Of a DNA stretch of 64,000 bases, positions 1-64,000 are shown piece after piece. The first letter of the stretch is position 1, and each line of letters begins with the position of its first letter. Made by a program: the position numbers and the translations under genes. The stretch covers positions 496,001-560,000 of the forward strand of contig JAXQJY010000031.1 of assembly GCA_037042185.1 (NCBI GenBank), given 5' to 3'. The DNA is from Sordariomycetes sp. S80-01Y (taxonomy: Eukaryota > Ascomycota > Sordariomycetes). The notes under the pieces were generated by a model. That model was given only the letters and a program-made list of their open reading frames with translations, had not been told where the DNA came from and searched no databases.

Positions 1-30
1 CCCAGTTAGGACCCCATTCTTGGGTGACTG

Positions 31-3000
31 ATGCAGCGACATAATGACCCGGTCCCGCCTTTTGGTCCTTCCGAATCTCTCGACGAATCTCTCGCCCGCA
101 TTGAAGCTTCCAAGGATTCCAAGCAGCAGCGAGCCAAGACGAGGCAGCGGCGTTTGAGTTCACTCAGCAACCACATCATCGGGCCATGGACACCTGAGTC
201 TCAGCAAACTGGTCACGACCAGAACGGAGCCTCATCAGCATCAAGCCAAGCTCCAGCCAACCTGACCACCTCGCCATCCTTCTCAGGCCCCTACCTCCAG
301 GCAGCTCGCACCCGTAGCCACCTACCATCCACTCGCCATCTGGATGGTAATCGCCGCGGCCACGTGAAGCGATCCTCGTCGAGGCAGGCCGTCCCCGAGA
401 CTATGGGACCGTCGGCGACCAAAAAGGCACGCACAGGAATTTCACCACCCCGAATGGTCGATATGCCAAAGGCAGGGCTCTCCGCCACGAGTTCGCTGCC
501 GCCCGCCGAGGGGCCAACCTCGCCTCTCTTCTTTTCCAACTCGACCTCGTCCCGTCAGGCTACCAGGCCCCCAAGCTTCCATCCCAGTGACCAGTCCGCT
601 TCTATGCTGGCGCGCATGCACCAGGATACCGGAGCCGTTACTACGCTGAAGCTGCCAAGATCATCCGTTCACTCACCTAGCCCGGCAAGGTCTGGCAGCA
701 CGCCGGGCAGCTGGGGATCGTCCATGGACATGTCGGCTCCAGCTCTCACTCCAGACTCCCGGTCGATTGCATCGGGATTGCAAGGGCTCAGTGGCGTTGA
801 CTTGCTTGAGTTGCTGGATCAAGACAACAGACCGTCGTTCCTCGTGGATATTGGCAACACCGCCAATGCCAGCCGACCAGGACTACACATCTTATTCTAC
901 AACACCGCCCTGCGGACGACTCATCAGGTCCTTCATGTACTCAGCGTCGATCCAGATGACACGGCGGCTGCGGCTGACTTTGGTGGATTCAAAAGCTGGA
1001 TCATGAGCCCGTTCAAAAGTATCGACGGGCAAGATTTGCCCCTGCCACCCCACACCTATGGAGGAATGACATGGATGTGTTCGACGCTTCGCCGACGATT
1101 TCGGGTGGTTAGTGCCACCACGCCTGTGACTATGGAGAGAGCTGGCTCTCCGGTGCCGCTGACCATGGCGTTGACGGACGAACCGGCCGTGATCGCTGCG
1201 CAGGAGGACCCTTCGCCTGATTTGCCTGTGACGCCGGAGGCTGAACCGATCATCGATGATCCAGCTGACTATTTCGGAGACGCCAGGAGAAAATCTTCAA
1301 ACGGCGAGACACTTGGTCAGATTAGAGAGGAGATCGCTAAGGATACATCTGGATGGCATCACCCCGACGAGTTCACCAATACCGTACTACAAGCGCAACC
1401 GTCAAGACCAAACTTCGATTGGACCCGGATACCACTGACAGATGACCTACCAGACCATATTCGGATAGCCAGGTCGGTCGATTGGGCCGCCACACCCCTG
1501 GGCCCTATTGAGGACTGGCCGAACGAGTTACGCGCCATGTCCAACATGGTCATGGGCAGCCCTCACCCCGCAGCCATGTACTGGGGTCCGCAGTACGTTT
1601 CCATCTACAATGCTGCCTACACGGAGCTTTCCGGTCAGAAGCATCCATCTTTGATGGGCAGACCGTACCCAGAGGCTTGGGTGGAAATATGGGATGAGCT
1701 GCAGGGTGTGTTCGAGGCCGCGTGGGAATCGGGCCAAGCGACCATGAAGCACGACAACCAGCTATTTATCGATCGCCATGGGTTCTCGGAGGAAACGTTC
1801 TTTTCGTGGTCTATCGTGCCACTGGTCGGAGCCGAAGGCGAGGTCGTTGGTTTATACAACCCCTGTTTCGAGAACACCAGACGCAAAGTCACTGAGAGGA
1901 GGATGCTCACATTGCGCGAGGTTGGAGAGTGCACCGCTGCCGCGACGACGGTCAATGGCTTCTGGCCCGAAGTGCAGAAGGGACTGGAGTACAATGAGTA
2001 CGACTGCCCCTTTGCACTAATCTACTCGGTCAAGGACGACGTCGAGAGTGAAACTTCATCGCTGCACTCTGCAAGCGTGCAATCGCCGCAAATATGCCTC
2101 GAGGGATCCATTGGCGTGTCTAGCTCACATCCATGCGCGATTGAGGCGCTAGACCTACGCACATCCGAAGACGGATTTGCGCCCTACATGCGCCAATCCA
2201 TGGCGAACAATGGTAGCGTCGTGGTACTGTCGCAGGAGGAAGGCACAATGCCCCAAGAACTAATTGAGGACATCCAGTGGAAGGGCTTCGGCGATCCCTG
2301 CCGAACCATTGTCGTGTTTCCCGTGGTTCCTACCAATGCTGGCGAGTCGGTGATCGGCTTCATCGTCATGGGCGTCAACCCGCGGCGGCCGTATGACGAC
2401 GACTACAAGCTTTTCATCCACCTACTGTCTCGGCAGCTCGCAACATCTATGGCCTCCGTGGTTCTTTTCGAGGAGGAGATCAAGCGTGGGCAGCGGGCAG
2501 CCCAGCTTGCTGCTCTGGATCGTCAGCAACTGTCCTTGCAGCTGCAGCTTAAGTCGCAAGAGGCCAACGAAAGCGAGTACAAGTTTACCCGCATGGCTGA
2601 ATTCGCGCCAGTTGGGATGTTCATCGCCAACGCGAACGGCATCATCAACTTCCGTAACGACATGTGGTGGCAGATCTCGCAGGTTTCGCGAACGCAGGAA
2701 CTCGGCAACGCCTGGATGGACAGCGTCAGGGCCGAGGACAGGCCTACTCTTGAGGGAGCTTGGATGAAGCTGCTACACGAAAGAGTAACTATATCAGTTG
2801 AATTCAGATTCAAGTGCAACCAGCAGAACGGCGACAACACCATCGATACATGGGTGCTGATGAGCGCTTACCCTGAGAAGAACCCCGACGGCAGCCTCAA
2901 GTCAATTTTTGGCTGCATCACGGATATCTCTTCCCAGAAATGGGCCGAAAAGGTGCAGGACCAGCGGCGAGAGGAAGCTGTCGAGCTCAAGCGCCAGCAG

Positions 3001-4467
3001 GAGAACTTCATCGATATCACGTCCCACGAGATGCGAAATCCTCTTTCCGCCATCCTGCAGTGCGCCGACCAGATCGCCAGCAACATCACCACTTTCGAAG
3101 CCCACACCGTCAAGAAGGAGATCGAGCAGCTGTTGGAAGGATGCTTGGACGCCGCCAACACGATCAACCTGTGCGCAAGCCATCAGAAGCGGATCGTCGA
3201 CGACATTCTCACCTTGTCGAAGCTGGACTCAAATCTCCTGGCTGTCACTCCCGTCGACGAGCAGCCTGTCCGGGTCATTCAACGCGCTCTCAAGATGTTC
3301 GAATCCGAGCTCATTGCCCACGATATCGAATTCGAGTTTGAGGTTGACAAGTCTTTCGAACTATACGGTATCAAGTGGGCTAAACTCGATCCATCCCGTC
3401 TTCGCCAGGTCTTGATCAACCTTATGACCAACGCCATCAAGTTCACGCAGACGAGAGAAAAGCGCTTCATCATGGTCAAGGTGGCTGCTTCAAAGGACAC
3501 TTCCGGCATCGCAACTCGTGGTCCTGACGACATGCATTATTTTGAGAATGACGCACAGCGCTCTGCCGCGATGGATATTGACAACCTTGACGACTGGGGC
3601 CACGGCGAGCGCATCAACATCCACTGCTCTGTGGAGGACACAGGTCCTGGCCTTGCCGAAGAAGAACTCAAGATTCTCTTTCAGAGGTTCCAACAGGCCA
3701 CGCCACGCACTCACGTCCAATATGGTGGTTCTGGTTTAGGGCTATTTATCTCACGCATCCTGACCGAAATGCAGGGTGGCCAAATTGGCGTTTCGTCCCG
3801 CGCCGGCCATGGCAGCAAGTTCAGCTTCTACATCCAGTCCCGTACCTGCCTCTCCCCGCCCGCCGAGTACGAGCACATCTCGCCATTCAAGATTGCTCGC
3901 AAGGTGCCATCGCCTGCCACACAGACCAACGCTCCGCCCTCGGCCCTCTCCCGCACCGGCACAGCTTCGCCCAAGCCCAACTCGATTTTCGACGTGCTCA
4001 TCGTGGAAGACAATATTGTCAACCAGAAGGTGCTGCAACGCCAACTACGCAACTGCGGGAACAACACCTTCGTCGCGAATCACGGGCAAGAAGCTCTTCA
4101 GACGCTGGCAAAGAGCAGGTTCTGGTCAGGGCAGGAGAGCGAGGGTATGGATATCAGCGTGATTCTGATGGATCTGGAGATGCCCGTGATGGATGGAATG
4201 ACGTGCGCGAGGAAGATCAGGGAGTTGGAGAGGGAGGGCACCATCGTGCAGCACATTCCTATTATTGCTGTAACGGCCTATGCGAGGCCGGAGCAGATCG
4301 AGAATGCGAAGGCTGCGGGCATCGTGAGTTGCCGTTCATATTTTCCCTTCGCGCACATCACTAACAAAGCACAGGACGATGTCATCTCGAAGCCCTTCCG
4401 CATCCCGGAGCTGCTCCCAAAGATTGAGGAGCTCGTGGGGAAGTACAAGACCCTTTCCGTGGCCTGA
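31..4467 (+). CDS. Hybrid histidine kinase (PAS/GAF, HisKA, HATPase, receiver)
   Basis: This is a cytosolic phosphorelay sensor that would autophosphorylate and pass phosphate to its own receiver domain. The first 470 or so residues are low-complexity Ser/Pro-rich. A PAS-like region (about 480-650), a GAF-like region (about 650-840) and a second PAS (about 851-968) follow. The H-box has His999 in SHEMRNP, the N-box LMTNAIKF is near 1131, and the G boxes DTGPGL and GGSGLGLF lie up to about 1239. The receiver starts near 1320 with phospho-acceptor Asp1381 in LMDLEMPVMDG. There are no membrane segments. The ATG at 31 is the first after an in-frame stop at 25-27. A 51-bp intron (4324-4374: GTGAGT, CTAAC, ACAG) is in frame and lacks a stop, so the open frame reads through it; splicing gives 1461 aa and restores the normal AAGI-DDVISKPF receiver sequence. 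The fungal HK subgroup is not assigned. Confidence 0.93.
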   Translation: MQRHNDPVPPFGPSESLDESLARIEASKDSKQQRAKTRQRRLSSLSNHIIGPWTPESQQTGHDQNGASSASSQAPANLTTSPSFSGPYLQAARTRSHLPSTRHLDGNRRGHVKRSSSRQAVPETMGPSATKKARTGISPPRMVDMPKAGLSATSSLPPAEGPTSPLFFSNSTSSRQATRPPSFHPSDQSASMLARMHQDTGAVTTLKLPRSSVHSPSPARSGSTPGSWGSSMDMSAPALTPDSRSIASGLQGLSGVDLLELLDQDNRPSFLVDIGNTANASRPGLHILFYNTALRTTHQVLHVLSVDPDDTAAAADFGGFKSWIMSPFKSIDGQDLPLPPHTYGGMTWMCSTLRRRFRVVSATTPVTMERAGSPVPLTMALTDEPAVIAAQEDPSPDLPVTPEAEPIIDDPADYFGDARRKSSNGETLGQIREEIAKDTSGWHHPDEFTNTVLQAQPSRPNFDWTRIPLTDDLPDHIRIARSVDWAATPLGPIEDWPNELRAMSNMVMGSPHPAAMYWGPQYVSIYNAAYTELSGQKHPSLMGRPYPEAWVEIWDELQGVFEAAWESGQATMKHDNQLFIDRHGFSEETFFSWSIVPLVGAEGEVVGLYNPCFENTRRKVTERRMLTLREVGECTAAATTVNGFWPEVQKGLEYNEYDCPFALIYSVKDDVESETSSLHSASVQSPQICLEGSIGVSSSHPCAIEALDLRTSEDGFAPYMRQSMANNGSVVVLSQEEGTMPQELIEDIQWKGFGDPCRTIVVFPVVPTNAGESVIGFIVMGVNPRRPYDDDYKLFIHLLSRQLATSMASVVLFEEEIKRGQRAAQLAALDRQQLSLQLQLKSQEANESEYKFTRMAEFAPVGMFIANANGIINFRNDMWWQISQVSRTQELGNAWMDSVRAEDRPTLEGAWMKLLHERVTISVEFRFKCNQQNGDNTIDTWVLMSAYPEKNPDGSLKSIFGCITDISSQKWAEKVQDQRREEAVELKRQQENFIDITSHEMRNPLSAILQCADQIASNITTFEAHTVKKEIEQLLEGCLDAANTINLCASHQKRIVDDILTLSKLDSNLLAVTPVDEQPVRVIQRALKMFESELIAHDIEFEFEVDKSFELYGIKWAKLDPSRLRQVLINLMTNAIKFTQTREKRFIMVKVAASKDTSGIATRGPDDMHYFENDAQRSAAMDIDNLDDWGHGERINIHCSVEDTGPGLAEEELKILFQRFQQATPRTHVQYGGSGLGLFISRILTEMQGGQIGVSSRAGHGSKFSFYIQSRTCLSPPAEYEHISPFKIARKVPSPATQTNAPPSALSRTGTASPKPNSIFDVLIVEDNIVNQKVLQRQLRNCGNNTFVANHGQEALQTLAKSRFWSGQESEGMDISVILMDLEMPVMDGMTCARKIRELEREGTIVQHIPIIAVTAYARPEQIENAKAAGIVSCRSYFPFAHITNKAQDDVISKPFRIPELLPKIEELVGKYKTLSVA

Positions 4468-5157
4468 TCATGACCACGACCAATACTTTCTTGATTTTCT
4501 AAACAACTGGCGTTATACACGGTGGGAATACAAAAGCAACAACGGACGGGACCTCTATACCCAGCCTAGAATGGCTTCATCATACTCGGAATATTTGGCG
4601 ATACTACGGATAGCTCGGTGTTGGACGGGACTGGACTTGCTAGGCTACTACAGAATTGTTGGAGGGACATTTTTTTGTATATGAAGATGTAATGATCATG
4701 AGCTAGATCTGCTTGCGGGGGTTTGGAGAGGACACAAGAGATCACGACATTTATGACTAGTGGTCTCAATACATTTGACAACTCACGCTTGTGTCTCGTT
4801 TGCTAGTTTGTTTAAGTAGGGACCATGCATACCACCCAAGCTGCGCGAGCCAACCCATCTCTGCGCGGACACAATTCTTATGTTTTCATCGCAGTAAATG
4901 ATGCCCTCGGCTGCTTTCGGTCCAATTGGAAGATATTAAGTCTGGTAGTTCCTGTTCCCTCGCCTTGCCAAATTCCCATGGCCGGTGCAGGGTAGCCCAC
5001 TCCTGTCCGAAACGCGGCAGTCCCGAGGTTTCTCCGCCTAATTCTCACTCATCTCAACTTTCCATTGCATCATCATCCACCGCACCGGAAAAGTCCCCCA
5101 ATCCCTCCCTCACCGTCCTCCTCTCCCCTCCTCATATCCACACCTCCAGCCCGCTCG
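4468..5157. other. Intergenic region, no gene seen
   Basis: It holds the 3' flank of the kinase gene and the promoter of the LYR gene. The last 150 bases are rich in C and T, with several TCC/CTC runs. I see no convincing coding sequence or structured RNA. Confidence 0.5.
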
Positions 5158-5166
5158 ATGTTATGA
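5158..5166 (+). promoter_or_regulatory. Minimal upstream ORF overlapping the LYRM2 start
   Basis: ATG-TTA-TGA: a two-codon frame whose stop codon overlaps the ATG at 5163. A scanning ribosome that uses the first ATG would terminate on top of the main start and could re-initiate at 5163 or 5169. The effect on translation is inferred. Confidence 0.4.
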
Positions 5167-5668
5167 CGATGTTTCGCGTCCTGGCGCGGAGGGCCTACGC
5201 CACCCACCGGAGACTCAAAAACGAGGACGTGCTCAGCCTCGACGCCGTAAGTCGTCTTCACCCCTGTTCCTCGGAAACGAGTAACACGCAGCCCCAGGCA
5301 TGGGAGAAGGCCTTTTGAGCACGGATGCTGAGAATGAGAGCAGTTTCTGCAGAGAAAGCGCGTCATCAGCCTGTACAGGACTATCCTGAGGGGCATCAAG
5401 AGCATTGAGGACAAGGGCACCAAAGCCGAGAGCAGGAAGTTTGCCCGAGATGAGTTTGAGAGGCACAGGGGTGTTAAAGATCTTGTGAGTAAAAAACTGT
5501 TTTCTTGCACGGCTATTTTCTTCCTTTCCCTCCTGGAGTAGCATGCCCTCTGCCGTTGATTCGGGATTCGGAGGAATGTGCTGATTCGAGCAGGGTCATA
5601 TTCGATATCTCCTCTCCACGGGCAAAACAGAATGGGAGAATATGGAGCGGTATGTAGGCCGCATGTAA
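5163..5668 (+). CDS. LYRM2: LYR-motif protein, LYRM2-like (mitochondrial)
   Basis: This 99-aa protein has three exons: 5163-5246, 5344-5484 and 5594-5668. Introns of 97 and 109 bp have GTAAGT and GTGAGT donors. The spliced protein carries LSLDAFLQRKRVISLYR, the LYR signature at the start of helix 1 (LYR as SLYRTILR), then a basic helix with KFARDEFERHR, and ends with GHIRYLLSTGKTEWENME. This matches the LYRM2 family by length and by motif order. LYR proteins work in the mitochondrial matrix with acyl carrier protein in assembly of respiratory complexes; LYRM2 is linked to complex I. The N-terminus (MTMFRVLARRAYA) looks like a short presequence. A 2-codon upstream reading frame (ATG at 5158, stop 5164-5166) overlaps the chosen ATG; ATG 5169 is an alternative start. 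Confidence 0.88.
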
Positions 5669-5886
5669 AATAGTGTAGACATAATGTCATGTCGTGGTAC
5701 CAAGCGTGTAGCCCAGCACGCGAAATCCCGGCGGTTGAACAATGCGCTCTTGAACGACTTCGGGACTTCGGTCCAGAGTCTTCTTGTATTGTACAATTCC
5801 ACTCGTCTATCCCCATGACCCTCGCGTAATGTACATGACCTCCTCTGCTTCAGCCTCGCACACGCTGCTCCCCGTCCGTCCGTCGT

Positions 5887-6320
5887 CTATCCCTGTCGTT
5901 GCTTGTGTCTCGGGTTCGCCTTGCAGATGATGTACAGGTAGCCGTTATGTCTCTTGCCGCCCTTTCGCCTCACAACCTGCGTCCGCTCAGTCAGCCTTGC
6001 TCTCGTCACTTCTGTCATCGGCGCACAGCGTCCACTCTCGTCGTTCCACCCATGGAAATCGACCTGCGGGAAGTTGTGCCCAGGGAAAAGCGTACCTTGC
6101 AGTGCTCGCATCTCTTCTTGACCGCGCTGCCAACCTTCATGCCCCTCGTCTGGCCCTGCGCCGCGCTCTCGATGGCCTGCTTCTGCTGCTGCGTCGTCGG
6201 CGTCGCTCGCCACGCCGGGCGGCTGAGGATGGTGGAAAAGGCGCGCGCGGCCGTCTGCGTCGCCGGCGCCGTCGCTCGTATGCTCCGCAGAGCGGGGAGG
6301 GTGCGGAGGAGGGAGGCCAT
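5887..6320 (-). CDS. RTC6: Mitochondrial large-subunit ribosomal protein bL36m
   Basis: This 104-aa protein has two exons, 6320-6096 and 5976-5887, with a 119-bp intron. Its C-terminal 40 residues are a complete bacterial-type L36: MKVGSAVKKRCEHCKVV, then RRKGGKRHNGYLYIICKANPRHKQRQG. The zinc site is C-x2-C, C and H, as in bL36. The N-terminal 60 residues are rich in Arg, Ala, Ser and Thr, and form a mitochondrial presequence (MASLLRTLPALRSIRATAP). The intron splits the zinc ribbon directly after CEHCK. The gene converges with LYRM2, with 218 bp between the two stops. Yeast Rtc6 is the counterpart. Confidence 0.95.
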
Positions 6321-6372
6321 TGTGTGGTTTGTTGGCGGTTGCGTGGTGAGGATGGCGGGACGTTGGAAAGTT

Positions 6373-6402
6373 TGACGTCGGGAAGGGACGCGACGTCACG
6401 TG
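6373..6402. promoter_or_regulatory. CRE/E-box-like motifs upstream of bL36m
   Basis: TGACGTC at about 6373 and GACGTCACGTG ending at 6402 lie 53-82 bp upstream of the ribosomal protein start. The second combines an ACGTCA core with a CACGTG E-box. Factor identity is not known; bZIP or Cbf1-type binding is an inference. Confidence 0.3.
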
Positions 6403-6818
6403 CTGGAGCCATGATGGGTGACAGAAACAATGTCTCAGAACATCTGTCTCCCATTCACGTTGACTTCATGCGCAGTATCATTAACATTTTAGCAACTCAA
6501 GTTTTCAATCTATTTTTCTTGCTCTTCCTCAGTCGGGGCTCTAGTTCTCATTCTCAATGCCTCTCTCAATCTACCGCTCAATCAACTTTATGCCAGACTT
6601 CTTCTACCACCTCGGGCTTCATCCATAGCTCGTTCCAATGCATCAATCTTAAAAGCAGACACCTTTTCCTTCCCAAAACAAGCCTGAACTGAACCGCTGA
6701 AGAACTAACAAAAGGGCAATGTCCAATCTGTGCGCCTCTCTATGCTGAGACTTACCGCAAACTCCGAAAACGATGTAGGAAAGCGCCCCAAGTTCAGGAG
6801 ATCCAAACGCCTTTACCC
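6403..6818. other. Intergenic region, no gene seen
   Basis: This spacer lies between the bL36m promoter and the stop of the orphan gene. The plus strand is T-rich with TTTTTCTTGC-like runs, consistent with untranslated or promoter sequence. No supported gene. Confidence 0.4.
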
Positions 6819-9600
6819 TTACCAGAACCTTTCCTCGTCGCACGCCTTGAGCTTGTCGTGCTCGTCACCGCCAATGATCTCCTCCAGAAGTCCGGGCATC
6901 TTTCCGTCACGGACTAGCTCGAAATGCTCCTGTTTGGCCTCTGCGTGGGTGCGGCCGGGATAATGGCCGGTCGTCAGTGGGAGCTGACGCTCAAGATGGT
7001 GATCGGGCCGGCCGCGAGGGGCATACTTTGCCAAAGTAGCATTAACCTTTTCGAGGTCGCAAAAGATGCCTTGCTCTTTTTGGTCCATGAGAGACCATAC
7101 CGCTTGTCGGAAAATGTCGACTTCTTGACACGCTACTTGGAACGTAGCCCAAAGCTCCTGGGACTCGCCGCCCACCAAATCCCCTAAATCAGGAAGCCCG
7201 ACCAGAGAGTCAGATTTGTAAGGGTTACGGCTCTGCTTCGCTGCGATACGGAAAATAGTTCCTTTGCCATCCATCCTGCAAGTCGGGGTCGTCGAATCGT
7301 GCAGTCGGGTTGTCTCAAGCGCCAGCAGGGGGTTCTTCTCATTTCGGAGGCTGACTGGCGCATCATCGTTGAAGGCTTCCGGATTGTGGTTTGGGAATAG
7401 AATGTTTAGACACTCTAGTCGGTGACCCCGAAGATGATGAGTCTGAGCATCGAGCATCTTCTGCAACTCGCAACCAAAGCAAATACGCACATCAGTGGCG
7501 TGGTTGATGTTGTAGAAGAATGCGGTGTTCATCCTGTAGCCGCAGCCCAAGCAGAACTTTGTGTCCTTCATCATTTCGTTGTTGAAATAATCCAACACCT
7601 CGGCCCGGCCATCCAAGTCGGAGTAATGGCCGCGACGTACGATACGGAGCAAGTCGAAAACCGCCTTCTTGAATTCAACATGGTGCAAAGCTGCATTCTG
7701 GCTCACCTGGTCTCCAATGCGGTACAGGGCGTCCATGAAGATAGGAATGTCAAGCGGTGACGTGGGCAGCTTGAACAAGTAACGCATTAAAGCACAGCTC
7801 TTCTCAAAAAGAGTTGCAAGACCCATCGCACGGGCCTTAAAGAACGCCTTCAGAAGAATGGCATAAACGCCAGCGTGGGACACGTCGCCGCGGACTGGGT
7901 CCCAAGCCAGCCCAAAATTTTTAGAGAGGCCCTCTTGATAGTAAGGCATGCCTCTTTCGTACTTGGGTGCAAAATCCAGAGTCAAAATCCGCGTCTTGTC
8001 TTCCTTGTCTCGGGACAGATTGATCGCGTGAATTACATCGAGGATAGGCACGAGGTCACCGAGGTGGATCAACGGGCAAGCGTTGATGCTGACTGACGTG
8101 ACCTTTGGCATGCCTCGAAGAATGACGGCGAGAAGACGGCGGTCCAAAAACGGCACTTTGTCGAAATGCAGATGCTCCATGTGGTCTTTGTGCTGTTGGA
8201 GGAACTTGGCCAAGGCCATGATGTTCTGGCCCTCTCGCTGAACGGAAGGCTTGTAAACCTCGTCTGGGTGGCCAACGACGACGCGGCGAGAAGCGAAGAA
8301 ATTCTCGTCGAAGGTCAGATGCTTGGCCACGGCGATTGTGTCCTCTCCAACGTTTGGAGCCGACTCCAGCTCATACTTGATGCGGCCCAGAAGCTCCATG
8401 GTGTGGGCCTCCTCCTTCACTGCTCCCTCGTGCCAGGGCTTGACAAAGTTAAAGGCGAAGATACCGCACGGATCGCGATCGCGAGTTCGGAGAAAGTCGC
8501 CAATGGTGAACTCGGGTACGACGGCCATGAACATGGTGCTGTGCGGAGCGACGTGCACGACTTGGCCGCCGGTGCAATCCAGGATGCGCTATCAACAGGT
8601 AAGTTTAGATCTTCGGGGGAGGAAATTTGAACTAACAATAGCTTCATGAACCAAGCCGAACATTCTGAACGAGGTAGCCCCGAGATTCTTGAGGTTGTTC
8701 ACTCCGGTAGCAAAAATGGCCTCAAGGATTGAATGACCGATGTCGGGGCATAGTAGAGACCCTAGCAAGCCGACCTCGTCAGTACAAGAGTTGGTGCTTG
8801 AAGAAGCGTTACTAGGGCTAATCTCAATTCTCTTCCTTTCCTTCTTCTTAGTCTCAATCGCAAGGGCTATAGCGTCGAATCGATCTTTGTTGGCCACAAA
8901 GAATTCCGAGTTGAGCAACATCGGGGCCTACAAGAGTCAGTTTATGTCTTGAGAGTTGCATTAGGCGTATGCCTACGATAAAGATTTCACTGTTCTTAGG
9001 GCCAGCGGGTCCTATGCTCGCGATCTCCTTAGCCTTGTATCCTTCGAGGGCAGCCATCTTGGACCACTCCTTGAACCACTCCATGTGGTTGAGATCGGTG
9101 ACCCGGGCGTCAAAGCCAAGCCGCTGGAGTCGGGCGACTGACTCCTTGTTGCCATACTTGGCCCTGGTCTTAGTTTTCTGCATCATGTTGAGTGCGAAAC
9201 TCGACAGAGGCTTCAGTGGCTTGCGTCCTGAAGTAGTTTGTGCTGGACGTGCCCTGGGTATTGGCAAGGGGTCTGGGAGTGGGAGTCTCTTTTGCAAACT
9301 GCTTTTAGAAAACACATTAGCAACTCTTTTCGCTTTGGGCCCTATCTTGTGTGGCTTCTTTGACTTCTTGGGTGATGGCATCATGGGATCAGATGGAATA
9401 AGCGGTGGAGTGCCCTCGGTCGCCTTCGCGTTCGCCTTCTCATTGGCAGCAGCTTTCTGGCCCCTTTCCTTGGCCTTGCCCTTTAGCCTAGATGCTGAAA
9501 ATGGAGGATCAAGATTTGGTTGCGGATTAGCTGGAGGCGAGGTCTCTTGAGCAGGTGACTTGGCCGCGGCTTGATTGCCTTTGCCTTTCTTCTTGGCCAT
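6819..9600 (-). CDS. Uncharacterised 894-aa protein with lysine-rich N-terminus and CxxC pairs
   Basis: I do not recognise a function. Three exons (9600-8977, 8927-8637, 8588-6819) join in phase 0 across introns of 49 bp (GTAGGC..GTAG) and 48 bp (GTTAGT..ATAG). The start ATG at 9600 sits in a good context (AACATGGCC); an in-frame ATG at 9825 is less likely. Residues 1-150 are Lys/Pro/Ala-rich (MAKKKGKGN) and may be nuclear or nucleolar. The middle has leucine-patterned segments that recall F-box/LRR proteins. Residues 651-678 hold C-x2-C-x20-C-x2-C, a possible zinc ribbon. The last exon is long and has no signal peptide or membrane segment. Confidence 0.8.
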
Positions 9601-9890
9601 GTTTGAGGTATGATAAGGTGGATAGAGGAAAAATGTGAAGGAAGAAGTTCTCCCCGGTGGAATGACCACAAAAAGGGAGGATTCAGGGACAGAATAGGGT
9701 GATGAGATTTGCACAGATCGAATGGTGGTATCCAAAGTAGAGAAATCTGAGGTGAGGTGAGATATGGCCGGCAGAGGGCTGTGGTGGTGGACGAAAGAAA
9801 TGGGGCGCTCGCGTTCGATGAGCATCTGATGAACTTGGAAGGTTGTTTACCAGGTCTCATCGGGAAAAAACTGCATTGATGCTCACCACG

Positions 9891-9938
9891 CCTTCCCCCC
9901 CCCCCCTTTTTTTCTTTTCTTTTTTTTTTTTTTTTTTT
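9891..9938 (+). repeat. Homopyrimidine tract (C12 then T-rich, T19)
   Basis: The plus strand reads C12 (9895-9906), T7, C, T4, C, then T19 (9920-9938). It lies about 290 bp upstream of the orphan gene's start. It may be a nucleosome-excluding promoter tract; homopolymers this long also attract sequencing error. Confidence 0.9.
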
Positions 9939-12525
9939 GGAAAAGTGTAGAGTAGAGAAGGAGGCGTGGATATCCTGAGAGACTCACAAGACAGCCTTTC
10001 CCTTCTAATGGAGAGTTCCTTAAAAAGGGATAAGGTCACGATCGCAGCGACAACTAGGCAGTCCTTAAATCTCTAAACAGTTGGCGGTTATTCAACGAAG
10101 CAACCGCAAGTAAGTTGGAAGAGCCAAGGTCCAGCAACCAGTCGATGGGTGAGTGCCTGGGGAAGGACGATTGTTGCCCAGGCTTGTGTCAGGCGCAAAG
10201 AGCCCGATAAGAACTTCGTAGCTCCTAATCGAGGCAAAGGGGTAAACGATCGTCGAGGAGAAAACAGGCCTCGGGGCTTACCAGGAAGTTCAGCTAGGGT
10301 TGATGTCCCTCAAGGGTTGTGGGATTGGTTGTGGTGTTGAAGGAGGAGGAGGAATCCTGGAGCTGGAAAAGGGGAAATAAATACTCGGTGGCCAAAGGGA
10401 GCCCACCGCCCCTTTCATCCTTTCTCTACAGTACCTCTTGCCTATCCGCTGGCTCCTGCAACACCTATGTTCAGCCAGTTGCCTAAGCCCTTATGGCACA
10501 GTGCACAGCAGTGTCTCTGGTTCACAACTGCTTAAGCGGCCTGCTGGCAGTTGCCGGTCTTCGATTTGCAAGCTCGAGGGCGTCAGAATGATGCTTCACT
10601 ATCCAGCTTGCCTCGCTCTGTGGACAGTCTAGGCTCTACGCGTTCCTCTCCTACCGCTGCATAACACTAGGGTTGTTCCCAGTCTCGGTTGAGCAACAAG
10701 GTTTGCTAAGCTGAGCTGATATGAAGATCGTGGGAATGAATCGTAAGCACACGTTCACGACGACCGTCCTGAGGTACAATAATGATGACACCAGCCGTCT
10801 GGACCGCCCTTTCGAGCTTGCAGATCAGAAGTATAGGTCGTCAGCGACTGCTAGCAGGCATGGCGGATGGACATAGGCGAAGCCACCTGTTCCTGGTGGG
10901 GACACCAGGGGCGTTCTTTAACAGCCATCTTCTCGCCCTTGTTCAATGCGATACGCGTCCTACGGTAGTCCCCTTTCACTGACTGGACATCAGAGATAAG
11001 GGCTGCGGGTGTTCGACAAACCAGTATATCCCGATCGGTATAAGCACTGGTTCCCGGATGGCATGATCTTGCGGGCTAGAAGCCGCCCCAGGGCCGTACG
11101 TCGGAGCCCTTTTGGGAGCCAGCTACGAAAGGCAAGATATTGGCTCTAGCGGAAGATAAATGGTTCGGCTGTGGGAAGTAATGAGGGCAATGTGTGGATG
11201 GAAACATGTCTGTCCTTGACCGCAGCGTGACCGACCTACGCGGACTACAGAGCCCACGGACTACGAGCATCAACGATGACAAGGAGCCATATATACGAGC
11301 TTTCGTGCGTCTTTTCGCCAGTATGCCTAGCCTAACTCGCCACTCCCCTTGCCTAGCAACACCTCGAGCTTGCCAAGTACAAATAGTGTCGATTGAAAGC
11401 CCGGCTGGCTGTAGGAAAACCAAGGAGACGGGAAGCGCAGTCAGACGTATGCAGGAAAGCGGCAAGAATGGCCACATAGGGCATCTGCCATAAGAACAAT
11501 CGACGACATCAACGCTACAGAACGGGGACACTTAAACAAGTGGTGGCAGTTACTATATACCGACTTTTGAACCCGAGGTGTGGTGGTCACGACCGGTCTT
11601 ACTAGTGCTGTCCATGAGGCACTAAGACAATGCGGTCCAATCACTGCAAGGATCTTGGCCGAGGAATGACTGATGCTCCCCAAGAACACATCTGAGGGTC
11701 GTCTATACTTGTCTCTGGATTCAGTCTGCAGACTCGTTCTCCCTGCCGAGGCCTTTCGCAACTGGGTGCGTCGGGAACCTTCATTGCGACGGCTAGTAGC
11801 TTCGGCTCTTGCGACAGAACACCCATCTCGCATGAGGCCAGAATCGATATATTAGTGCAGTCAGCCATTGCCTCATTGCCTTAAACTGCTCAGGTGAAGT
11901 CAAGGCCAATATCCGAAGGTTGTGCGCGATTCCTTGCCTTCCTCAACTCGGGCTACCGACGAATGCCCCGCGGTGACATGAACAGCTTCACCACGTGGGT
12001 TTGACTGAAACGCGAGTTCATTCTGTATGACGGTTTGGAAGGGCAGCAGACACCAACGTGGCGGTTTAGTTGAAGGGAGACAGCAGCCGTTTTCCGTGGA
12101 AGGTGGTGAGCACTTTGCTGCCAAGAATCTATGGCGTTATGCCACGTTGATGGCTCAGGTTTATACGAAGTCGGTTCTCCAGGGACAGGTCCAGAGAGGG
12201 TCCATTTACTACTCATGATTCAGTTACAAATGGTCGCACTAAAACACAGGTCGAGAATCTGAGTCGCTGTCGCTGAGTCACATCCCTTCAGCCTTAGCGC
12301 GCCCGACAATGGGCACGGCGGCGGCTCACCGTCCACTCACGAAATGAGGTGCAAAGGCTCATCTCAGCTTCAGATGGCGAGATCCGGAAGAGGCGCCAGC
12401 TCTCAAATATTGCGGCAATGTCGCCATCCAAAGGACCACTGGAGATTCGTCGATTCGATGCATGAGGGGAGAGGCACAGGATGAGAGGAATTGACCAAGC
12501 AGCAATCGACTGGATGTCTCGCTTT

Positions 12526-12549
12526 CTTGTCTTGTCTTGTCTCGACAAG
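12526..12549. repeat. CTTGT tandem triplet with short inverted repeat
   Basis: Three CTTGT units are followed by CTTGTC-TC-GACAAG, a 6-bp inverted repeat with a 2-base loop. No gene association is visible. Confidence 0.6.
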
Positions 12550-15069
12550 ATTGGAGATGCTCAACCGTCGTCGACAAGGGTAGCCCGCCAAGACGGGGGC
12601 GCATGACGAGATGGGGCGTGTGGATCACCGAGTGATTGCTCGATATCTCCGACCACGGATCCGCGATTCATTGCCCAAGAGTTACGAGAGCAAATGCAAC
12701 CATACATGGCATTATCCAAGCCTCGCCGGCGGTTGCGATGCGAATCACCGCTCGATTCTTACCCTGCCTGCCATTGTCCCGAGGCCGAGACAAGGACCGG
12801 GATCAACGCAAATGATAGGGGAGACAGGACCCTGGTCCTGAGATTTTCCCATCAAGATGAAGCATCGCGCACCAAGGCTTGGCTTGGGCTGATCAAGGGT
12901 CGCCGCTGGCCCCCGCGATGTCTCAGCTGCCGAAGGAAATCAAGACATTCATTTGCATTCCACGACCCACGACGAGATGCAAGTTGCGAGGCCGGGCCAG
13001 GGCACGACTGGGCGGGACGGAGGGCCTGTCTGGATCGGATGCGAAGGGTTCCAGGATGGGACGGCCGTGTAAATGCAACGCACCTGCAACTGCAACAGGA
13101 AATGCACGGTGCATCACGACGCGGACACATAAAGCTTGTGATGCATGCATGCACTAAAGCACAAGTCACATGGACGACGGAACGCCAGCCGCACCACATG
13201 TCTCTGGCAACGGTTTAGCCTCGTTAGAGCGGGCAGACAGCGAGACCGCTGGTGCTGCTTTGGGACTGACAGGTGTCTGAGATGGTGTGCTGCGGATAAG
13301 GTAAGCCAGCAAAAGTCTGAAGGTCGCTGCTGGAAGCGAAGGATCACGACGACTGTCAGTGCTACCCTCATCTGCAGCTCCTGACTATCTTGACGTGCAA
13401 TCGTCGATGGCGGTGAGCCCCCAAGAGCTCTGAGCAAATCCATATCCAAACCCATGCCAACCTGGAACTGAACCAAGACCCCGGGAGCCTGTGAACATCC
13501 TCTTGGCTTTCACAACTTTGAATTGGTGGCCGTGGCCGTGGCCGCTCTGATGGAGGGAACCCAAACCCTGACATGTCCGTAGTAGTAGTGCGTATTACGG
13601 AGCACTGGCAGCCGTGTTGGTGGGAAGCCTGGATCCAATGATTGGCATGTCGGTACTTGAAGCGTTGTCACTCGCTCCCCACCCCGCTGCAGGAGACGCG
13701 CAGCACAAACGGTCGAGTCCTCAGCCGCTGCTGCCAGTCGGTAGCAGCTATCGAGGGCGGCTGACCTCGCAGTGCAGCGCCTATCATTGCGACGACCAGC
13801 CTGGGGCGAGACGGGCGACCGTTGACGGGCGACGAGCGGGCGGGCGAGAGAGCAAACAACAAGCGGCATGACGTCCCCCCCTTTTCGGCGTCAGGAGATC
13901 ACATGTGGCGTGACCTGACCATCTTTTCCGGCTGCCTCCATCTTGTCTCTCCGTCCATCTCTGGCGGTGAGCAGCCGAACGGAACTTTGGAGGCTTCAAA
14001 CTGGCGGCTTTGAAACGAGACGAGCCCTGCGAGGTTGGCACTGAGACCTGTTGGGAAAAAATCGTGTCTGTAATTAAAATGGACGATCCACCCTCGACGG
14101 CGGATTTCTTGGAGATTTGCAACTTGTCGATGCGAAATTCCCACTGCCGTCCAGGGCATTCGGCTCGGCTGCGGTGGAGCCCCGGCGACAAAAGAACAGC
14201 GCCCTCCCTTTCCTCGACCACCTGGATGGTCAAACGTGTTTGGGCAGCGCTGCCACGCTTTCAACAGATCCAGGCCACGTAATCTGCGCAGACACGACAA
14301 AGCAAACAAGTTTTCTGCCGTCATGCAGTGATTTCAAACCATGCGCGCTTCTGGCGTGTGTTGAAACAACCCGTCAACGTCCCCAGCCCGGTCGAGCACT
14401 TTGGCCCGACCTGTCCGCGCATTTCTGTCTGCCCAAGCGCCGGGGCCGCAAATTTCAGGTCCACTCGCTTTTATGCGAGCACGGGCCATGACTTCACGCT
14501 GTGGATGCCAGTGGGCCCGATTTAGTGGGTGTCAGTTGGCCCAGGCGCTGCAGCAACCGCAGTAACTTTTTTTTTTCTTACCTTACCGGGAGGAGCTTGG
14601 ACCAGGGTGCAGGCTTGGCGCGTCCGTGAGCTTCACCTCAGGTCGCGATTCTGGCAGTGAGTCGACAGCCAGTGGCACGACCTGTCATGCGGCGCAACGC
14701 TGCACAGGGTTCGAGTTGATTGCGATGGTAGCGATGCTGGCGGTGATACAGAGCATCAAAGGCTTCTCTCAGGGGACGATGCCGTGCTCAGATCGCTGTG
14801 GTCGTGAACTCGTGGGCCTCTGATGACTTCCGAGCCAATGTTCCAAGTTGACAGCTCAGGCTCCAATCTGACAGAAAAGACACAGCAACATCATTGGGAC
14901 GAACGAGCACCGGCGCCTGTTAGTGCCACTGCTTGAAGCACGCCTGCCCTGTCCAGAACAGCTCCTTGTGCCTGAGGCAGGCGGGAGGTGAGTCCAGTGA
15001 CCCTCCCTTTCATCAAACCGGCCCCCTCCCAACCCTACCAGGGGACCAATAACACCACCAGCGTCGCCA

Positions 15070-15293
15070 GCCAAATAAATAAGCAATCTGCCCGGTTCCC
15101 CCTTTCTCTGCCCTCCTTCTTTCTTCCCTCTCCTACAAGATACCCCAAATCTCCATTCCACGGCCCCTTTTCTGGATCCTCGACAGGCTTCCTTATACTG
15201 TTCTTTAATACCCTTTGCTGCTTCTTGTTGTGATACCCCATAACCTTTTGAGATACCCCCATACAAAGTTTTTCCTTTCGAAACACCATCACA
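15070..15293 (+). promoter_or_regulatory. Promoter/leader of the Meu6-like gene
   Basis: A TATA-like AAATAAATAAG (about 15073-15082) is followed by a strong C/T-rich stretch (15097-15170) and an A-rich start context (ATCACAATGGCC). This layout is common at highly expressed fungal genes and agrees with the coding bias of the gene. Confidence 0.5.
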
Positions 15294-17076
15294 ATGGCCG
15301 AGGAACAGAAGAACGTCGAAGTCCCCAAGGACATTCAGACCACCGAGACCGCCCCCGCCGTCACTGCCATCACCGCCAGCGAGCCCGCCAAGGAGGAGAT
15401 CGTCACCGACAAGCCTGCCGACGAGACCAAGCCCGCCGAGGCCGCCGAGGAGGCCAAGGCCGACGACAAGGCTGAGGATGCTAAGCCCGCTGAGGGCGAG
15501 GAGGCCAAGCCTGAGGAGAAGAAGGAGGAGGTCAAGCCCATTGAGGAGGGCCAGCTCGGCCACAAGGCCCAGGGCGCTAGCTTCCCCAAGTGAGTATCGC
15601 AGGCAGGACAAGCCCGGGCGCTTGCTAACGAACCACCAGGAACCTGATCGGCTCCAAGGAATTCTTCTTCTTCGGCACCGACGCCTTCGAGAAGGACGCG
15701 CTCTCCAACTACACCAAGAACGAGAAGTCTCTGTCCACCGCTCAGGCCAACATTGCCTGGGCCACCGAGACCGGCAAGGGTCTCCTGTTCTCCGGCGACA
15801 AGAAGGCTCCCACCGGCATCATCAACCTCGTGAGTATTTCGCACTGTTAGTGCCCGATCCAGAGCTAACAGGACAGTCCGATGCCACCGAGCCCGAGACC
15901 GAGGGTGCCAACAAGTTCACCGTGACCTCCAAGGGCAACAAGCACAGCTTCAAGGCTGCCAACCAGGCTGAGCGTGACAACTGGGTCGCCCAGCTGAAGC
16001 TCAAGATCGCCGAGGCCAAGGAGCTTGTCCCCACTGTTACCGAGTCTGAGACCTACAAGGCCACTCTCGAGAGCTACAAGCCCAAGCCCGTCGCCAAGAA
16101 GGAGGAGGCTGTCGCTGCCGAGGAGGCCCCCAAGGAGGAGACCGCCACCGAGGAGGCTGCCAAGACTGAGGAGCCCGCCAAGGAGACCGAGGCTGACAAG
16201 GCCGCTGAGGAGCCCAAGAAGGCCGAGTCTCCCAAGCCTCTCAAGAACAAGCGTGCTTCTTTCTTCGGCTTCCTTGACAAGAAGGACAAGCCCGTCGAGG
16301 AGAAGAAGGAGGAGACCAAGACCGAGGAGCCCGCCAAGGCTGAGGAGACCCCCGCTGTCGCCCCCGTCGCCGCTGAGGCCGACAAGCCCGTCGAGGAGGC
16401 CAAGCCCGCTGAGGAGGCTAAGCCTGAGACCGAGGCCCCCAAGGCCGAGGAGGAGCCCAAGGCTGAGTCCCCCAAGGAGAAGGCCTCCAAGCGCAACAGC
16501 TTCTTCGGCGGCATCCTCTCCAAGAAGGAGAAGAAGGCCGCTGAGCCCAAGCCCGAGGAGAAGAAGGAGGAGACCCCTGCCGAGGAGACCAAGACTGAGG
16601 AGACCGCTCCCGTCATCCCTCCCGTCGAGGCCACCACTCCCCTCGCCGTCGACGTGAACAACAGCGCCTCCACCCCCGCTGCCGAGACCGCTGAGTCGCC
16701 CGCCGCTACCAACGGCGAGAAGAAGGACGTCAAGGAGAAGCGCAAGTCCTCCCTGCCCTTCCTCGGCAAGCGCGAGAAGTCCCCCGCCCCCGCTGAGGGC
16801 TCCGAGGACAAGTCTCCCAAGAGCGCCTTCTCCAAGCTCCGTGCTACCATCAAGGGCAAGTCGGCTCCCAAGGAGGAGACCAAGAAGGACGAGGAGACCC
16901 CCAAGGAGGAGGCTGTCAAGGAGGACGCCGCCGAGGACAAGAAGGACGAGACCGTCCCTGAACCCGCCAAGGTCGAGCCCGTCGTGGATGACGCCGCCAA
17001 GCCGGCCGAGGCCGAGACTGCGACCAAGCCCGAGAACGTGGCCACCACCACCCCCGCTGTCACTGCCGCCGCCTAG
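15294..17076 (+). CDS. meu6: PH-domain protein, Meu6-like, with K/E-rich tail
   Basis: This 561-aa protein has three exons: 15294-15589, 15640-15829 and 15877-17076, with introns of 50 and 47 bp. Residues 1-95 are acidic and Ala/Glu/Lys-rich. Residues about 100-210 form the PH-like domain (SKEFFFFGTDAFEKDALSNY, then GKGLLFSGDKK, ending in AERDNWVAQLKLKIAEAKE). The remaining 350 residues are disordered K/E/P/A repeats holding three spaced basic-aromatic motifs: KRASFFGFLDKKDK, KRNSFFGGILSKKEKK and KRKSSLPFLGKREK. Codons are strongly biased to C-ending GCC, ACC and to AAG, so I infer high expression. Fission yeast meu6 is the named relative; molecular role is unknown, and lipid binding is only suggested by the PH fold. 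The second intron's acceptor is chosen by frame (second CAG). Confidence 0.85.
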
Positions 17077-18231
17077 AGGGCACGTCGCGAGTGACCAGCT
17101 TTACGAAAATCACGGCAACAAAAAATGTTTGAGAGAGAAAATTGAGAAAAAACAAGGGACGTCCATGAAGAAAGGGTCGGGAATGGAAGGAAGGATTCCT
17201 CTGCATTTCTTCACATGATACCAAGATACCCTGTCGAGACTGCTTTCCACACTGATACCACATTTCCATAGCTGCTTATTTGTTGGAGTACGTTCGCTCC
17301 CTGGGCGGGCGGACTCCATCTGTTAGTCTGATTGGTTTTTTCGCTGCATTCGTTTGCGTTTCATTGCCTGATACCCGGCGGATGAGGACGAGATACTGGT
17401 AATACCTAATATAAACTGTTGCGTGTTATAAATTTTGACTTGCCCCGAATGCGGTGTACATCTTGTGATTCTGAAACTCTCTCGGTCCAATGGTGCGTTG
17501 GTGCGAAGGTCCCGCGGGCTGTTGTGATGTTTAGACGCGATACCCTACACCACCACGTTGAGGACCAATACAAGATTGCTATGGCACGTTTGTGGATTCG
17601 AGGCGCCTTCCTAAGCAATTGGGACGTTGTCTCTGTCTTGAGTACGTTCTAATTCTGCTATTTTAAGAAACCCAGCGGTATGTGAACGGTGAACTGTTAA
17701 CTATCCCAGTCGTGGTTGGTGTACTTGATTTTGGGGCGCGTGGGAGGAACATAGTGCAGTGAAATTCAAGTGAATCTACGAGTTCAGATTGTGAAGAATT
17801 CATCTTTTACCATCCTTTTCTGTTCCAGATAAAAATCTTAATTGAGTCACCAGAGATCTCGTCCGCACGCTATCTCTTTTCTTTCTTCAGACGTAAGGCA
17901 TGTTGTTGGTTCTGGACATGAGACGGGCCTAAGTCTAGCTTGAATTGTGAGGTGTCGTGCCCCGAGGCAAGACTATTCCTGGTGACGGTTGAAAGTTCAT
18001 GAAAGTCAAGGTGGTGAAGCTGAGCAGGACAATTAGGGAGTGATAAGCTGACTGGAAATCAATTGTGGTATATGAGGTTGCTGGACGAGCTGAACACGTA
18101 GAAAATACCGAAACCACCGCGCACAAAACCCAAGACAAAAGAAATTCGTTACAACAAGCGTCAACGCACAGGACATCGCCATCTTCTCAAAGGGGAAAGA
18201 AAACCTCCCCTACTTCGGAGCCCCGGGGTCA
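17077..18231. other. Intergenic region, no gene seen
   Basis: This convergent spacer lies between the Meu6-like gene and the PLAC8 gene. It holds 3' flanking sequence, with an A-rich stretch near 17110-17160. No supported gene. Confidence 0.5.
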
Positions 18232-18809
18232 TCACCTGTACCCGCTGCTCCTGAAGTCGGCGCCCGCGAACCAGCTCCCCCTCTCGGCGCCGGGCATGTA
18301 CATGCTGTTGGTGTTGGGGCGGTAGCCGGTCGCGTCGACGGCCTCCCTCTTCTTGGGGCTGCGGCTCTCGACCTCGTTCTCGTGCTGGGCGAGGGCGCAG
18401 CAGCAGCAGGCGGCGGCGGTCGCGCAGTCGCCGCCCGCGGAGCCCTCGATGCCGTACTTCTCGCGGACGCGCGTGCGCTGCGCCGCGACGGGCAGGCAGT
18501 AGAGCGGCCCGCGCGCCAGGCACGACTTGCAGGCTGCGTTGGAGGAGGAGTAGTTCTCGAGGTAGGGGTTCTCGAGGCGCTCTTCGGTGCGGCCGTACAC
18601 TGGGCGGCGGGATCGTCTTGTCAGCTTGGTTCAATCCTTTTTGTGAGAGCTTAGGAGAGGGGGGAAAACGTACGGACGCAGGGTTGGAAGATGGCTTCCA
18701 TGATGGAGTCGCCGCACGCGGAGAGGGAGACGTTCCAGCCCTTGTATGTCTGCTGCTGAGGCTGCATTCTCCGGCCCTGGCCGCGAGGAGTCTGCTGGGG
18801 AGCCGCCAT
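18232..18809 (-). CDS. PLAC8-family cysteine-rich protein
   Basis: This 167-aa protein has two exons, 18809-18674 and 18599-18232, with a 74-bp intron (GTACGT..CCAG). Spliced sequence runs WNVSLSACGDSIMEAIFQPCVLYGRTEERLENP, the PLAC8 opening, then NAACKSCLARGPLYCLP and a poly-Cys patch (TAAACCCCALAQ). PLAC8/DUF614 proteins are small membrane-associated proteins, some linked to cadmium resistance or cell size; the fungal role is not settled. The ATG at 18809 is chosen because the family motif starts 22 residues later; the frame stays open upstream to 18980. The C-terminal 50 residues are hydrophilic. Confidence 0.85.
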
Positions 18810-19541
18810 CTTGAAGTTTATGCCTCGCTTCTTCGTCCGTCCTCGGTCTAATCTAGATGTTGGCCGTCGGCGGTGTAAGTGAATACGCAGTTGTGACCAG
18901 CACAATCGTTCAGTTTCAAGACAGCGTCGTAGAGTAACGCTAAGAGGCAAGGTAGCAATGGTCGTCAAGAAGGGAAACAAAGGGATTATGGGGTCCAGAT
19001 GAGTTTAAAGACCATCGCTCCGTGCCGCCGTCCGCGTCGTCATGGGGCGCCGGTGGACGACGGAGCGCGAGACCCTGCCCTGCCCCGGGGGAGCGATGGA
19101 TCGACGTGGCACTTGCCGCCAGGTGATGGGCTCTGGAGGAATGATCATCTTGACGGATGGGCTTTCCGGTTGACTACGAGGGGGGATTGACTGACTGACG
19201 GCGTTGTCGCTGCTAGGGCTGATGCTCCCGCGAGGAAGGGTGTGCGTTGGCGCTTCTGCTCGGCGAGGTGAGGGATGGGATGTGTTTGAGAATGGGACCC
19301 TGCATTGGGCTGGTGCTTAATTTGGGCCCTGCATCTTTTCGTCTTTCTTGTCACGTCCCCCTAGGCTTGGAAGGGTTTGTTGACTTCAGGAGTTCCAGCG
19401 TGAACCTGTAGAGCATCTGCACCGTTCCCTCTCCTGTCGTAACCAGCCTCACCCCGAAAACCCTCCTCACTTCCACCATCAAACAAACCTCCCGTCGTCC
19501 TCGGACCCCTCCGTCTGAAATCCAGGGTCCTCCGTCCCCAG
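18810..19541. other. Intergenic region, no gene seen
   Basis: This is the promoter region of the PLAC8 gene and the 3' flank of the acetyltransferase gene, both on the minus strand. Open frames here are short and unsupported. Confidence 0.4.
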
Positions 19542-20270
19542 TTATCCCGTCGCGGGCAGCCCTCCGTGTCCCAACGGTCCGCCCGCGATCCTCCATGACA
19601 GAATGACATAATCTGACGTCACCACCCTCCCACCTCTCAGCCTCCTATCTTGGGGGGAGCTCTCGTCGACGCCGAAGCCCAGCCGGTCGTAGAAGCGACG
19701 TCCGGCCTCGTTGCTGCGGAAGCACGTGAGCATGACCTTGTCCAGGTGCCCGATCCTCGCGGCGACGGGGCGCACGACCTCGCGCATGAGGTGCGAGCCG
19801 AGCCCTGAGCCCTGCAGGGACGGCGCCAGGTGGATCTCGTAGATGTAGAGCACGGGCTGGCCGTCCTCGAAGGTGGGCATGAAGGACGTGAAGCCCGCGA
19901 TGTCGGTTGTCGGGGGCGAGGAGGCGCGGCGGACGAGGACGTAGCGCAGCCCGTGGCTCTTCATCTCCCTCTTCTTGCCAGCCTCGCTCCACCCCGCGCT
20001 CGAGTTGCGGTAGTCATCGCCGCTCGTCTGGTCGATGAGCTCAAAGCAGGCCTGGAACTCCGCCTCCTCGAGCTCGTCCGGGCGGTGCAGGGTGAGGGTG
20101 TGGGCTTCCTGCGTCTTGGGGTGCGTCCACGTCGACCAGCCTGGCGGGAGGTAGGCCTCTGCGAAGTCGGACGTCGACAGGGCGTTAGTTCGTGCAAGAT
20201 TTTCTTCGAGGGTCTTGATGGCGGTGCGGGAGCGACGCGGCTGGAGGATGTTGGGCTGCGATGCGGTCAT
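19542..20270 (-). CDS. NAT4: N-alpha-acetyltransferase 40 (NatD, histone H4/H2A)
   Basis: This is a single-exon 242-aa GNAT enzyme that acetylates the N-terminal Ser of histones H4 and H2A. Family hallmarks are in order: CFELIDQTSGDDYRNSSAGW, the YVLVR strand, GFTSFMPTFEDGQPVLYIYEI, the acetyl-CoA loop SLQGSGLGSHLMREV (Q-x-x-G-x-G type) and VMLTCFRSNEAGRRFYDRLGF, then DESSP. This block is diagnostic for Naa40 rather than a generic GNAT. ATG 20270 (MTASQPN) is preferred over the in-frame 20378, which would add a Ser/Pro-rich leader. The last 15 residues (GGPLGHGGLPATG) are unlike the family and may be a loose tail or missed 3' splicing. Confidence 0.88.
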   Translation of the reverse strand: MTASQPNILQPRRSRTAIKTLEENLARTNALSTSDFAEAYLPPGWSTWTHPKTQEAHTLTLHRPDELEEAEFQACFELIDQTSGDDYRNSSAGWSEAGKKREMKSHGLRYVLVRRASSPPTTDIAGFTSFMPTFEDGQPVLYIYEIHLAPSLQGSGLGSHLMREVVRPVAARIGHLDKVMLTCFRSNEAGRRFYDRLGFGVDESSPQDRRLRGGRVVTSDYVILSWRIAGGPLGHGGLPATG

Positions 20271-20614
20271 GGTACGTCGTAAATGAGGTTGGTGAGGTGG
20301 AGAGGACGAGGCTGCACGTCGGGGTGAAGGCATCGAGAGGTGGGCTGGGCTGCTTCCGAAAATTTGACATGGAGTCACGCAGCAGGACGGCCGTAATGGA
20401 CAATAATTGAACGATTAAAGACAGCCTCGCGGCTTCATTGATTCTTGAGGGACGTATTCAAGCGTCTCTATGTAGCGTAGTAGTAAAAACCCATCCAAAA
20501 CTCCGTAACGTTCAGTCATTCCATCCAACCTTTTCTTTTTGGACTCCTTTCATTCCTCACTCGTCGCAACGTAAATACCGTTTCCCCGTCATTTAATTGT
20601 CAACGGACGCTTAC
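20271..20614. other. Spacer between IMPDH and NAT4
   Basis: This holds the 3' flank of IMP dehydrogenase and the NAT4 promoter. No gene seen. Confidence 0.5.
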
Positions 20615-22411
20615 TTAAGCGTACAGCTTCTTCTCGTAAGCCTCCATGTTGACGTTGCCCTCCATCTGCGCGCTCGAGGTGCGCAGCTCGAAGCGCATGC
20701 TTCCGTTGGTGGCAGACTCGTGGAGGATGGCCAGGCTGGTCATGCCGCAGTCCTGCATGGAGTGCTTGAGACCGGCAGCGAGGTAAGGGATGAACTTGTT
20801 GATGCTGCCCCGGTGCGCCACCGCGCCGGACACGCCTTGCGCGACCAGCACGGAGTCACCCTCGGAGAAGTACCGCGCCGTGCCGGCGTTGCTCTTCTGG
20901 GAGTCCTTGCCGCCACCGCCAGCCTTCTTGTCCTGCATGGCATCGATGGAGCCCATGCCACGGTAGGCCTTGACCAGCTTGCCCTCGCGGGAAACGAAGG
21001 ACGTACCGGGGGACTCGGTGGTACCGGCCAAAAGACCGCCCATCATGACGGTAGAGGCACCGAGGGCGAGGCCCTTGACGATGTGTCCGACGTTCTGGAT
21101 ACCTCCGTCTGCCATGGTGGGGACACCGAAGCGAGCGGCGAAGGCCGAGACGGAGTAGACAGCCGCGGCTTGGGGCCGGCCCACGGCCATGACCTCCTGG
21201 GTAATGCAGGCGGAGCCGGAACCCATACCGATACGGATACCGTCAACGCCGGCGGCGATGAGAGAGGCGGCTTGTTCGCGCGTAACGACGTTGCCGCCGA
21301 CGACATCCAGACCAGGGAACTCCTTCTTGCACCACTTGATCATCTCGATCTGGTACATGGAGTTACCCTGCGAGCTGTCCAGGATGACGACGTCGAGGCC
21401 GGCATCAACCAGCTTCTGCAGCCTGAGCTTGTCCTCGGGCCGGGTGCCGATGGCGGCAGCGCAGATGAGCTGCTTGCTGTCCGGCAGCTTGGAGGCCAGG
21501 GGGAAGTGCTGGTTCTTGGTCAAGTCAGAGCGCGAGATCATGGACACGAGGTTGCCGGACTCGTCGACGATGGGCAGCTTGCCCTTCTTGGACTTGGCGA
21601 GAAGGCGGTTAGCCTCGAGGAGGGTGATGCCGGACTTGGCGGTGACGAGGTCGGTGACCATGACCTTGTCGATGGTGGTGTTGACGTCGTCCTCGAACTG
21701 GATGTCACGGTTGGTGACGATGCCGAGGAGCTTGGAGCCGAGCTTGCCATCCTCTGGTCATTGTCAGCACTGTTCGGGGATACAGATGTAACAAAGATGT
21801 GGTATGGATAGGTGGTCATAGTATGGTTGTCCTCATGGCCTTGCGACCTATTTGGTGGAACGAAAGTTATTTTGAAAGGTGTATAATCACGTCACGGCGT
21901 CAACGTCAAGCAGAGAGAGATGTGGCTTACCAGTCACGGGGAAACCGCCAAAGCCCCATTTCTCCTTGAGAGCAATGGCCTCACCGACGGTGGTGTTGCG
22001 GTCGATGACGACGGGGTCGTTGATGAAGCCGTTCTCGTAGCGCTTCACCTTGCGCACCATGTCGGCCTGGGCATCAGGGCTGCAGTTGTGGTGGATAACA
22101 CCGAGACCACCCTGCAGGGCCATGTGGATGGCCATCTCGTGCTCCGTGACGGTGTCCATGGGGCTGGAGACGAAGGGAGTTTTGAGGGTGATGCGCTTGG
22201 TGACAGGCGAGTCCAGGACGACCTCGCTGGCGGGGAAGCCAATGTAGCCCGGCAGCAGCAGGAAGTCGTTGTAGGTCAGACCGCCGTGCTTGGTCGTGTC
22301 CATGAGCTGGTGCAGGTCCAGCCCATCGCGGCTGTTGTACTCGGCGAGGACATCGTGGGCGGTGGAGGGGTCGAGGAGCTTGACGGCCCCGTTGAGGGCG
22401 GCGGCGGCCAT
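20615..22411 (-). CDS. imdA: Inosine-5'-monophosphate dehydrogenase
   Basis: This enzyme oxidises IMP to XMP with NAD+, the committed step of GMP synthesis, in the cytosol. Exons 22411-21931 and 21753-20615 give 539 aa; the 177-bp intron is long for this window. The TIM barrel starts with [18 protein letters not shown] and SPMDTVTE. Two CBS repeats occupy about 120-235 and the intron falls in the first (GGFPVT-EDGK). The catalytic Cys is about residue 343 in [11 protein letters not shown], with the GRPQ follow-on, [14 protein letters not shown], and the flap [12 protein letters not shown] with RYFSE (catalytic Arg-Tyr). Yeast has Ile where Ala precedes the Cys; I believe Ala is usual in filamentous fungi, so this is not taken as a resistance marker. 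The protein ends ...KKLYA without an obvious targeting signal. Confidence 0.96.
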
Positions 22412-22937
22412 TGCGGCGAGCAGAGCGAACTGATCGAAGGAAAAGGAGGGTGTGAGGATAGAAGCGCAGTTGACCTGAGCGGTGCGAGGTGACTGCAGAG
22501 ATTGAAAGGTTGCTTCTTCCCGTTAAGAGAAGAGGAGGGGGAGGAAAAGTGTGGCAGACCGCTCGAAATTTTTATTTTCTCCCAGGGACCCTCCCGGCCT
22601 CAGGCTCAGGCTCAGGTCAGCAGCCTGAGCGCTGCAGGTGCCACTGCAGTGGAGCGCCACTGGCAGCGGCTCCGGGAACGGCGGTCAGTGTGGGGTCGCC
22701 CAGGGCAGGAAAGGTACGTACCGAGTTTGACAGCTCCAGCCACGCGATGCTGCACACCAGCCTCAGTTTCACTCCGAACCGTGAACACACCTTTGAGGTA
22801 ACACGTATATTCCGCGAAGTAACTTTGAAGACTGTCTGGACCATTTGTGTCCAGACACATCCTCGATCTAATTTGACTATGTGCACGCGCTAACTATCAC
22901 ACAGAATATCATCGTCGCATCTCGAGACGGCGCACGC
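22412..22937. promoter_or_regulatory. IMPDH promoter region with GC-rich repeats
   Basis: About 190-250 bp upstream of the IMPDH start lie direct GGCTCAG units (near 22603-22616), their inverted form CAGCCTGAGC (22621-22630) and a perfect palindrome CCACTGCAGTGG (22641-22652). The rest is spacer to the phosphatase stop. No gene seen. Confidence 0.4.
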
Positions 22938-24447
22938 TTAGTCCCAGTTCTCACGCAGCAGCTCGGTGACCTCGTCCATGCTCACGTCGAGCACCTCCTC
23001 CAGGTACCGCGGCAGCTCGGTGTTGTCGTGCGCACCCGCCAAGTCCTTCTTGAGCTGCTCGCCCATCTCTCCGGCCGCGTACGCGTACAGTGTCACGTCG
23101 ACGGCCGAGTGACCGCCCGTGCTCCAGGCCACACCCGCGCGCTCAGACAGGAACTTGGCCAGGTTGCCGGCAAAGTCGCCCTCCAGGAGAGCATCGACCT
23201 CCTCAGACGTGGCGTCGGAAAGACCGTAGGTGGGCAGAATCTTCTCGCGCAGGTAGCCTTCCTTGTCGTCGCCTTCGTACTCGCTCCAGAGGTTGGAGAG
23301 GTAGTCGGTCGAGTGCTTGACGCCCTGCAGCGCGCGAGGGTCGTAGCCACCGGGGAGGGTGATGCCTCCCGTCTCGTGGTCGGCGACCGAGATCATGGCC
23401 GTGTCGGGGTGCTCATCGATCCAGCCCGTCACGAGCTCGATGACCTTGTTGTACTCCAGCACGTCCCAGAGGTGGGCGTTGGGGTCGTTGGCGTGCGAGG
23501 CATGGTCGATGCGCGACGCCTCGATCATTATGAAGTAGCCCTTGTCCTTGCAGTGGGTGGCGCGGTGAAGGGCATTGAGCGCCGTCTCGGACATCTCGGA
23601 CAGAGATGGCTCGCGGACGTCCTCGGCCTGCTCCTTTCGGTCGGCCTCGTAGGACAGGTCGCCGTCGTTGAAGAGACCGAGGAATGGCAGGCGTATATCG
23701 CCCTTGCCGTTCTCGAGATCGTCGAACTGGGTGCGGTTCTGGGCAACGTAGTAGCCCTTGTCTTCCGCAAAGCCGAACAGATCGACATCGTCGCCGCGGC
23801 ACGAACCAGAGTCGCTGTCAGGCTTGAAGTAGCAGCGACCTCCGCCGAGGAGAACATCAACACTCTGGTTCAGAGCGTGGGAGTAGCCGATCTGCTGGGC
23901 GGCGATGTCGTCGTAGCCGTTACGGTCGGCTGAGTGAGCAGAGTAGGCAGCAGGGGTGGCGTGGTTGATGATGGATGTCACAACCAGACCGGTCTTGAAG
24001 CCGTTCAGCTTGGCAGCCTCCATGATGGTACCGACGGGCTGACCGTCAGGCAGGATGCCGAGCATGCCGTTGTTGGTCTTGAAGCCAGTGGCCAGCGCGG
24101 TACCGGCGGCGGCGGAGTCGGTGACAAGGTTGTTGGCCGAGTGGGAGAAGGTAGTGCCGAGAGCCTATCTCTGTCAGCCTTCACGTCTCCTCGCAATGCT
24201 CCTTTCGGGTAGTTTCTTTCGAGTGAGAGGACACGAGGGAACTTACAGCAAGGTCGACAGGCAGCTCAGAGAACTTGCCAGGCGCGCTGGGCGTGGCATC
24301 GCCCTCAGCCATGGCAAGGTACGCACGGGCGAGGGTGCTCGACGCAGGCGCCATGCCGTCCGGCACGATGAAGATGAAGTTCTTGGGGGCGATGGCGCCC
24401 ATGGCAGCGCCGGCCATGGTGCCGGCAAGGACGGCGGAGGTCTTCAT
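22938..24447 (-). CDS. Secreted alkaline phosphatase
   Basis: This is a two-metal phosphomonoesterase of 475 aa. Exons 24447-24247 and 24164-22938 are split by an 82-bp intron. Residues 1-18 are a signal peptide (MKTSAVLAGTMAGAAMGA). Metal and catalytic residues are visible: Asp30 in VPDGMAP, Ser84 in TDSAAAGTA, the NHATPAAYSAH segment, EASRIDHASHAND, ADHETGG and TGGHSAVDV. It is full length for the family. Secretion to the wall or medium, or to the vacuole as in yeast Pho8, is possible; there is no membrane anchor after the signal, which favours secretion. It lies upstream of IMPDH on the same strand, with no functional link visible. Confidence 0.93.
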
Positions 24448-25744
24448 GGTGCTTCTGGGAGGGACTGATTTGAAGCTAGAGCTGTCAAGTGACAGGTCGC
24501 GACCTTGGACCTAGGAGGGAGGAAGGCGGAGAGATAGAGGGGGAGTGAAAGGCAAGGCTGGAGCAGAGCTGGAGATCTCACGAGCCACGCGGGTTCCCTC
24601 CGGATCCTCGCGTCTTTATATTCTCGCCCTCACTCCCACGTCTCTGCGTTGCATTGCATATCGGCCCCCTCATCGCCTGTTCTTGGTCTCTCTTGGCCGC
24701 GAAATTACAACCCCTCTCAAGGTCGAGTGCCAAGTTGCGCTCGCAGGTCCAAGACCTCAAAGGGTCCTTCGCTGGTTGAGGCAGGGATCCGCCGGGCGTC
24801 CTCCCATCGAAGCATCCACAGCACGTTCCAACGAGGTTCCAACAAGGTTCCGACAAGATAAACGTGCATCTGAGCCTTGCAAGGCTGCCCCCGGATCGGA
24901 GGACGGATGGCCAATGGTGGCTTACACGTGCCGAAGCGTACCTGGCGGAGCTGCAGGCCGCCAAGAGAGGCCCTGATAGGCTGCGCGTTCCAAAGACGGG
25001 GATTTTACCAACTTAACCTTACTGAGTGGGGTTGATGGGAGAGGTCGAGCCATTGTTTCTTCCCACTCCGGTTCCTACTGCCCGCACTATTTGGTCCTTT
25101 TTGCCTGGCATTGGATACATGCGGACTTTACGATCTCGGATTTCGGAGTCAATCAGGAGTTGCGGTCGTCTTGGAAATTGAATATTTTGGGCGGTGAGAG
25201 TGGAGTTCCCATGAGCCATCACTCGCCCTCCGAATACCCCCATCATCACGCATTTGTTGAAAAGTCGCTTCTGAGTCTTCATAATCGTAACTGGGTGTGA
25301 TCTGTGGCGATACGCCAAGCACGATATCTCTGTCTTTTGCTGCTTGATGTAGGTGACAAAGGAAGAGGGAGTTAGGGTCAGTGTGAGCATACAAGAACCA
25401 ACAAGGGGAACACACGACCCAAAAAGCGGCCTCAAGACTTACCTAAGAAGAAGATGCCTTTCCGAACAGATTAACACGTGGATATTACGTTAGCGTCTTC
25501 GCTAGTTCAAGGTGCGATAACCTCTCTGCCCCGGTCAAGAAACTGCGAGTGTGAGTGCAGAACAACTTGGGAAACCCCAACTGCTCCGTTGAGTTAATCG
25601 GGTTCCCTTTCTCATGGAGAGGACAGAGTTTTCTTGCACTTAGATAGCCGCACTGGCTCGCTTTTCCCTAATAGTATTTTAGGCCTTGCGTTAGCTTTCT
25701 GACGCTTTCTTATTACCCGATGCGTCCGTCATATTGAAGCCTTT
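24448..25744. other. Intergenic region, no gene seen
   Basis: The first 350 bp form the phosphatase promoter; the remainder has short frames on both strands with no family similarity that I can see. It is followed by the gene relic at 25.75 kb. Confidence 0.4.
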
Positions 25745-26340
25745 ACCAAATGAGCCGCCGCACGACCTGGCACCGAACCAAGATATGTGGCGGCGCTACT
25801 TTAATGTGGTCATTGAGCACCGTGCCTCTTTGGTCGAAACCAGCGTCGACGAGGTCGGGAAGCGCTTCGATTCGTGGATTAAGAAAAAACGTCAATCCTG
25901 ACGCCAAACCCAGGGTGTTCAACTCTCGCTACCGCTGTGGCCTCATGATTGACCAGGAGTGCATCGATAACCTCCTTGCAATGTCGCAGGACCCGTGTGT
26001 CAGCCTACAAGAGGACCCTCAGCGGTTCGATCGATGGGTCAAGGTCGTATGCAACATAGAGGAACCCGATGCCGGCAGGTTCTAACTACGCGTGGGCATC
26101 AGCGGGTTTCTGTGGAATCTGTGGTTCGGCTTAGACGATCCCGACGCCATGATTGAGTACGCGGCGTGCCCTGATGAGGCCGATGGGACACTAAATTACT
26201 GGGGTCAAGAGCGCCGTGACTACTACAGGTAGATGCTTCCCTCACTATACCAACAACCCAAACACCACATTCAAAGCTGTTGATAGTTTCGACATCGCAA
26301 TGACGATCTGCGATTTCCTGCTGATCCCCCAGTCAGTGGA
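25745..26340 (+). pseudogene. Relic of an unknown protein-coding gene
   Basis: Coding-like sequence continues through three different frames. One frame gives MWRRYFNVVIEHRASLVETS and KRFDSWIKK, the next RVFNSRYRCGLMIDQEC and DRWVKVVCNIEEPDAGRF, and the third WNLWFGLDDPDAMIEYAA and LNYWGQERRDYYR. The segments read as consecutive parts of one soluble protein, rich in Trp, Arg and Asp. The break between the last two has no intron of usable length, so I call it a decayed gene. The family is not recognised. A real gene with odd splicing or sequence errors is the alternative. Confidence 0.45.
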
Positions 26341-26591
26341 TTACCGAGTGCCCAGGACAGTCTGAACCCTCTGCGAGTCTGATGTCCTGAAATCCCTTTG
26401 TGTATGTGTGAACTTCTGAACAAGAGTCGTAAAAGATTATCAAGATCCTTTTAGTCCTACAATCACTCTTTTTTACACATCCAAGAGTTGAATCGTTATA
26501 CAAGATCGGCAAGCTTGTATGGTCTTCCCATATGCTGCTCGCTCCGTCGAAACCCAGACACACCAACTGGCGGGGAATATGAAGCGCACGC

Positions 26592-29291
26592 CTACAGCTG
26601 ATACCTAGGCATCCGCTGGGATGACTTCTTTAGCTCTCCCATGAGCTGAATCAGCTTGTCCGTCAAGTGCGGCATGTTCATTCCCTCGAAGTTTGCCTGC
26701 ACCACACCCACAACTGCCTCCAAAACCATGTCCGGGTTTGCAAGATGGATACTTGCTAAAGACCTTGTCTGGCTGCTCCCCTGAACAACCCACCTTATAC
26801 ATGGGCGTCCGCTCCCAAACTCAGCAAAGCGCTGCAAGGACATGCTCTCAGTGTCATCTAGCCAGACGTCCCCAACTGAGCTTGCACCATTTCCATTGCG
26901 GCAGGCAGTTCCGTCCACTACACGCTGTCGTTCAAACAGTAAGCCGTACACCCAAAACGCCAGACTCGCATGGTAAAGCAGGATGGCTTCAGGGCCCCTT
27001 ATTAAGCCTTTGGAGAGAGACTTGGCGGCCCGGAAGATTTGGCCCGCGTGCCAAATGGCGCGTCTTGCCCCTTCGCTCTTAACCCAGTCGCGGACCATGG
27101 GGTAGACGGCACGCGCTTGCTCGGTTCCCTCCATGCCGGCGAATATTTGGATATCTTCGAATGGCATGTGGAGATGCAGGTGGATGAGCTCAAACCACAT
27201 CGCCAAGGCTGGCGACGTGGACATGTGGTTGTCCAGGCTCAGCCGTAGGTGACTGAGGAGCTTCAGAAGTTCATCAAGCCTCGAATTTGTGATGAGGGCA
27301 TTCCATCTCCGTGGTCGCAGTCTCTGGAGTGATGCGAGGCGGGTGTATTCCCAGGTAAGGCTCCAGGCAAATGACAATATAGAGCGACTGGTTACCAAGT
27401 TATCCAACGAGTTACTGTGGGTATTGAAGATCTCAGGGTCATCGACTAAGTCGGCCACGGCTAGTCCTTGGGCATTGGACTGACTTGGGAAAGACGTCTT
27501 CCACTGCTCTGGGGTTGACGCCAACCATAGCTCTGCCGAATCCGGCAGCGGTAGCTGAACCTCGGTGTAAGAAACCAGCGGGGTGACGAGTAGCGCCATA
27601 GATGCGCTCATGTCATGCAGCATGAACCTAAAGGCCAGTCTCTTGAAAGACTCCGCTTCAACCCAAGACAACCACTTCTGACGGAGAGTCTCGCCTTGGG
27701 AGTCGCCAATGACAACCTCGGGGTAGGAATCCCTCTTGAACTTCCCGTTCCGCCTTAGCATAGTCAATGGAGGCAGGAGGAAGCTCTCTGCAATCTCGAC
27801 CTGCCGACCATGACCACTCCAAAGCCCAATCTCGAGGATGATGCAGAAGGCTTGGACAAGTTGAAGGTCTCTTACGAGTGTGTTGTCGCAGTCCCACTGT
27901 TGAAAGGAATCAGCAACCTGTTGTTCGGAACAAGTGATCGTGGGACAGGTGAGCTCACCATTTTCGCTGTTGCCAGCCGTACGCATTCTGCGATAGCATA
28001 GCCAAGCTTTGTCAACGCAGGATCCGAGGTCAGCACGGCGCCAGACGCGGCCATGGCCGCCAGAAGCTCTGGCCTCTTCTCATTTGGGTCGAACGAAGGC
28101 GCGTGAAGGAAGGAGGCAGCTTGCGACACAGAGGAGGTGAGATAGAACTGAAGCAGAGTGTCGAGCAGTTCGACGGAAGGGAAGGATAGCACCGCCTTAG
28201 GCAGACTCGCCGGATTGCAGGTCTTGACAACCAGTGTCAGTATGCTGTCACGAGTCGCTACACTAAGCCTGGCGCACGTAACCCGCGACTCTACGGACAG
28301 TCGCGACTCGGGGGAGGGATACTCGGCTGTCGGCGGAAGCGATAAGTGGTGATCCTCAGCTCCCGCAAAGTCTTTGGCGTTGGGGCGGAAGTGCCAGTGA
28401 GAGTTCCTAAAGGCTTCAGCGCACATGGACGCGGGCTGGCCAGGGTCGGTCGAGTTTCGAGATGGTGGCTGAGTTTCGGGCAGAGACGTGAGATTGCCGC
28501 CTAGCTCGAACGGCACACTGACATTGTATGAATCCAGGAATTGTAGATCCATATCGTCAAGATCAGTGTTGCCGTCGGCATTTAAGTCCATACCTTCGAC
28601 TGGGGTCCACTGGGTTGAGAGAAGATTCAGAGCAGGGAATCCCGTGAAGAAGGAGTCCGCGCTGCCTAGCGACTGATCTTCAAAGCGATTAGATGAAATT
28701 GACCGGCGTGGATCTGGGACTTACCTAAGTCTAGTGACTGATTTGTGTGCGTTTCCATCGGCTGAGCGAAAGACGCTGTATCAGGGGATGCAAAGCTTCC
28801 TTGATCCGGCTCCGATAGACCAAGGAGAGTGTCCTCTTGCTGGCACTCAGTGTCAGGTGGCGTGAAAGCAAAGTCCGCATCTGCCGAGGCGTCCCAAACG
28901 CACTCGAAGCCCTTCTCGACGCATCTCCGGCACGGCTTGTTCTCGGTACACCGGAGATGATTCGACGCGCACGCTTTGCATGCTTGGGCCACACGTCCTG
29001 CGTCCCGCGACGAGGCCTTACTGGCTCTTCCGCCTTGAGACTCATGTCCTGCTACATGCCTCTTCAGAAGGTCTGTTCTTGTGAAACTCTTGGAGCAGAC
29101 ATGACATCTGTGGGGCTTGAATTGCGTATCTTTGGTCGGTTAGTATGGGGCACAAGACAGACCCCGGACTCGATGAAGAGAGCCAGAAGGTGCTTACGTG
29201 AGCGCACATGTCGGGACAAATGATCCAATCTCTTGTAGTCCCGCTTGCAAAGGCCGCATTGGAACATGCCTGACTGCTGCGCAGTAGACAT
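26592..29291 (-). CDS. Transcription factor with two C2H2 fingers plus Zn2Cys6 cluster
   Basis: This 847-aa nuclear regulator has four exons: 29291-29198, 29129-28725, 28677-27959 and 27917-26592 (introns 68, 47, 47 and 41 bp; the last is counted between exons 3 and 4, and the list is 68, 47, 41 in order of the three junctions). Finger 1 is C12-x2-C15...H28-x3-H32, finger 2 C40-x2-C43...H56-x3-H60, then Zn2Cys6 C82-x2-C85-x6-C92-x5-C98-x2-C101-x6-C108. The first intron splits finger 1 after the final Ser. The C-terminal 450 residues resemble the fungal-specific transcription factor domain (SFLLPPLTMLRRNGKF, FELIHLHLHMPFEDIQIF). It stands at the edge of the aromatic cluster, divergent from the dioxygenase across 569 bp, so it is the likely pathway regulator (inference). 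Confidence 0.88.
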
Positions 29292-29860
29292 GGCTCACTG
29301 TCCGGGCGACGATGTGAGCGGTCAATGACGGACGGGAGGATGAACGGGGAGCTGGAGCCGGGATGCGCCGGCAAGTGGAGGTGGGGGTCTGAGAAGAGGA
29401 ATTGAGGATAAAGAAGGGCAGATGGATCGGTGTCGTGCCAGATGGATATATCGCGAGGGATGCGGGGAAGAGAAATGAAGTGTGGAGAGAGTCTGGGGTC
29501 GGAGAACACCGCGGCAATTGAAAAGAAGTTCTTGGTACGCATCCATCACAATTGGTGGCTGCTGTCGTCGAGGGTCTAGACTTGGCATGGAGAGGATGGA
29601 GCCTAGGCCCAGAGCATAATTGTGTTAGATTGAGAGTGATGGACGCGTGGTCTCGGGCCAGTCCTCCACATCCCGACGCCTCCGAACCCCCTCCAGGAGG
29701 CGGCCTGAAGGCCTGCGGCCGAAGAGCTGTGGAAGGGCTTTAGCAACATTCAATGTGCTGACTTGTTATAACGGGACTCGCTCAATTGCTGCTGAAGCCC
29801 CAGAAGCTGCTGCCCAAGTTGAACCAAGATAGCTACATCACCCAGAGAAGCGCTACCGAC
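29292..29860. promoter_or_regulatory. Divergent promoter, regulator and LigB dioxygenase
   Basis: This 569-bp shared region contains the CGG-N6-CCG site at 29359-29370, a TATA-like GGATATATCG near 29440, and GC-rich inverted motifs near 29695-29725 (GGAGGCGGCCTG, CCTGCGGCCG). No coding sequence is supported. Confidence 0.45.
29358..29372. promoter_or_regulatory. CGG-N6-CCG site A, candidate regulator binding site
   Basis: CCGGGATGCGCCGGC. It shares 12 of 15 positions with site B at 33142-33156, including both half-sites. Zn2Cys6 factors typically bind inverted CGG triplets; use by the cluster regulator is inferred. Confidence 0.4.
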
Positions 29861-30917
29861 ATGATGAGTACGATGGCCACATCTCCACAGTACATGAGTA
29901 GCCTTGACTAATCCGAACTCGTAGCAGCGTCCCCGGTTCCCGTGCACTTTTTCTCCCATGGTTCGACCATGATGCTGGGAGAGGAATCCGAGTCCGCGGA
30001 CTATTGGAAGAAGGCTGGCGACCATGCTCTGGCACACGGGTTCAAGGGTGTGATAATGATGGTACGCAAGAAATACAGTTCTTAGGGTGTTCAAAACGCT
30101 GATGATTATTAGGGTGCACACTGGGATACCGAAGGCAATGGAATCGAGGTTGCCATGAACCCGTCGCCCGGGAAAAGCCCAGTGGCCTATGTCCACCCGT
30201 CTAAGTATGTCGACTACAAGCTCAACCCTGACCTCCACACTGGGGAGCGATGTATCTCGCTGCTGAAGAATGCTGGATTTGAGGCAAGTGGAAATGAAAC
30301 TTTCGATTGGATTCATGACACCTACCTAGTACTTGTAAGTCAGCCATGACGGGCCCACAAGTAGCCATGCTCTTGACTTACTCTGTCTATCAAATCAGAT
30401 CAGGATGTTCCCTGATGGCTGCCCGCCAACGACGCTGATTTCAATGAATGCGCGGTTCGACCCTCATTTTCACCTGAAGGTTGGACAGACCCTTCGGTGT
30501 TTGCGCAAGGAGGGCTACCTAATCATCGGGTCAGGTGGCGCGGTTCACAACCTCTACCGCAACTATTGGGCACCAATGGTGTACTACTCCGACAATTTCG
30601 CCCAGGAGAAGCCCCCGGAGCCCTGGGCCTTGGAGTTCAGGCAGGCCGTGGAGGATGTCATCACCAACAACAGCGGGCCGCAGCTCAGAAGGGCTATGGT
30701 GCGGTTGATGAAGCACCCGCTGTACAGGGATGCGCACGCCACTGATGACCATTTCATTCCGGCTATGTTTGTGGCTGGTGCTGCCGGTGATGAGGAGGAT
30801 GAGGGTGTTTATGGAACCCTCGAGGCGGAGACGTGGGAATTGACCAACATGTGTAACAGCCAGTTCACATTCGGGCAGTGGCCGAAGACTCTGGGAACAA
30901 CCGTCCAGGCCAAGTGA
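29861..30917 (+). CDS. Class III extradiol (LigB/DODA-type) aromatic ring-opening dioxygenase
   Basis: This non-heme Fe(II) enzyme family cleaves catechol-type rings next to the two hydroxyls. The model has four exons, 29861-29867, 29925-30061, 30113-30334 and 30399-30917, and yields 294 aa. The first exon is only 7 nt; it is chosen because it alone gives a start in frame with VPVHFFSHGSTMML, which carries the first metal-site His. Other hallmarks are GAHWDT, the catalytic NARFDPHFHLKVG and GSGGAVHNLYRN, then DDHFIPAMFV. Length is normal for the DODA group. There is no signal peptide, so it is cytosolic. Expected partners are a hydroxylase that supplies the dihydroxy substrate and a hydrolase that takes the cleaved product, both encoded nearby. 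The substrate is not predictable. Confidence 0.87.
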
Positions 30918-31130
30918 CTGAGGGGGTGATCAAACAGGCTATTTAATCGCTAGTATGGCACGACGTATACAACTTTGTGGACCTTTAATTCCGAGTTGGT
31001 GCTCTTCCATCTATGTAATTTCAAGTGCGCTTGAAAAAAGCTATGATACAACAAAGTAGCTCTCATGCTCGTGGCTTGGAAATTTAGGGTTTTAGAGCAG
31101 ATCTATTGAGTTTATGAATAAAATAGGCCC

Positions 31131-33011
31131 CTAGTTCGGTATGACGGGAAGGGTAATGTAGTTCTTCAGACCCGGCCCAAAGTGGATGTGGTTGACCCCC
31201 TGGAACACCTCCGCGGATCTGAAAGCAATTGTCAGTGTTCACTGCGCTTATGAAAAGATTTGCGTGTACTCACCTGTCCACTGGGTCATTGTGGAGGAAG
31301 ATCCCCGATCCTTGAGTATCGCCAGAGGCCACCTCGAACATGAGCTTCCCGCCCTTCTCGACCACAACGTTGGTCGGCCAGACCTCCACGTCAACCTGGT
31401 ATACCTCTCCCTGTATCACGGGAAGGACATCTTTGCTCGTGTAGTCACGATGCGGAAGCCACTCTCGATGCTTCAAATGCTCCGTGTCGACCTTACGGAG
31501 CGAAACCCTCAACCAGCCCTTGGTAAGTGGGACTGGGTCACCAGCAGTGCCGGTGTAGAAAACTTCTTGGCCATCGGGTCCGATATGGCGCAATGTGACA
31601 AAAAGGTCAATGTCGCTGGGAGTTGGACCTGAGGGATCCGGGCTCACCGAGACATTGAGATGCGCTGTGACATGACCAGTGATCTCCGTTTCGGCTTCAA
31701 AGGCTTCCGTGGTGAACTGCAAAAGCTGCGGCCGATCCAGTGTACCCAAAGCTTTATACGAGAGCTTTTGTCGCTCTTGAGGAGATGTCTTGTTCTCCCA
31801 TTGAAGGCCCATTTCTGGGGTCAGATACAGTTTCTCGTAAGTGGTACGAGCAAGCGGCCACTCGGTCTCGTCGCGCCGAGGGAATGCCCTTTCTTTCTCT
31901 GCATTGTTAAAGCCTGGGTTTCCTTTGCGAAGAACAAGGCTGACGGGTGGCTGTCTGCCTTCCGACCAACCATCGCGGTCCTCGCCCTTGAGGAAGGCAT
32001 CTAAGAAGCTTCGTTGGATGGAAGCCTCTTCTTCGTAATAGAAAGGCAAGTCATGTCTCCCGGTGATCATGCGCAAGAACTTAAACTTGGATCCGGCGTG
32101 AATGAACCCTTCGATATTGCCTCGCAAGTGGAGAAGAATTCCTCCCCAGTTGCCAACGGAGAGAAGCGGAACCTCGATGTCGCCCATGTCGTACTCCTTG
32201 GAAGCATAGTAAGGATCGTCGCGGAAGCGATTTACCTGGTTGTCCGTTGTCTGGTCCTGTCGGTTGGCAGCGAGTTCGTCTTCCGGCAAGTCACCCTCGA
32301 TCGTGTCCGGTCCCCAGTTCCGGGCGCTTCTGCCCGGTCTGCCGTACTGGTTGGTGATGACCTGTCTGTTCCACCAAAAGTTGATGAAGCTGTTGGAAAG
32401 AATACCGCCATGCCGACACCTGTCTCTGTAGTAATCCGACATTCCCTCCCATGGAATGACGCAGGCAAGACCTTTCGGCTTTCGCGCGGCAACTCGCCAT
32501 TGGCTTCCAGCATAGTAGGATATGCCCAGAAGGCCTACTTTCCCGCTGCTCCATGGCTGCTCCGCAGCCCACTCAACAACTTCACAGAAAGCTTCACTGG
32601 TCCCTCTCGACATGGTGTCTAGTATGCCAGGAGACTGTCCCAGCCCACGCTCATCTGCGCGCACAACCGCATATCCATGGCTTGTCCAATATCCAGGATC
32701 AGGCGTTTCCCAGGCCGAGTGAGCGGATTTGTGTTGGGGATTGACTTCGTCAAAGGACTTTGGGTGGAAACTGAAACCGATTAGCACGCAACATAAAATG
32801 AAAAAGGTCGTGCCTACTCTTTGTAATGGATGTCCTTCCCATATGGCCCGTAAGTCACAAGAACGGGAGCGCGGTCGACACCCTTGGGTCGGTAAACGTT
32901 GCACCGAACCAAGCCATCGATCGCCTTCAAGGTGATGGTTGCATTCTGCTCGAAAATGTACGGGAATGAGGTCTCATCCACCGTATGGAGATCCTTTGTA
33001 ATGTTAGGCAT
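31131..33011 (-). CDS. CocE/NonD-type X-Pro dipeptidyl peptidase S15 family hydrolase
   Basis: This 592-aa alpha/beta hydrolase has exons 33011-32818, 32770-31274 and 31218-31131, with introns of 47 and 55 bp. The nucleophile is the Ser in GISYYAGSQ; the oxyanion region is YGPYGKD and RADERGLGQSPG; TGRHDLPFYYEE carries the probable catalytic His. The C-terminal jelly-roll domain (ITGHVTAHLNVSVS, DIDLFVTL, GEVYQVDVEVWPTNVV) is present and the last exon completes it (HIHFGPGLKNYI). Family members hydrolyse esters, amides or X-Pro peptides; in this cluster an ester or amide of an aromatic acid is a reasonable guess. It converges with the dioxygenase and is divergent from the monooxygenase. No signal peptide. 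Confidence 0.9.
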
Positions 33012-33406
33012 TGTCGCGAACTGACTGCGAACCTAAGACCAGTCTACTACTGAACAGTTGGACTCAGTCCCAGCTTTACTTGAGAAATGTTTTCTTCCCT
33101 TTTCAAAGACAGCTGGCGTGACTTGATGGCATTACAACATCCCGGAGCGCGCCGGCTGAGTACGGCGGCAGCGTGGAGAGTCTGGTCCGAGGTGGAGGTA
33201 TGCACCCGACTGTGGCGCCCCATAGGGAGCTCTTACACGGAGTGGGCTGTCAAGATCTGAATATGCGTAAACAATTGGCTATTTCATTCTACTCCTCGTC
33301 TCAATGATCTTCCTGTAATAAACTTGAGGCTTTTGAAAAAGAGCTTCGCGTGCGAAATCATTAACAAAGTCAAGCGTCACCCGGGTGCTTCGAGTGTAGT
33401 ATCAAA
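33012..33406. promoter_or_regulatory. Divergent promoter, CocE hydrolase and monooxygenase
   Basis: This 395-bp shared region contains CGG-N6-CCG site B (33143-33154) and a perfect CACCCGGGTG palindrome (33378-33387) close to the monooxygenase start. Confidence 0.45.
33142..33156. promoter_or_regulatory. CGG-N6-CCG site B, candidate regulator binding site
   Basis: CCGGAGCGCGCCGGC, matching site A (29358-29372) at 12 of 15 positions; differences fall only in the three bases after the first CCGG. Confidence 0.4.
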
Positions 33407-35954
33407 ATGGCACAGAATTCCGACAATGAGGCCCTGAAAATACTTATCGTTGGTGCAGGTAATCACTAAGACACTGGCAAAAATATCATAAAGCAAGAGT
33501 ATTAACCGCTTCAGGCATTGGAGGACTAACGGCTGCGTTGGGTCTACGTCAACAAGGTCATCATGTCACCGTGAGTCTAAATTCTGGACCAGAGACTCGA
33601 GACTAAACATCGACAGCTTTTTGAGAGATCCGAACTGGCCCAAGAGACAGGGGCGGCCCTTCACCTTGCTCCAAACTGCCACGGTTTACTCCGCAGATTT
33701 GGCGTGTTTCCCGAATCTTTCGGCGCCAACCCGGTCAAGGGCGTAAGTGGAAGAAAAATAGCCCCTTGGTAGCCCTTTGCGTGCTAAGTACTAGAAGATC
33801 ACCGAGTACACTCCGGATGGGACATTGAAATTCGACATCAATGTGGCAAAGCCCAACGCCATTTGGCAGCATGTAAGTATCCATTGCGACAAATGAAGGA
33901 GGGAATTGTCGGGTTAATTAGTCACTTCACAGCCTTGGGTCCTCTCACATCGCGTTGGTCTACACGAAGAGCTCAAGAAACAAGCCACTTCCGCAAGCGG
34001 CTCTGGGATGCCAGCGACCCTGCATACATCTAGCCCGGTTGTGGATGTTGATGTTTCTACCGCAACAATTGTCTTGGAAAGCGGCGCCACATTTTCGGGA
34101 GACTTGGTCATTGGGGCAGATGGAGTCAGCGTGAGTTCCACACACTCCATCACTCATCCTCTCGCTCAAGTTGAACTTTTAGTCTGTGACGAGGAAAGCT
34201 GTGGTCGGAGATAGCATCAAGCCTTTCGGTTCTGGGAAAAGCGCGTTCAGATTCATGATACCTCGTCAGAAGATGCTGGAGGACCCCGCAACCCAGAGCA
34301 TTGCGAAACGAGAAGGCTACATGACCATGTGGATAGGGAATGATTGCCGCTTGATCATGTATCCTTGCTCAGACAACACCTTGATGAATTTCGTTGCTAT
34401 CCACCCGAGCAATCTTTCAGCTTCGAAAGGAGAAGGTAAGTCGCGGCCCCATATCTTACTGGCAAAGAATCTGTTTGCTGACGTTGTGAGCTACAGGCTG
34501 GAGTCGAGGCGGCAGCAAAGAGACGCTTCTCGAAGTATACAAGGATTTCGAACCACTCGTCCAGTGTATTCTCGGAATGGTAGAAGCCAGTAGTCTCAAA
34601 GTATGGACGCTCCTGGATATGGAACGTATCCCAAGCTGGACCAAAGGACGCCTTGCTCTCCTTGGAGACGCGGCCCATCCGTTCCTCCCCCACCAAGGAC
34701 AAGGAGGTCAGTATTCTCCTGCGTAATGCATAACGTCAGGCCTTGGCTGACCCAGACAGGCGGAGTTGCTATTGAGGATGCCGCCTCGCTATGCGCCTTG
34801 CTACCGATAGATACCAACACGGATGAGATTCCCGAACGCCTGACAATGTACCAGACGATCCGAGATGAAAGAGCCCATAAGATCCAAGAGTTTACCCGGC
34901 TTGTAGGAACCGACCTTGACGACAAAAGTCGAGGCGAATTCAACAGTAAGCACGCTTGGCTCTTCGCGTAGACCTAGCCCGTTTACTGACAGGCACAGTC
35001 ATGGAATATACAAACTACAATTTTGGCCACGACGAGTGGCACAACTCCTCTCACGCGCTGAAGAAGCACTTATGGTCACGCAACGGCCCGGTGCACTGGC
35101 GCTCTCCAATGTCTTGGGGACCCCTGCCGAGCCCCCGACAGGACCATTATGGACGTCCCGTACCTGCCCAGAAGTCGAGATTCATCACGCACTCTGTTCG
35201 CTTCAAAACTTCTGCAACATTGCTGAAGACCCTCTTCCCTAGCGAAGCCTTCAGCTTCGTCAACCCAGGAACTGTTGCCGAGGCGAGCTTCAAATGCACC
35301 GAGCTCGATGAGATGAAGTGGCTCGGCGGAGGAGGCTACAAGTTCTTCGGTCTTTGGATTCATGGTGTTCAATATACGAAGAAAGACGGCACCAAAGTCC
35401 AGGGGACCTTCCTGCCGGTGCTTTTGGAGACACTCACCGACCCTATCATTACGGGCAGAGAGGAGCTGGGGATGCCCAAGTTGTATTGTGATATTGGTGT
35501 TGCGAAGGATGAAGGGTCCACCAGGATTACTTGCAACTGGAGAGGCTCTACCTTCGTGGACATAAAGATGAGCGGCCTCGGAAGTGTTCCGGCATCTGGG
35601 GAGCCCAACGGCATGAACGGCTCCTCAACCAAGCTGGCAGCTCCTCCAGGCTCGGCAGGCGACAACATTCTTATCTACCGATACGTCCCAGCCGTGGGAA
35701 AACCCGGCGTGGCCGATGCTGAGTATCCCGTGGCTATTAGCGAGAAACTCTCTCGCGTCTCGCAGGTGATAGAGAGGACGCGAGAGGGGACAGGCAGCAC
35801 CATCAAGTGCACGGGAGGAGACTGGGAGACTTTACCAACGCTTCACCATGTGGCCTCAGGGTTCGCCGAGATTCCTATCTACGGCGTCGTCGAAACCAAG
35901 AGCGTGGAGGGGCGTGGGGTGGATGACTTGGCGCAAGCAAGCAGGATTGAATGA
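33407..35954 (+). CDS. FAD monooxygenase fused to acetoacetate-decarboxylase-like domain
   Basis: Nine exons: 33407-33458, 33515-33570, 33617-33742, 33795-33872, 33933-34130, 34183-34435, 34497-34706, 34760-34945, 34999-35954; 704 aa. Exon 4 could start at 33798, which drops one Lys. The N-terminal 400 residues are a salicylate-hydroxylase-type flavoprotein: GAGIGGLTAALGL (FAD), FERS, DLVIGADGVSS (DG motif), GRLALLGDAAHPFLPHQGQGG. The last exon, after EYTNYNFGHDEW, continues into an ADC-like domain (about 430-690; GGGGYKFFGLWIHGVQY, FLPVLLETLTDPIITGREELGMPK). The stretch that carries the Schiff-base Lys pair in clostridial ADC appears to be missing. I infer hydroxylation of an aromatic ring, with the second domain binding or converting the product. 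It is divergent from the CocE gene. Confidence 0.87.
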
Positions 35955-36129
35955 GTACATACGCATTTGATGGTTCACATATATTTATCTTCCATACTTG
36001 GTGCTCGAATCATCCAAAGGACTTTATCATACGAACAAGAAACAGTCCACCCCTTTCAAGACCAGACTTCTGAGTGACAGGGAGCGGCGACAAAGACATT
36101 GAATATTATTCTCCTAGGTATTGGTTTAT

Positions 36130-37474
36130 TCAGAACCGGCGGCTTGAAATCAAGCGTCCGGAGCATTCTCCGAACCCCACGCCCGACGATTCCTCTCCTG
36201 CAAATCCAGTGATTCGCACCAAATCTCCATCTTCGAGGAACCTCCTCTGTGATCCGTCGCTCAGCGCAACGGGGACCCTTCCACCTTCTGTAGTTTCCAG
36301 CAGACAGCCGCGGCTGCCGTTTGAATCCCCGCTAATGGTCCCAGTCGCCAGCAGGTCTCCTGTTCTCAATGCGCTGCCAGAGCTCACGGAGTGAGCAACC
36401 ATCTGGGCAGGTGTCCAAAACAAAGACTGAACAGGACATGTACCAATCTTGCTGGAACTTTCTCCAACGACAATCTCAACTTCGAGGGTTATTCCATGTG
36501 TAGTAGGACTGGGAATATATAGGTAAGAGGACGTCTCAACCGACTGCGATGGCGCCGGCACTCTGTGTGGCTCCAGGGCATCTAGCGTGACGATCCACGG
36601 CGATATCGTGGTTCCCAAGGACTTGCCATTAAAGGGACCCAAAGGCGGCATTTCGAAACCCTGGATGTCTCGAGCTGCAACGGCTCATCAGCACTGAACC
36701 GGTTATGAAAGGATGCGAACCCACCAGACCAGTCATTCAAGATGACAAACCCAAAGATATGCTCCTCAGCATCGACCGCTCGCAAACACTTTCGCATAGG
36801 CAAAGGCTTCCCTACCACTGCGGCAAATTCGACTTCGTAATCCATCTTTTCAGAAGGGCCAAATTTGACGGCAGGTTCCTCTGCCTGATCTGGCTGCGAA
36901 GCTGCCCAGAAATGCCCACAAGGTCGCTCGATATCTGTTCCACTGGGTACAATGCTTCCGGCGCGCCCTTGGTATCCAATGGGAAAGTAAGAGAACGCAT
37001 CCGGGGCCCGCGAAGATTTCGCCATGATTCTTCCTGCATTTTGTACGTGGAACAAGGAGCAGGAGAAGTCTAGTTGTGTCAGTTTCTGTGAGACTGCGAC
37101 CCCAAGATCCCGCACGTACCCGAGAAGTCCTTCACCTCCACAGGCAAACGCATGGTGACACTTGATACATTCTCTTTACTATTGGGCGGGAAGCCATCAA
37201 GCCCATGCTGCCTGAAAGTACTCTGAATGGTCGCCCGTACGTCGCTATGGACCTGTCTAGGGAGGGCGGCGAAGCTGTTCAAGGTGCTTTGCTCGAAAAT
37301 GGCATCTGGAAGGCCGCTAACATCCTTGAAGAGACCGTAATCGGCTAATTCAGATAGGAATAGAACAGTATTGCTCAGCCTACTCACTGCCTGGGCATTG
37401 GCATGGGTGGACGACGAGGCAATGCCAAAGGGCACATTACGATCCGAAAAGTGGTGATCAAAGTTCGAAGACAT
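36130..37474 (-). CDS. Fumarylacetoacetase-like hydrolase with changed substrate pocket
   Basis: This 414-aa protein is full length, with the N-terminal SH3-like domain (NFDHHFSDRNVPFGIAS). Exons 37474-37120, 37069-36725 and 36674-36130 have two 50-bp introns. FAH enzymes hydrolyse a C-C bond in a beta-diketone acid using metal and a His. Metal ligands and catalytic His are kept: Asp119 and His126 in DFSDFSCSLFH, E-x-E in MDYEVEF, Asp in LNDWSARDIQ, and the GKSLGTTISPW Lys. Positions that in mammalian FAH bind the substrate tail (Tyr128, Arg142, Tyr244) are Ser121, Ala135 and Met here, while Tyr159 is kept. So it is a paralogue that probably cleaves a different acylpyruvate, likely the ring-fission product of the neighbouring dioxygenase (inference). 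ATG 37474 is preferred over 37492. Confidence 0.9.
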
Positions 37475-37787
37475 TTTCAGGGACCTAAACAACAGGTATC
37501 TGCTAGAGGAATTGCTCAGAACATGTCATGCTCCCTTTCTCGTAATAATATCAACGATGTTGATGTCCCTGACATTCGGACGCAGGCGCCCACGATCGGG
37601 TCACCCGCCCACATCGGAACGAGGAGGCAAACGGTGCTGGGTCCACAAGCACACCCCGACGGCAAGGCTCGCCTGTTACAGCTATATACAGTCGAAATAT
37701 TTAAAAGTTGCTCTCAACTGGACGTTTGTACGATCGGTCTGTGCTGTCAACTCTTAAGTCAGGACTACCAACATTGACATTCTCACC
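37475..37787. promoter_or_regulatory. Divergent promoter, FAH-like and cupin genes
   Basis: This 313-bp shared region contains CGGGTCACCCG (37597-37607), an inverted CGG with 5-bp spacing and perfect 5-bp arms. A TATA-like GCTATATACAG lies near 37681. Confidence 0.4.
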
Positions 37788-38339
37788 ATGGCGCTCCCGG
37801 GCAAACTGAGTCACCCCAATCGCTACATTACAGCGCATGATGACTCGGGAAAGTCCATCGTCGATACTTCTGTCCCGGCCGAGGCTCCCTTCTACGAACT
37901 GCCCAACAAGTCTGCCGCCTTTGCGCAGTGCTATGTCACTTCCGAGTTCCCGGTCCAGCTTGAAGACTCCGCCGATCTGAAGGTCTATCAAGACTTTTTG
38001 TCCAGCCCTCCGGGTCTCACAGTTTCTGGAGGCACAGTCCTCCGCTACGTCGACATGCCTCCGGATTCCACATCGCCAATGCATCGCACGCTGAGCCTCG
38101 ACTACGGAGTAGTGTTGGAGGGGGAGGTGGAGCTTATTCTGGATTCGGGCGAGAAGCGATTGATGCGTAGGGGCGACATCTGCGTGCAGAGAGCCACCAT
38201 GCACGCCTGGAGGAATACGAGCAAGACAGAATGGTCTCGGATGCTGTACATACTTCAACCAGCGAAGCCTATGGCTGCAGGTGGGCAGAAGTTGGAAGAG
38301 GAACTGGGGACTATGGAGGGGGTAAAGTCATCAACGTAA
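37788..38339 (+). CDS. Cupin-2 domain protein
   Basis: This single-exon 183-aa protein has one small beta-barrel. The N-terminal 90 residues (PNRYITAHDDSGKSI, YELPNKSAAFAQCYVTSEFP) are typical for fungal cluster cupins. Motif 1 is altered, MHRTLSLDYGVVLEGEVEL, with a single His and Thr where metal cupins show H-x-H; motif 2, GDICVQRATMHAWRNTS, keeps H-x3-N. Metal binding is thus uncertain. It is not a gentisate dioxygenase (too short). In the cluster it may be an isomerase, a lactone-forming enzyme or a binding protein; I do not assign a reaction. Start context ACCATGGCG is good. It is divergent from the FAH-like gene. Confidence 0.85.
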   Translation: MALPGKLSHPNRYITAHDDSGKSIVDTSVPAEAPFYELPNKSAAFAQCYVTSEFPVQLEDSADLKVYQDFLSSPPGLTVSGGTVLRYVDMPPDSTSPMHRTLSLDYGVVLEGEVELILDSGEKRLMRRGDICVQRATMHAWRNTSKTEWSRMLYILQPAKPMAAGGQKLEEELGTMEGVKSST

Positions 38340-38542
38340 ATCAATGTGAAACCCCTCAACATCACAATTTTATGACCAAGCACAATTTTCCTGATTCCAG
38401 TTGCGCGGATGGGTTGGGAAGTCGTTGCCATGCGCCATCAGATGACCTCCCATCGGCGCACTTGTAGAAAGGTCACCTAGTGTACGTCTCGTCATATTGT
38501 TGGATCGGTCATTCAGCTTGCAACTACACTATCTCCGACTAA

Positions 38543-38971
38543 TCAGTACTCTCCTCCTACATCGTACCTGAAAATACGATCATTGATCTGGCCAACCGTC
38601 CCTCGCCAGATTTTGGCAGCCGTCTAGGAAGTATCAGCGCCCCGCAAACATGAGTTCCTGGTCATTTGCAAACTTACGGCGTTGATGAACAGCCCGGTAA
38701 ACATGATGCTAACAAACGCTCTTTCAGCATTATTGAGATAAACCCGGACCTCCGACTGGTCTCTGTCGCGGTTGATCGGACGGTGACTGGGCACCCGCCG
38801 GTGCGTGGTGTCCCAGTCGCTCGCTGGCGGAGCGGGGCTGGCGGTAGAAGGCGTCCTTGGCCCCTCTGTCTCCCTTCTCTGTCTAGAGTGGTGAAGCGCG
38901 TAGTCGTTTAAGATCGTAGCGGGAGTGCGCTCCAAAGTCGTGATGGTTGTGGTTGTGGTTGTGGTGGCCAT
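38543..38971 (-). CDS. Small hydrophobic protein of unknown function
   Basis: The model has exons 38971-38678 and 38623-38543 (54-bp intron, GTAAGT..CTAG, phase 0) and gives 124 aa. The N-terminus has a poly-Thr run coded by a hexamer microsatellite, then a polar Arg/Pro/Ser region. Near the end is a hydrophobic helix, AERAFVSIMFTGLFINA, joined by the splice to TAAKIWRGTVGQINDRIF. That continuity across the junction is the main support. It would be a single-pass or peripheral membrane protein. It fills the strand alternation of the cluster, divergent from the aldehyde dehydrogenase-like gene. It could be unrelated to the cluster, or not a gene. Confidence 0.45.
38940..38971 (+). repeat. TGGTTG hexamer microsatellite
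   Basis: Repeated GGTTGT/TGGTTG units on the plus strand code for the Thr run at the start of the small protein on the minus strand. Length variation would change the Thr count without shifting frame. Confidence 0.7.
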
Positions 38972-39280
38972 GGCGAGCGATGATCGGATGTGCCGTTCAG
39001 GATGCCTGAGAGGACCTGGGACAGCGTCCTGGCACAGATATTGTGCCAAAGACGAATGTATGCTCCCCCCTCCTCCACTCACGGCGCCAGACGTCCAGCG
39101 CTTCCGGTTGTGTCCCAAACGGTGTCGGGAAAGTGGAGGAGCCTAGCCGATGCTCTTTACCCCATCCTCCATCACAGCAACTTTTGAGAATATGAAGTGA
39201 GAGGACGCGGGGTCAGATTAACCATTCAGTTCAATGACCACTTTACGAATTTGTGACTCGATCGCTCAACCATCGCGGCC
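38972..39280. promoter_or_regulatory. Divergent promoter, small protein and ALDH-like gene
   Basis: This 309-bp region contains CGG-ATGTG-CCG (38985-38995), an inverted CGG pair with 5-bp spacing. Confidence 0.35.
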
Positions 39281-40965
39281 ATGGACAAGCACACCAAGCC
39301 TTTCGCGAAGGTCAGGTCGTCCGCCATCGATGGGCGGGTCAAGAACCCAATCTACAAAAAGGATCAATTAAAGCAGCTTCATCGCATTCTTGCCGCAAAT
39401 GCATCGGAAATTCAAAATGCGATGAGGGAAGACACGGCAAATCGCACCGCCGTTGACGTGAAGATCGAATACTGGCTCGCTCTCCAATGCGTTGCGGGAT
39501 TCCACTCCTCAATCGACCCTGAGGCGGCTCTGAAAGAAGAATACTTGATATCAAAGGGAATCGATGCTCCGAAGGCGAGAGAAGCCGTTGGGATTGTGGT
39601 CATCGAACCAGCCTCACATGGATTTCTCTACAGTCTCATCGCCGCCCTCGCGCCCGCAATTGCAGGGGGCAACTGTGTCATTGTCCAGGTATGTATTTCA
39701 CCGTGTCACCCGTTTCAGAAAGAGGACAAGACATTTTTGGCTTACAAAAGCTTTAGTTGGATCAGTCATTGTTGAATACGCCACGACTCGTCTTGGGGCT
39801 CATCAGTCAGGCACTGGACGCCGACATTTTCGAAGTTACTCCTAAGCCGGCATCCGATGCAGACATTGGGCATCCCCATGTTCGAGTACTTCAAAAAGGC
39901 TCATCAACTCCGGTCTTGACCCATCACATTGTTTCTAATCCAGACGCGCCCATAGTCGCGTTTGTTGAGAGGGATGCGGACATCGAAGCAGCCGCTCGAG
40001 CACTCGTCACAGCTCGCTTTGCTCAGGGAGGAAAGTCACCATATGCCCCAGACCTTGTCATGGTCAATGAATGGGTGAAGAAGGATTTCTTGAGTGCAGT
40101 CGTACAGCAGCAGATTGCTTCAACTACTAATGGTGATGCGTCCCCGAAGCCGAAGAAGACGGCAGACTTCAAACTGCTCACCGAGGCTGAAAAGGAAGGA
40201 CTGTCTCATGTGGTGTCCTCTGCACCGGGGGGGACCATACTTGATGTCAGGGACAGGTGAGTAATTGGTCACCTCCAATGTCGGACGACAAAGCTAACAT
40301 GCACGAGAAACTCATTCCTCTTACAACGCAAGATCACTCAGCCATGCTTGATCGTCCATGCAGTCAAGAGCATGGACGACGCCATTGATCTTTCTCAACG
40401 GTACGAACTTGTATAAAACACTTCTAGTGTGTTTGATAATAATCGTCCTCGCAGCAATAGCCAGCTTGCGGCAGCATTTGTGTTTACCACTCCCGCCATG
40501 GCAAAGTACTTCTGCCAATTCATCAACTCTGCCCTTACTTTCGTCAACCAAATTCCGATAAAGCTTTTATGTTCGTATTTCTCATCATGTTGAGCAATCT
40601 ATAATTACTGAACAATGGCAGATGGTCCGATCGCCCCAGATGGGAACCCACCGAATCCTGCCACGTACGGCCTCTACGACACGGAGTTATTTACTGTGCC
40701 ACGGCCCAAGTATGTAGCTGGATCCAAAACCAGCGAGCGTCTCGGTGCACTCCTCGGCAACCCGTCGCCTCAACACATTGAGGCTCTTGTTGCTGAAGCC
40801 GCCGGAGAGCTTTCGGATACGAAGCGCCCGAAGCGGTTGGTGAAGCTGGGCTTTTTCGAGCAAGGCATTGTGACAGGATTGGCCTTGGTTTTAACAACTG
40901 CGCTAGGTTGTACGGGAGTGGCGGGTTACTATCTGGCGTCTTATCTACGTGGCCGTCAATCTTAA
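39281..40965 (+). CDS. Aldehyde dehydrogenase-like pseudoenzyme with C-terminal membrane anchor
   Basis: This 486-aa protein has five exons: 39281-39688, 39757-40256, 40308-40400, 40455-40570 and 40622-40965; the fourth intron has a GTTCGT donor, set by reading phase. The ALDH fold is clear (KKDQLKQLHRILAANASEI, ALAPAIAGGNCVIVQ, NQIPIKLLYGPIAP). Key catalytic parts are changed: PASHG replaces the PWN loop, the LELGG segment with the general-base Glu is gone (SNPDAP), and GGKSPYAPD with Ser230 stands where the catalytic Cys is expected (GQ-x-C). The C-terminus adds one membrane helix, GLALVLTTALGCTGVAGYYL. So normal aldehyde oxidation is unlikely. A scaffold, carrier or regulatory role at a membrane is an inference. 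It is distantly Msc7-like in layout. Confidence 0.87.
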
Positions 40966-42209
40966 CTTCGACTGTTAGCTTTTTCTGCGCTGGTATATCT
41001 CGCATGGCTTCGTCGTGGTCGAGGAATCTCAACCTTCAAGCAATCTACTTCTTCCGGTACAGCTGAACTGTATAATATAACGATTTTGCTGCTTGTCGCT
41101 TATCACTGTTCCGCATCACGTCTTTGATTTGTTCAAGGGAGATAGGACGGACAAGAAAAAGATGCTATCAGTGGATTCATGCAGGAGCTAGCTTGACACC
41201 ATGTTTTCTCTCCTCGGCACAATGATCAATTTCGTTTCGAAGCGAAATACCGATAGTGCATTATGAGAAAAATCCAATACGAGAGTGAGTCCACGGCAGT
41301 CATGCTGTCGGTGCACATATCGAACTGTACATACGGAAGAAGAACTGGAACCCGGGGTCGATATGTTCCAGCTGGACGGAGTCTGCAGAGATCCCAATGC
41401 ATTCGTACCCCATGTCAGTTGGGGCACGCAAGTTCAGCAGCCGGGCGGAGAGCGGCAGCCATCCTTTGCAGTCTGGGTCCACGTAGAACTGGGGGAGGCG
41501 CACCGGTACGGAGTGTTCTGACCTGAGCTATCGGCATGTGGAGGTTGTCTGTGCGCGGATGTGGAGGAGGATGGCTGGCGACCGGCTCCACGAACGTCAC
41601 CCGGTCAATAAGCAGGCTAGATGCCTACCCTCAATCGACGTAAGGACCTCGCTCCGGGGCCTCCGCATCCCCAGATTCCTCAAAGAGTATCGGGCTACGA
41701 TGAGGGTTTGCCAGCTGACCATGAGGGGCACCGGGGTACAGTAGTCAGCGAAATTACCCCCACAAAGTAATGTAGTCCACTCGGGACTACTCACTAGCAG
41801 TTGGATAGACTTTCTCTCAAGAAATAATTTGGGAAACAATGCTTTGTTCATTCATACGCGACTGTTCCATTACGAAACAGATTGGACGAGAATTGATGGC
41901 TTCTGTAGTGAAAGGTGTAGATAAAATTTTGGAGGCAGTATCATGTTCGGTAGTTCCCATTCTGGGAATTCAGAGGAGTCCTATGCCTTTAATGGTTCAG
42001 CTGGATGTATGGCTATGAAACTCGTCTCAGAGGAGGATCAAGAGCCTGGATTTGTGTTTTACTTCACCGAGATGTTGCAAGATCATCAGTCAACGCAGTA
42101 CTTAATTGCCAAGAAATATTCAATCACGAGCCACTTACAACCACAAGAGCTACAAACTCCATGGCTGCAACCCCGTCGCAAGTATTCAAATTCCCCCTGA
42201 GACAAGTAA
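40966..42209. other. Intergenic region, no gene seen
   Basis: This convergent spacer lies between the ALDH-like gene and the transporter. Short overlapping frames around 41.2-41.9 kb have no visible family features. It is mildly AT-richer towards 42 kb. Confidence 0.4.
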
Positions 42210-44059
42210 TCAAGTGGAAGTCCATCGCTCAACGTTTGCCGAAGTGGCGATCCTCATTCTCTTTCCGAACATCCAGAGGGGAATCGAAAGCAGAGAGAAC
42301 AAGCCCATGAGCATTCCGAAAATACCGAAGGGCTCTGCTCCTCCACGAGTTTGCACCCAATCTGAAACAAAGAACGTCCATGCGAAAGCTATGATACTGC
42401 GCAAAATGGTGATGACCGTGAAACAATCCGCAGCGAGTGCGCCATAAGAGTCTATAAGCTATAACAAGTATATTAGCATCATACGAAAACTGAGTTATGT
42501 TGGGTGGCTCACATAGTTGAACCCTACCGACGGCACTTGCATCAGTCCGAACGCCACCATTGCAAACCCGGCGTTCAGGCCGACCCAGCGGTTACCCCCA
42601 GGGTATTGGGCACAGAACCCAAAAACCAAGAATCCACCCGTAGCGACCGCGAGAGGGAAGAATAAGGTAGGCAGGCGATCCTCAGCTTCGGCCACTCCAC
42701 GTCTTTTTGCCTTGGCTTGGCGCTTCAATAGACTGTCTGCTAGGAGAGACGTGTAGAGAAAGCCGAGGGCAATGCCGATCAATCCACCAACGTTTATCAG
42801 TCCTGAGTTCTCGCCGAATAGGTAAGGAGGCATTGCCAGAATCTGTGGCCCGACGGTTGCGATCGTGACGATGCCGCCGACCAAGCCAGCGTAGTGGAGC
42901 ATGACAACCCATGTACCCGGAAGAGCAAGAGTTCTCCAAGGCTGGACAGCGTGGTGTAGCAATCTGCCTTGAGGGCGACCGAATCCGAGGGAGCTGATGA
43001 AACTGTGCGGTTTGTAGGATGCGGGCTCGGGCTGTTCGATCTGCGTCGCCCCAGCCTCCTTGGATCCGGGAGAGGCGGTTTCGGAGGCAGCTTCGTGGAC
43101 AGCCGTAGAACCTCTGTCGTACAAAGTCTCGGGTACGAAAAGAGCAACGCCAACGAAGCAGAAGGCGGACAAAGCGACACTGACCCAGAAAATGCTGGAC
43201 CATCCGTGTCTGTGGCTGATGTAACCACCGCTCAGCCCGCCTCCCAAGGAGCCAGCACATAGGAAGAGTGTATAAACTGCCTATTTTCTTGTCAGTCACC
43301 AGATAAGGGTATACTCCGAGAGAGAGAGAGAAACACACCATGGCCCTTCCTCTCTCATGGATGAAATATAGATCTCCGACGAGGGCAGGGGCAACAGTAT
43401 CAGCTGCAGCGCCTCCGGCCCCTTGTAGAAGCCGTGCCGCAACAAGTGACTCGTATGAACTTGTAAGGCCACACCACATAGAGCAAAGTGTCATCATAAG
43501 GGTTGCGACGAGTAGTATGGGACGCTTTCCGACCCAGTTCGACAATGGAACCCACCAAATGTTGCCTGCCCCGAGGAATAGCACGTGTACCTAGAGTGAT
43601 AAGGAAGTTAGCAAGTTGAAAGAATTGTAGGAGTTCCTTGGATGGAGTCGTTTGGCATACCGCGATCAGACGTGTAAGCTCGGAAATGGACCTCGGATCC
43701 TGAGGGAAGGTGTACGGCCACACTTGAATGGCTGGTGCAACGATAGAGCTCGTAAAGTTTGCCACAAATGCGTAGGTAGACACAATCAACAACGCTGTAG
43801 CCTTTTGCCAGACAGGATAGTTGAGCGGGTCTCGAGGGTCTGCTGAGGGCACGGGAAACTTGACAAGGTGGCCGTCGCTGGCCTCATGGTCAATGTCTTT
43901 TCCAAGTCTCATGTTAGCTCTACATAGTCATACAAAAAGGTCTTAGGTCAGAGAAGAATGTCTTGAGGTAGACCTACCCAGGATCTCAACTGTACCAGGC
44001 GGCGTTGCCGCGTTCACCTGTACTTTGGAGAGCGCGAACGCTTCTTTCCAGTTTGCCAT
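42210..44059 (-). CDS. MFS transporter
   Basis: The model is 535 aa in five exons: 44059-43978, 43917-43661, 43590-43339, 43280-42513 and 42458-42210. The N-terminal exon is included because it supplies PPGTVEIL, typical of this fungal MFS group; the shorter alternative starts at 43912. Hallmarks are the opening PSADPRDPLNYPVWQKA, helix 2-3 signature NWVGKRPILL, GAGGAAADTVAPALVGDLYFIHERGRAM and GSLGGGLSGGYI. A cytosolic loop of about 70 residues (Glu, Ala and Ser rich) splits the two six-helix halves. It probably exports or imports a small organic compound of the cluster. It closes the alternating gene row and converges with the ALDH-like gene. Confidence 0.87.
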
Positions 44060-44902
44060 GGTCTCTCAATTGCGCAAAGGAATGGTTTGATCGCGTGTTA
44101 AAATGTATCAAAACGGTGATTATTTGAGAAAAGCAGGCCGTAGTACCTTCGGCTTGCCAGCCTGCGCTATAGCAAGTTGTCGGGTGAGAAATGGGGACGC
44201 GCGCTACTTCATGCCATTCCATAGCGCGGGGCCCCAGATTATCGACATCTTATACCCCAGTCATATCGCAAACGTCTGACCAGCGGGGTGCGTTCTTGCT
44301 TGCTTCGGCTTGTGCCTCCACATGCGCCGATGGTCGTCTGGGGTAACTTGACGCGAGTAAGCCACCTCCGCATTATCCCGATATGCTGCATAGTCTAGGG
44401 GTAGCAGAATCTTGATTCGTCGAAGGGTGTGAGAAGGTAGGGAGGGGTTGGGTCAAGACCAGCTCAAATCCGGCCCTTACGGTGGTGTACGAGCCGCGTA
44501 GGAAGCTGCAACCTACATAGAGCCGGCAGCAAGTGTTGAAAGGGATTCTATGAAAGAAATATCAACTTTTCGATAAAGTACCCTAGAAGGCACGAGAGTT
44601 TCGAAGGCGTACTGACAGGTGTAGTAACTACAAGTCCGATCCGGCACGACTCGGCTGCCACCGATATCAAGAACTGGGGTCCGACCCGGACTACATATAT
44701 AGGAGGGTCATGTTAAAGCTTATATGAGGCTGTAATAACGAGCATTGGACCGTCAGGCTACATACCCGGCACTCTCGGTTCGTCAAAACGAGCCCTACCC
44801 ATAATAGAAGAAAATGACTGGAGCTATCATACTGAGACGGAGACCTTGTGACCTCAATTGTTTTAGGTCTAGTCTAATTATCTTGTCTACTGCCTGTCGT
44901 AA
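44060..44902. other. Intergenic region, MFS promoter side
   Basis: This is the upstream flank of the transporter and the 3' flank of the deaminase gene. It contains CGG-CTGCCA-CCG (44652-44663), about 590 bp upstream of the MFS start. A tRNA A-box-like TAGTCTAGGGG is at about 44391, without a matching B box. No gene seen. Confidence 0.4.
44652..44663. promoter_or_regulatory. CGG-N6-CCG site upstream of the MFS gene
   Basis: CGGCTGCCACCG has the same spacing as sites A and B but no flanking similarity to them. It may be a chance match. Confidence 0.2.
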
Positions 44903-46538
44903 TCACAGAGCAGCCCCGACATCAACAAAGTCGTAGCTGTCAGTGGTCATGGGCTCATAGTGTCGCATTTCGGCATTCTTACCTCGCGCACTGGTTCCAC
45001 TCAGACTGAAAAGACCAATAGAGTTTCGCGAGTCACTGCGTTCTCCGTAATCGTATCCAATCCCGGTTGACAGCCCACGCGACTCTGTACGCGAATCATT
45101 GCGTTTACCTTGAGGCAACTGTTCCTTGACAAGGCGAAGTGTATCTTGTTGCATCTGCTCGATGATCTCCTCGAATAGATCATTCCGTCGACCTTGGGCA
45201 TCTTCTCCCTGCCCCTCGTGGACTTCAGGGAGACGCCACTTCGGGTAGACATTCTTATGGGAGGACTGGACTTGGAACTCGTTATCCGGGTAACTAAAAT
45301 AGTAGTGACAGAGCCGACAAGGGGGCTTGCTTGTCGCGACGAACATGGAATTGCTCCAGTAGTCAGAGGGCTCCACGCGCCCCCCACGAACAAGGAAGTC
45401 CTGAAGATGTACCTCGCAGTGAACAAATTGCCTTATTGACTTCTGAGGGAGTTCCTCTTTAATAAAACGGTCCAGATGGTGTTCCTGGAGCTTCTCGACG
45501 TGGCTGTAGTACTCATCCAGACCCATATCTGGAAAGGCGGCCTGGATAACGTCCAAGGATGCCGCGGGCCGCGGCGGCAATGAGAGCCTCGCAGGTCGGC
45601 TGGAGGGAATGTAATGAACAGTGAAGCGGGTAAAAAGTTCAGGCCAGCTTTTCGAGGCTCTGACAATGCACTCAGCTGCTTGACGGTACGAGTATAGTCG
45701 ACCAAAGTAATGACGGAGCTCGCACCATGAAGCTGAACCGTCAAATTCGCCCGCACCGGCGCGCTCATTGATGACCTCGCTGAAGCCGCTGTCTCTTGCG
45801 AATTGAATTGCTTTTATGAGAGTCTCGCAATCGCTAAGAACTTCAGGGTTTCTCATCGTTAGCACGTGATAGGTTGTCGTGGCCTCAAGCCATGGTCATC
45901 TCACAGAAGTCGACTTACATTTATCCTTCGCATTGTTTCCAGACAACATGTTCCGTGAAAATTTGGCCTTCGTTTCAATCTCCTGCAGATAACGGATCGT
46001 ATCGGGCCCTTAAGCTGTTAGCCTTACTTCAGCCTATGATGAATCAGAAGCGCTTACCGTTGTGTGCTACGGGATGATGACACTTTGCGATACATTCACC
46101 GATTGAATTGACAATCATTTTTAGGTAGTAATCCACCCTGGGGAAGTTGAACTCCAAAATACGCCACAACACTTTCTTTTGTAAAGCTTTCTCGGCGAGC
46201 CCATCAGGATTCGTACCGATGAACCCAAGGAGGTCACCGAGGAACTCCTTTGTATGTTTGAGCTCCGTATCGTTACGGTTGTTTGATGCGAAATAATACG
46301 CCGGGCCGTTGGCGGTCTTCAGAGCTACCAAGGCAGTGATGGTGTTGCCCCCTTTGACAGTGTCGCAAATCTGGGCAAGCTTGCACAAGAAGACTTGGAA
46401 AGGTGTAAGGATGCGATCATTTTCAGGGTCGCCAGAGGTATAAGCGATACCCTTCATTGCTCTACAGCTCTTATTAACGGCAGAAAACACAGAACAGATG
46501 TATATCAACTGTGTAAACTTGTCATTGGTTGAATTCAT
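44903..46538 (-). CDS. OTT_1508-like nucleotide/nucleic-acid deaminase
   Basis: Exons 46538-46058, 46008-45919 and 45840-44903 give 502 aa. The third exon's acceptor (GAAG at 45841-45844) is fixed by phase and by a CTAAC branch site 15-20 nt upstream. The deaminase zinc site is H331-C-E333 in FVHCEVHLQDF and P-C365-x2-C368 in KPPCRLCHYYF, the cytidine-deaminase-fold pattern. The domain and its long N-terminal helical region match the fungal OTT_1508-like deaminase family (Pfam PF14441, by motif). Related bacterial domains occur as effectors of polymorphic toxin systems, while fungal copies are expanded and uncharacterised. The C-terminal 130 residues are polar and probably disordered (QMQQDTLRLVKEQ). 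There is no signal peptide. All zinc and Glu residues are present, so it looks active. Confidence 0.82.
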
Positions 46539-48021
46539 GTTGGGGGGAGCTTGTTTGGTGAATTTGGAAGGCAGTGTGATGGCTCGGATTGGCGAGGTAT
46601 AAGACGGTGGTGGGCTGTTTGGTTCTGATGTTATCGACGATAACCGGGCAGACTGAGAGCTCTTTATATAGACAATTCTTCAGCTCCGATACTCTTCGCT
46701 TCTTTTCTTGAAGCTTCCTGCCCGACCGTGTTGGGCATCCTCAGCTGGGCCGTCAGTTGATGATTTCCAGGTGAACACCAACCAACTCATCTGCACGATC
46801 CTATCAACGGACAGGATATCGCTGCGAGATGCTGTAACTTGCATGTGGTGCCGTCCTCCGCTGACGAGGCAAACAGGCAGGCAGAGCAGATAATGCACTT
46901 TCTGATGGGTGTTGGGAGGCTTTCCACGCCGAAGGTTCCAAAAATTCTCAGGGGCATGGAACATCATTCGTTCAGTGTCCGACAGCCCGTTTCGAGACCG
47001 GCATCCTACGAGACCCCGCTTCCCAACATGTATATGGCCCAACTATCGACGCGGAGGGATCCACCTTCGTGATTGGCTGGCGGAAGGCTAGGCCACACAC
47101 TGATCGGCTACCCAGAAGCTTCTATGGCCAAGAATGTCATTCTTTCAGTTCGACGCCCAATTTCAGGGCCTCTTTGCATTGGTTCATCGGTCTAGACTGA
47201 CAAGGCATTTTGCCTCATCTAACAAGAAGATAGCCTTACGAGCAGTGGTTTCATGCGAAGATGCCCAAAGATCACACAGTGACATTACGACACGGTTGTT
47301 CCAGGCCAGTAAGAGAGAAGTGTCAAAAGAAAGCCTTGAAATGGCGGTTTAGGGTTGTCATTGCTTCTTACCCGTAAGTGAGGCGTGATGTGAGCCGCTT
47401 GCTCTTCGACAGGCAATTGTGCACATCAATCGTCGTCCCAATTATGCACCGATGTTTAGAAGGTTCCCAGGAGTGATAAAAGGCTGGGTTTTCCTCTTCA
47501 AGCATGCTGGTCTCTTCGCGACCAGAACATGAGGTTTGGTCTGCCAAGATTCGATGACTACTTTGATTCAAATTATCGGCTTCCACGTTACTCGACTGTG
47601 GGTTGATTTGATCTACGCCTTCTGGAGACATAGTCTCGTGAGCATCGTCAAGATATTTATGTACGTACAGGAACGCCAGGTGTTGATCACGAGCGTGCCA
47701 ATATTCGTCTTTATGTCTTTCATCTCATGCAAACCAAGTCCAGATACCGCTGACGTTTCAGCTGCTACCGGGCCTTTTACAGCAATTAAGTGACTACTCG
47801 TGCCGAACTTATACCATTCTCGACAAGAGCACACACTCCGAATTCATTGCTCACGACGCTGTGTTATATTGCAGAGTTTTTCCATGCTGAACAAGCACGT
47901 TACAAAGACTAGGAACGGTATGTAGAAGCCCCCTGATGGAAGAAGAGTATAATGTCGAAAGAAGGACGTTCTAAGATGGGTGATGGGATAGCGAGTTAGC
48001 TCTACCTCCGCAAGCCTGGTC
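46539..48021. other. Intergenic region, no gene seen
   Basis: This divergent spacer of 1.5 kb lies between the deaminase and the C2H2 gene. Short frames on both strands are not supported. Sequence becomes AT-richer after 47.3 kb. Confidence 0.4.
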
Positions 48022-49008
48022 ATGAGTGGCACCGGTACAAAGCGTGGGATTGACCACAGCTCCGCCTTCAGACTAGGAGCGAGGAATCCAACTCTATACT
48101 TCTCCGAGGAGGAAGAAGTAGAGACCGAGTGTCCGCCCTTCTACATAGCTGACGACCTTCTTGAATCAACGGGGGGACACCGCTCATTTGGTAGACAGAG
48201 CTGTGGAGGGGTCCCCGGTCTGACCCCTGCAGACTTTGAGCTGCCACATGACGCGAGCGGTAGGGAAGTATCTGGACCTGTCAGCAGCACCTCGTCGCTG
48301 TAGGCGACCGGTGAAGCGCTGATAAGCCGGCCCGGCGAGACCTCACGCACAGCCCAGCAACCAAGTGTGGACTGGGGTTACAATGGTTATGTAAACATGG
48401 ATGCCCGTTCCGATTCTCATCCGCATGATGAGTCTGCCTTGTCCTCCTATCCTTATAACTCCCGAGAATACGAGGAAACGATGAGCCGAACGAGCTCCTC
48501 TCGCCGCACGAAGCAGAAACACATAGCGAAGCCGTCCTCCCACTCTAGGAGCCCTGCTCGGAGGAAATCGGTTCCTAGGGAATCTGTCGGATGTGATTGG
48601 GAAGGATGCGGGATGCAGTTTCCGCGGCCTACAGAGTTGAAGTAAGATTTTCTGAAAGGAGTCCCTTATCCACGATCTGGACCTTTTTGATAAGTTCTTA
48701 GCAAACATATCAACAAACATCACAAGCCGCCTTCGATTCCATGCGCTGCCAGGAACAACGACGTATCCCGTTGTGCTCCTCCCTGCCGAAAGATGTATTA
48801 TACGGAAAAGGATATGTTACGCCATGTTCGCAGTACTCACCACGATTTTGCCGCGGACCCGAGGAACGGTATTCCTGTCGAGGGTGGCTACTGTCAGTGG
48901 CCACAGTGCGATAACAACACCTTGTTCTCGAGGGATGACAACCTAAAGCGCCACATTGATGAGAAACATAAGAACAAACACAGGAGACGTTCTAGTCAGG
49001 GAAGCTGA
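48022..49008 (+). CDS. C2H2 zinc-finger protein
   Basis: The model has exons 48022-48267, 48358-48641 and 48702-49008 and gives 278 aa. The last two exons are secure: joined they give CDWEGCGMQFPRPTELKNKHINKHH (C-x4-C...H), then PCRKMYYTEKDMLRHVRSTHH, then CQWPQCDNNTLFSRDDNLKRHIDEKH. The first exon (MSGTGTKRGIDHSS, acidic EEEEVE) joins through a 90-bp intron with a GTATCT donor and is less sure. A basic Ser/Arg region (SSSRRTKQKH, SPARRKS) before the fingers suggests nuclear import. Such short fungal C2H2 proteins are probably DNA-binding regulators; targets are unknown. Confidence 0.72.
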
Positions 49009-49813
49009 CAAGCAATTCAAGATAGTCCTGTGGCTTGCAGTTTTAGCATGTGTTTGAAGCCACGTTCGTGATATTTCGTATAATTCTACGTACTTGTGTT
49101 TCGTGACTTGCTGCTCGTCAAGATTGAAGTGTCCACCGAAACAAGTGTCCGCTTTTCTATGTCTGGTTTATTTGAAGGTAAGCCTTTGTACACGGAGTGT
49201 AGCTGGATTAGTGTTGGTCACGGTAAAGGTTGCTGGTGTGTTGGAAGTATTCGCTAAAGCGATGGAAGGACTCGGTTGAACAGCTTCGGAAACAAAGGAA
49301 GCTCCCAAGTCAAATTCTAGAGCTCGCCTTAGCTTGGTAAGAAGCGTTCTGTTTATTTTAAAGAACTTGAGACTATTATCAAGAAACGCGTTACCGATAT
49401 TAAGATTAAAGGGTACGAGCCGTGACTTCACGAATAAGAAAAGCTTTAACGTGAATAAAATCCCTAAACCTCTGCCCCAAAACCCTAGGCTGAAAGCCAT
49501 GGTAGCAATTTAATTACAAGACCGGCAAGATCTCGAGGTCAGTACAGGAGGTAATAGATTAACACCACTATTGCATATGGCCCCGATCAATGTCACGGGC
49601 TATGGCTGAAGTCCTCCGACTACGCTAGGTGTACGCCAGGAGAGACATATACTCGCTTCGCCTTGACGCGCGGTGCGAGGGAGCTGTTACTTCGCCACTA
49701 AAGCTGGATCTCTGTCTTCTTTTCTTTTTCTTTGAGAAGGCTAGACTAAGCTATTTTATTGTTGAACTAATCCTTGGAGAGGCCCAAGCAAATTGCATTC
49801 AAGTTTCAGATCT
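49009..49813. other. AT-richer spacer, possibly transposon-derived
   Basis: Between 49.1 and 49.5 kb the plus strand gives coding-like scraps rich in Lys, Ile and Asn. They recall decayed retroelement sequence, but I cannot name a family. Nothing else is seen. Confidence 0.25.
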
Positions 49814-50796
49814 CTAGCTCCGGAACCTGACAAGCTGGGCATTCGTGTATCCGTCACGCTGCAGCCGGTCCCGGTATCTCTGAATGGAGGCCGCATCTCC
49901 ACGGATAATGAACTGAAAGTCCACGCGGTCCGATAAACCCCCCAGCGGCGCAACAATCTTGACCATCATGTCGTAGTCATCGAAGTCAGGGAGGTAAGTG
50001 TGGCCAGCCTGTCCTGTCTCGAGCCACCCCCGTATCGTGAGCTCCCGCAAGCCGCTCATTGCCGCAATCGAGTTGCAGATCTCAGTCCAACTTTCGTTAT
50101 GCTCAAGTTCTCTCCCGCCCTCCTCCATTTCGTACCGCGGCCAGTAAGCGAAGCCAGGCCAGCCGATCTCGAGCTGCGACATGTTTTGGAGGCCGGCCGC
50201 TGGCGAATGCCGCAGAAACCTGTGGAAAGCCTCCATTGTTTCGAACTCGAACTTGTTTCGTGAATAGAGGACAGCTATTGCCTCTTGGTAGCTGCGAGAG
50301 CTCAGCATGGACCTCCACGCCCGCATACTGGTGCTACTTACACGCGTTTGCTGGTCTGAAGCAGCGGTAGCAGGTTCTCACCCGCGAGCACCTCATGTGC
50401 CTTGTAGCGCTTCCCGTATCCTCCGACCTTTATCCAGCCAGGAGCTGCTGAGACCTTGATTGCCTTGTCCAGCCTTGACTGGTCACGCGGCATCACCGCA
50501 TGGCCGAGCTTGGTCATCTTGCGGACAATCTTCACATCGCGGCTACCCACGATGTAGGTCCAGATCGCCTGTCGCACTTCGGGAGGCAGTTTGAACAGCA
50601 GACTCTGACTCTGGTCACAACAAGTTCCGGGTTTTGGTGATGTGAACAACCACGAAGAGACAAATTCAAGTAGCCGGCCAGGTTTGACAGCGGTCCTGAG
50701 GGTTGAGCTGGCGCCAGACTGGGGTGGCTGCTTTCTCTCGACCCGAATGTCCCGCCATTCGGCCGCGTACTTGACCCATGGAGCGTATCGGCCCAT
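49814..50796 (-). CDS. 2EXR/F-box-like protein of unknown function
   Basis: Exons 50796-50342 and 50291-49814 (50-bp intron, GTAAGT..GCAG) give 310 aa. The core is LLFKLPPEVRQAIWTYIVG, then LLPLLQTSKRVYQEAIAVLYSRNKFEF, the pattern of the fungal 2EXR/DUF7730 group, whose N-terminal helices resemble an F-box. The splice restores the diagnostic SKRV-YQEA join. The C-terminal half is a soluble alpha/beta region ending QLVRFRS. A Skp1-linked ubiquitin-ligase adaptor role is possible but unproven for this group. It is an accessory gene family, often variable between strains. Confidence 0.8.
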
Positions 50797-51279
50797 ATCC
50801 TATTCTATGGACAAGTTGATGGATTGACTGAGTTCTTTCGCGGGTAACTCAAATCAAGTGGTGTGCTTATGGGTTTGCTGGACTGCTGCTCCCTGTCTTG
50901 TCTGATGTGGCGCAGCGCCATGCACAAGGTACCTAGCTACTCACTCTAGGACCAAAAAGGGTACTGAGGAGAAGCCGCAAATCCGGCCAATCCGCAGTTT
51001 CCCCGCAACCGCACTTTGACCGTAATGCTACCTTTCGAATTATCCCGTAAGTATGAGAAGCTCATCTTCTCCTTTCACGCCCGAGCCCAAGATCTATTTC
51101 TAGACTACTCTGCAGAATATTTCCGCGGCATCGTTAGCTTTCGAATTCAAGAACGAGTGATCGTTTTAACTAGATCATCAATTTATGAGGTTAATAAACA
51201 ATGAGCGTTCATAACACCATTAACAATTAACTCATATAGAATGAGTAAAGGTAGCTTATTTCTCCTGTGTACTGATGAA
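50797..51279. other. AT-rich spacer
   Basis: This is the promoter of the 2EXR-like gene, followed by sequence clearly richer in A and T than the gene-bearing parts. No gene seen. Confidence 0.4.
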
Positions 51280-51760
51280 GTTTATCTTAGAACAAACTAT
51301 GAAGGTATTGATGATTCTGCAACTATATACTTGTAATACGGGCAATAATCAGTTAATTAGGAGAAATGCAGAGCAAGGTTATTATACGGAGGGCCTTTGT
51401 AACGGTCATGATCGTAAGAAGACGCCGTCTATCGGTCCCTTCCTCGGGGTTCAGCGGTTGACTTCGCTGAGCTGACCCATTTTCCACGGCTCCCACGGTT
51501 GCAGATGTGGACGCGTGAACGAAATGCCACTATTGTTCGGGCTATTCCCTACTGCGGTGTAATAGAAGGGAAAGGGAAGTTAGTTCCACGAAGCTAGCCG
51601 TAGACCTCCCACGGAAAGGCCGGGGGACAGCGTTCCTCTACGGATATGACCGTCACCCGGGCCCTCCGCATACCAGCCAGGATCGTTAAACAAGACATAG
51701 CAGAGCAAGCAAGACATGACACAGTAGATCAGACACGGCCCATCAGGTGTTTAGGGCTAG
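51280..51760 (+). mobile_element. Probable LTR retrotransposon fossil (Ty3-like 3' end with LTR)
   Basis: An AT-rich tract ends in a purine-rich ACGGAGGG, followed at about 51390 by TGTAACGG, the common start of fungal Ty3-type LTRs. The following 350 bases are of a different, GC-richer composition, as expected for an LTR. No intact coding region is seen, and the element looks old and broken. Its outer end and any target-site duplication could not be fixed. Family assignment is by general resemblance. Confidence 0.3.
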
Positions 51761-52471
51761 CTTTAAGCTTGTTCCATCATAGAGTAGCATAATTGGATTC
51801 ATCTAAAGATTGGAGGGCGACGGAGGAAACTTACGATTTCGCTGCCAACTGAGGGGTTCCTCGCGGCTTCAGGGAGAAGTGGCTCGGATGAAGCTCTCCT
51901 GGTGTGGTCAGGAACCTCGCGGGGATCTCGCAGCGAGTGCCCTGGTAGCCGCGGGCGATAATCAAGAGAAATGGTAGAGGCCCAGGCATTTTCGAATCTT
52001 CGGAGCTTAATACAGTTGTCAGTCACCCCCAGCTATCACGCAGCGGCGTCGCCGAGATCTATTTGCTTGGTATACCCTCTCACTCCCTTCACCCCAGCTC
52101 CGTTCCTGCAGGTGGCGTAGGTTTAACATGTCAGGCGTAGCCCGTGATATCAGGTAAGACCGTCGAATTCGAGGTAAGGGTCAAAGGGGATATATGTGTC
52201 TTCCGATAATGATAAAGAACTGGTGCATCCATGTTGAGAACGATGACTATTGTAGAGTTAGCTGTATAGAATGGCTAAGCGCACTTCAACCTATAACCAC
52301 TGTTGGTTCACAACGTACATCACTTGAAGCGTACATCAAAATACCGCACCTAGAGGATGAGATGCTTTTCAAAAGTTTCCCTGTTTCAGTCCTTGTAAGA
52401 GTATTGACCTATGGAACTCTATAATAAAGCCGTCTATGATTGCTAAACTATCAAACACTACGATTCATGCG
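51761..52471. other. Spacer, partly AT-rich, no gene seen
   Basis: It holds short frames only; AT-rich between 52.2 and 52.45 kb. It may include further decayed element sequence and the 3' end of the lipase gene. Confidence 0.35.
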
Positions 52472-53344
52472 CTATCTGCCTGGAAATCCAAGCAGACAAA
52501 AGAATCTGCGACCAACCTGGCCCTCCAGCGAGTTGAGAACCAAATTCCAAACGTTCAAGTCGTACGCCTCGCCGATGTGACCCACAGGATCGAGCGGGCA
52601 GTAATCCTGCACATATATGTTGTTGACACCGGGCTCATCGATGAATGACGTTTCGGAGGGGGTGACGAGCTCGTCGTATTTTGACGTTATGACGGTGTAG
52701 CTGACGCCGGGCTGCGCGATGGGACCGTCGTTGAGTTCCTGGATCAGCGGGCCGTCGGTGGTGAGCTCCGTGCAAGCCGCGCACCCGAATGACTCGAGAA
52801 GGTCGTTTGCGCCGTCGTCGATGCCGAGGGTCTGCGCGAGCTTGTAAAGGCCAGCGAAGCTGGTGCCGTGGGTGGGCGGGGCGATGGCGATGGCTTTGTC
52901 AACAATGGAGGCGATGCCGCCAAACTTGGTGCCATAGAGGACCTGGAACGCGCCCTCCGAGTGACCGATCAGGTCGACCTTGTCTGCTCCCGTCTTTTGG
53001 TGTACCTCCTTGATGAAATCGACAACCTGCGGGCTCGACTCGGAGATGCTCTTGAGGCCGCCTACGAATGGGAACCCGTCGTACGCGCCGTACGTCAGCG
53101 AGAATGTGCAGTAGCCCTGGCTCTTGAGAAACACATCGAGGAAGTTGATGTCTTCGTAGTAAGTAGCGCCGAGGCCATGCAAAAGCACCACCGGGTTCGG
53201 GTGGTCGCTGCTCTCGCAGGAGAAGTCATTGTGCTCGGCGCGCTGGTGTAGTTGGTTGGGGCTCTCGAGTCCGAGTGGACTGGCGAGCGCGGTAGTCGAC
53301 AGCGCGATCACTGCGGCGATGAACCTGGGCGCGCTGAAGTGCAT
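52472..53344 (-). CDS. Secreted lipase/esterase, EstA class-2 type
   Basis: This alpha/beta hydrolase is about 290 aa. A signal peptide (MHFSAPRFIAAVIALSTTALA) is followed by NPVVLLHGLGATYYED, the oxyanion HGLG motif, and the nucleophile elbow DLIGHSEGAFQ. Acid and base are visible as TSKYDELVTP (Asp) and DPVGHIGEAYD (His). Cys pairs in FGCAAC and the late YCPLDPVGH fit a secreted enzyme. ATG 53344 is preferred to the in-frame 53362 because it gives a cleaner signal. The last 12 residues (GRRFFCLLGFPGR) follow EGQ-GTTGGT and may be intron read-through; a short 3' exon could replace them. It probably acts on extracellular acyl esters. Confidence 0.88.
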   Translation of the reverse strand: MHFSAPRFIAAVIALSTTALASPLGLESPNQLHQRAEHNDFSCESSDHPNPVVLLHGLGATYYEDINFLDVFLKSQGYCTFSLTYGAYDGFPFVGGLKSISESSPQVVDFIKEVHQKTGADKVDLIGHSEGAFQVLYGTKFGGIASIVDKAIAIAPPTHGTSFAGLYKLAQTLGIDDGANDLLESFGCAACTELTTDGPLIQELNDGPIAQPGVSYTVITSKYDELVTPSETSFIDEPGVNNIYVQDYCPLDPVGHIGEAYDLNVWNLVLNSLEGQVGRRFFCLLGFPGR

Positions 53345-53447
53345 GACGATGCTGCTGAACAACCCCTTAAGTGATGATGTCTAGCCGGAAACCTTGCTCC
53401 TATCCCGCGGCATGATCTATATAAGCACCTTCAAGTCGCGTAACATG

Positions 53448-53783
53448 TTATTTCGACGATGAGGTCGAAAAATATTGACTCTCTACCAGGCATGTGCAGG
53501 GATGGTAAGACACAGATCGACAGGGCTCCGATGGACTCCCTTTACATGTCTTGGTGATATTCAGCTGAACAGAATTCATCAGTAATGCTGAAGTATAGTT
53601 TACACTCACCATGCCCAATTTCCTGTCCGCGGGCACAAAAGTACCGCCGGCGGAGGGTCCTGTCTCAAGTTGGACGGCACATGAGGGCAAATCTGCTAGA
53701 AGATGCGCTACTAGTAGTAGTACCGTTGCCAGCTGAATGTGTTTGAGACATAGGAAAGCCTCAATTTCGAATTCTCGCATCAC
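53448..53783 (-). CDS. Small secreted cysteine-rich protein, candidate effector
   Basis: Exons 53783-53610 and 53564-53448 give 96 aa. The 45-bp intron (GTGAGT, TACTGAT branch, TTCAG) is a multiple of three and has no stop, so the frame also reads through it. A hydrophobic segment, IQLATVLLLVAHLLA, is followed by a Ser-Cys-Ala site and a mature part with Cys in TCKG, PCRS and PCTC. The acidic residues before the hydrophobic core (MREFEIEAF) are unusual for a signal peptide; starts at 53783 and 53780 are equivalent. It has no recognised family. The lipase gene lies 104 bp downstream on the same strand. Confidence 0.45.
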   Translation of the reverse strand: MMREFEIEAFLCLKHIQLATVLLLVAHLLADLPSCAVQLETGPSAGGTFVPADRKLGMVSVNYTSALLMNSVQLNITKTCKGSPSEPCRSVSYHPCTCLVESQYFSTSSSK

Positions 53784-54120
53784 ATTCGGGCCTACGCTAA
53801 GTAACTATAGGATAGGGTCGGTCTACTATTCGTAGTACGACACACGGCCCTAGTCTCGATGAGGTGGAACGTGGCGGTGGAGGTGGCCCCTCCGTGCCAG
53901 GTGAGAGCGTTGACGAAGACGTGAAGAACGTTCTCACCCGTTAGGGGAGGCAGCAGATTGCTTTCGTCTCCTTAACACCCTGTCTGATGAGTGCACAAGT
54001 GGATAAGCCCTCTTCACATAACGCACCACATCGAGTGAGCAGTGTTGGATAAATAATAAGTATGCTATGTCTCGTGCTTCCACCCCTCTGCACCTATCCT
54101 AAAGCCTTTTAGACCATCGG
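53784..54120. other. Intergenic region, no gene seen
   Basis: This holds the promoter of the small secreted protein gene and the 3' flank of the FN3 gene. Nothing else is seen. Confidence 0.5.
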
Positions 54121-57100
54121 CTACTCTTCTGTCTTGTCGACCCGGTCAAAGTCCATGCTCTCCTTCTCCTTGCTCGGCGTCTGAGCCTGCTTCTTCTTCA
54201 TCCCGAACCCCATGCGTCCGCTCCAACTTGGAAGCCTCTCCTTCGCCCCCGTCATCATCTCCTTGCTCCGCGAAGGACCCAAGCCGGGAGAGCTGGTCAT
54301 ACTGTCATAGCTCTTGCCCAACTCCTCTTTCCTAGAGCCGTGATCAGTGTCGTCTTCGTGAAGCTCATCTAGATCACCGATGGAGGAGCGCTGGTCGATG
54401 GACATGTTCTTGTCCGAGTTCGTCGCTGAACCAGGTCCCTTCTTAAACAGGCTGGAGTCCTTGCCGAGGCGCGAGGAGAGACTGAACTTGGAAGATGAGC
54501 CTTTGCGGAGGAGCCTCTTGATGCCGTTGACGCTCTCATTACCAGCTGGGGTAACGTCGAGTTGAGGATTGGAAGAGGAGGCGTCCAGAGGTAGCGATTC
54601 GTGGGATTCGGAGATGGATGTCTGTGTGTGCACGCTGTACGTGTCACGGGACATGCGCGAGTCAGATGGCGAATCGTCGGCGGAGGGAATCTCGAGGGAC
54701 GGGGTCGCGTCTTTGGATTTGGCCTTGTCCTTCTTGTCTTTAGCCTTCTCCTTACCCTTGCCCTTTTCCTTCTCTGATGACTCGTCTTTGTCTCTTCTAA
54801 AGAGACCCATGAAAGTCGGAGCGGCCGGATTAAGACGTTGAGCAAGGGGAACGGAAGCCTTGGGTGGGCGGGACCCGATGACGCCGACTTGGCTGGGGAG
54901 GGTATGGGGATTGTTGAGCTCGGTTTCGTAAAGAATCTCGTCATCTGCTGAAGCGAGGGTTGTCGTGAGAGCCGAAGGAGAACCGTGAATACTAGGTCTG
55001 CGAGAGCCCTGCCGGGATGCGCCCCAACCTTTGGCCTCGCCAGGCGACCAGAGGCGACTTTTGCTCAAAGCCGACTCGGCACCCTGGGGTCCCCAAATCG
55101 AGCCGCTGTCTGTAGACGGGCGAGGTAGGTCAGATGAGGCAATGCTCGCGGGACGTCCGTTGTCCAGGTCACGGTCGAACAGAGCGTGACTGGAGAATGG
55201 GTTCAGACGACGACCCAGCAGTGATTTGCCGCTAGCCCAGGGGCTGTTGGAGCTTCCCTCCGGACCTGTCGAGTTACGATGGCCCTTCAATGAGAAGCTC
55301 ATCCTACGCCTGGCCGCAAGGGCTTCATTCTCATCGGTTCCGCGAGGGAAAGACTGGCTTTGACCGGACTTAAGGCTGCCGATAGGAGGTCCGACGTCCT
55401 CATCAGGCTTTGCGGTTCTGCTGCGCTGCAAGCCTAGCAGGCTAGCCAACCTGTTCGCAGGCGGAGCGAAGTTGGCAGAAGGGCGATCGGAGTTGTCTTG
55501 GTACTGGGGGAAGGGAAGGTTGGCAGTTGACGAATAAGGACTAGAGAACACGCTGAACGACTGATTGGAGGAAGCCGGCGACTGCGGATCTTCCTCGCCA
55601 GCCGTGACGGCTTCGGGCAGCATAGGCGTGTGAGGCGTTCTGGCGTCGGACTCGTTGTCGATGATTCCACTGGGCAAGTACAGCTGAGCCGACGGACTCA
55701 ATGGTCCCATAGCTGACTTGATATCCTCCTCTGTGGGGGGTTCGTGGGAGGTGGGCATGAATAGCATACTAGGCTGGAATCCAGTGCTTGGGCGCATCTG
55801 CCCTGAAGGATGTTGCGAAGGGGAGTCGGTCATGGCGAAGCCGCCAGGAGGCGACATGTGAAGATCATCGCTCTGGTCGCTCAGCCGCTTGGGCTGCGTT
55901 GAGGGGCCTGGTTCCATATCTTGAAGAGGAGCCTCGCCCTGGCCGAAGAAGTTGGCCTGGGCCGTGTGGATGTTGATCTGCTCGCCAATCATGGCGAGCT
56001 GTTGGTCCAGGGAGTGTCCCGCCTGTATTTCCTCGACGAGACGATGATGCATACCGTTCCTGGCGTTCTCCCATTCCCTGTGAGCTTTGTCGTCTTTCTC
56101 CTTGACGTGCTCGTCGTCTGCCCCAGGGAGGTGCTTTCGAGCTTCCTTCATCTCGTTCAGCTGCTTGCCCTTGCTGCTCAGCTCAGCCTCAAGCGCATCG
56201 TGGTCGTCGGTCAACTTGTCGATCTTAGCCTTGAGGTCGGCAACTTCCCCGTCGGACTTGTTCTGCAGCTCAGCCTTCTGCTCCTTGAAGCTGTCGCGCT
56301 CCTTCTTCATCCGCTCCACTTCCTTCTCAAGCTTCGTGATGTTATCGCGGACCTTTGACTTCTTCGCCTCCTTGTCCTTCATCTGCGTCTCCTTCTTTGC
56401 CTTTTCCTTCTCGGCCGCGCGCATGGCTTCCATGGTGGTTCTGACGCTGGCCTTGAGGGACACAGTTACCTCTTCTTTCTCCTTCAAGGACTGACGCTTG
56501 CTGTCCTTCTCCTTCTTCAGGTCGTTCTCCGCCTGCAAGTTCTCTGCGTCTTCGACGCTTTTCATCTTAATGGTCTCGTTCGTTTCCTGCCGGATTTCTT
56601 GGAACTTGACATTGAGCTCTTCAAGCGATTGCTCGGGTCCATCGAAATCGAGATGCTTCGGCTGGTCGGCGCTGGCGACGGACGGGGAGTGCTGTCGGCG
56701 ATTGATTGTGTTCCGCCGCTGTCCGGGCGCCGCGCTCGTGTCCTTGTTGCCATCAAGAAGCTCGATGGAGGCCGCGAAGGAGCAGGCAGCTGGGCCATTT
56801 CCGTTGCTGTCATCGCCTCCTCTGGCCTTGGACAGGTCATCGCCAACGAAATTCGTAGGTAGACGAGCATTGCCGAGGAACGGCTTCCCATCCTTGCCAA
56901 AGGTACGCAGGCGAACGGTCTGACTCGCAGCTTGGAAGTTGTTCGGCCCCAGAGCCACGACGCGAATATTGTAGAAATGATCCGGCTTGAGACCAGTGAC
57001 GGTAATAGCAAGATCGGTTCCGGGCGACTCTCCGACTTTGAGCAGCGGTCAGCATGGGTGCTCGCGTGCTGTGGTGGTAACACTTACCGTGAATGCCATT

Positions 57101-57593
57101 GACCTGTATCAGATACTTCTGCACAGGCCTATTGGGAGCCGGCGGCGTCCAGCTGAGGGTGGCGGCGTCCGCGCGTATCCCGGCCAGGGAGACATCGGGG
57201 GCTTCGGGTACGTCGACTCCGAGGACGCTGATGAGCTCCGGGACGGGTTTCCAGAGGGTCTGCCATGATCGATGTAGAAGCCTGCGCGCGTCAGCCTGGA
57301 TGTCAATAACGGATACGGGGACCGTACCAGACAACGGCGCCCAGTGTCAAGACCATCCTAAAGTGGTGTGCTATCAAAACATCGGGACGCAGCTCGTAGA
57401 GGTCGGCGGCGGTTGGGAAGCGCAGCGACTGCCTCAGGCGGTTCCTATCGGCGGCCAGAGGCAGGGCGAGAAGGGCGGAGAGGGCGGCGGCGAGCGAGCT
57501 CAGACGGGCAATACTAGATCTGGCGGATCTCACGGTCCAAATGCCCAAGACGCTGAGGATGAGAGTTGTCAAGAGCGGTAGCTCCCATGACAT
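54121..57593 (-). CDS. Membrane-anchored FN3 and coiled-coil protein
   Basis: This 1124-aa protein has exons 57593-57328, 57281-57088 and 57035-54121 (46- and 52-bp introns). Residues 1-100 contain hydrophobic helices (WELPLLTTLILSVLGIW; SSLAAALSALLALPL; VLTLGAVVWLL). One fibronectin type III domain follows at about 107-198 (VPEAPDVSLAGI, LSWTPPAPNRPVQKYLIQV, GLKPDHFYNIRVVA). A long charged coiled coil spans about 290-455 (EELNVKFQEIRQETNE, KLEKEVERMKKERDSF). The rest is Ser/Pro-rich and disordered, ending in Lys-rich patches (KEKGKGKEKAKDKKDK). The layout fits a fungal ER or plasma-membrane tether with a cytosolic scaffold. No enzyme domain is present. The upstream (GC)n tract at 57599-57612 is a simple repeat. 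Confidence 0.85.
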
Positions 57594-60500
57594 GTTCTCA
57601 GCGCGCGCGCACTCGAGTCAGCGGCGGTCGGGGGTGAGGGCATGCATTCGCGAGTAATCGCACACACAGTAGAGCGACCGAGCTTGCGAGGCTGCTGGAG
57701 GAAAGATGCTGTTCTGGCGATGCTGCGGTGGGTGGGTGGGAGTCGTGATGGTATGATGGTGTTTGTGTACGTACGTGGGAAGGAAAATCAGGACTTGGCA
57801 GACCCCAACTGGAGCGCTCGAGTCCAGGGCCCTCAGTGGCTGCGTCGGCGAGTCGGACCCAGGCAGAGCGCTGAATCTCGGCAGTCGATTGGCGGGCGAT
57901 CGGAAGGAGGGGAAGGGACTTGGGAGGAGCATTGAGCCGCATTGCTGCCGCAATACCTGACCTTGCTGTAGGTACTCCGTAGGTAAGCTGGTAAGGTACC
58001 TTTGGTACCACCTCGGGGGGCCCCAGTGGTCGCAACTGAACTGAAATGAAGAGCTGCGACCTGAGGCGTCGCCGAATCAGGAATGGCGCCCACGCCGCTG
58101 TTGCTCAGGCGTTGCCTCTCATCTCGGGCACCGCTCAAACAGGGTTCTTTCATACGCGCATCGCACCGTTCCGTCTAGTACCGAAGTCCAAGTCTCTTGC
58201 AGAGTTCGGTTCAGACACAAGACACGCAATGTTCTTTGAGTGGTGAGCGGCTTTAGCCGGGATGCTGTGTTTGGACTTCTGGGGTCCTGCAGTCGCGTTC
58301 GCGATGGCATCTGCCTGCATACGACACGAGGCACGCATCCAGGCACGCAACAAGGCCCCTTCCACTCTACCAAGGCTTCGACGTGTAATCTACGATCCGT
58401 ACCTGCAATTACTGACAATTCAAGGTGAAACAAGAAGCATCTACGGCACCAGTAGAGGAGATGACACCAGCGATGACTTCCTTCGTAGCTTACACCTACC
58501 TTACCCTACGGTACTCGCTCACCCTGCAGTGTGTAAGAGACACGCGTGCCAGCAAAGTCACTGTCTATCTTAAAGCTGAGCTTCATGATTTGTATAGAGC
58601 TCAATCCTTACTGTGGACATCTTCTCGATATAAGAGCGCCTTGCATTGAATTTGGTCATATAAAGTGTTGATTGGAACCTGCTGAAGGCACCTACCTTGG
58701 AATCCGCGGACAGTAAAAGATCGTTGCTTGCGCCGTCTTGGTTGTTCGGCGACCAGGCAGCTATTGTGGCGGATAATGCGTAGCGCATGCGACATGACGT
58801 TTGTGACATTCAAATACCAAAATGCGTTTAAAGGAAGTCTATCGTACAACCTGATGAGGAGCGGCTGGCTCTGCTCCGATATAAAACAATACCGCTACAT
58901 GTATGACGAGCAACCACTTCTACAGCCTGCATTTCTGCCCCTAGCATTTAATTAACATTCAACCGAGCACCCAAAAACGCTGGGTTCCATGCCCCAGATC
59001 TTCGCCCGAGTCGGAAGCAGCTGAGCGACAATGGCTGGCCTGGAGGAGGCACATCATGTAGAGACCATCCGGCGAACGCCAACGCGATCGCCATATGACA
59101 CTGGGTGGCGTGGGCTTGCTCTCGCTGTCCTCGCTCCAATGCCATTCTATCCCGTCGCCATTTATGGCGCATATCTCTACGTTGGTCCCAATGGCTCACC
59201 ACGTGATCTTACTTACTGGGAGCAATTCACGATGCATATGCTGGCTCACGGTGGAGGGGAAATCCTCAAGCGGTTTATTAGACGAAAGGTGCGGGATGCT
59301 GCCGCCTTACATTCGCTCATTGGCTGACTGACGTCGTTTCAAGTTCCCGGGACAGCCTGGGGAAGTAAACGAGTCATTAGCGGGTGCAAAGGTCGATCTG
59401 TGATTAATGATGAGGAGCAGGGCTTACATCATGGACGGCTTGTGACGAGGACCTGCACGGGGTCTCGAAACGCAATGTACGTTGATGCTTAGCCCAACAA
59501 AGTAAGGATGGAAGAGGGCGGGATTCGTGCAATGATTATTACTAGGATAGCAGTATGTATTGTACTTCGTGGGAACGGAGTCCATTCCATGCTGTATTGT
59601 AGTTGGCGTCCTACTCAATCACAGCCCGGCCTAAAAGCGGCACTGCGCAGATACCCATCAGAGAAGGGACAGATGCCGTTTGCGGTGGTGGTGCTTCGCT
59701 CCAGGGGCAGTAAACGTGCATCAACTATTGTCAGAGCCGCTGGCTTTCAGGCTCAGAGTCCATGCGTAGAATCAGACAAATGCTGGTGCTTGTGTTATGT
59801 GATGTTGCGGTGGCGGCGACACGAGCGACCGTGGGGACTCCGTTGGCATTGTTTCTACGGTCCTAGGCTATGTGATGTGAGTGGTGCAGGAATGAGCCCT
59901 GGATCATGACACAGCATCGGCCGATATCAAAGGTATAGTAAGGCATGGGATGGTCTTCTTTAGGTAACGAACAGCCTGCATCTGCAATTTTTTTCTTTAC
60001 CCAATGCCAGCGGTGCCTTCCATTGGTTCCGATGAAAATTTTACTCGTCGCCGAGTGTCATGTCGTCAGCACGAGGGCACTAAGACCCCTACCGAGGCTC
60101 TCATGACTCCCACGTTCTGAGCAGCTGACGGGACCCATGGCGGGGTCGTCCTCCACCAAGACAACTCTTCCGTGTCAAATGCCCACGCAGGACGGAGCGG
60201 AGCGAGTCGACTGGAGCTCGCAGCGTCGCAATCGGCATCGCGATCGGGGAGGAACTTGTCGGTGTCATTGTGATGGCACTCCTCCGAGTCGTTGCGCGGG
60301 TGGGTTGTACAGAGTGTCGCTGCAATGTCCTTCCCGTCTCGGTCTCGGTGGCGCATTGCATTTGTCCAGGCACAGGGAGATAAAAGCCTATGCCCATGCC
60401 CATGCCCATGCCTATGCGACCACGCGCCTCAACATTGGCATGGCAGGGCATGGCATGGCACGGCATGTGCGATAGCTAAACCAGCCACTGCATTCCGGCG

Positions 60501-61220
60501 GCCAGCCCTGACACTCGGCACATCGCAGGGCCCAGGGTGATTGAGTTTTTGTCCCAACCATGAATGCGCTGCCTGATCCTGATTTGCCTGTGCTGTCACA
60601 TGTTGAACATGTTGAGAGCGAGAGCCCGAGCGTCCGGAGCTGCCAGTCCTAACTTAGTAGTCGACGGGCATGGCGGGCTTGGCCGAGTTGGATGGGGCAG
60701 ATCCGGATCCATGCACGTCTTCCGTAGGCGGCCAACAAGTCCGACTCGCTGCAGCGCTCTGCAGCGGCACTGGCACTAGCAGCCGCTGCACTCACCCATC
60801 GGCGTCATGCGCTGCTGCTCAACACTTTGACCTCGACGTTGCCTATCGCGCTCCCCTCTGCTCCTACATTTCACCTTCGCAGAGCGACTTCATTTGCATT
60901 AGACTTGGATTGACTGCTTCGTTTCCATTCCTGCGCTTTTCGGAAACAAGGCTCATCGCAGCCACCGTTTAATCCTTCATCCCGCATTACGTATTGCCAG
61001 TCCGACCTCGTCCTTGGCCCCGTCATCCGCGGACACCCGCCCAACAAACCTCCCCTTCACCACCACTGATCGCAACCGTCCGAAACATCCCCACACACGA
61101 ATTAAACAGACGTCGGTGCGAAGACGACCTCTCGACACTACTATTTAGTAGTAGACAGCCGACCACCCGCCAGAAGCACGTCCAGGAAGAAGACCCGCCC
61201 GCCTGGGGCACGCTGCCACC
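57594..61220. other. 3.6 kb divergent spacer, no convincing gene
   Basis: It separates the FN3 gene and the lipin gene, which face away from each other. A 98-codon frame at 59031-59327 has no family support. Short tandem repeats lie at 60390-60468. The last 450 bp form the lipin promoter and leader (C/T-rich, CCACCATGCAG start context). Confidence 0.4.
60390..60468. repeat. GCCCAT hexamer and GGCAT pentamer tandem repeats
   Basis: (TGCCCA) units at 60390-60415 are followed by GGCAT/GGCATG units at 60437-60468. The two are roughly inverted in sense (CCCATG against CATGG), so a loose hairpin could form. Confidence 0.6.
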
Positions 61221-63500
61221 ATGCAGTACGTCCGCTCAGTAACCGACTCCGTCTCGACGGCCTGGAACTCCCTCAACCCGGCTACCCTCTCCGGCGCAAT
61301 CGACGTCATTGTCGTTGAGCAGGAAGATGGCTCCCTCGCCTGTTCGCCCTTCCACGTCCGCTTCGGCAAGTTCTCGCTCTTGCGACCGTCCGACAAGAAG
61401 GTCGAGTTCAAGGTCAATGGCGTCAAGCAGGACTATTCCATGAAGCTGGGCGATGGGGGCGAGGCCTTCTTCGTGTTTGAGACGACAGAAAACATCCCTT
61501 TCAGCATGCAGACGAGTCCCTTGGTCAGCCCGGCCAGCAGCCCACCCTTGGGAGCTTCGCCAGACTCGCCGGATCTCAAGGAGCCGGCGGAATGGAACCT
61601 GGATCAAGACACGTCCAAGCCGCAGCCGCTTCAGAGACCACCACCATCGGTGCTTCAACCTTCGAATATCGAGAATGGGATGATCACGCCGCTGTCAACG
61701 TCCCCCAACGCTTCCAACGGCCGACCCGCGTCTGGAGACTGGTCTGGCACCACCTTCCGCCCACACAGCGACGACGTACTGCGATACTCTGCCCGGCCAA
61801 CCTCCCGCGGTACCGACGATTCGAACTCCAACCAAGATGGCTACCATCCTGTCTCGGAGAGATCTACATCCCCTCCGCCCCTCGAGATCCACGAAGCCAT
61901 CCAGCGCGCACAGAGCCTCAGTAAAGAACTCTCCACGGTCAACATCCCCAGCAAGATCACCGATACCGGCGACTTAATGCTCGACATGACAGGCTTCAAG
62001 TCCAACGAGGAAGACATGATCAAGGCCGAAGTTCTGGCTCGCAAGATCCTCGCAGAAGAGCTAGACGGCAACTACGACATTGGCGCACTCTTTGGCTTTG
62101 ACGAGGAGGGAAACCTCTGGATCTACCGAAGCGAAGAGGCGAGGAAGGCAGCTATGAAGAAGACTATGGAGCACTCAATGGAAGGCCACGGCGTGGCCGC
62201 CGACGCAGCCTCAGACCCAGGGTACCACTCCGATGGTGACGATGTCTCAGCAAAGCACAGACGATCGACCTCTGACGCTGGGCCGATGGACATGCAGACA
62301 CCGCCGAGCACACCTCCCGGAACGGGCGATCCGAACCGCAACTACGCAAAGACCTTGCGGTTGACTAGCGAGCAGCTCAAAGATCTGAAACTCGGGCCCG
62401 GCCCGAACAAGATGAGTTTCACTGTCAACAGGGCGACGTGCTCGGCCAACATGTATCTCTGGAAGCACGAGGTGCCAGTTGTCGTCTCCGACATTGACGG
62501 CACTATCACAAAGTCCGATGCGTTGGGGCATGTGCTCAACATGATCGGTCGCGACTGGACGCACGCCGGCATCGCGAAGCTCTACAGCGATATCGTTGCC
62601 AATGGGTACAACATCATGTATCTCACCTCGCGAAGTGTAGGACAAGCGGACACCACAAGGTCCTATCTCGCCAACGTCGCGCAGGATGAGTTCAAACTTC
62701 CTGCCGGCCCGACGATTTTGTCTCCGGACAGGACCATGGCCGCGTTGCGGAGAGAGGTCTACCTCCGCCAACCGCAGGTCTTCAAGATGGCAACCCTGCG
62801 TGACATCAAGAATCTCTACGGCGCGGACCGGACGCCCTTCTACGCTGGCTTCGGTAATCGTCTCACCGACCAGATTTCCTACCGGACCGTCGACATTCCG
62901 CGCACGCGCATCTTCACCATCAACGCCAACTCCGAGGTTTCCCTGGACCTGCTGACGCTCGGCAACCTAAAGATGAGCTACGTCAACATCAACGAAGTGG
63001 TTGATCACTACTTCCCGCCCGTGAGCACCCTGGTGACCGCGGGCGGCGAGGAGTTCACGGATTTCATGTACTGGCGCAGCGCGCCGCTGCCGCTGGACGA
63101 CTTCTCCGCCTCGGAAAGCGACGATGACGAAGAGCCGGACAAGCGCGACGCCGATAGCACCTATGCTGACGACGAAGATGATGAAGAGGGCGACGGGCTC
63201 GCTGACTCGTACATCTCGAGAGACTCGTACGACGACGAGGGCATTTCAGAATCCATGCAGGACCTGCGGCGGATATCGAATGAGTCTTACGACTACGACT
63301 CCCGTCGACCGTCCTACGACGACGAAGACGACGAGTACGCTTCAGAAGACGACACCCAAATCTTCCGAGACTCGAGACAAACCACACCTGGACGCACGAT
63401 CAGGAAGATGGACGAGGCTGAGGACGTTAATGCCGAGCTGATCACGGGGGTGGGTGACCTTTCCGTCGACAAGCGCCCGACCGGGCCCAAAGTGAAGTGA
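61221..63500 (+). CDS. PAH1: Lipin-type phosphatidate phosphatase
   Basis: This Mg-dependent enzyme makes diacylglycerol from phosphatidate for triacylglycerol and phospholipid synthesis, acting at the ER and nuclear membrane after dephosphorylation. It is a single exon of 759 aa. The N-terminal lipin domain (1-100) starts with the amphipathic helix MQYVRSVTDSVSTAWNSLNP and contains GAIDVIVVEQ and FHVRFGKFSLLRP. A Ser/Pro-rich linker follows. The catalytic HAD-like domain has Asp424 and Asp426 in VVSDIDGTITKSD, then GHVLNMIGRDWTH and YLTSRSVGQADTTR. The C-terminal 150 residues are a very acidic Asp/Glu tail with Ser-rich phosphosite candidates. The first ATG has a strong context. It converges with HIS4. 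Confidence 0.96.
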   Translation: MQYVRSVTDSVSTAWNSLNPATLSGAIDVIVVEQEDGSLACSPFHVRFGKFSLLRPSDKKVEFKVNGVKQDYSMKLGDGGEAFFVFETTENIPFSMQTSPLVSPASSPPLGASPDSPDLKEPAEWNLDQDTSKPQPLQRPPPSVLQPSNIENGMITPLSTSPNASNGRPASGDWSGTTFRPHSDDVLRYSARPTSRGTDDSNSNQDGYHPVSERSTSPPPLEIHEAIQRAQSLSKELSTVNIPSKITDTGDLMLDMTGFKSNEEDMIKAEVLARKILAEELDGNYDIGALFGFDEEGNLWIYRSEEARKAAMKKTMEHSMEGHGVAADAASDPGYHSDGDDVSAKHRRSTSDAGPMDMQTPPSTPPGTGDPNRNYAKTLRLTSEQLKDLKLGPGPNKMSFTVNRATCSANMYLWKHEVPVVVSDIDGTITKSDALGHVLNMIGRDWTHAGIAKLYSDIVANGYNIMYLTSRSVGQADTTRSYLANVAQDEFKLPAGPTILSPDRTMAALRREVYLRQPQVFKMATLRDIKNLYGADRTPFYAGFGNRLTDQISYRTVDIPRTRIFTINANSEVSLDLLTLGNLKMSYVNINEVVDHYFPPVSTLVTAGGEEFTDFMYWRSAPLPLDDFSASESDDDEEPDKRDADSTYADDEDDEEGDGLADSYISRDSYDDEGISESMQDLRRISNESYDYDSRRPSYDDEDDEYASEDDTQIFRDSRQTTPGRTIRKMDEAEDVNAELITGVGDLSVDKRPTGPKVK

Positions 63501-63889
63501 GCGTGTGCTGATAGCGGGTTCGCAGGCGAAGGGCGATGTTGAGCAGCCGGTGGAGATCCGCACCGAGGACTCGGAATAGAGAACGGTTTCTTTCCCTCGA
63601 CGGCCGGAATGCCGTCGAGGGACTGCAGGATAGAGAGCGTGTGCGTGGATATTTGGTGCATAGCGTGGCGTTCTTGATATATTGGAAGACCTCGTTTTTT
63701 TTCTGACATCTTGTATGACTACATAGAATAAATACATGGGCATGGGGTCGCGCATGTTGAGATTCCGAGGCGAAAGACATGAAACATTCTATAAGCGTTC
63801 CTATTCTAACCGCAACATCCGTGACCCATCTCTGCGTGACTTTTCTCTCATCCAAACATAATTTTTACTTTAAGCATCCCGGCCGGGCA
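63501..63889. other. 3' spacer between PAH1 and HIS4
   Basis: This convergent terminator region contains an inverted repeat CCTCGACGGC/GCCGTCGAGG at about 63595-63622 that could form a hairpin in either transcript. No gene seen. Confidence 0.5.
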
Positions 63890-64000
63890 TCATTTCCCGT
63901 CCAGGTGAGTCAGCCTCATCTCGACGGCCCGCCTGTGGGCCTCGAGCTCCTCCACCTTTGCGAGCCTCATGACGGCGGAGCCGACGTTGCGCAGGCCGTC
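63890..64000 (-). CDS. HIS4: HIS4 3' end, histidinol dehydrogenase domain (partial)
   Basis: The last 36 codons are in the window; the rest lies beyond 64000. GLRNVGSAVMRLAKVEELEAH and RRAVEMRLTHL match the conserved C-terminus of histidinol dehydrogenase (GL-x-NIGP...LA-x-VE-x-L-x-AH). In fungi this is the last domain of the trifunctional histidine-synthesis enzyme His4. It ends in GK-stop. Confidence 0.85.
   Translation of the reverse strand, partial: DGLRNVGSAVMRLAKVEELEAHRRAVEMRLTHLDGK

What the first reader, a model, noticed from the sequence alone, without database searches (positions are those of the whole stretch)
26592..44059. Nine-gene aromatic cluster with strict strand alternation and four divergent promoters
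Regulator(-), LigB dioxygenase(+), CocE hydrolase(-), FMO-ADC(+), FAH-like(-), cupin(+), small protein(-), ALDH-like(+), MFS(-): each neighbour is on the opposite strand. This gives four head-to-head pairs sharing 300-570 bp. The enzyme set suggests ring hydroxylation, extradiol cleavage and C-C hydrolysis, without any backbone synthase. I do not know a described fungal pathway with this set.
Basis: partly seen in the sequence, partly recalled or inferred. Interest (0 to 1): 0.78.

Follow-up and report, generated by a model that had tools for sequence, protein, structure and literature searches.

The report
Conserved fungal aromatic-breakdown gene cluster
A fungus carries a block of eight or nine neighbouring genes that probably open and dismantle a plant-type aromatic ring; related blocks turn up in distant fungi, but what they degrade is not known.

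Summary
Eight are solid; gene 7 (small protein) has no Pfam match and a negative coding score. Without it the alternating run is six genes (chance 0.24-0.30 in 20-25 genes), so the layout is weak evidence; no shared promoter motif survives correction (P=0.29). The cluster itself is real. Among fungi present in two homolog tables, FMO and FAH share a contig in 20 of 26, FMO and LigB in 7 of 11, LigB and FAH in 9 of 15. Single proteins join FMO-ADC to the cupin and, in a partial gene model, FAH to CocE. Corrections: the FAH is a full-length fumarylacetoacetase relative below that family's cut-off, with three recalled substrate-contact residues replaced here and in 115-120 of its 120 closest homologs; the ALDH-like protein lacks the catalytic Cys and Glu. 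Apparently related clusters are in print without a function: Grosmannia (pine extract), Bipolaris (in sorghum), Fusarium (benzoxazolinone). Best reading: an inducible cluster degrading a plant phenolic ester or acid by flavin hydroxylation, LigB ring opening and C-C hydrolysis; substrate unknown.

The parts
26592..29291 (-). Regulator: two C2H2 fingers + Zn2Cys6 + Fungal_trans, 836 aa, 4 exons
   Evidence: models; Pfam
29292..29860 (.). Divergent intergenic region 1 (569 bp)
   Evidence: no shared motif after correction
29861..30917 (+). LigB / DODA-type extradiol dioxygenase, 294 aa, 4 exons; His14, 51, 172, 240 kept
31131..33011 (-). CocE/NonD (S15) alpha/beta hydrolase, 592 aa, 3 exons, nucleophile motif GISYYA
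33012..33406 (.). Divergent intergenic region 2 (395 bp)
33407..35954 (+). Group A flavin monooxygenase fused to acetoacetate-decarboxylase-like domain, 704 aa, 9 exons
36130..37474 (-). Fumarylacetoacetase-like C-C hydrolase (N and C domains), 414 aa, altered substrate-contact residues
37475..37787 (.). Divergent intergenic region 3 (313 bp)
37788..38339 (+). Single-domain cupin, 183 aa
   Evidence: fused to FMO-ADC in P0116
38513..38971 (-). Doubtful small ORF (116 aa in the model used)
38972..39280 (.). Intergenic region 4 (309 bp); divergent only if the small ORF is a gene
39281..40965 (+). ALDH-fold protein without catalytic Cys/Glu, hydrophobic C-terminal stretch by eye, 486 aa, 5 exons
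42210..44059 (-). MFS transporter, 537 aa, 5 exons

Best explanation
A conserved degradative gene cluster of ascomycetes for a plant-type aromatic ester or acid. SHOWN: gene set and structures; co-location of LigB, FMO-ADC and FAH in many other fungi; an FMO-ADC/cupin fusion; an FAH with catalytic and metal residues kept but three substrate contacts changed; an ALDH-like protein without its catalytic pair. INFERRED: the MFS protein moves the compound in; CocE hydrolyses an ester or amide to an aromatic acid; the flavin enzyme hydroxylates it, probably with loss of the carboxylate, to a triphenol; LigB opens the ring; the FAH relative splits the resulting 1,3-dicarbonyl. The FAH changes predict an acyl part without the fumarate carboxylate. 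The cupin acts on the flavin enzyme's product or substrate. The zinc-finger protein is the local regulator. The order of steps and the substrate are not established.
For: Pfam content. Same contig: FMO-FAH 20 of 26 organisms in both tables, FMO-LigB 7 of 11, LigB-FAH 9 of 15; where tags are numbered, FMO and FAH lie 1-5 tags apart in 11 of 14 (for 12 of them; the other two read) and FMO and LigB 2, 6 and 12 apart in 3 of 3. P0116 fuses FMO-ADC with a cupin 57% identical to the window's; P0360, a partial model, joins FAH with a CocE 83% identical over 173 aa. FMO's nearest solved structure is a decarboxylative vanillate 1-hydroxylase. FAH: Y128 is Ser in 115 of 115 rows with a residue (5 gaps), position 142 is L/V/I/A/T/F in 118 of 120 rows (other two not shown), Y244 is Met in 120 of 120, while the two other FAHs of the same genome keep Tyr/Arg/Tyr. 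LigB His14 100 of 100 rows with a residue (20 gaps), His51 118 of 118 (2 gaps), His172 and His240 120 of 120. Clusters with the same kinds of gene respond to pine phloem extract, sorghum infection or benzoxazolinone.
Against: No substrate, metabolite or expression data for this genome. In some fungi the genes are apart (6 of 26, 4 of 11, 6 of 15). Several shared contigs are chromosome-sized, and in Penicillium frequentans LigB and FAH are 166 tags apart. The Fusarium cluster lists no LigB within it and its ALDH was not induced. In the Grosmannia cluster only the cupin differed significantly, and its authors report it not conserved in Aspergillus, Fusarium, Magnaporthe or Neurospora. Homologs of CocE, cupin, ALDH, MFS and regulator were not searched across fungi. 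A simple catechol cleaved by LigB would not give an FAH-type substrate. No shared promoter motif. Deleting all 17 potential ring-cleavage genes of A. niger did not stop growth on gallate (abstract), so gallate is not an obvious substrate.
Confidence: 0.62

Rival explanations
1. Detoxification of one specific plant defence compound (benzoxazolinone-, stilbene- or pine-phenolic-like) rather than carbon use.
For: The reported inducers are plant defence compounds or infection.
Against: Ring opening plus C-C hydrolysis goes further than detoxification needs; the induced clusters were matched by annotation and order only.
Confidence: 0.2
2. Biosynthetic cluster: FMO, cupin and LigB tailor a pigment, as FMO and cupin do in oosporein (recalled) or DOPA dioxygenases in betalain-type pigments (recalled).
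For: Two FMO relatives at 49-50% identity are named OpS4 by their source (P0073, P0104); LigB is DODA-type.
Against: No backbone synthase among the nine genes and 20 flank ORFs scanned; an FAH-type hydrolase and an S15 hydrolase point to breakdown.
Confidence: 0.12
3. A form of the described fungal gentisate catabolism (GC) cluster.
For: Salicylate-hydroxylase-like FMO, cupin, ALDH-like, FAH family, MFS, TF.
Against: GC clusters as quoted have gentisate dioxygenase, stilbene dioxygenase and fumarylpyruvate hydrolase, and LigB or CocE are not named in the passages seen; here the cupin is a 183-aa single domain and the FAH is a fumarylacetoacetase type.
Confidence: 0.04
4. Chance neighbourhood of unrelated genes.
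For: Strand alternation alone is compatible with chance.
Against: Repeated co-location in distant fungi and joined proteins.
Confidence: 0.02

Closest known systems
Grosmannia clavigera 'cluster 2' (PMC3091685, Table 6; passages)
   Same: S15 peptidase, aromatic ring-opening dioxygenase, PutA family dehydrogenase (probably ALDH-type, inference), cupin and an unknown protein in one cluster; authors suggest degradation of phenolics
   Different: Table lists no FMO or FAH and adds a short-chain dehydrogenase; sequences not compared here
Fusarium verticillioides BOA-induced FVEG_03387-03405 (PMC10512309; passages)
   Same: FAH family, TF, FAD protein, cupin, ALDH, sugar-type transporter; FAD-cupin-ALDH-transporter in the window's order
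   Different: No LigB or S15 gene named within it; an aromatic ring-opening dioxygenase (FVEG_06463) lies elsewhere; sequences not compared
Bipolaris cookei Bc_04816-04820 (PMC5722872; passages)
   Same: ALDH, aromatic ring-opening dioxygenase and S15 genes within four gene numbers, read in planta and hardly in vitro
   Different: Galactonate dehydratase present; no FMO or FAH named; the S15 gene is called a serine protease there
Gentisate catabolism (GC) cluster of Aspergillus fumigatus (PMC3914699; abstract and passages)
   Same: salicylate-hydroxylase-like FMO, cupin-fold enzyme, FAH-family hydrolase, ALDH, MFS, TF
   Different: gentisate and stilbene dioxygenases, fumarylpyruvate hydrolase; LigB and CocE not named
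A. niger vanillate route vhyA/mhdA/omeA (PMC8336404; abstract and passages)
   Same: flavin hydroxylase acting on vanillate, ring cleavage, esterase; the last two genes are neighbours
   Different: ring cleavage by a homogentisate-dioxygenase-like enzyme; no LigB or FAH named
Fungal 'ARD' degradative gene clusters (Gluck-Thaler and Slot 2018, seen only as cited in passages of PMC10735191)
   Same: clusters anchored on aromatic ring-opening dioxygenase
   Different: a detection class, no pathway; the original paper is not held

Membership tests
Fumarylacetoacetase (TIGR01266) | curated equivalog cut-off 375.3 bits | tested here: not met
   354.2 bits
Fumarylacetoacetase (TIGR01266) | metal and catalytic residues D126, H133, E199, E201, D233, K253, E364 (roles recalled) | tested here: met
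Fumarylacetoacetase (TIGR01266) | substrate contacts Y128, R142, Q240, Y244, T350 (roles recalled) | tested here: not met
   Y128, R142 and Y244 replaced, Q240 and T350 kept
LigB (PF02900) | Pfam gathering score 26.3 | tested here: met
   41.0 bits
4,5-DOPA-extradiol-dioxygenase (NF007914) | equivalog cut-off 233 | tested here: not met
   92.8 bits
Extradiol dioxygenase, DODA type | metal/catalytic histidines (identity recalled) aligned with YgiD | tested here: met
CocE/NonD hydrolase (TIGR00976) | subfamily cut-off 66.3 | tested here: met
   195.5 bits
Salicylate 1-monooxygenase (TIGR03219) | equivalog cut-off 446.35 | tested here: not met
   135.2 bits
3-hydroxybenzoate 6-monooxygenase (NF006021) | equivalog cut-off 459 | tested here: not met
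   190.5 bits
Acetoacetate decarboxylase | Schiff-base lysine (recalled) | tested here: inconclusive
   short GRE..G.PK segment without an extra Lys in 105 of 120 homologs by pattern, 15 not matched; the reference segment is recalled
Aldehyde dehydrogenase | PF00171 gathering score 23 | tested here: met
   46.7 bits
Aldehyde dehydrogenase | catalytic Cys and Glu | tested here: not met
   GQTC aligns with GKSP, ELGGK with NPDAP, (second alignment)
Fungal gentisate catabolism cluster | gentisate dioxygenase, stilbene dioxygenase, fumarylpyruvate hydrolase | tested here: not met
   none among the nine genes by Pfam; definition
ARD-type degradative gene cluster | ring-opening dioxygenase clustered with metabolic genes in several genomes | tested here: met
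   their pipeline not run
Degradative (catabolic) cluster | co-induction by and growth on a substrate | not testable with these tools
   no expression or growth data for this genome

The most novel reading that the evidence does not exclude
The cluster encodes a meta-cleavage (extradiol) aromatic pathway widespread in ascomycetes, using a fungal DODA-type ring-opening enzyme and a new fumarylacetoacetase-derived C-C hydrolase whose substrate lacks the fumarate carboxylate, with a catalytically dead ALDH-fold partner. [quoted passage not shown]
Probability: 0.35. Interest if true: 0.75.

Novelty: new variant of a known kind. Interest (0 to 1): 0.5.

Why it matters
[quoted passage not shown] PMC12388069: extradiol dioxygenases 'are less common in fungi', passage). 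Here is a concrete conserved set with a LigB enzyme, a distinct FAH subfamily with a sequence signature (Ser128, non-Arg142, Met244 in mouse numbering) that makes a testable substrate prediction, and three separate expression reports that seem to concern the same kind of cluster.

Tried and rejected
Strand alternation as evidence: rejected. Shared promoter motif: six 6-mers (three motifs with their complements) occur in all five upstream regions (P 0.02 against shuffles, 0.134 against flank stretches) and GTGGAG is enriched (0 of 2000 controls as high), but over all 6-mers the best is not significant (P=0.29). Second copy of the cluster in the genome: none seen; cupin and ALDH-like have no second match, the ADC half of the FMO none, the FAH two paralogs (searches without introns, best candidates only). 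Bacterial or archaeal counterpart: 25 loci, best-segment identities 22-32%, in a scan limited to two peptide patterns. Papers on FGSG_04967-04972, FVEG_03394-03402 and structures 8X0U/8X0V: one, one and no papers. Oosporein papers and most of the lists were seen only as listings. PMC5006380 passages had nothing on this set. Structure prediction and fold search were not used.

Limits: contig sharing is read from equal 'longest contig' lengths under the same organism or strain name and can mislead for multi-member protein clusters. Tables were copied by hand: one search lacks two FAH rows and is superseded. In one search all 120 FMO rows were entered but only 25 LigB and 38 FAH rows, those that might recur; I went over the printed tables again by eye and found no further organism in two tables under the same assembly. 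Same-species rows from other assemblies (F. decemcellulare, V. dahliae, Sporothrix schenckii, E. elasticus, F. avenaceum, F. oxysporum, Exophiala dermatitidis) were left out of the counts. The 15 rows were picked by hand; two numbered FMO-FAH pairs on different contigs (Lomentospora prolificans, Phialemonium thermophilum) were not in that script and are added to the 14. The window's residue at FAH position 142 is Ala in the MAFFT alignment but a gap in HMMER's.
Full report
Observation. I rebuilt gene models by hand from splice signals. All nine genes are at the stated places and strands; the four head-to-head gaps are 569, 395, 313 and 309 bp and the tail-to-tail gaps 213, 175, 173 and 1244 bp. 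Pfam names eight of nine: C2H2/Zn2Cys6/Fungal_trans regulator, LigB, S15+PepX_C, FAD_binding_3+ADC, FAA_hydrolase N and C domains, Cupin_2, Aldedh, MFS. Gene 7 has no family, uncertain 3' exons and a negative codon score against +0.087 to +0.181 for the other eight. Of 20 long flank ORFs scanned, those with Pfam matches are of other kinds: histidine kinase, PH domain, GNAT, IMPDH and alkaline phosphatase to the left; OTT_1508 deaminase, DUF7730, lipase and lipin to the right.

Chance. A run of nine alternating genes has P = 0.025-0.035 in 20-25 random genes, and about 19 are expected in 10,000 genes; a run of six, which is what remains if gene 7 falls, has P = 0.24-0.30. No 6-mer shared by the upstream regions survives correction. 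The layout is therefore not the finding.

Conservation. Homolog searches with FMO-ADC, LigB and FAH (best 120 rows each, of which the rows with a named organism are fungi) give organism names, contig lengths and often numbered locus tags. Organisms present in two tables: FMO-FAH 26, same contig 20; FMO-LigB 11, same contig 7; LigB-FAH 15, same contig 9 (how rows were chosen is told under limits). Misses: FMO-FAH in Dactylonectria macrodidyma, Fusarium torreyae, Lomentospora prolificans, Phialemonium thermophilum, Sarocladium strictum, Verticillium longisporum; FMO-LigB in Delphinella strobiligena, Microdochium nivale, S. strictum, V. longisporum; LigB-FAH in Aspergillus tetrazonus, A. undulatus, M. 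nivale, Penicillium cataractarum, Staphylotrichum tortipilum, V. longisporum. Where tags are numbered, FMO and FAH are 1-5 apart in 11 of 14 organisms; the three others (F. torreyae, L. prolificans, P. thermophilum) have them on different contigs (the last two read). FMO and LigB are 2, 6 and 12 apart in 3 of 3. LigB and FAH are 4 apart in Malbranchea cinnamomea, 166 apart in P. frequentans and on different contigs in V. longisporum. Malbranchea and Mariannaea have all three genes on one contig. The co-located sets include Eurotiomycetes (Malbranchea), Dothideomycetes (Lophium) and Sordariomycetes (Sporothrix). Joined proteins add links: P0116 (Seiridium cardinale, 888 aa) is FMO-ADC plus a cupin 57% identical to the window's over 165 aa; P0360 (V. 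longisporum, marked partial, perhaps a merged gene model) is FAH plus a CocE 83% identical over 173 aa. The FMO's best relatives are Emericellopsis atlantica (68%) and Fusarium zealandicum (67%); Emericellopsis is hypocrealean, so the unnamed host probably is too (inference).

Enzymes. LigB: the four solved relatives are YgiD and DOPA dioxygenases; the four histidines aligned with YgiD's metal and catalytic ones (roles recalled) are kept wherever a homolog row has a residue; the protein falls well below the 4,5-DOPA-dioxygenase equivalog cut-off (92.8 against 233); a bacterial/archaeal genome scan limited to two peptide patterns found best segments of 22-32% identity, against 69-89% for the 120 best hits. 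CocE: above the CocE/NonD cut-off, with a GISYYA nucleophile motif. FMO: best solved relatives include a decarboxylative vanillate 1-hydroxylase (first) and a 4-hydroxybenzoate 'decarboxylase' flavoenzyme (third); below the salicylate and 3-hydroxybenzoate hydroxylase cut-offs. Its ADC-like domain has a short GREELGMPK-type segment with no extra lysine (105 of 120 homologs by pattern, 15 not matched), whereas the Schiff-base lysine of true acetoacetate decarboxylase is recalled to lie in a longer segment there, so the domain may not decarboxylate. ALDH-like: the alignment with a Cys-bearing ALDH puts Pro where the nucleophilic Cys stands and Asn where the general-base Glu stands. Its C-terminus reads by eye as a hydrophobic anchor, although the highest-hydropathy window lies elsewhere, at residue 115. 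It is probably a pseudoenzyme; no homologs were searched.

FAH. Against mouse FAH (residue roles recalled) the window protein keeps the metal ligands, the catalytic residues and two recalled substrate contacts (Q240, T350), but has Ser for Tyr128, Ala (or a gap) for Arg142 and Met for Tyr244. In the 120 closest homologs position 128 is Ser in 115 of 115 rows with a residue, position 142 is Leu/Val/Ile/Ala/Thr/Phe in 118 of 120 rows (the other two not shown), and 244 is Met in 120 of 120. The genome's two other FAHs (L005; L006/L007) keep Tyr, Arg and Tyr. The protein scores 354.2 against the fumarylacetoacetase equivalog cut-off of 375.3. This marks a subfamily that should not bind a terminal fumarate carboxylate in the usual way (inference).

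Literature (passages or abstracts, as marked in Closest known systems). [quoted passage not shown] the cupin was more abundant under pine phloem extract (p = 0.03), the others not significant, three of its genes were seen only in treated libraries; the authors suggest phenolic degradation and report no conservation in Aspergillus, Fusarium, Magnaporthe or Neurospora. Bipolaris cookei Bc_04816/04818/04819/04820 (ALDH, ring-opening dioxygenase, S15, galactonate dehydratase) have 67/79/78/110 reads in planta and 3/2/0/9 in vitro. Fusarium verticillioides FVEG_03394, 03396-03400 and 03402 rise under benzoxazolinone while 03395 and the ALDH 03401 do not. The A. fumigatus gentisate cluster shares gene families but its listed members include no LigB, CocE or fumarylacetoacetase. 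[quoted passage not shown] niger leaves growth on gallate. My searches listed no functional study of this cluster that I recognised; the library holds open-licence papers only.

Mechanism. The most likely reading is uptake, ester or amide hydrolysis, flavin hydroxylation with possible decarboxylation, extradiol ring opening and hydrolysis of the resulting 1,3-dicarbonyl, under a local regulator. Chemistry favours a trihydroxy ring as LigB substrate, because an FAH-type enzyme needs a 1,3-dicarbonyl, which a simple catechol would not give (inference from established chemistry). The step order, the substrate, and the roles of cupin, ALDH-like protein and gene 7 are open.

Verdict. The new points are the cross-fungal linkage, the FAH signature, the probable ALDH pseudoenzyme, and the tentative link between three separate expression reports.

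Noticed in passing
G000 C10:2165789-2167018 and C8:124983-126271 (L005, L006, L007): The genome has two further fumarylacetoacetases with the canonical Tyr/Arg/Tyr contacts; one would suffice for the homogentisate pathway (recalled).
   Followed up: partly
G000 C6:795625-796269 (L001): A second LigB-family gene that matches PF02900 at 102 bits, against 41 bits for the cluster's protein.
   Followed up: no
window 39281-40965: ALDH-fold protein with Cys to Pro and Glu lost plus a hydrophobic C-terminal stretch by eye: probable membrane-anchored pseudoenzyme.
   Followed up: partly
window 29375, 29482, 29664, 33173, 33192, 39073, 39133, 44316: GTGGAG (fits the recalled CreA consensus SYGGRG) occurs 8 times in four of the five upstream regions against a mean of about 1 in flank stretches, but is not significant after correction over all 6-mers.
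   Followed up: partly
window 54121-57048: A 975-aa open frame on the minus strand without a Pfam match at E 0.001.
   Followed up: no
window 44903-45895: OTT_1508-like deaminase-domain protein just beyond the cluster's right end.
   Followed up: no
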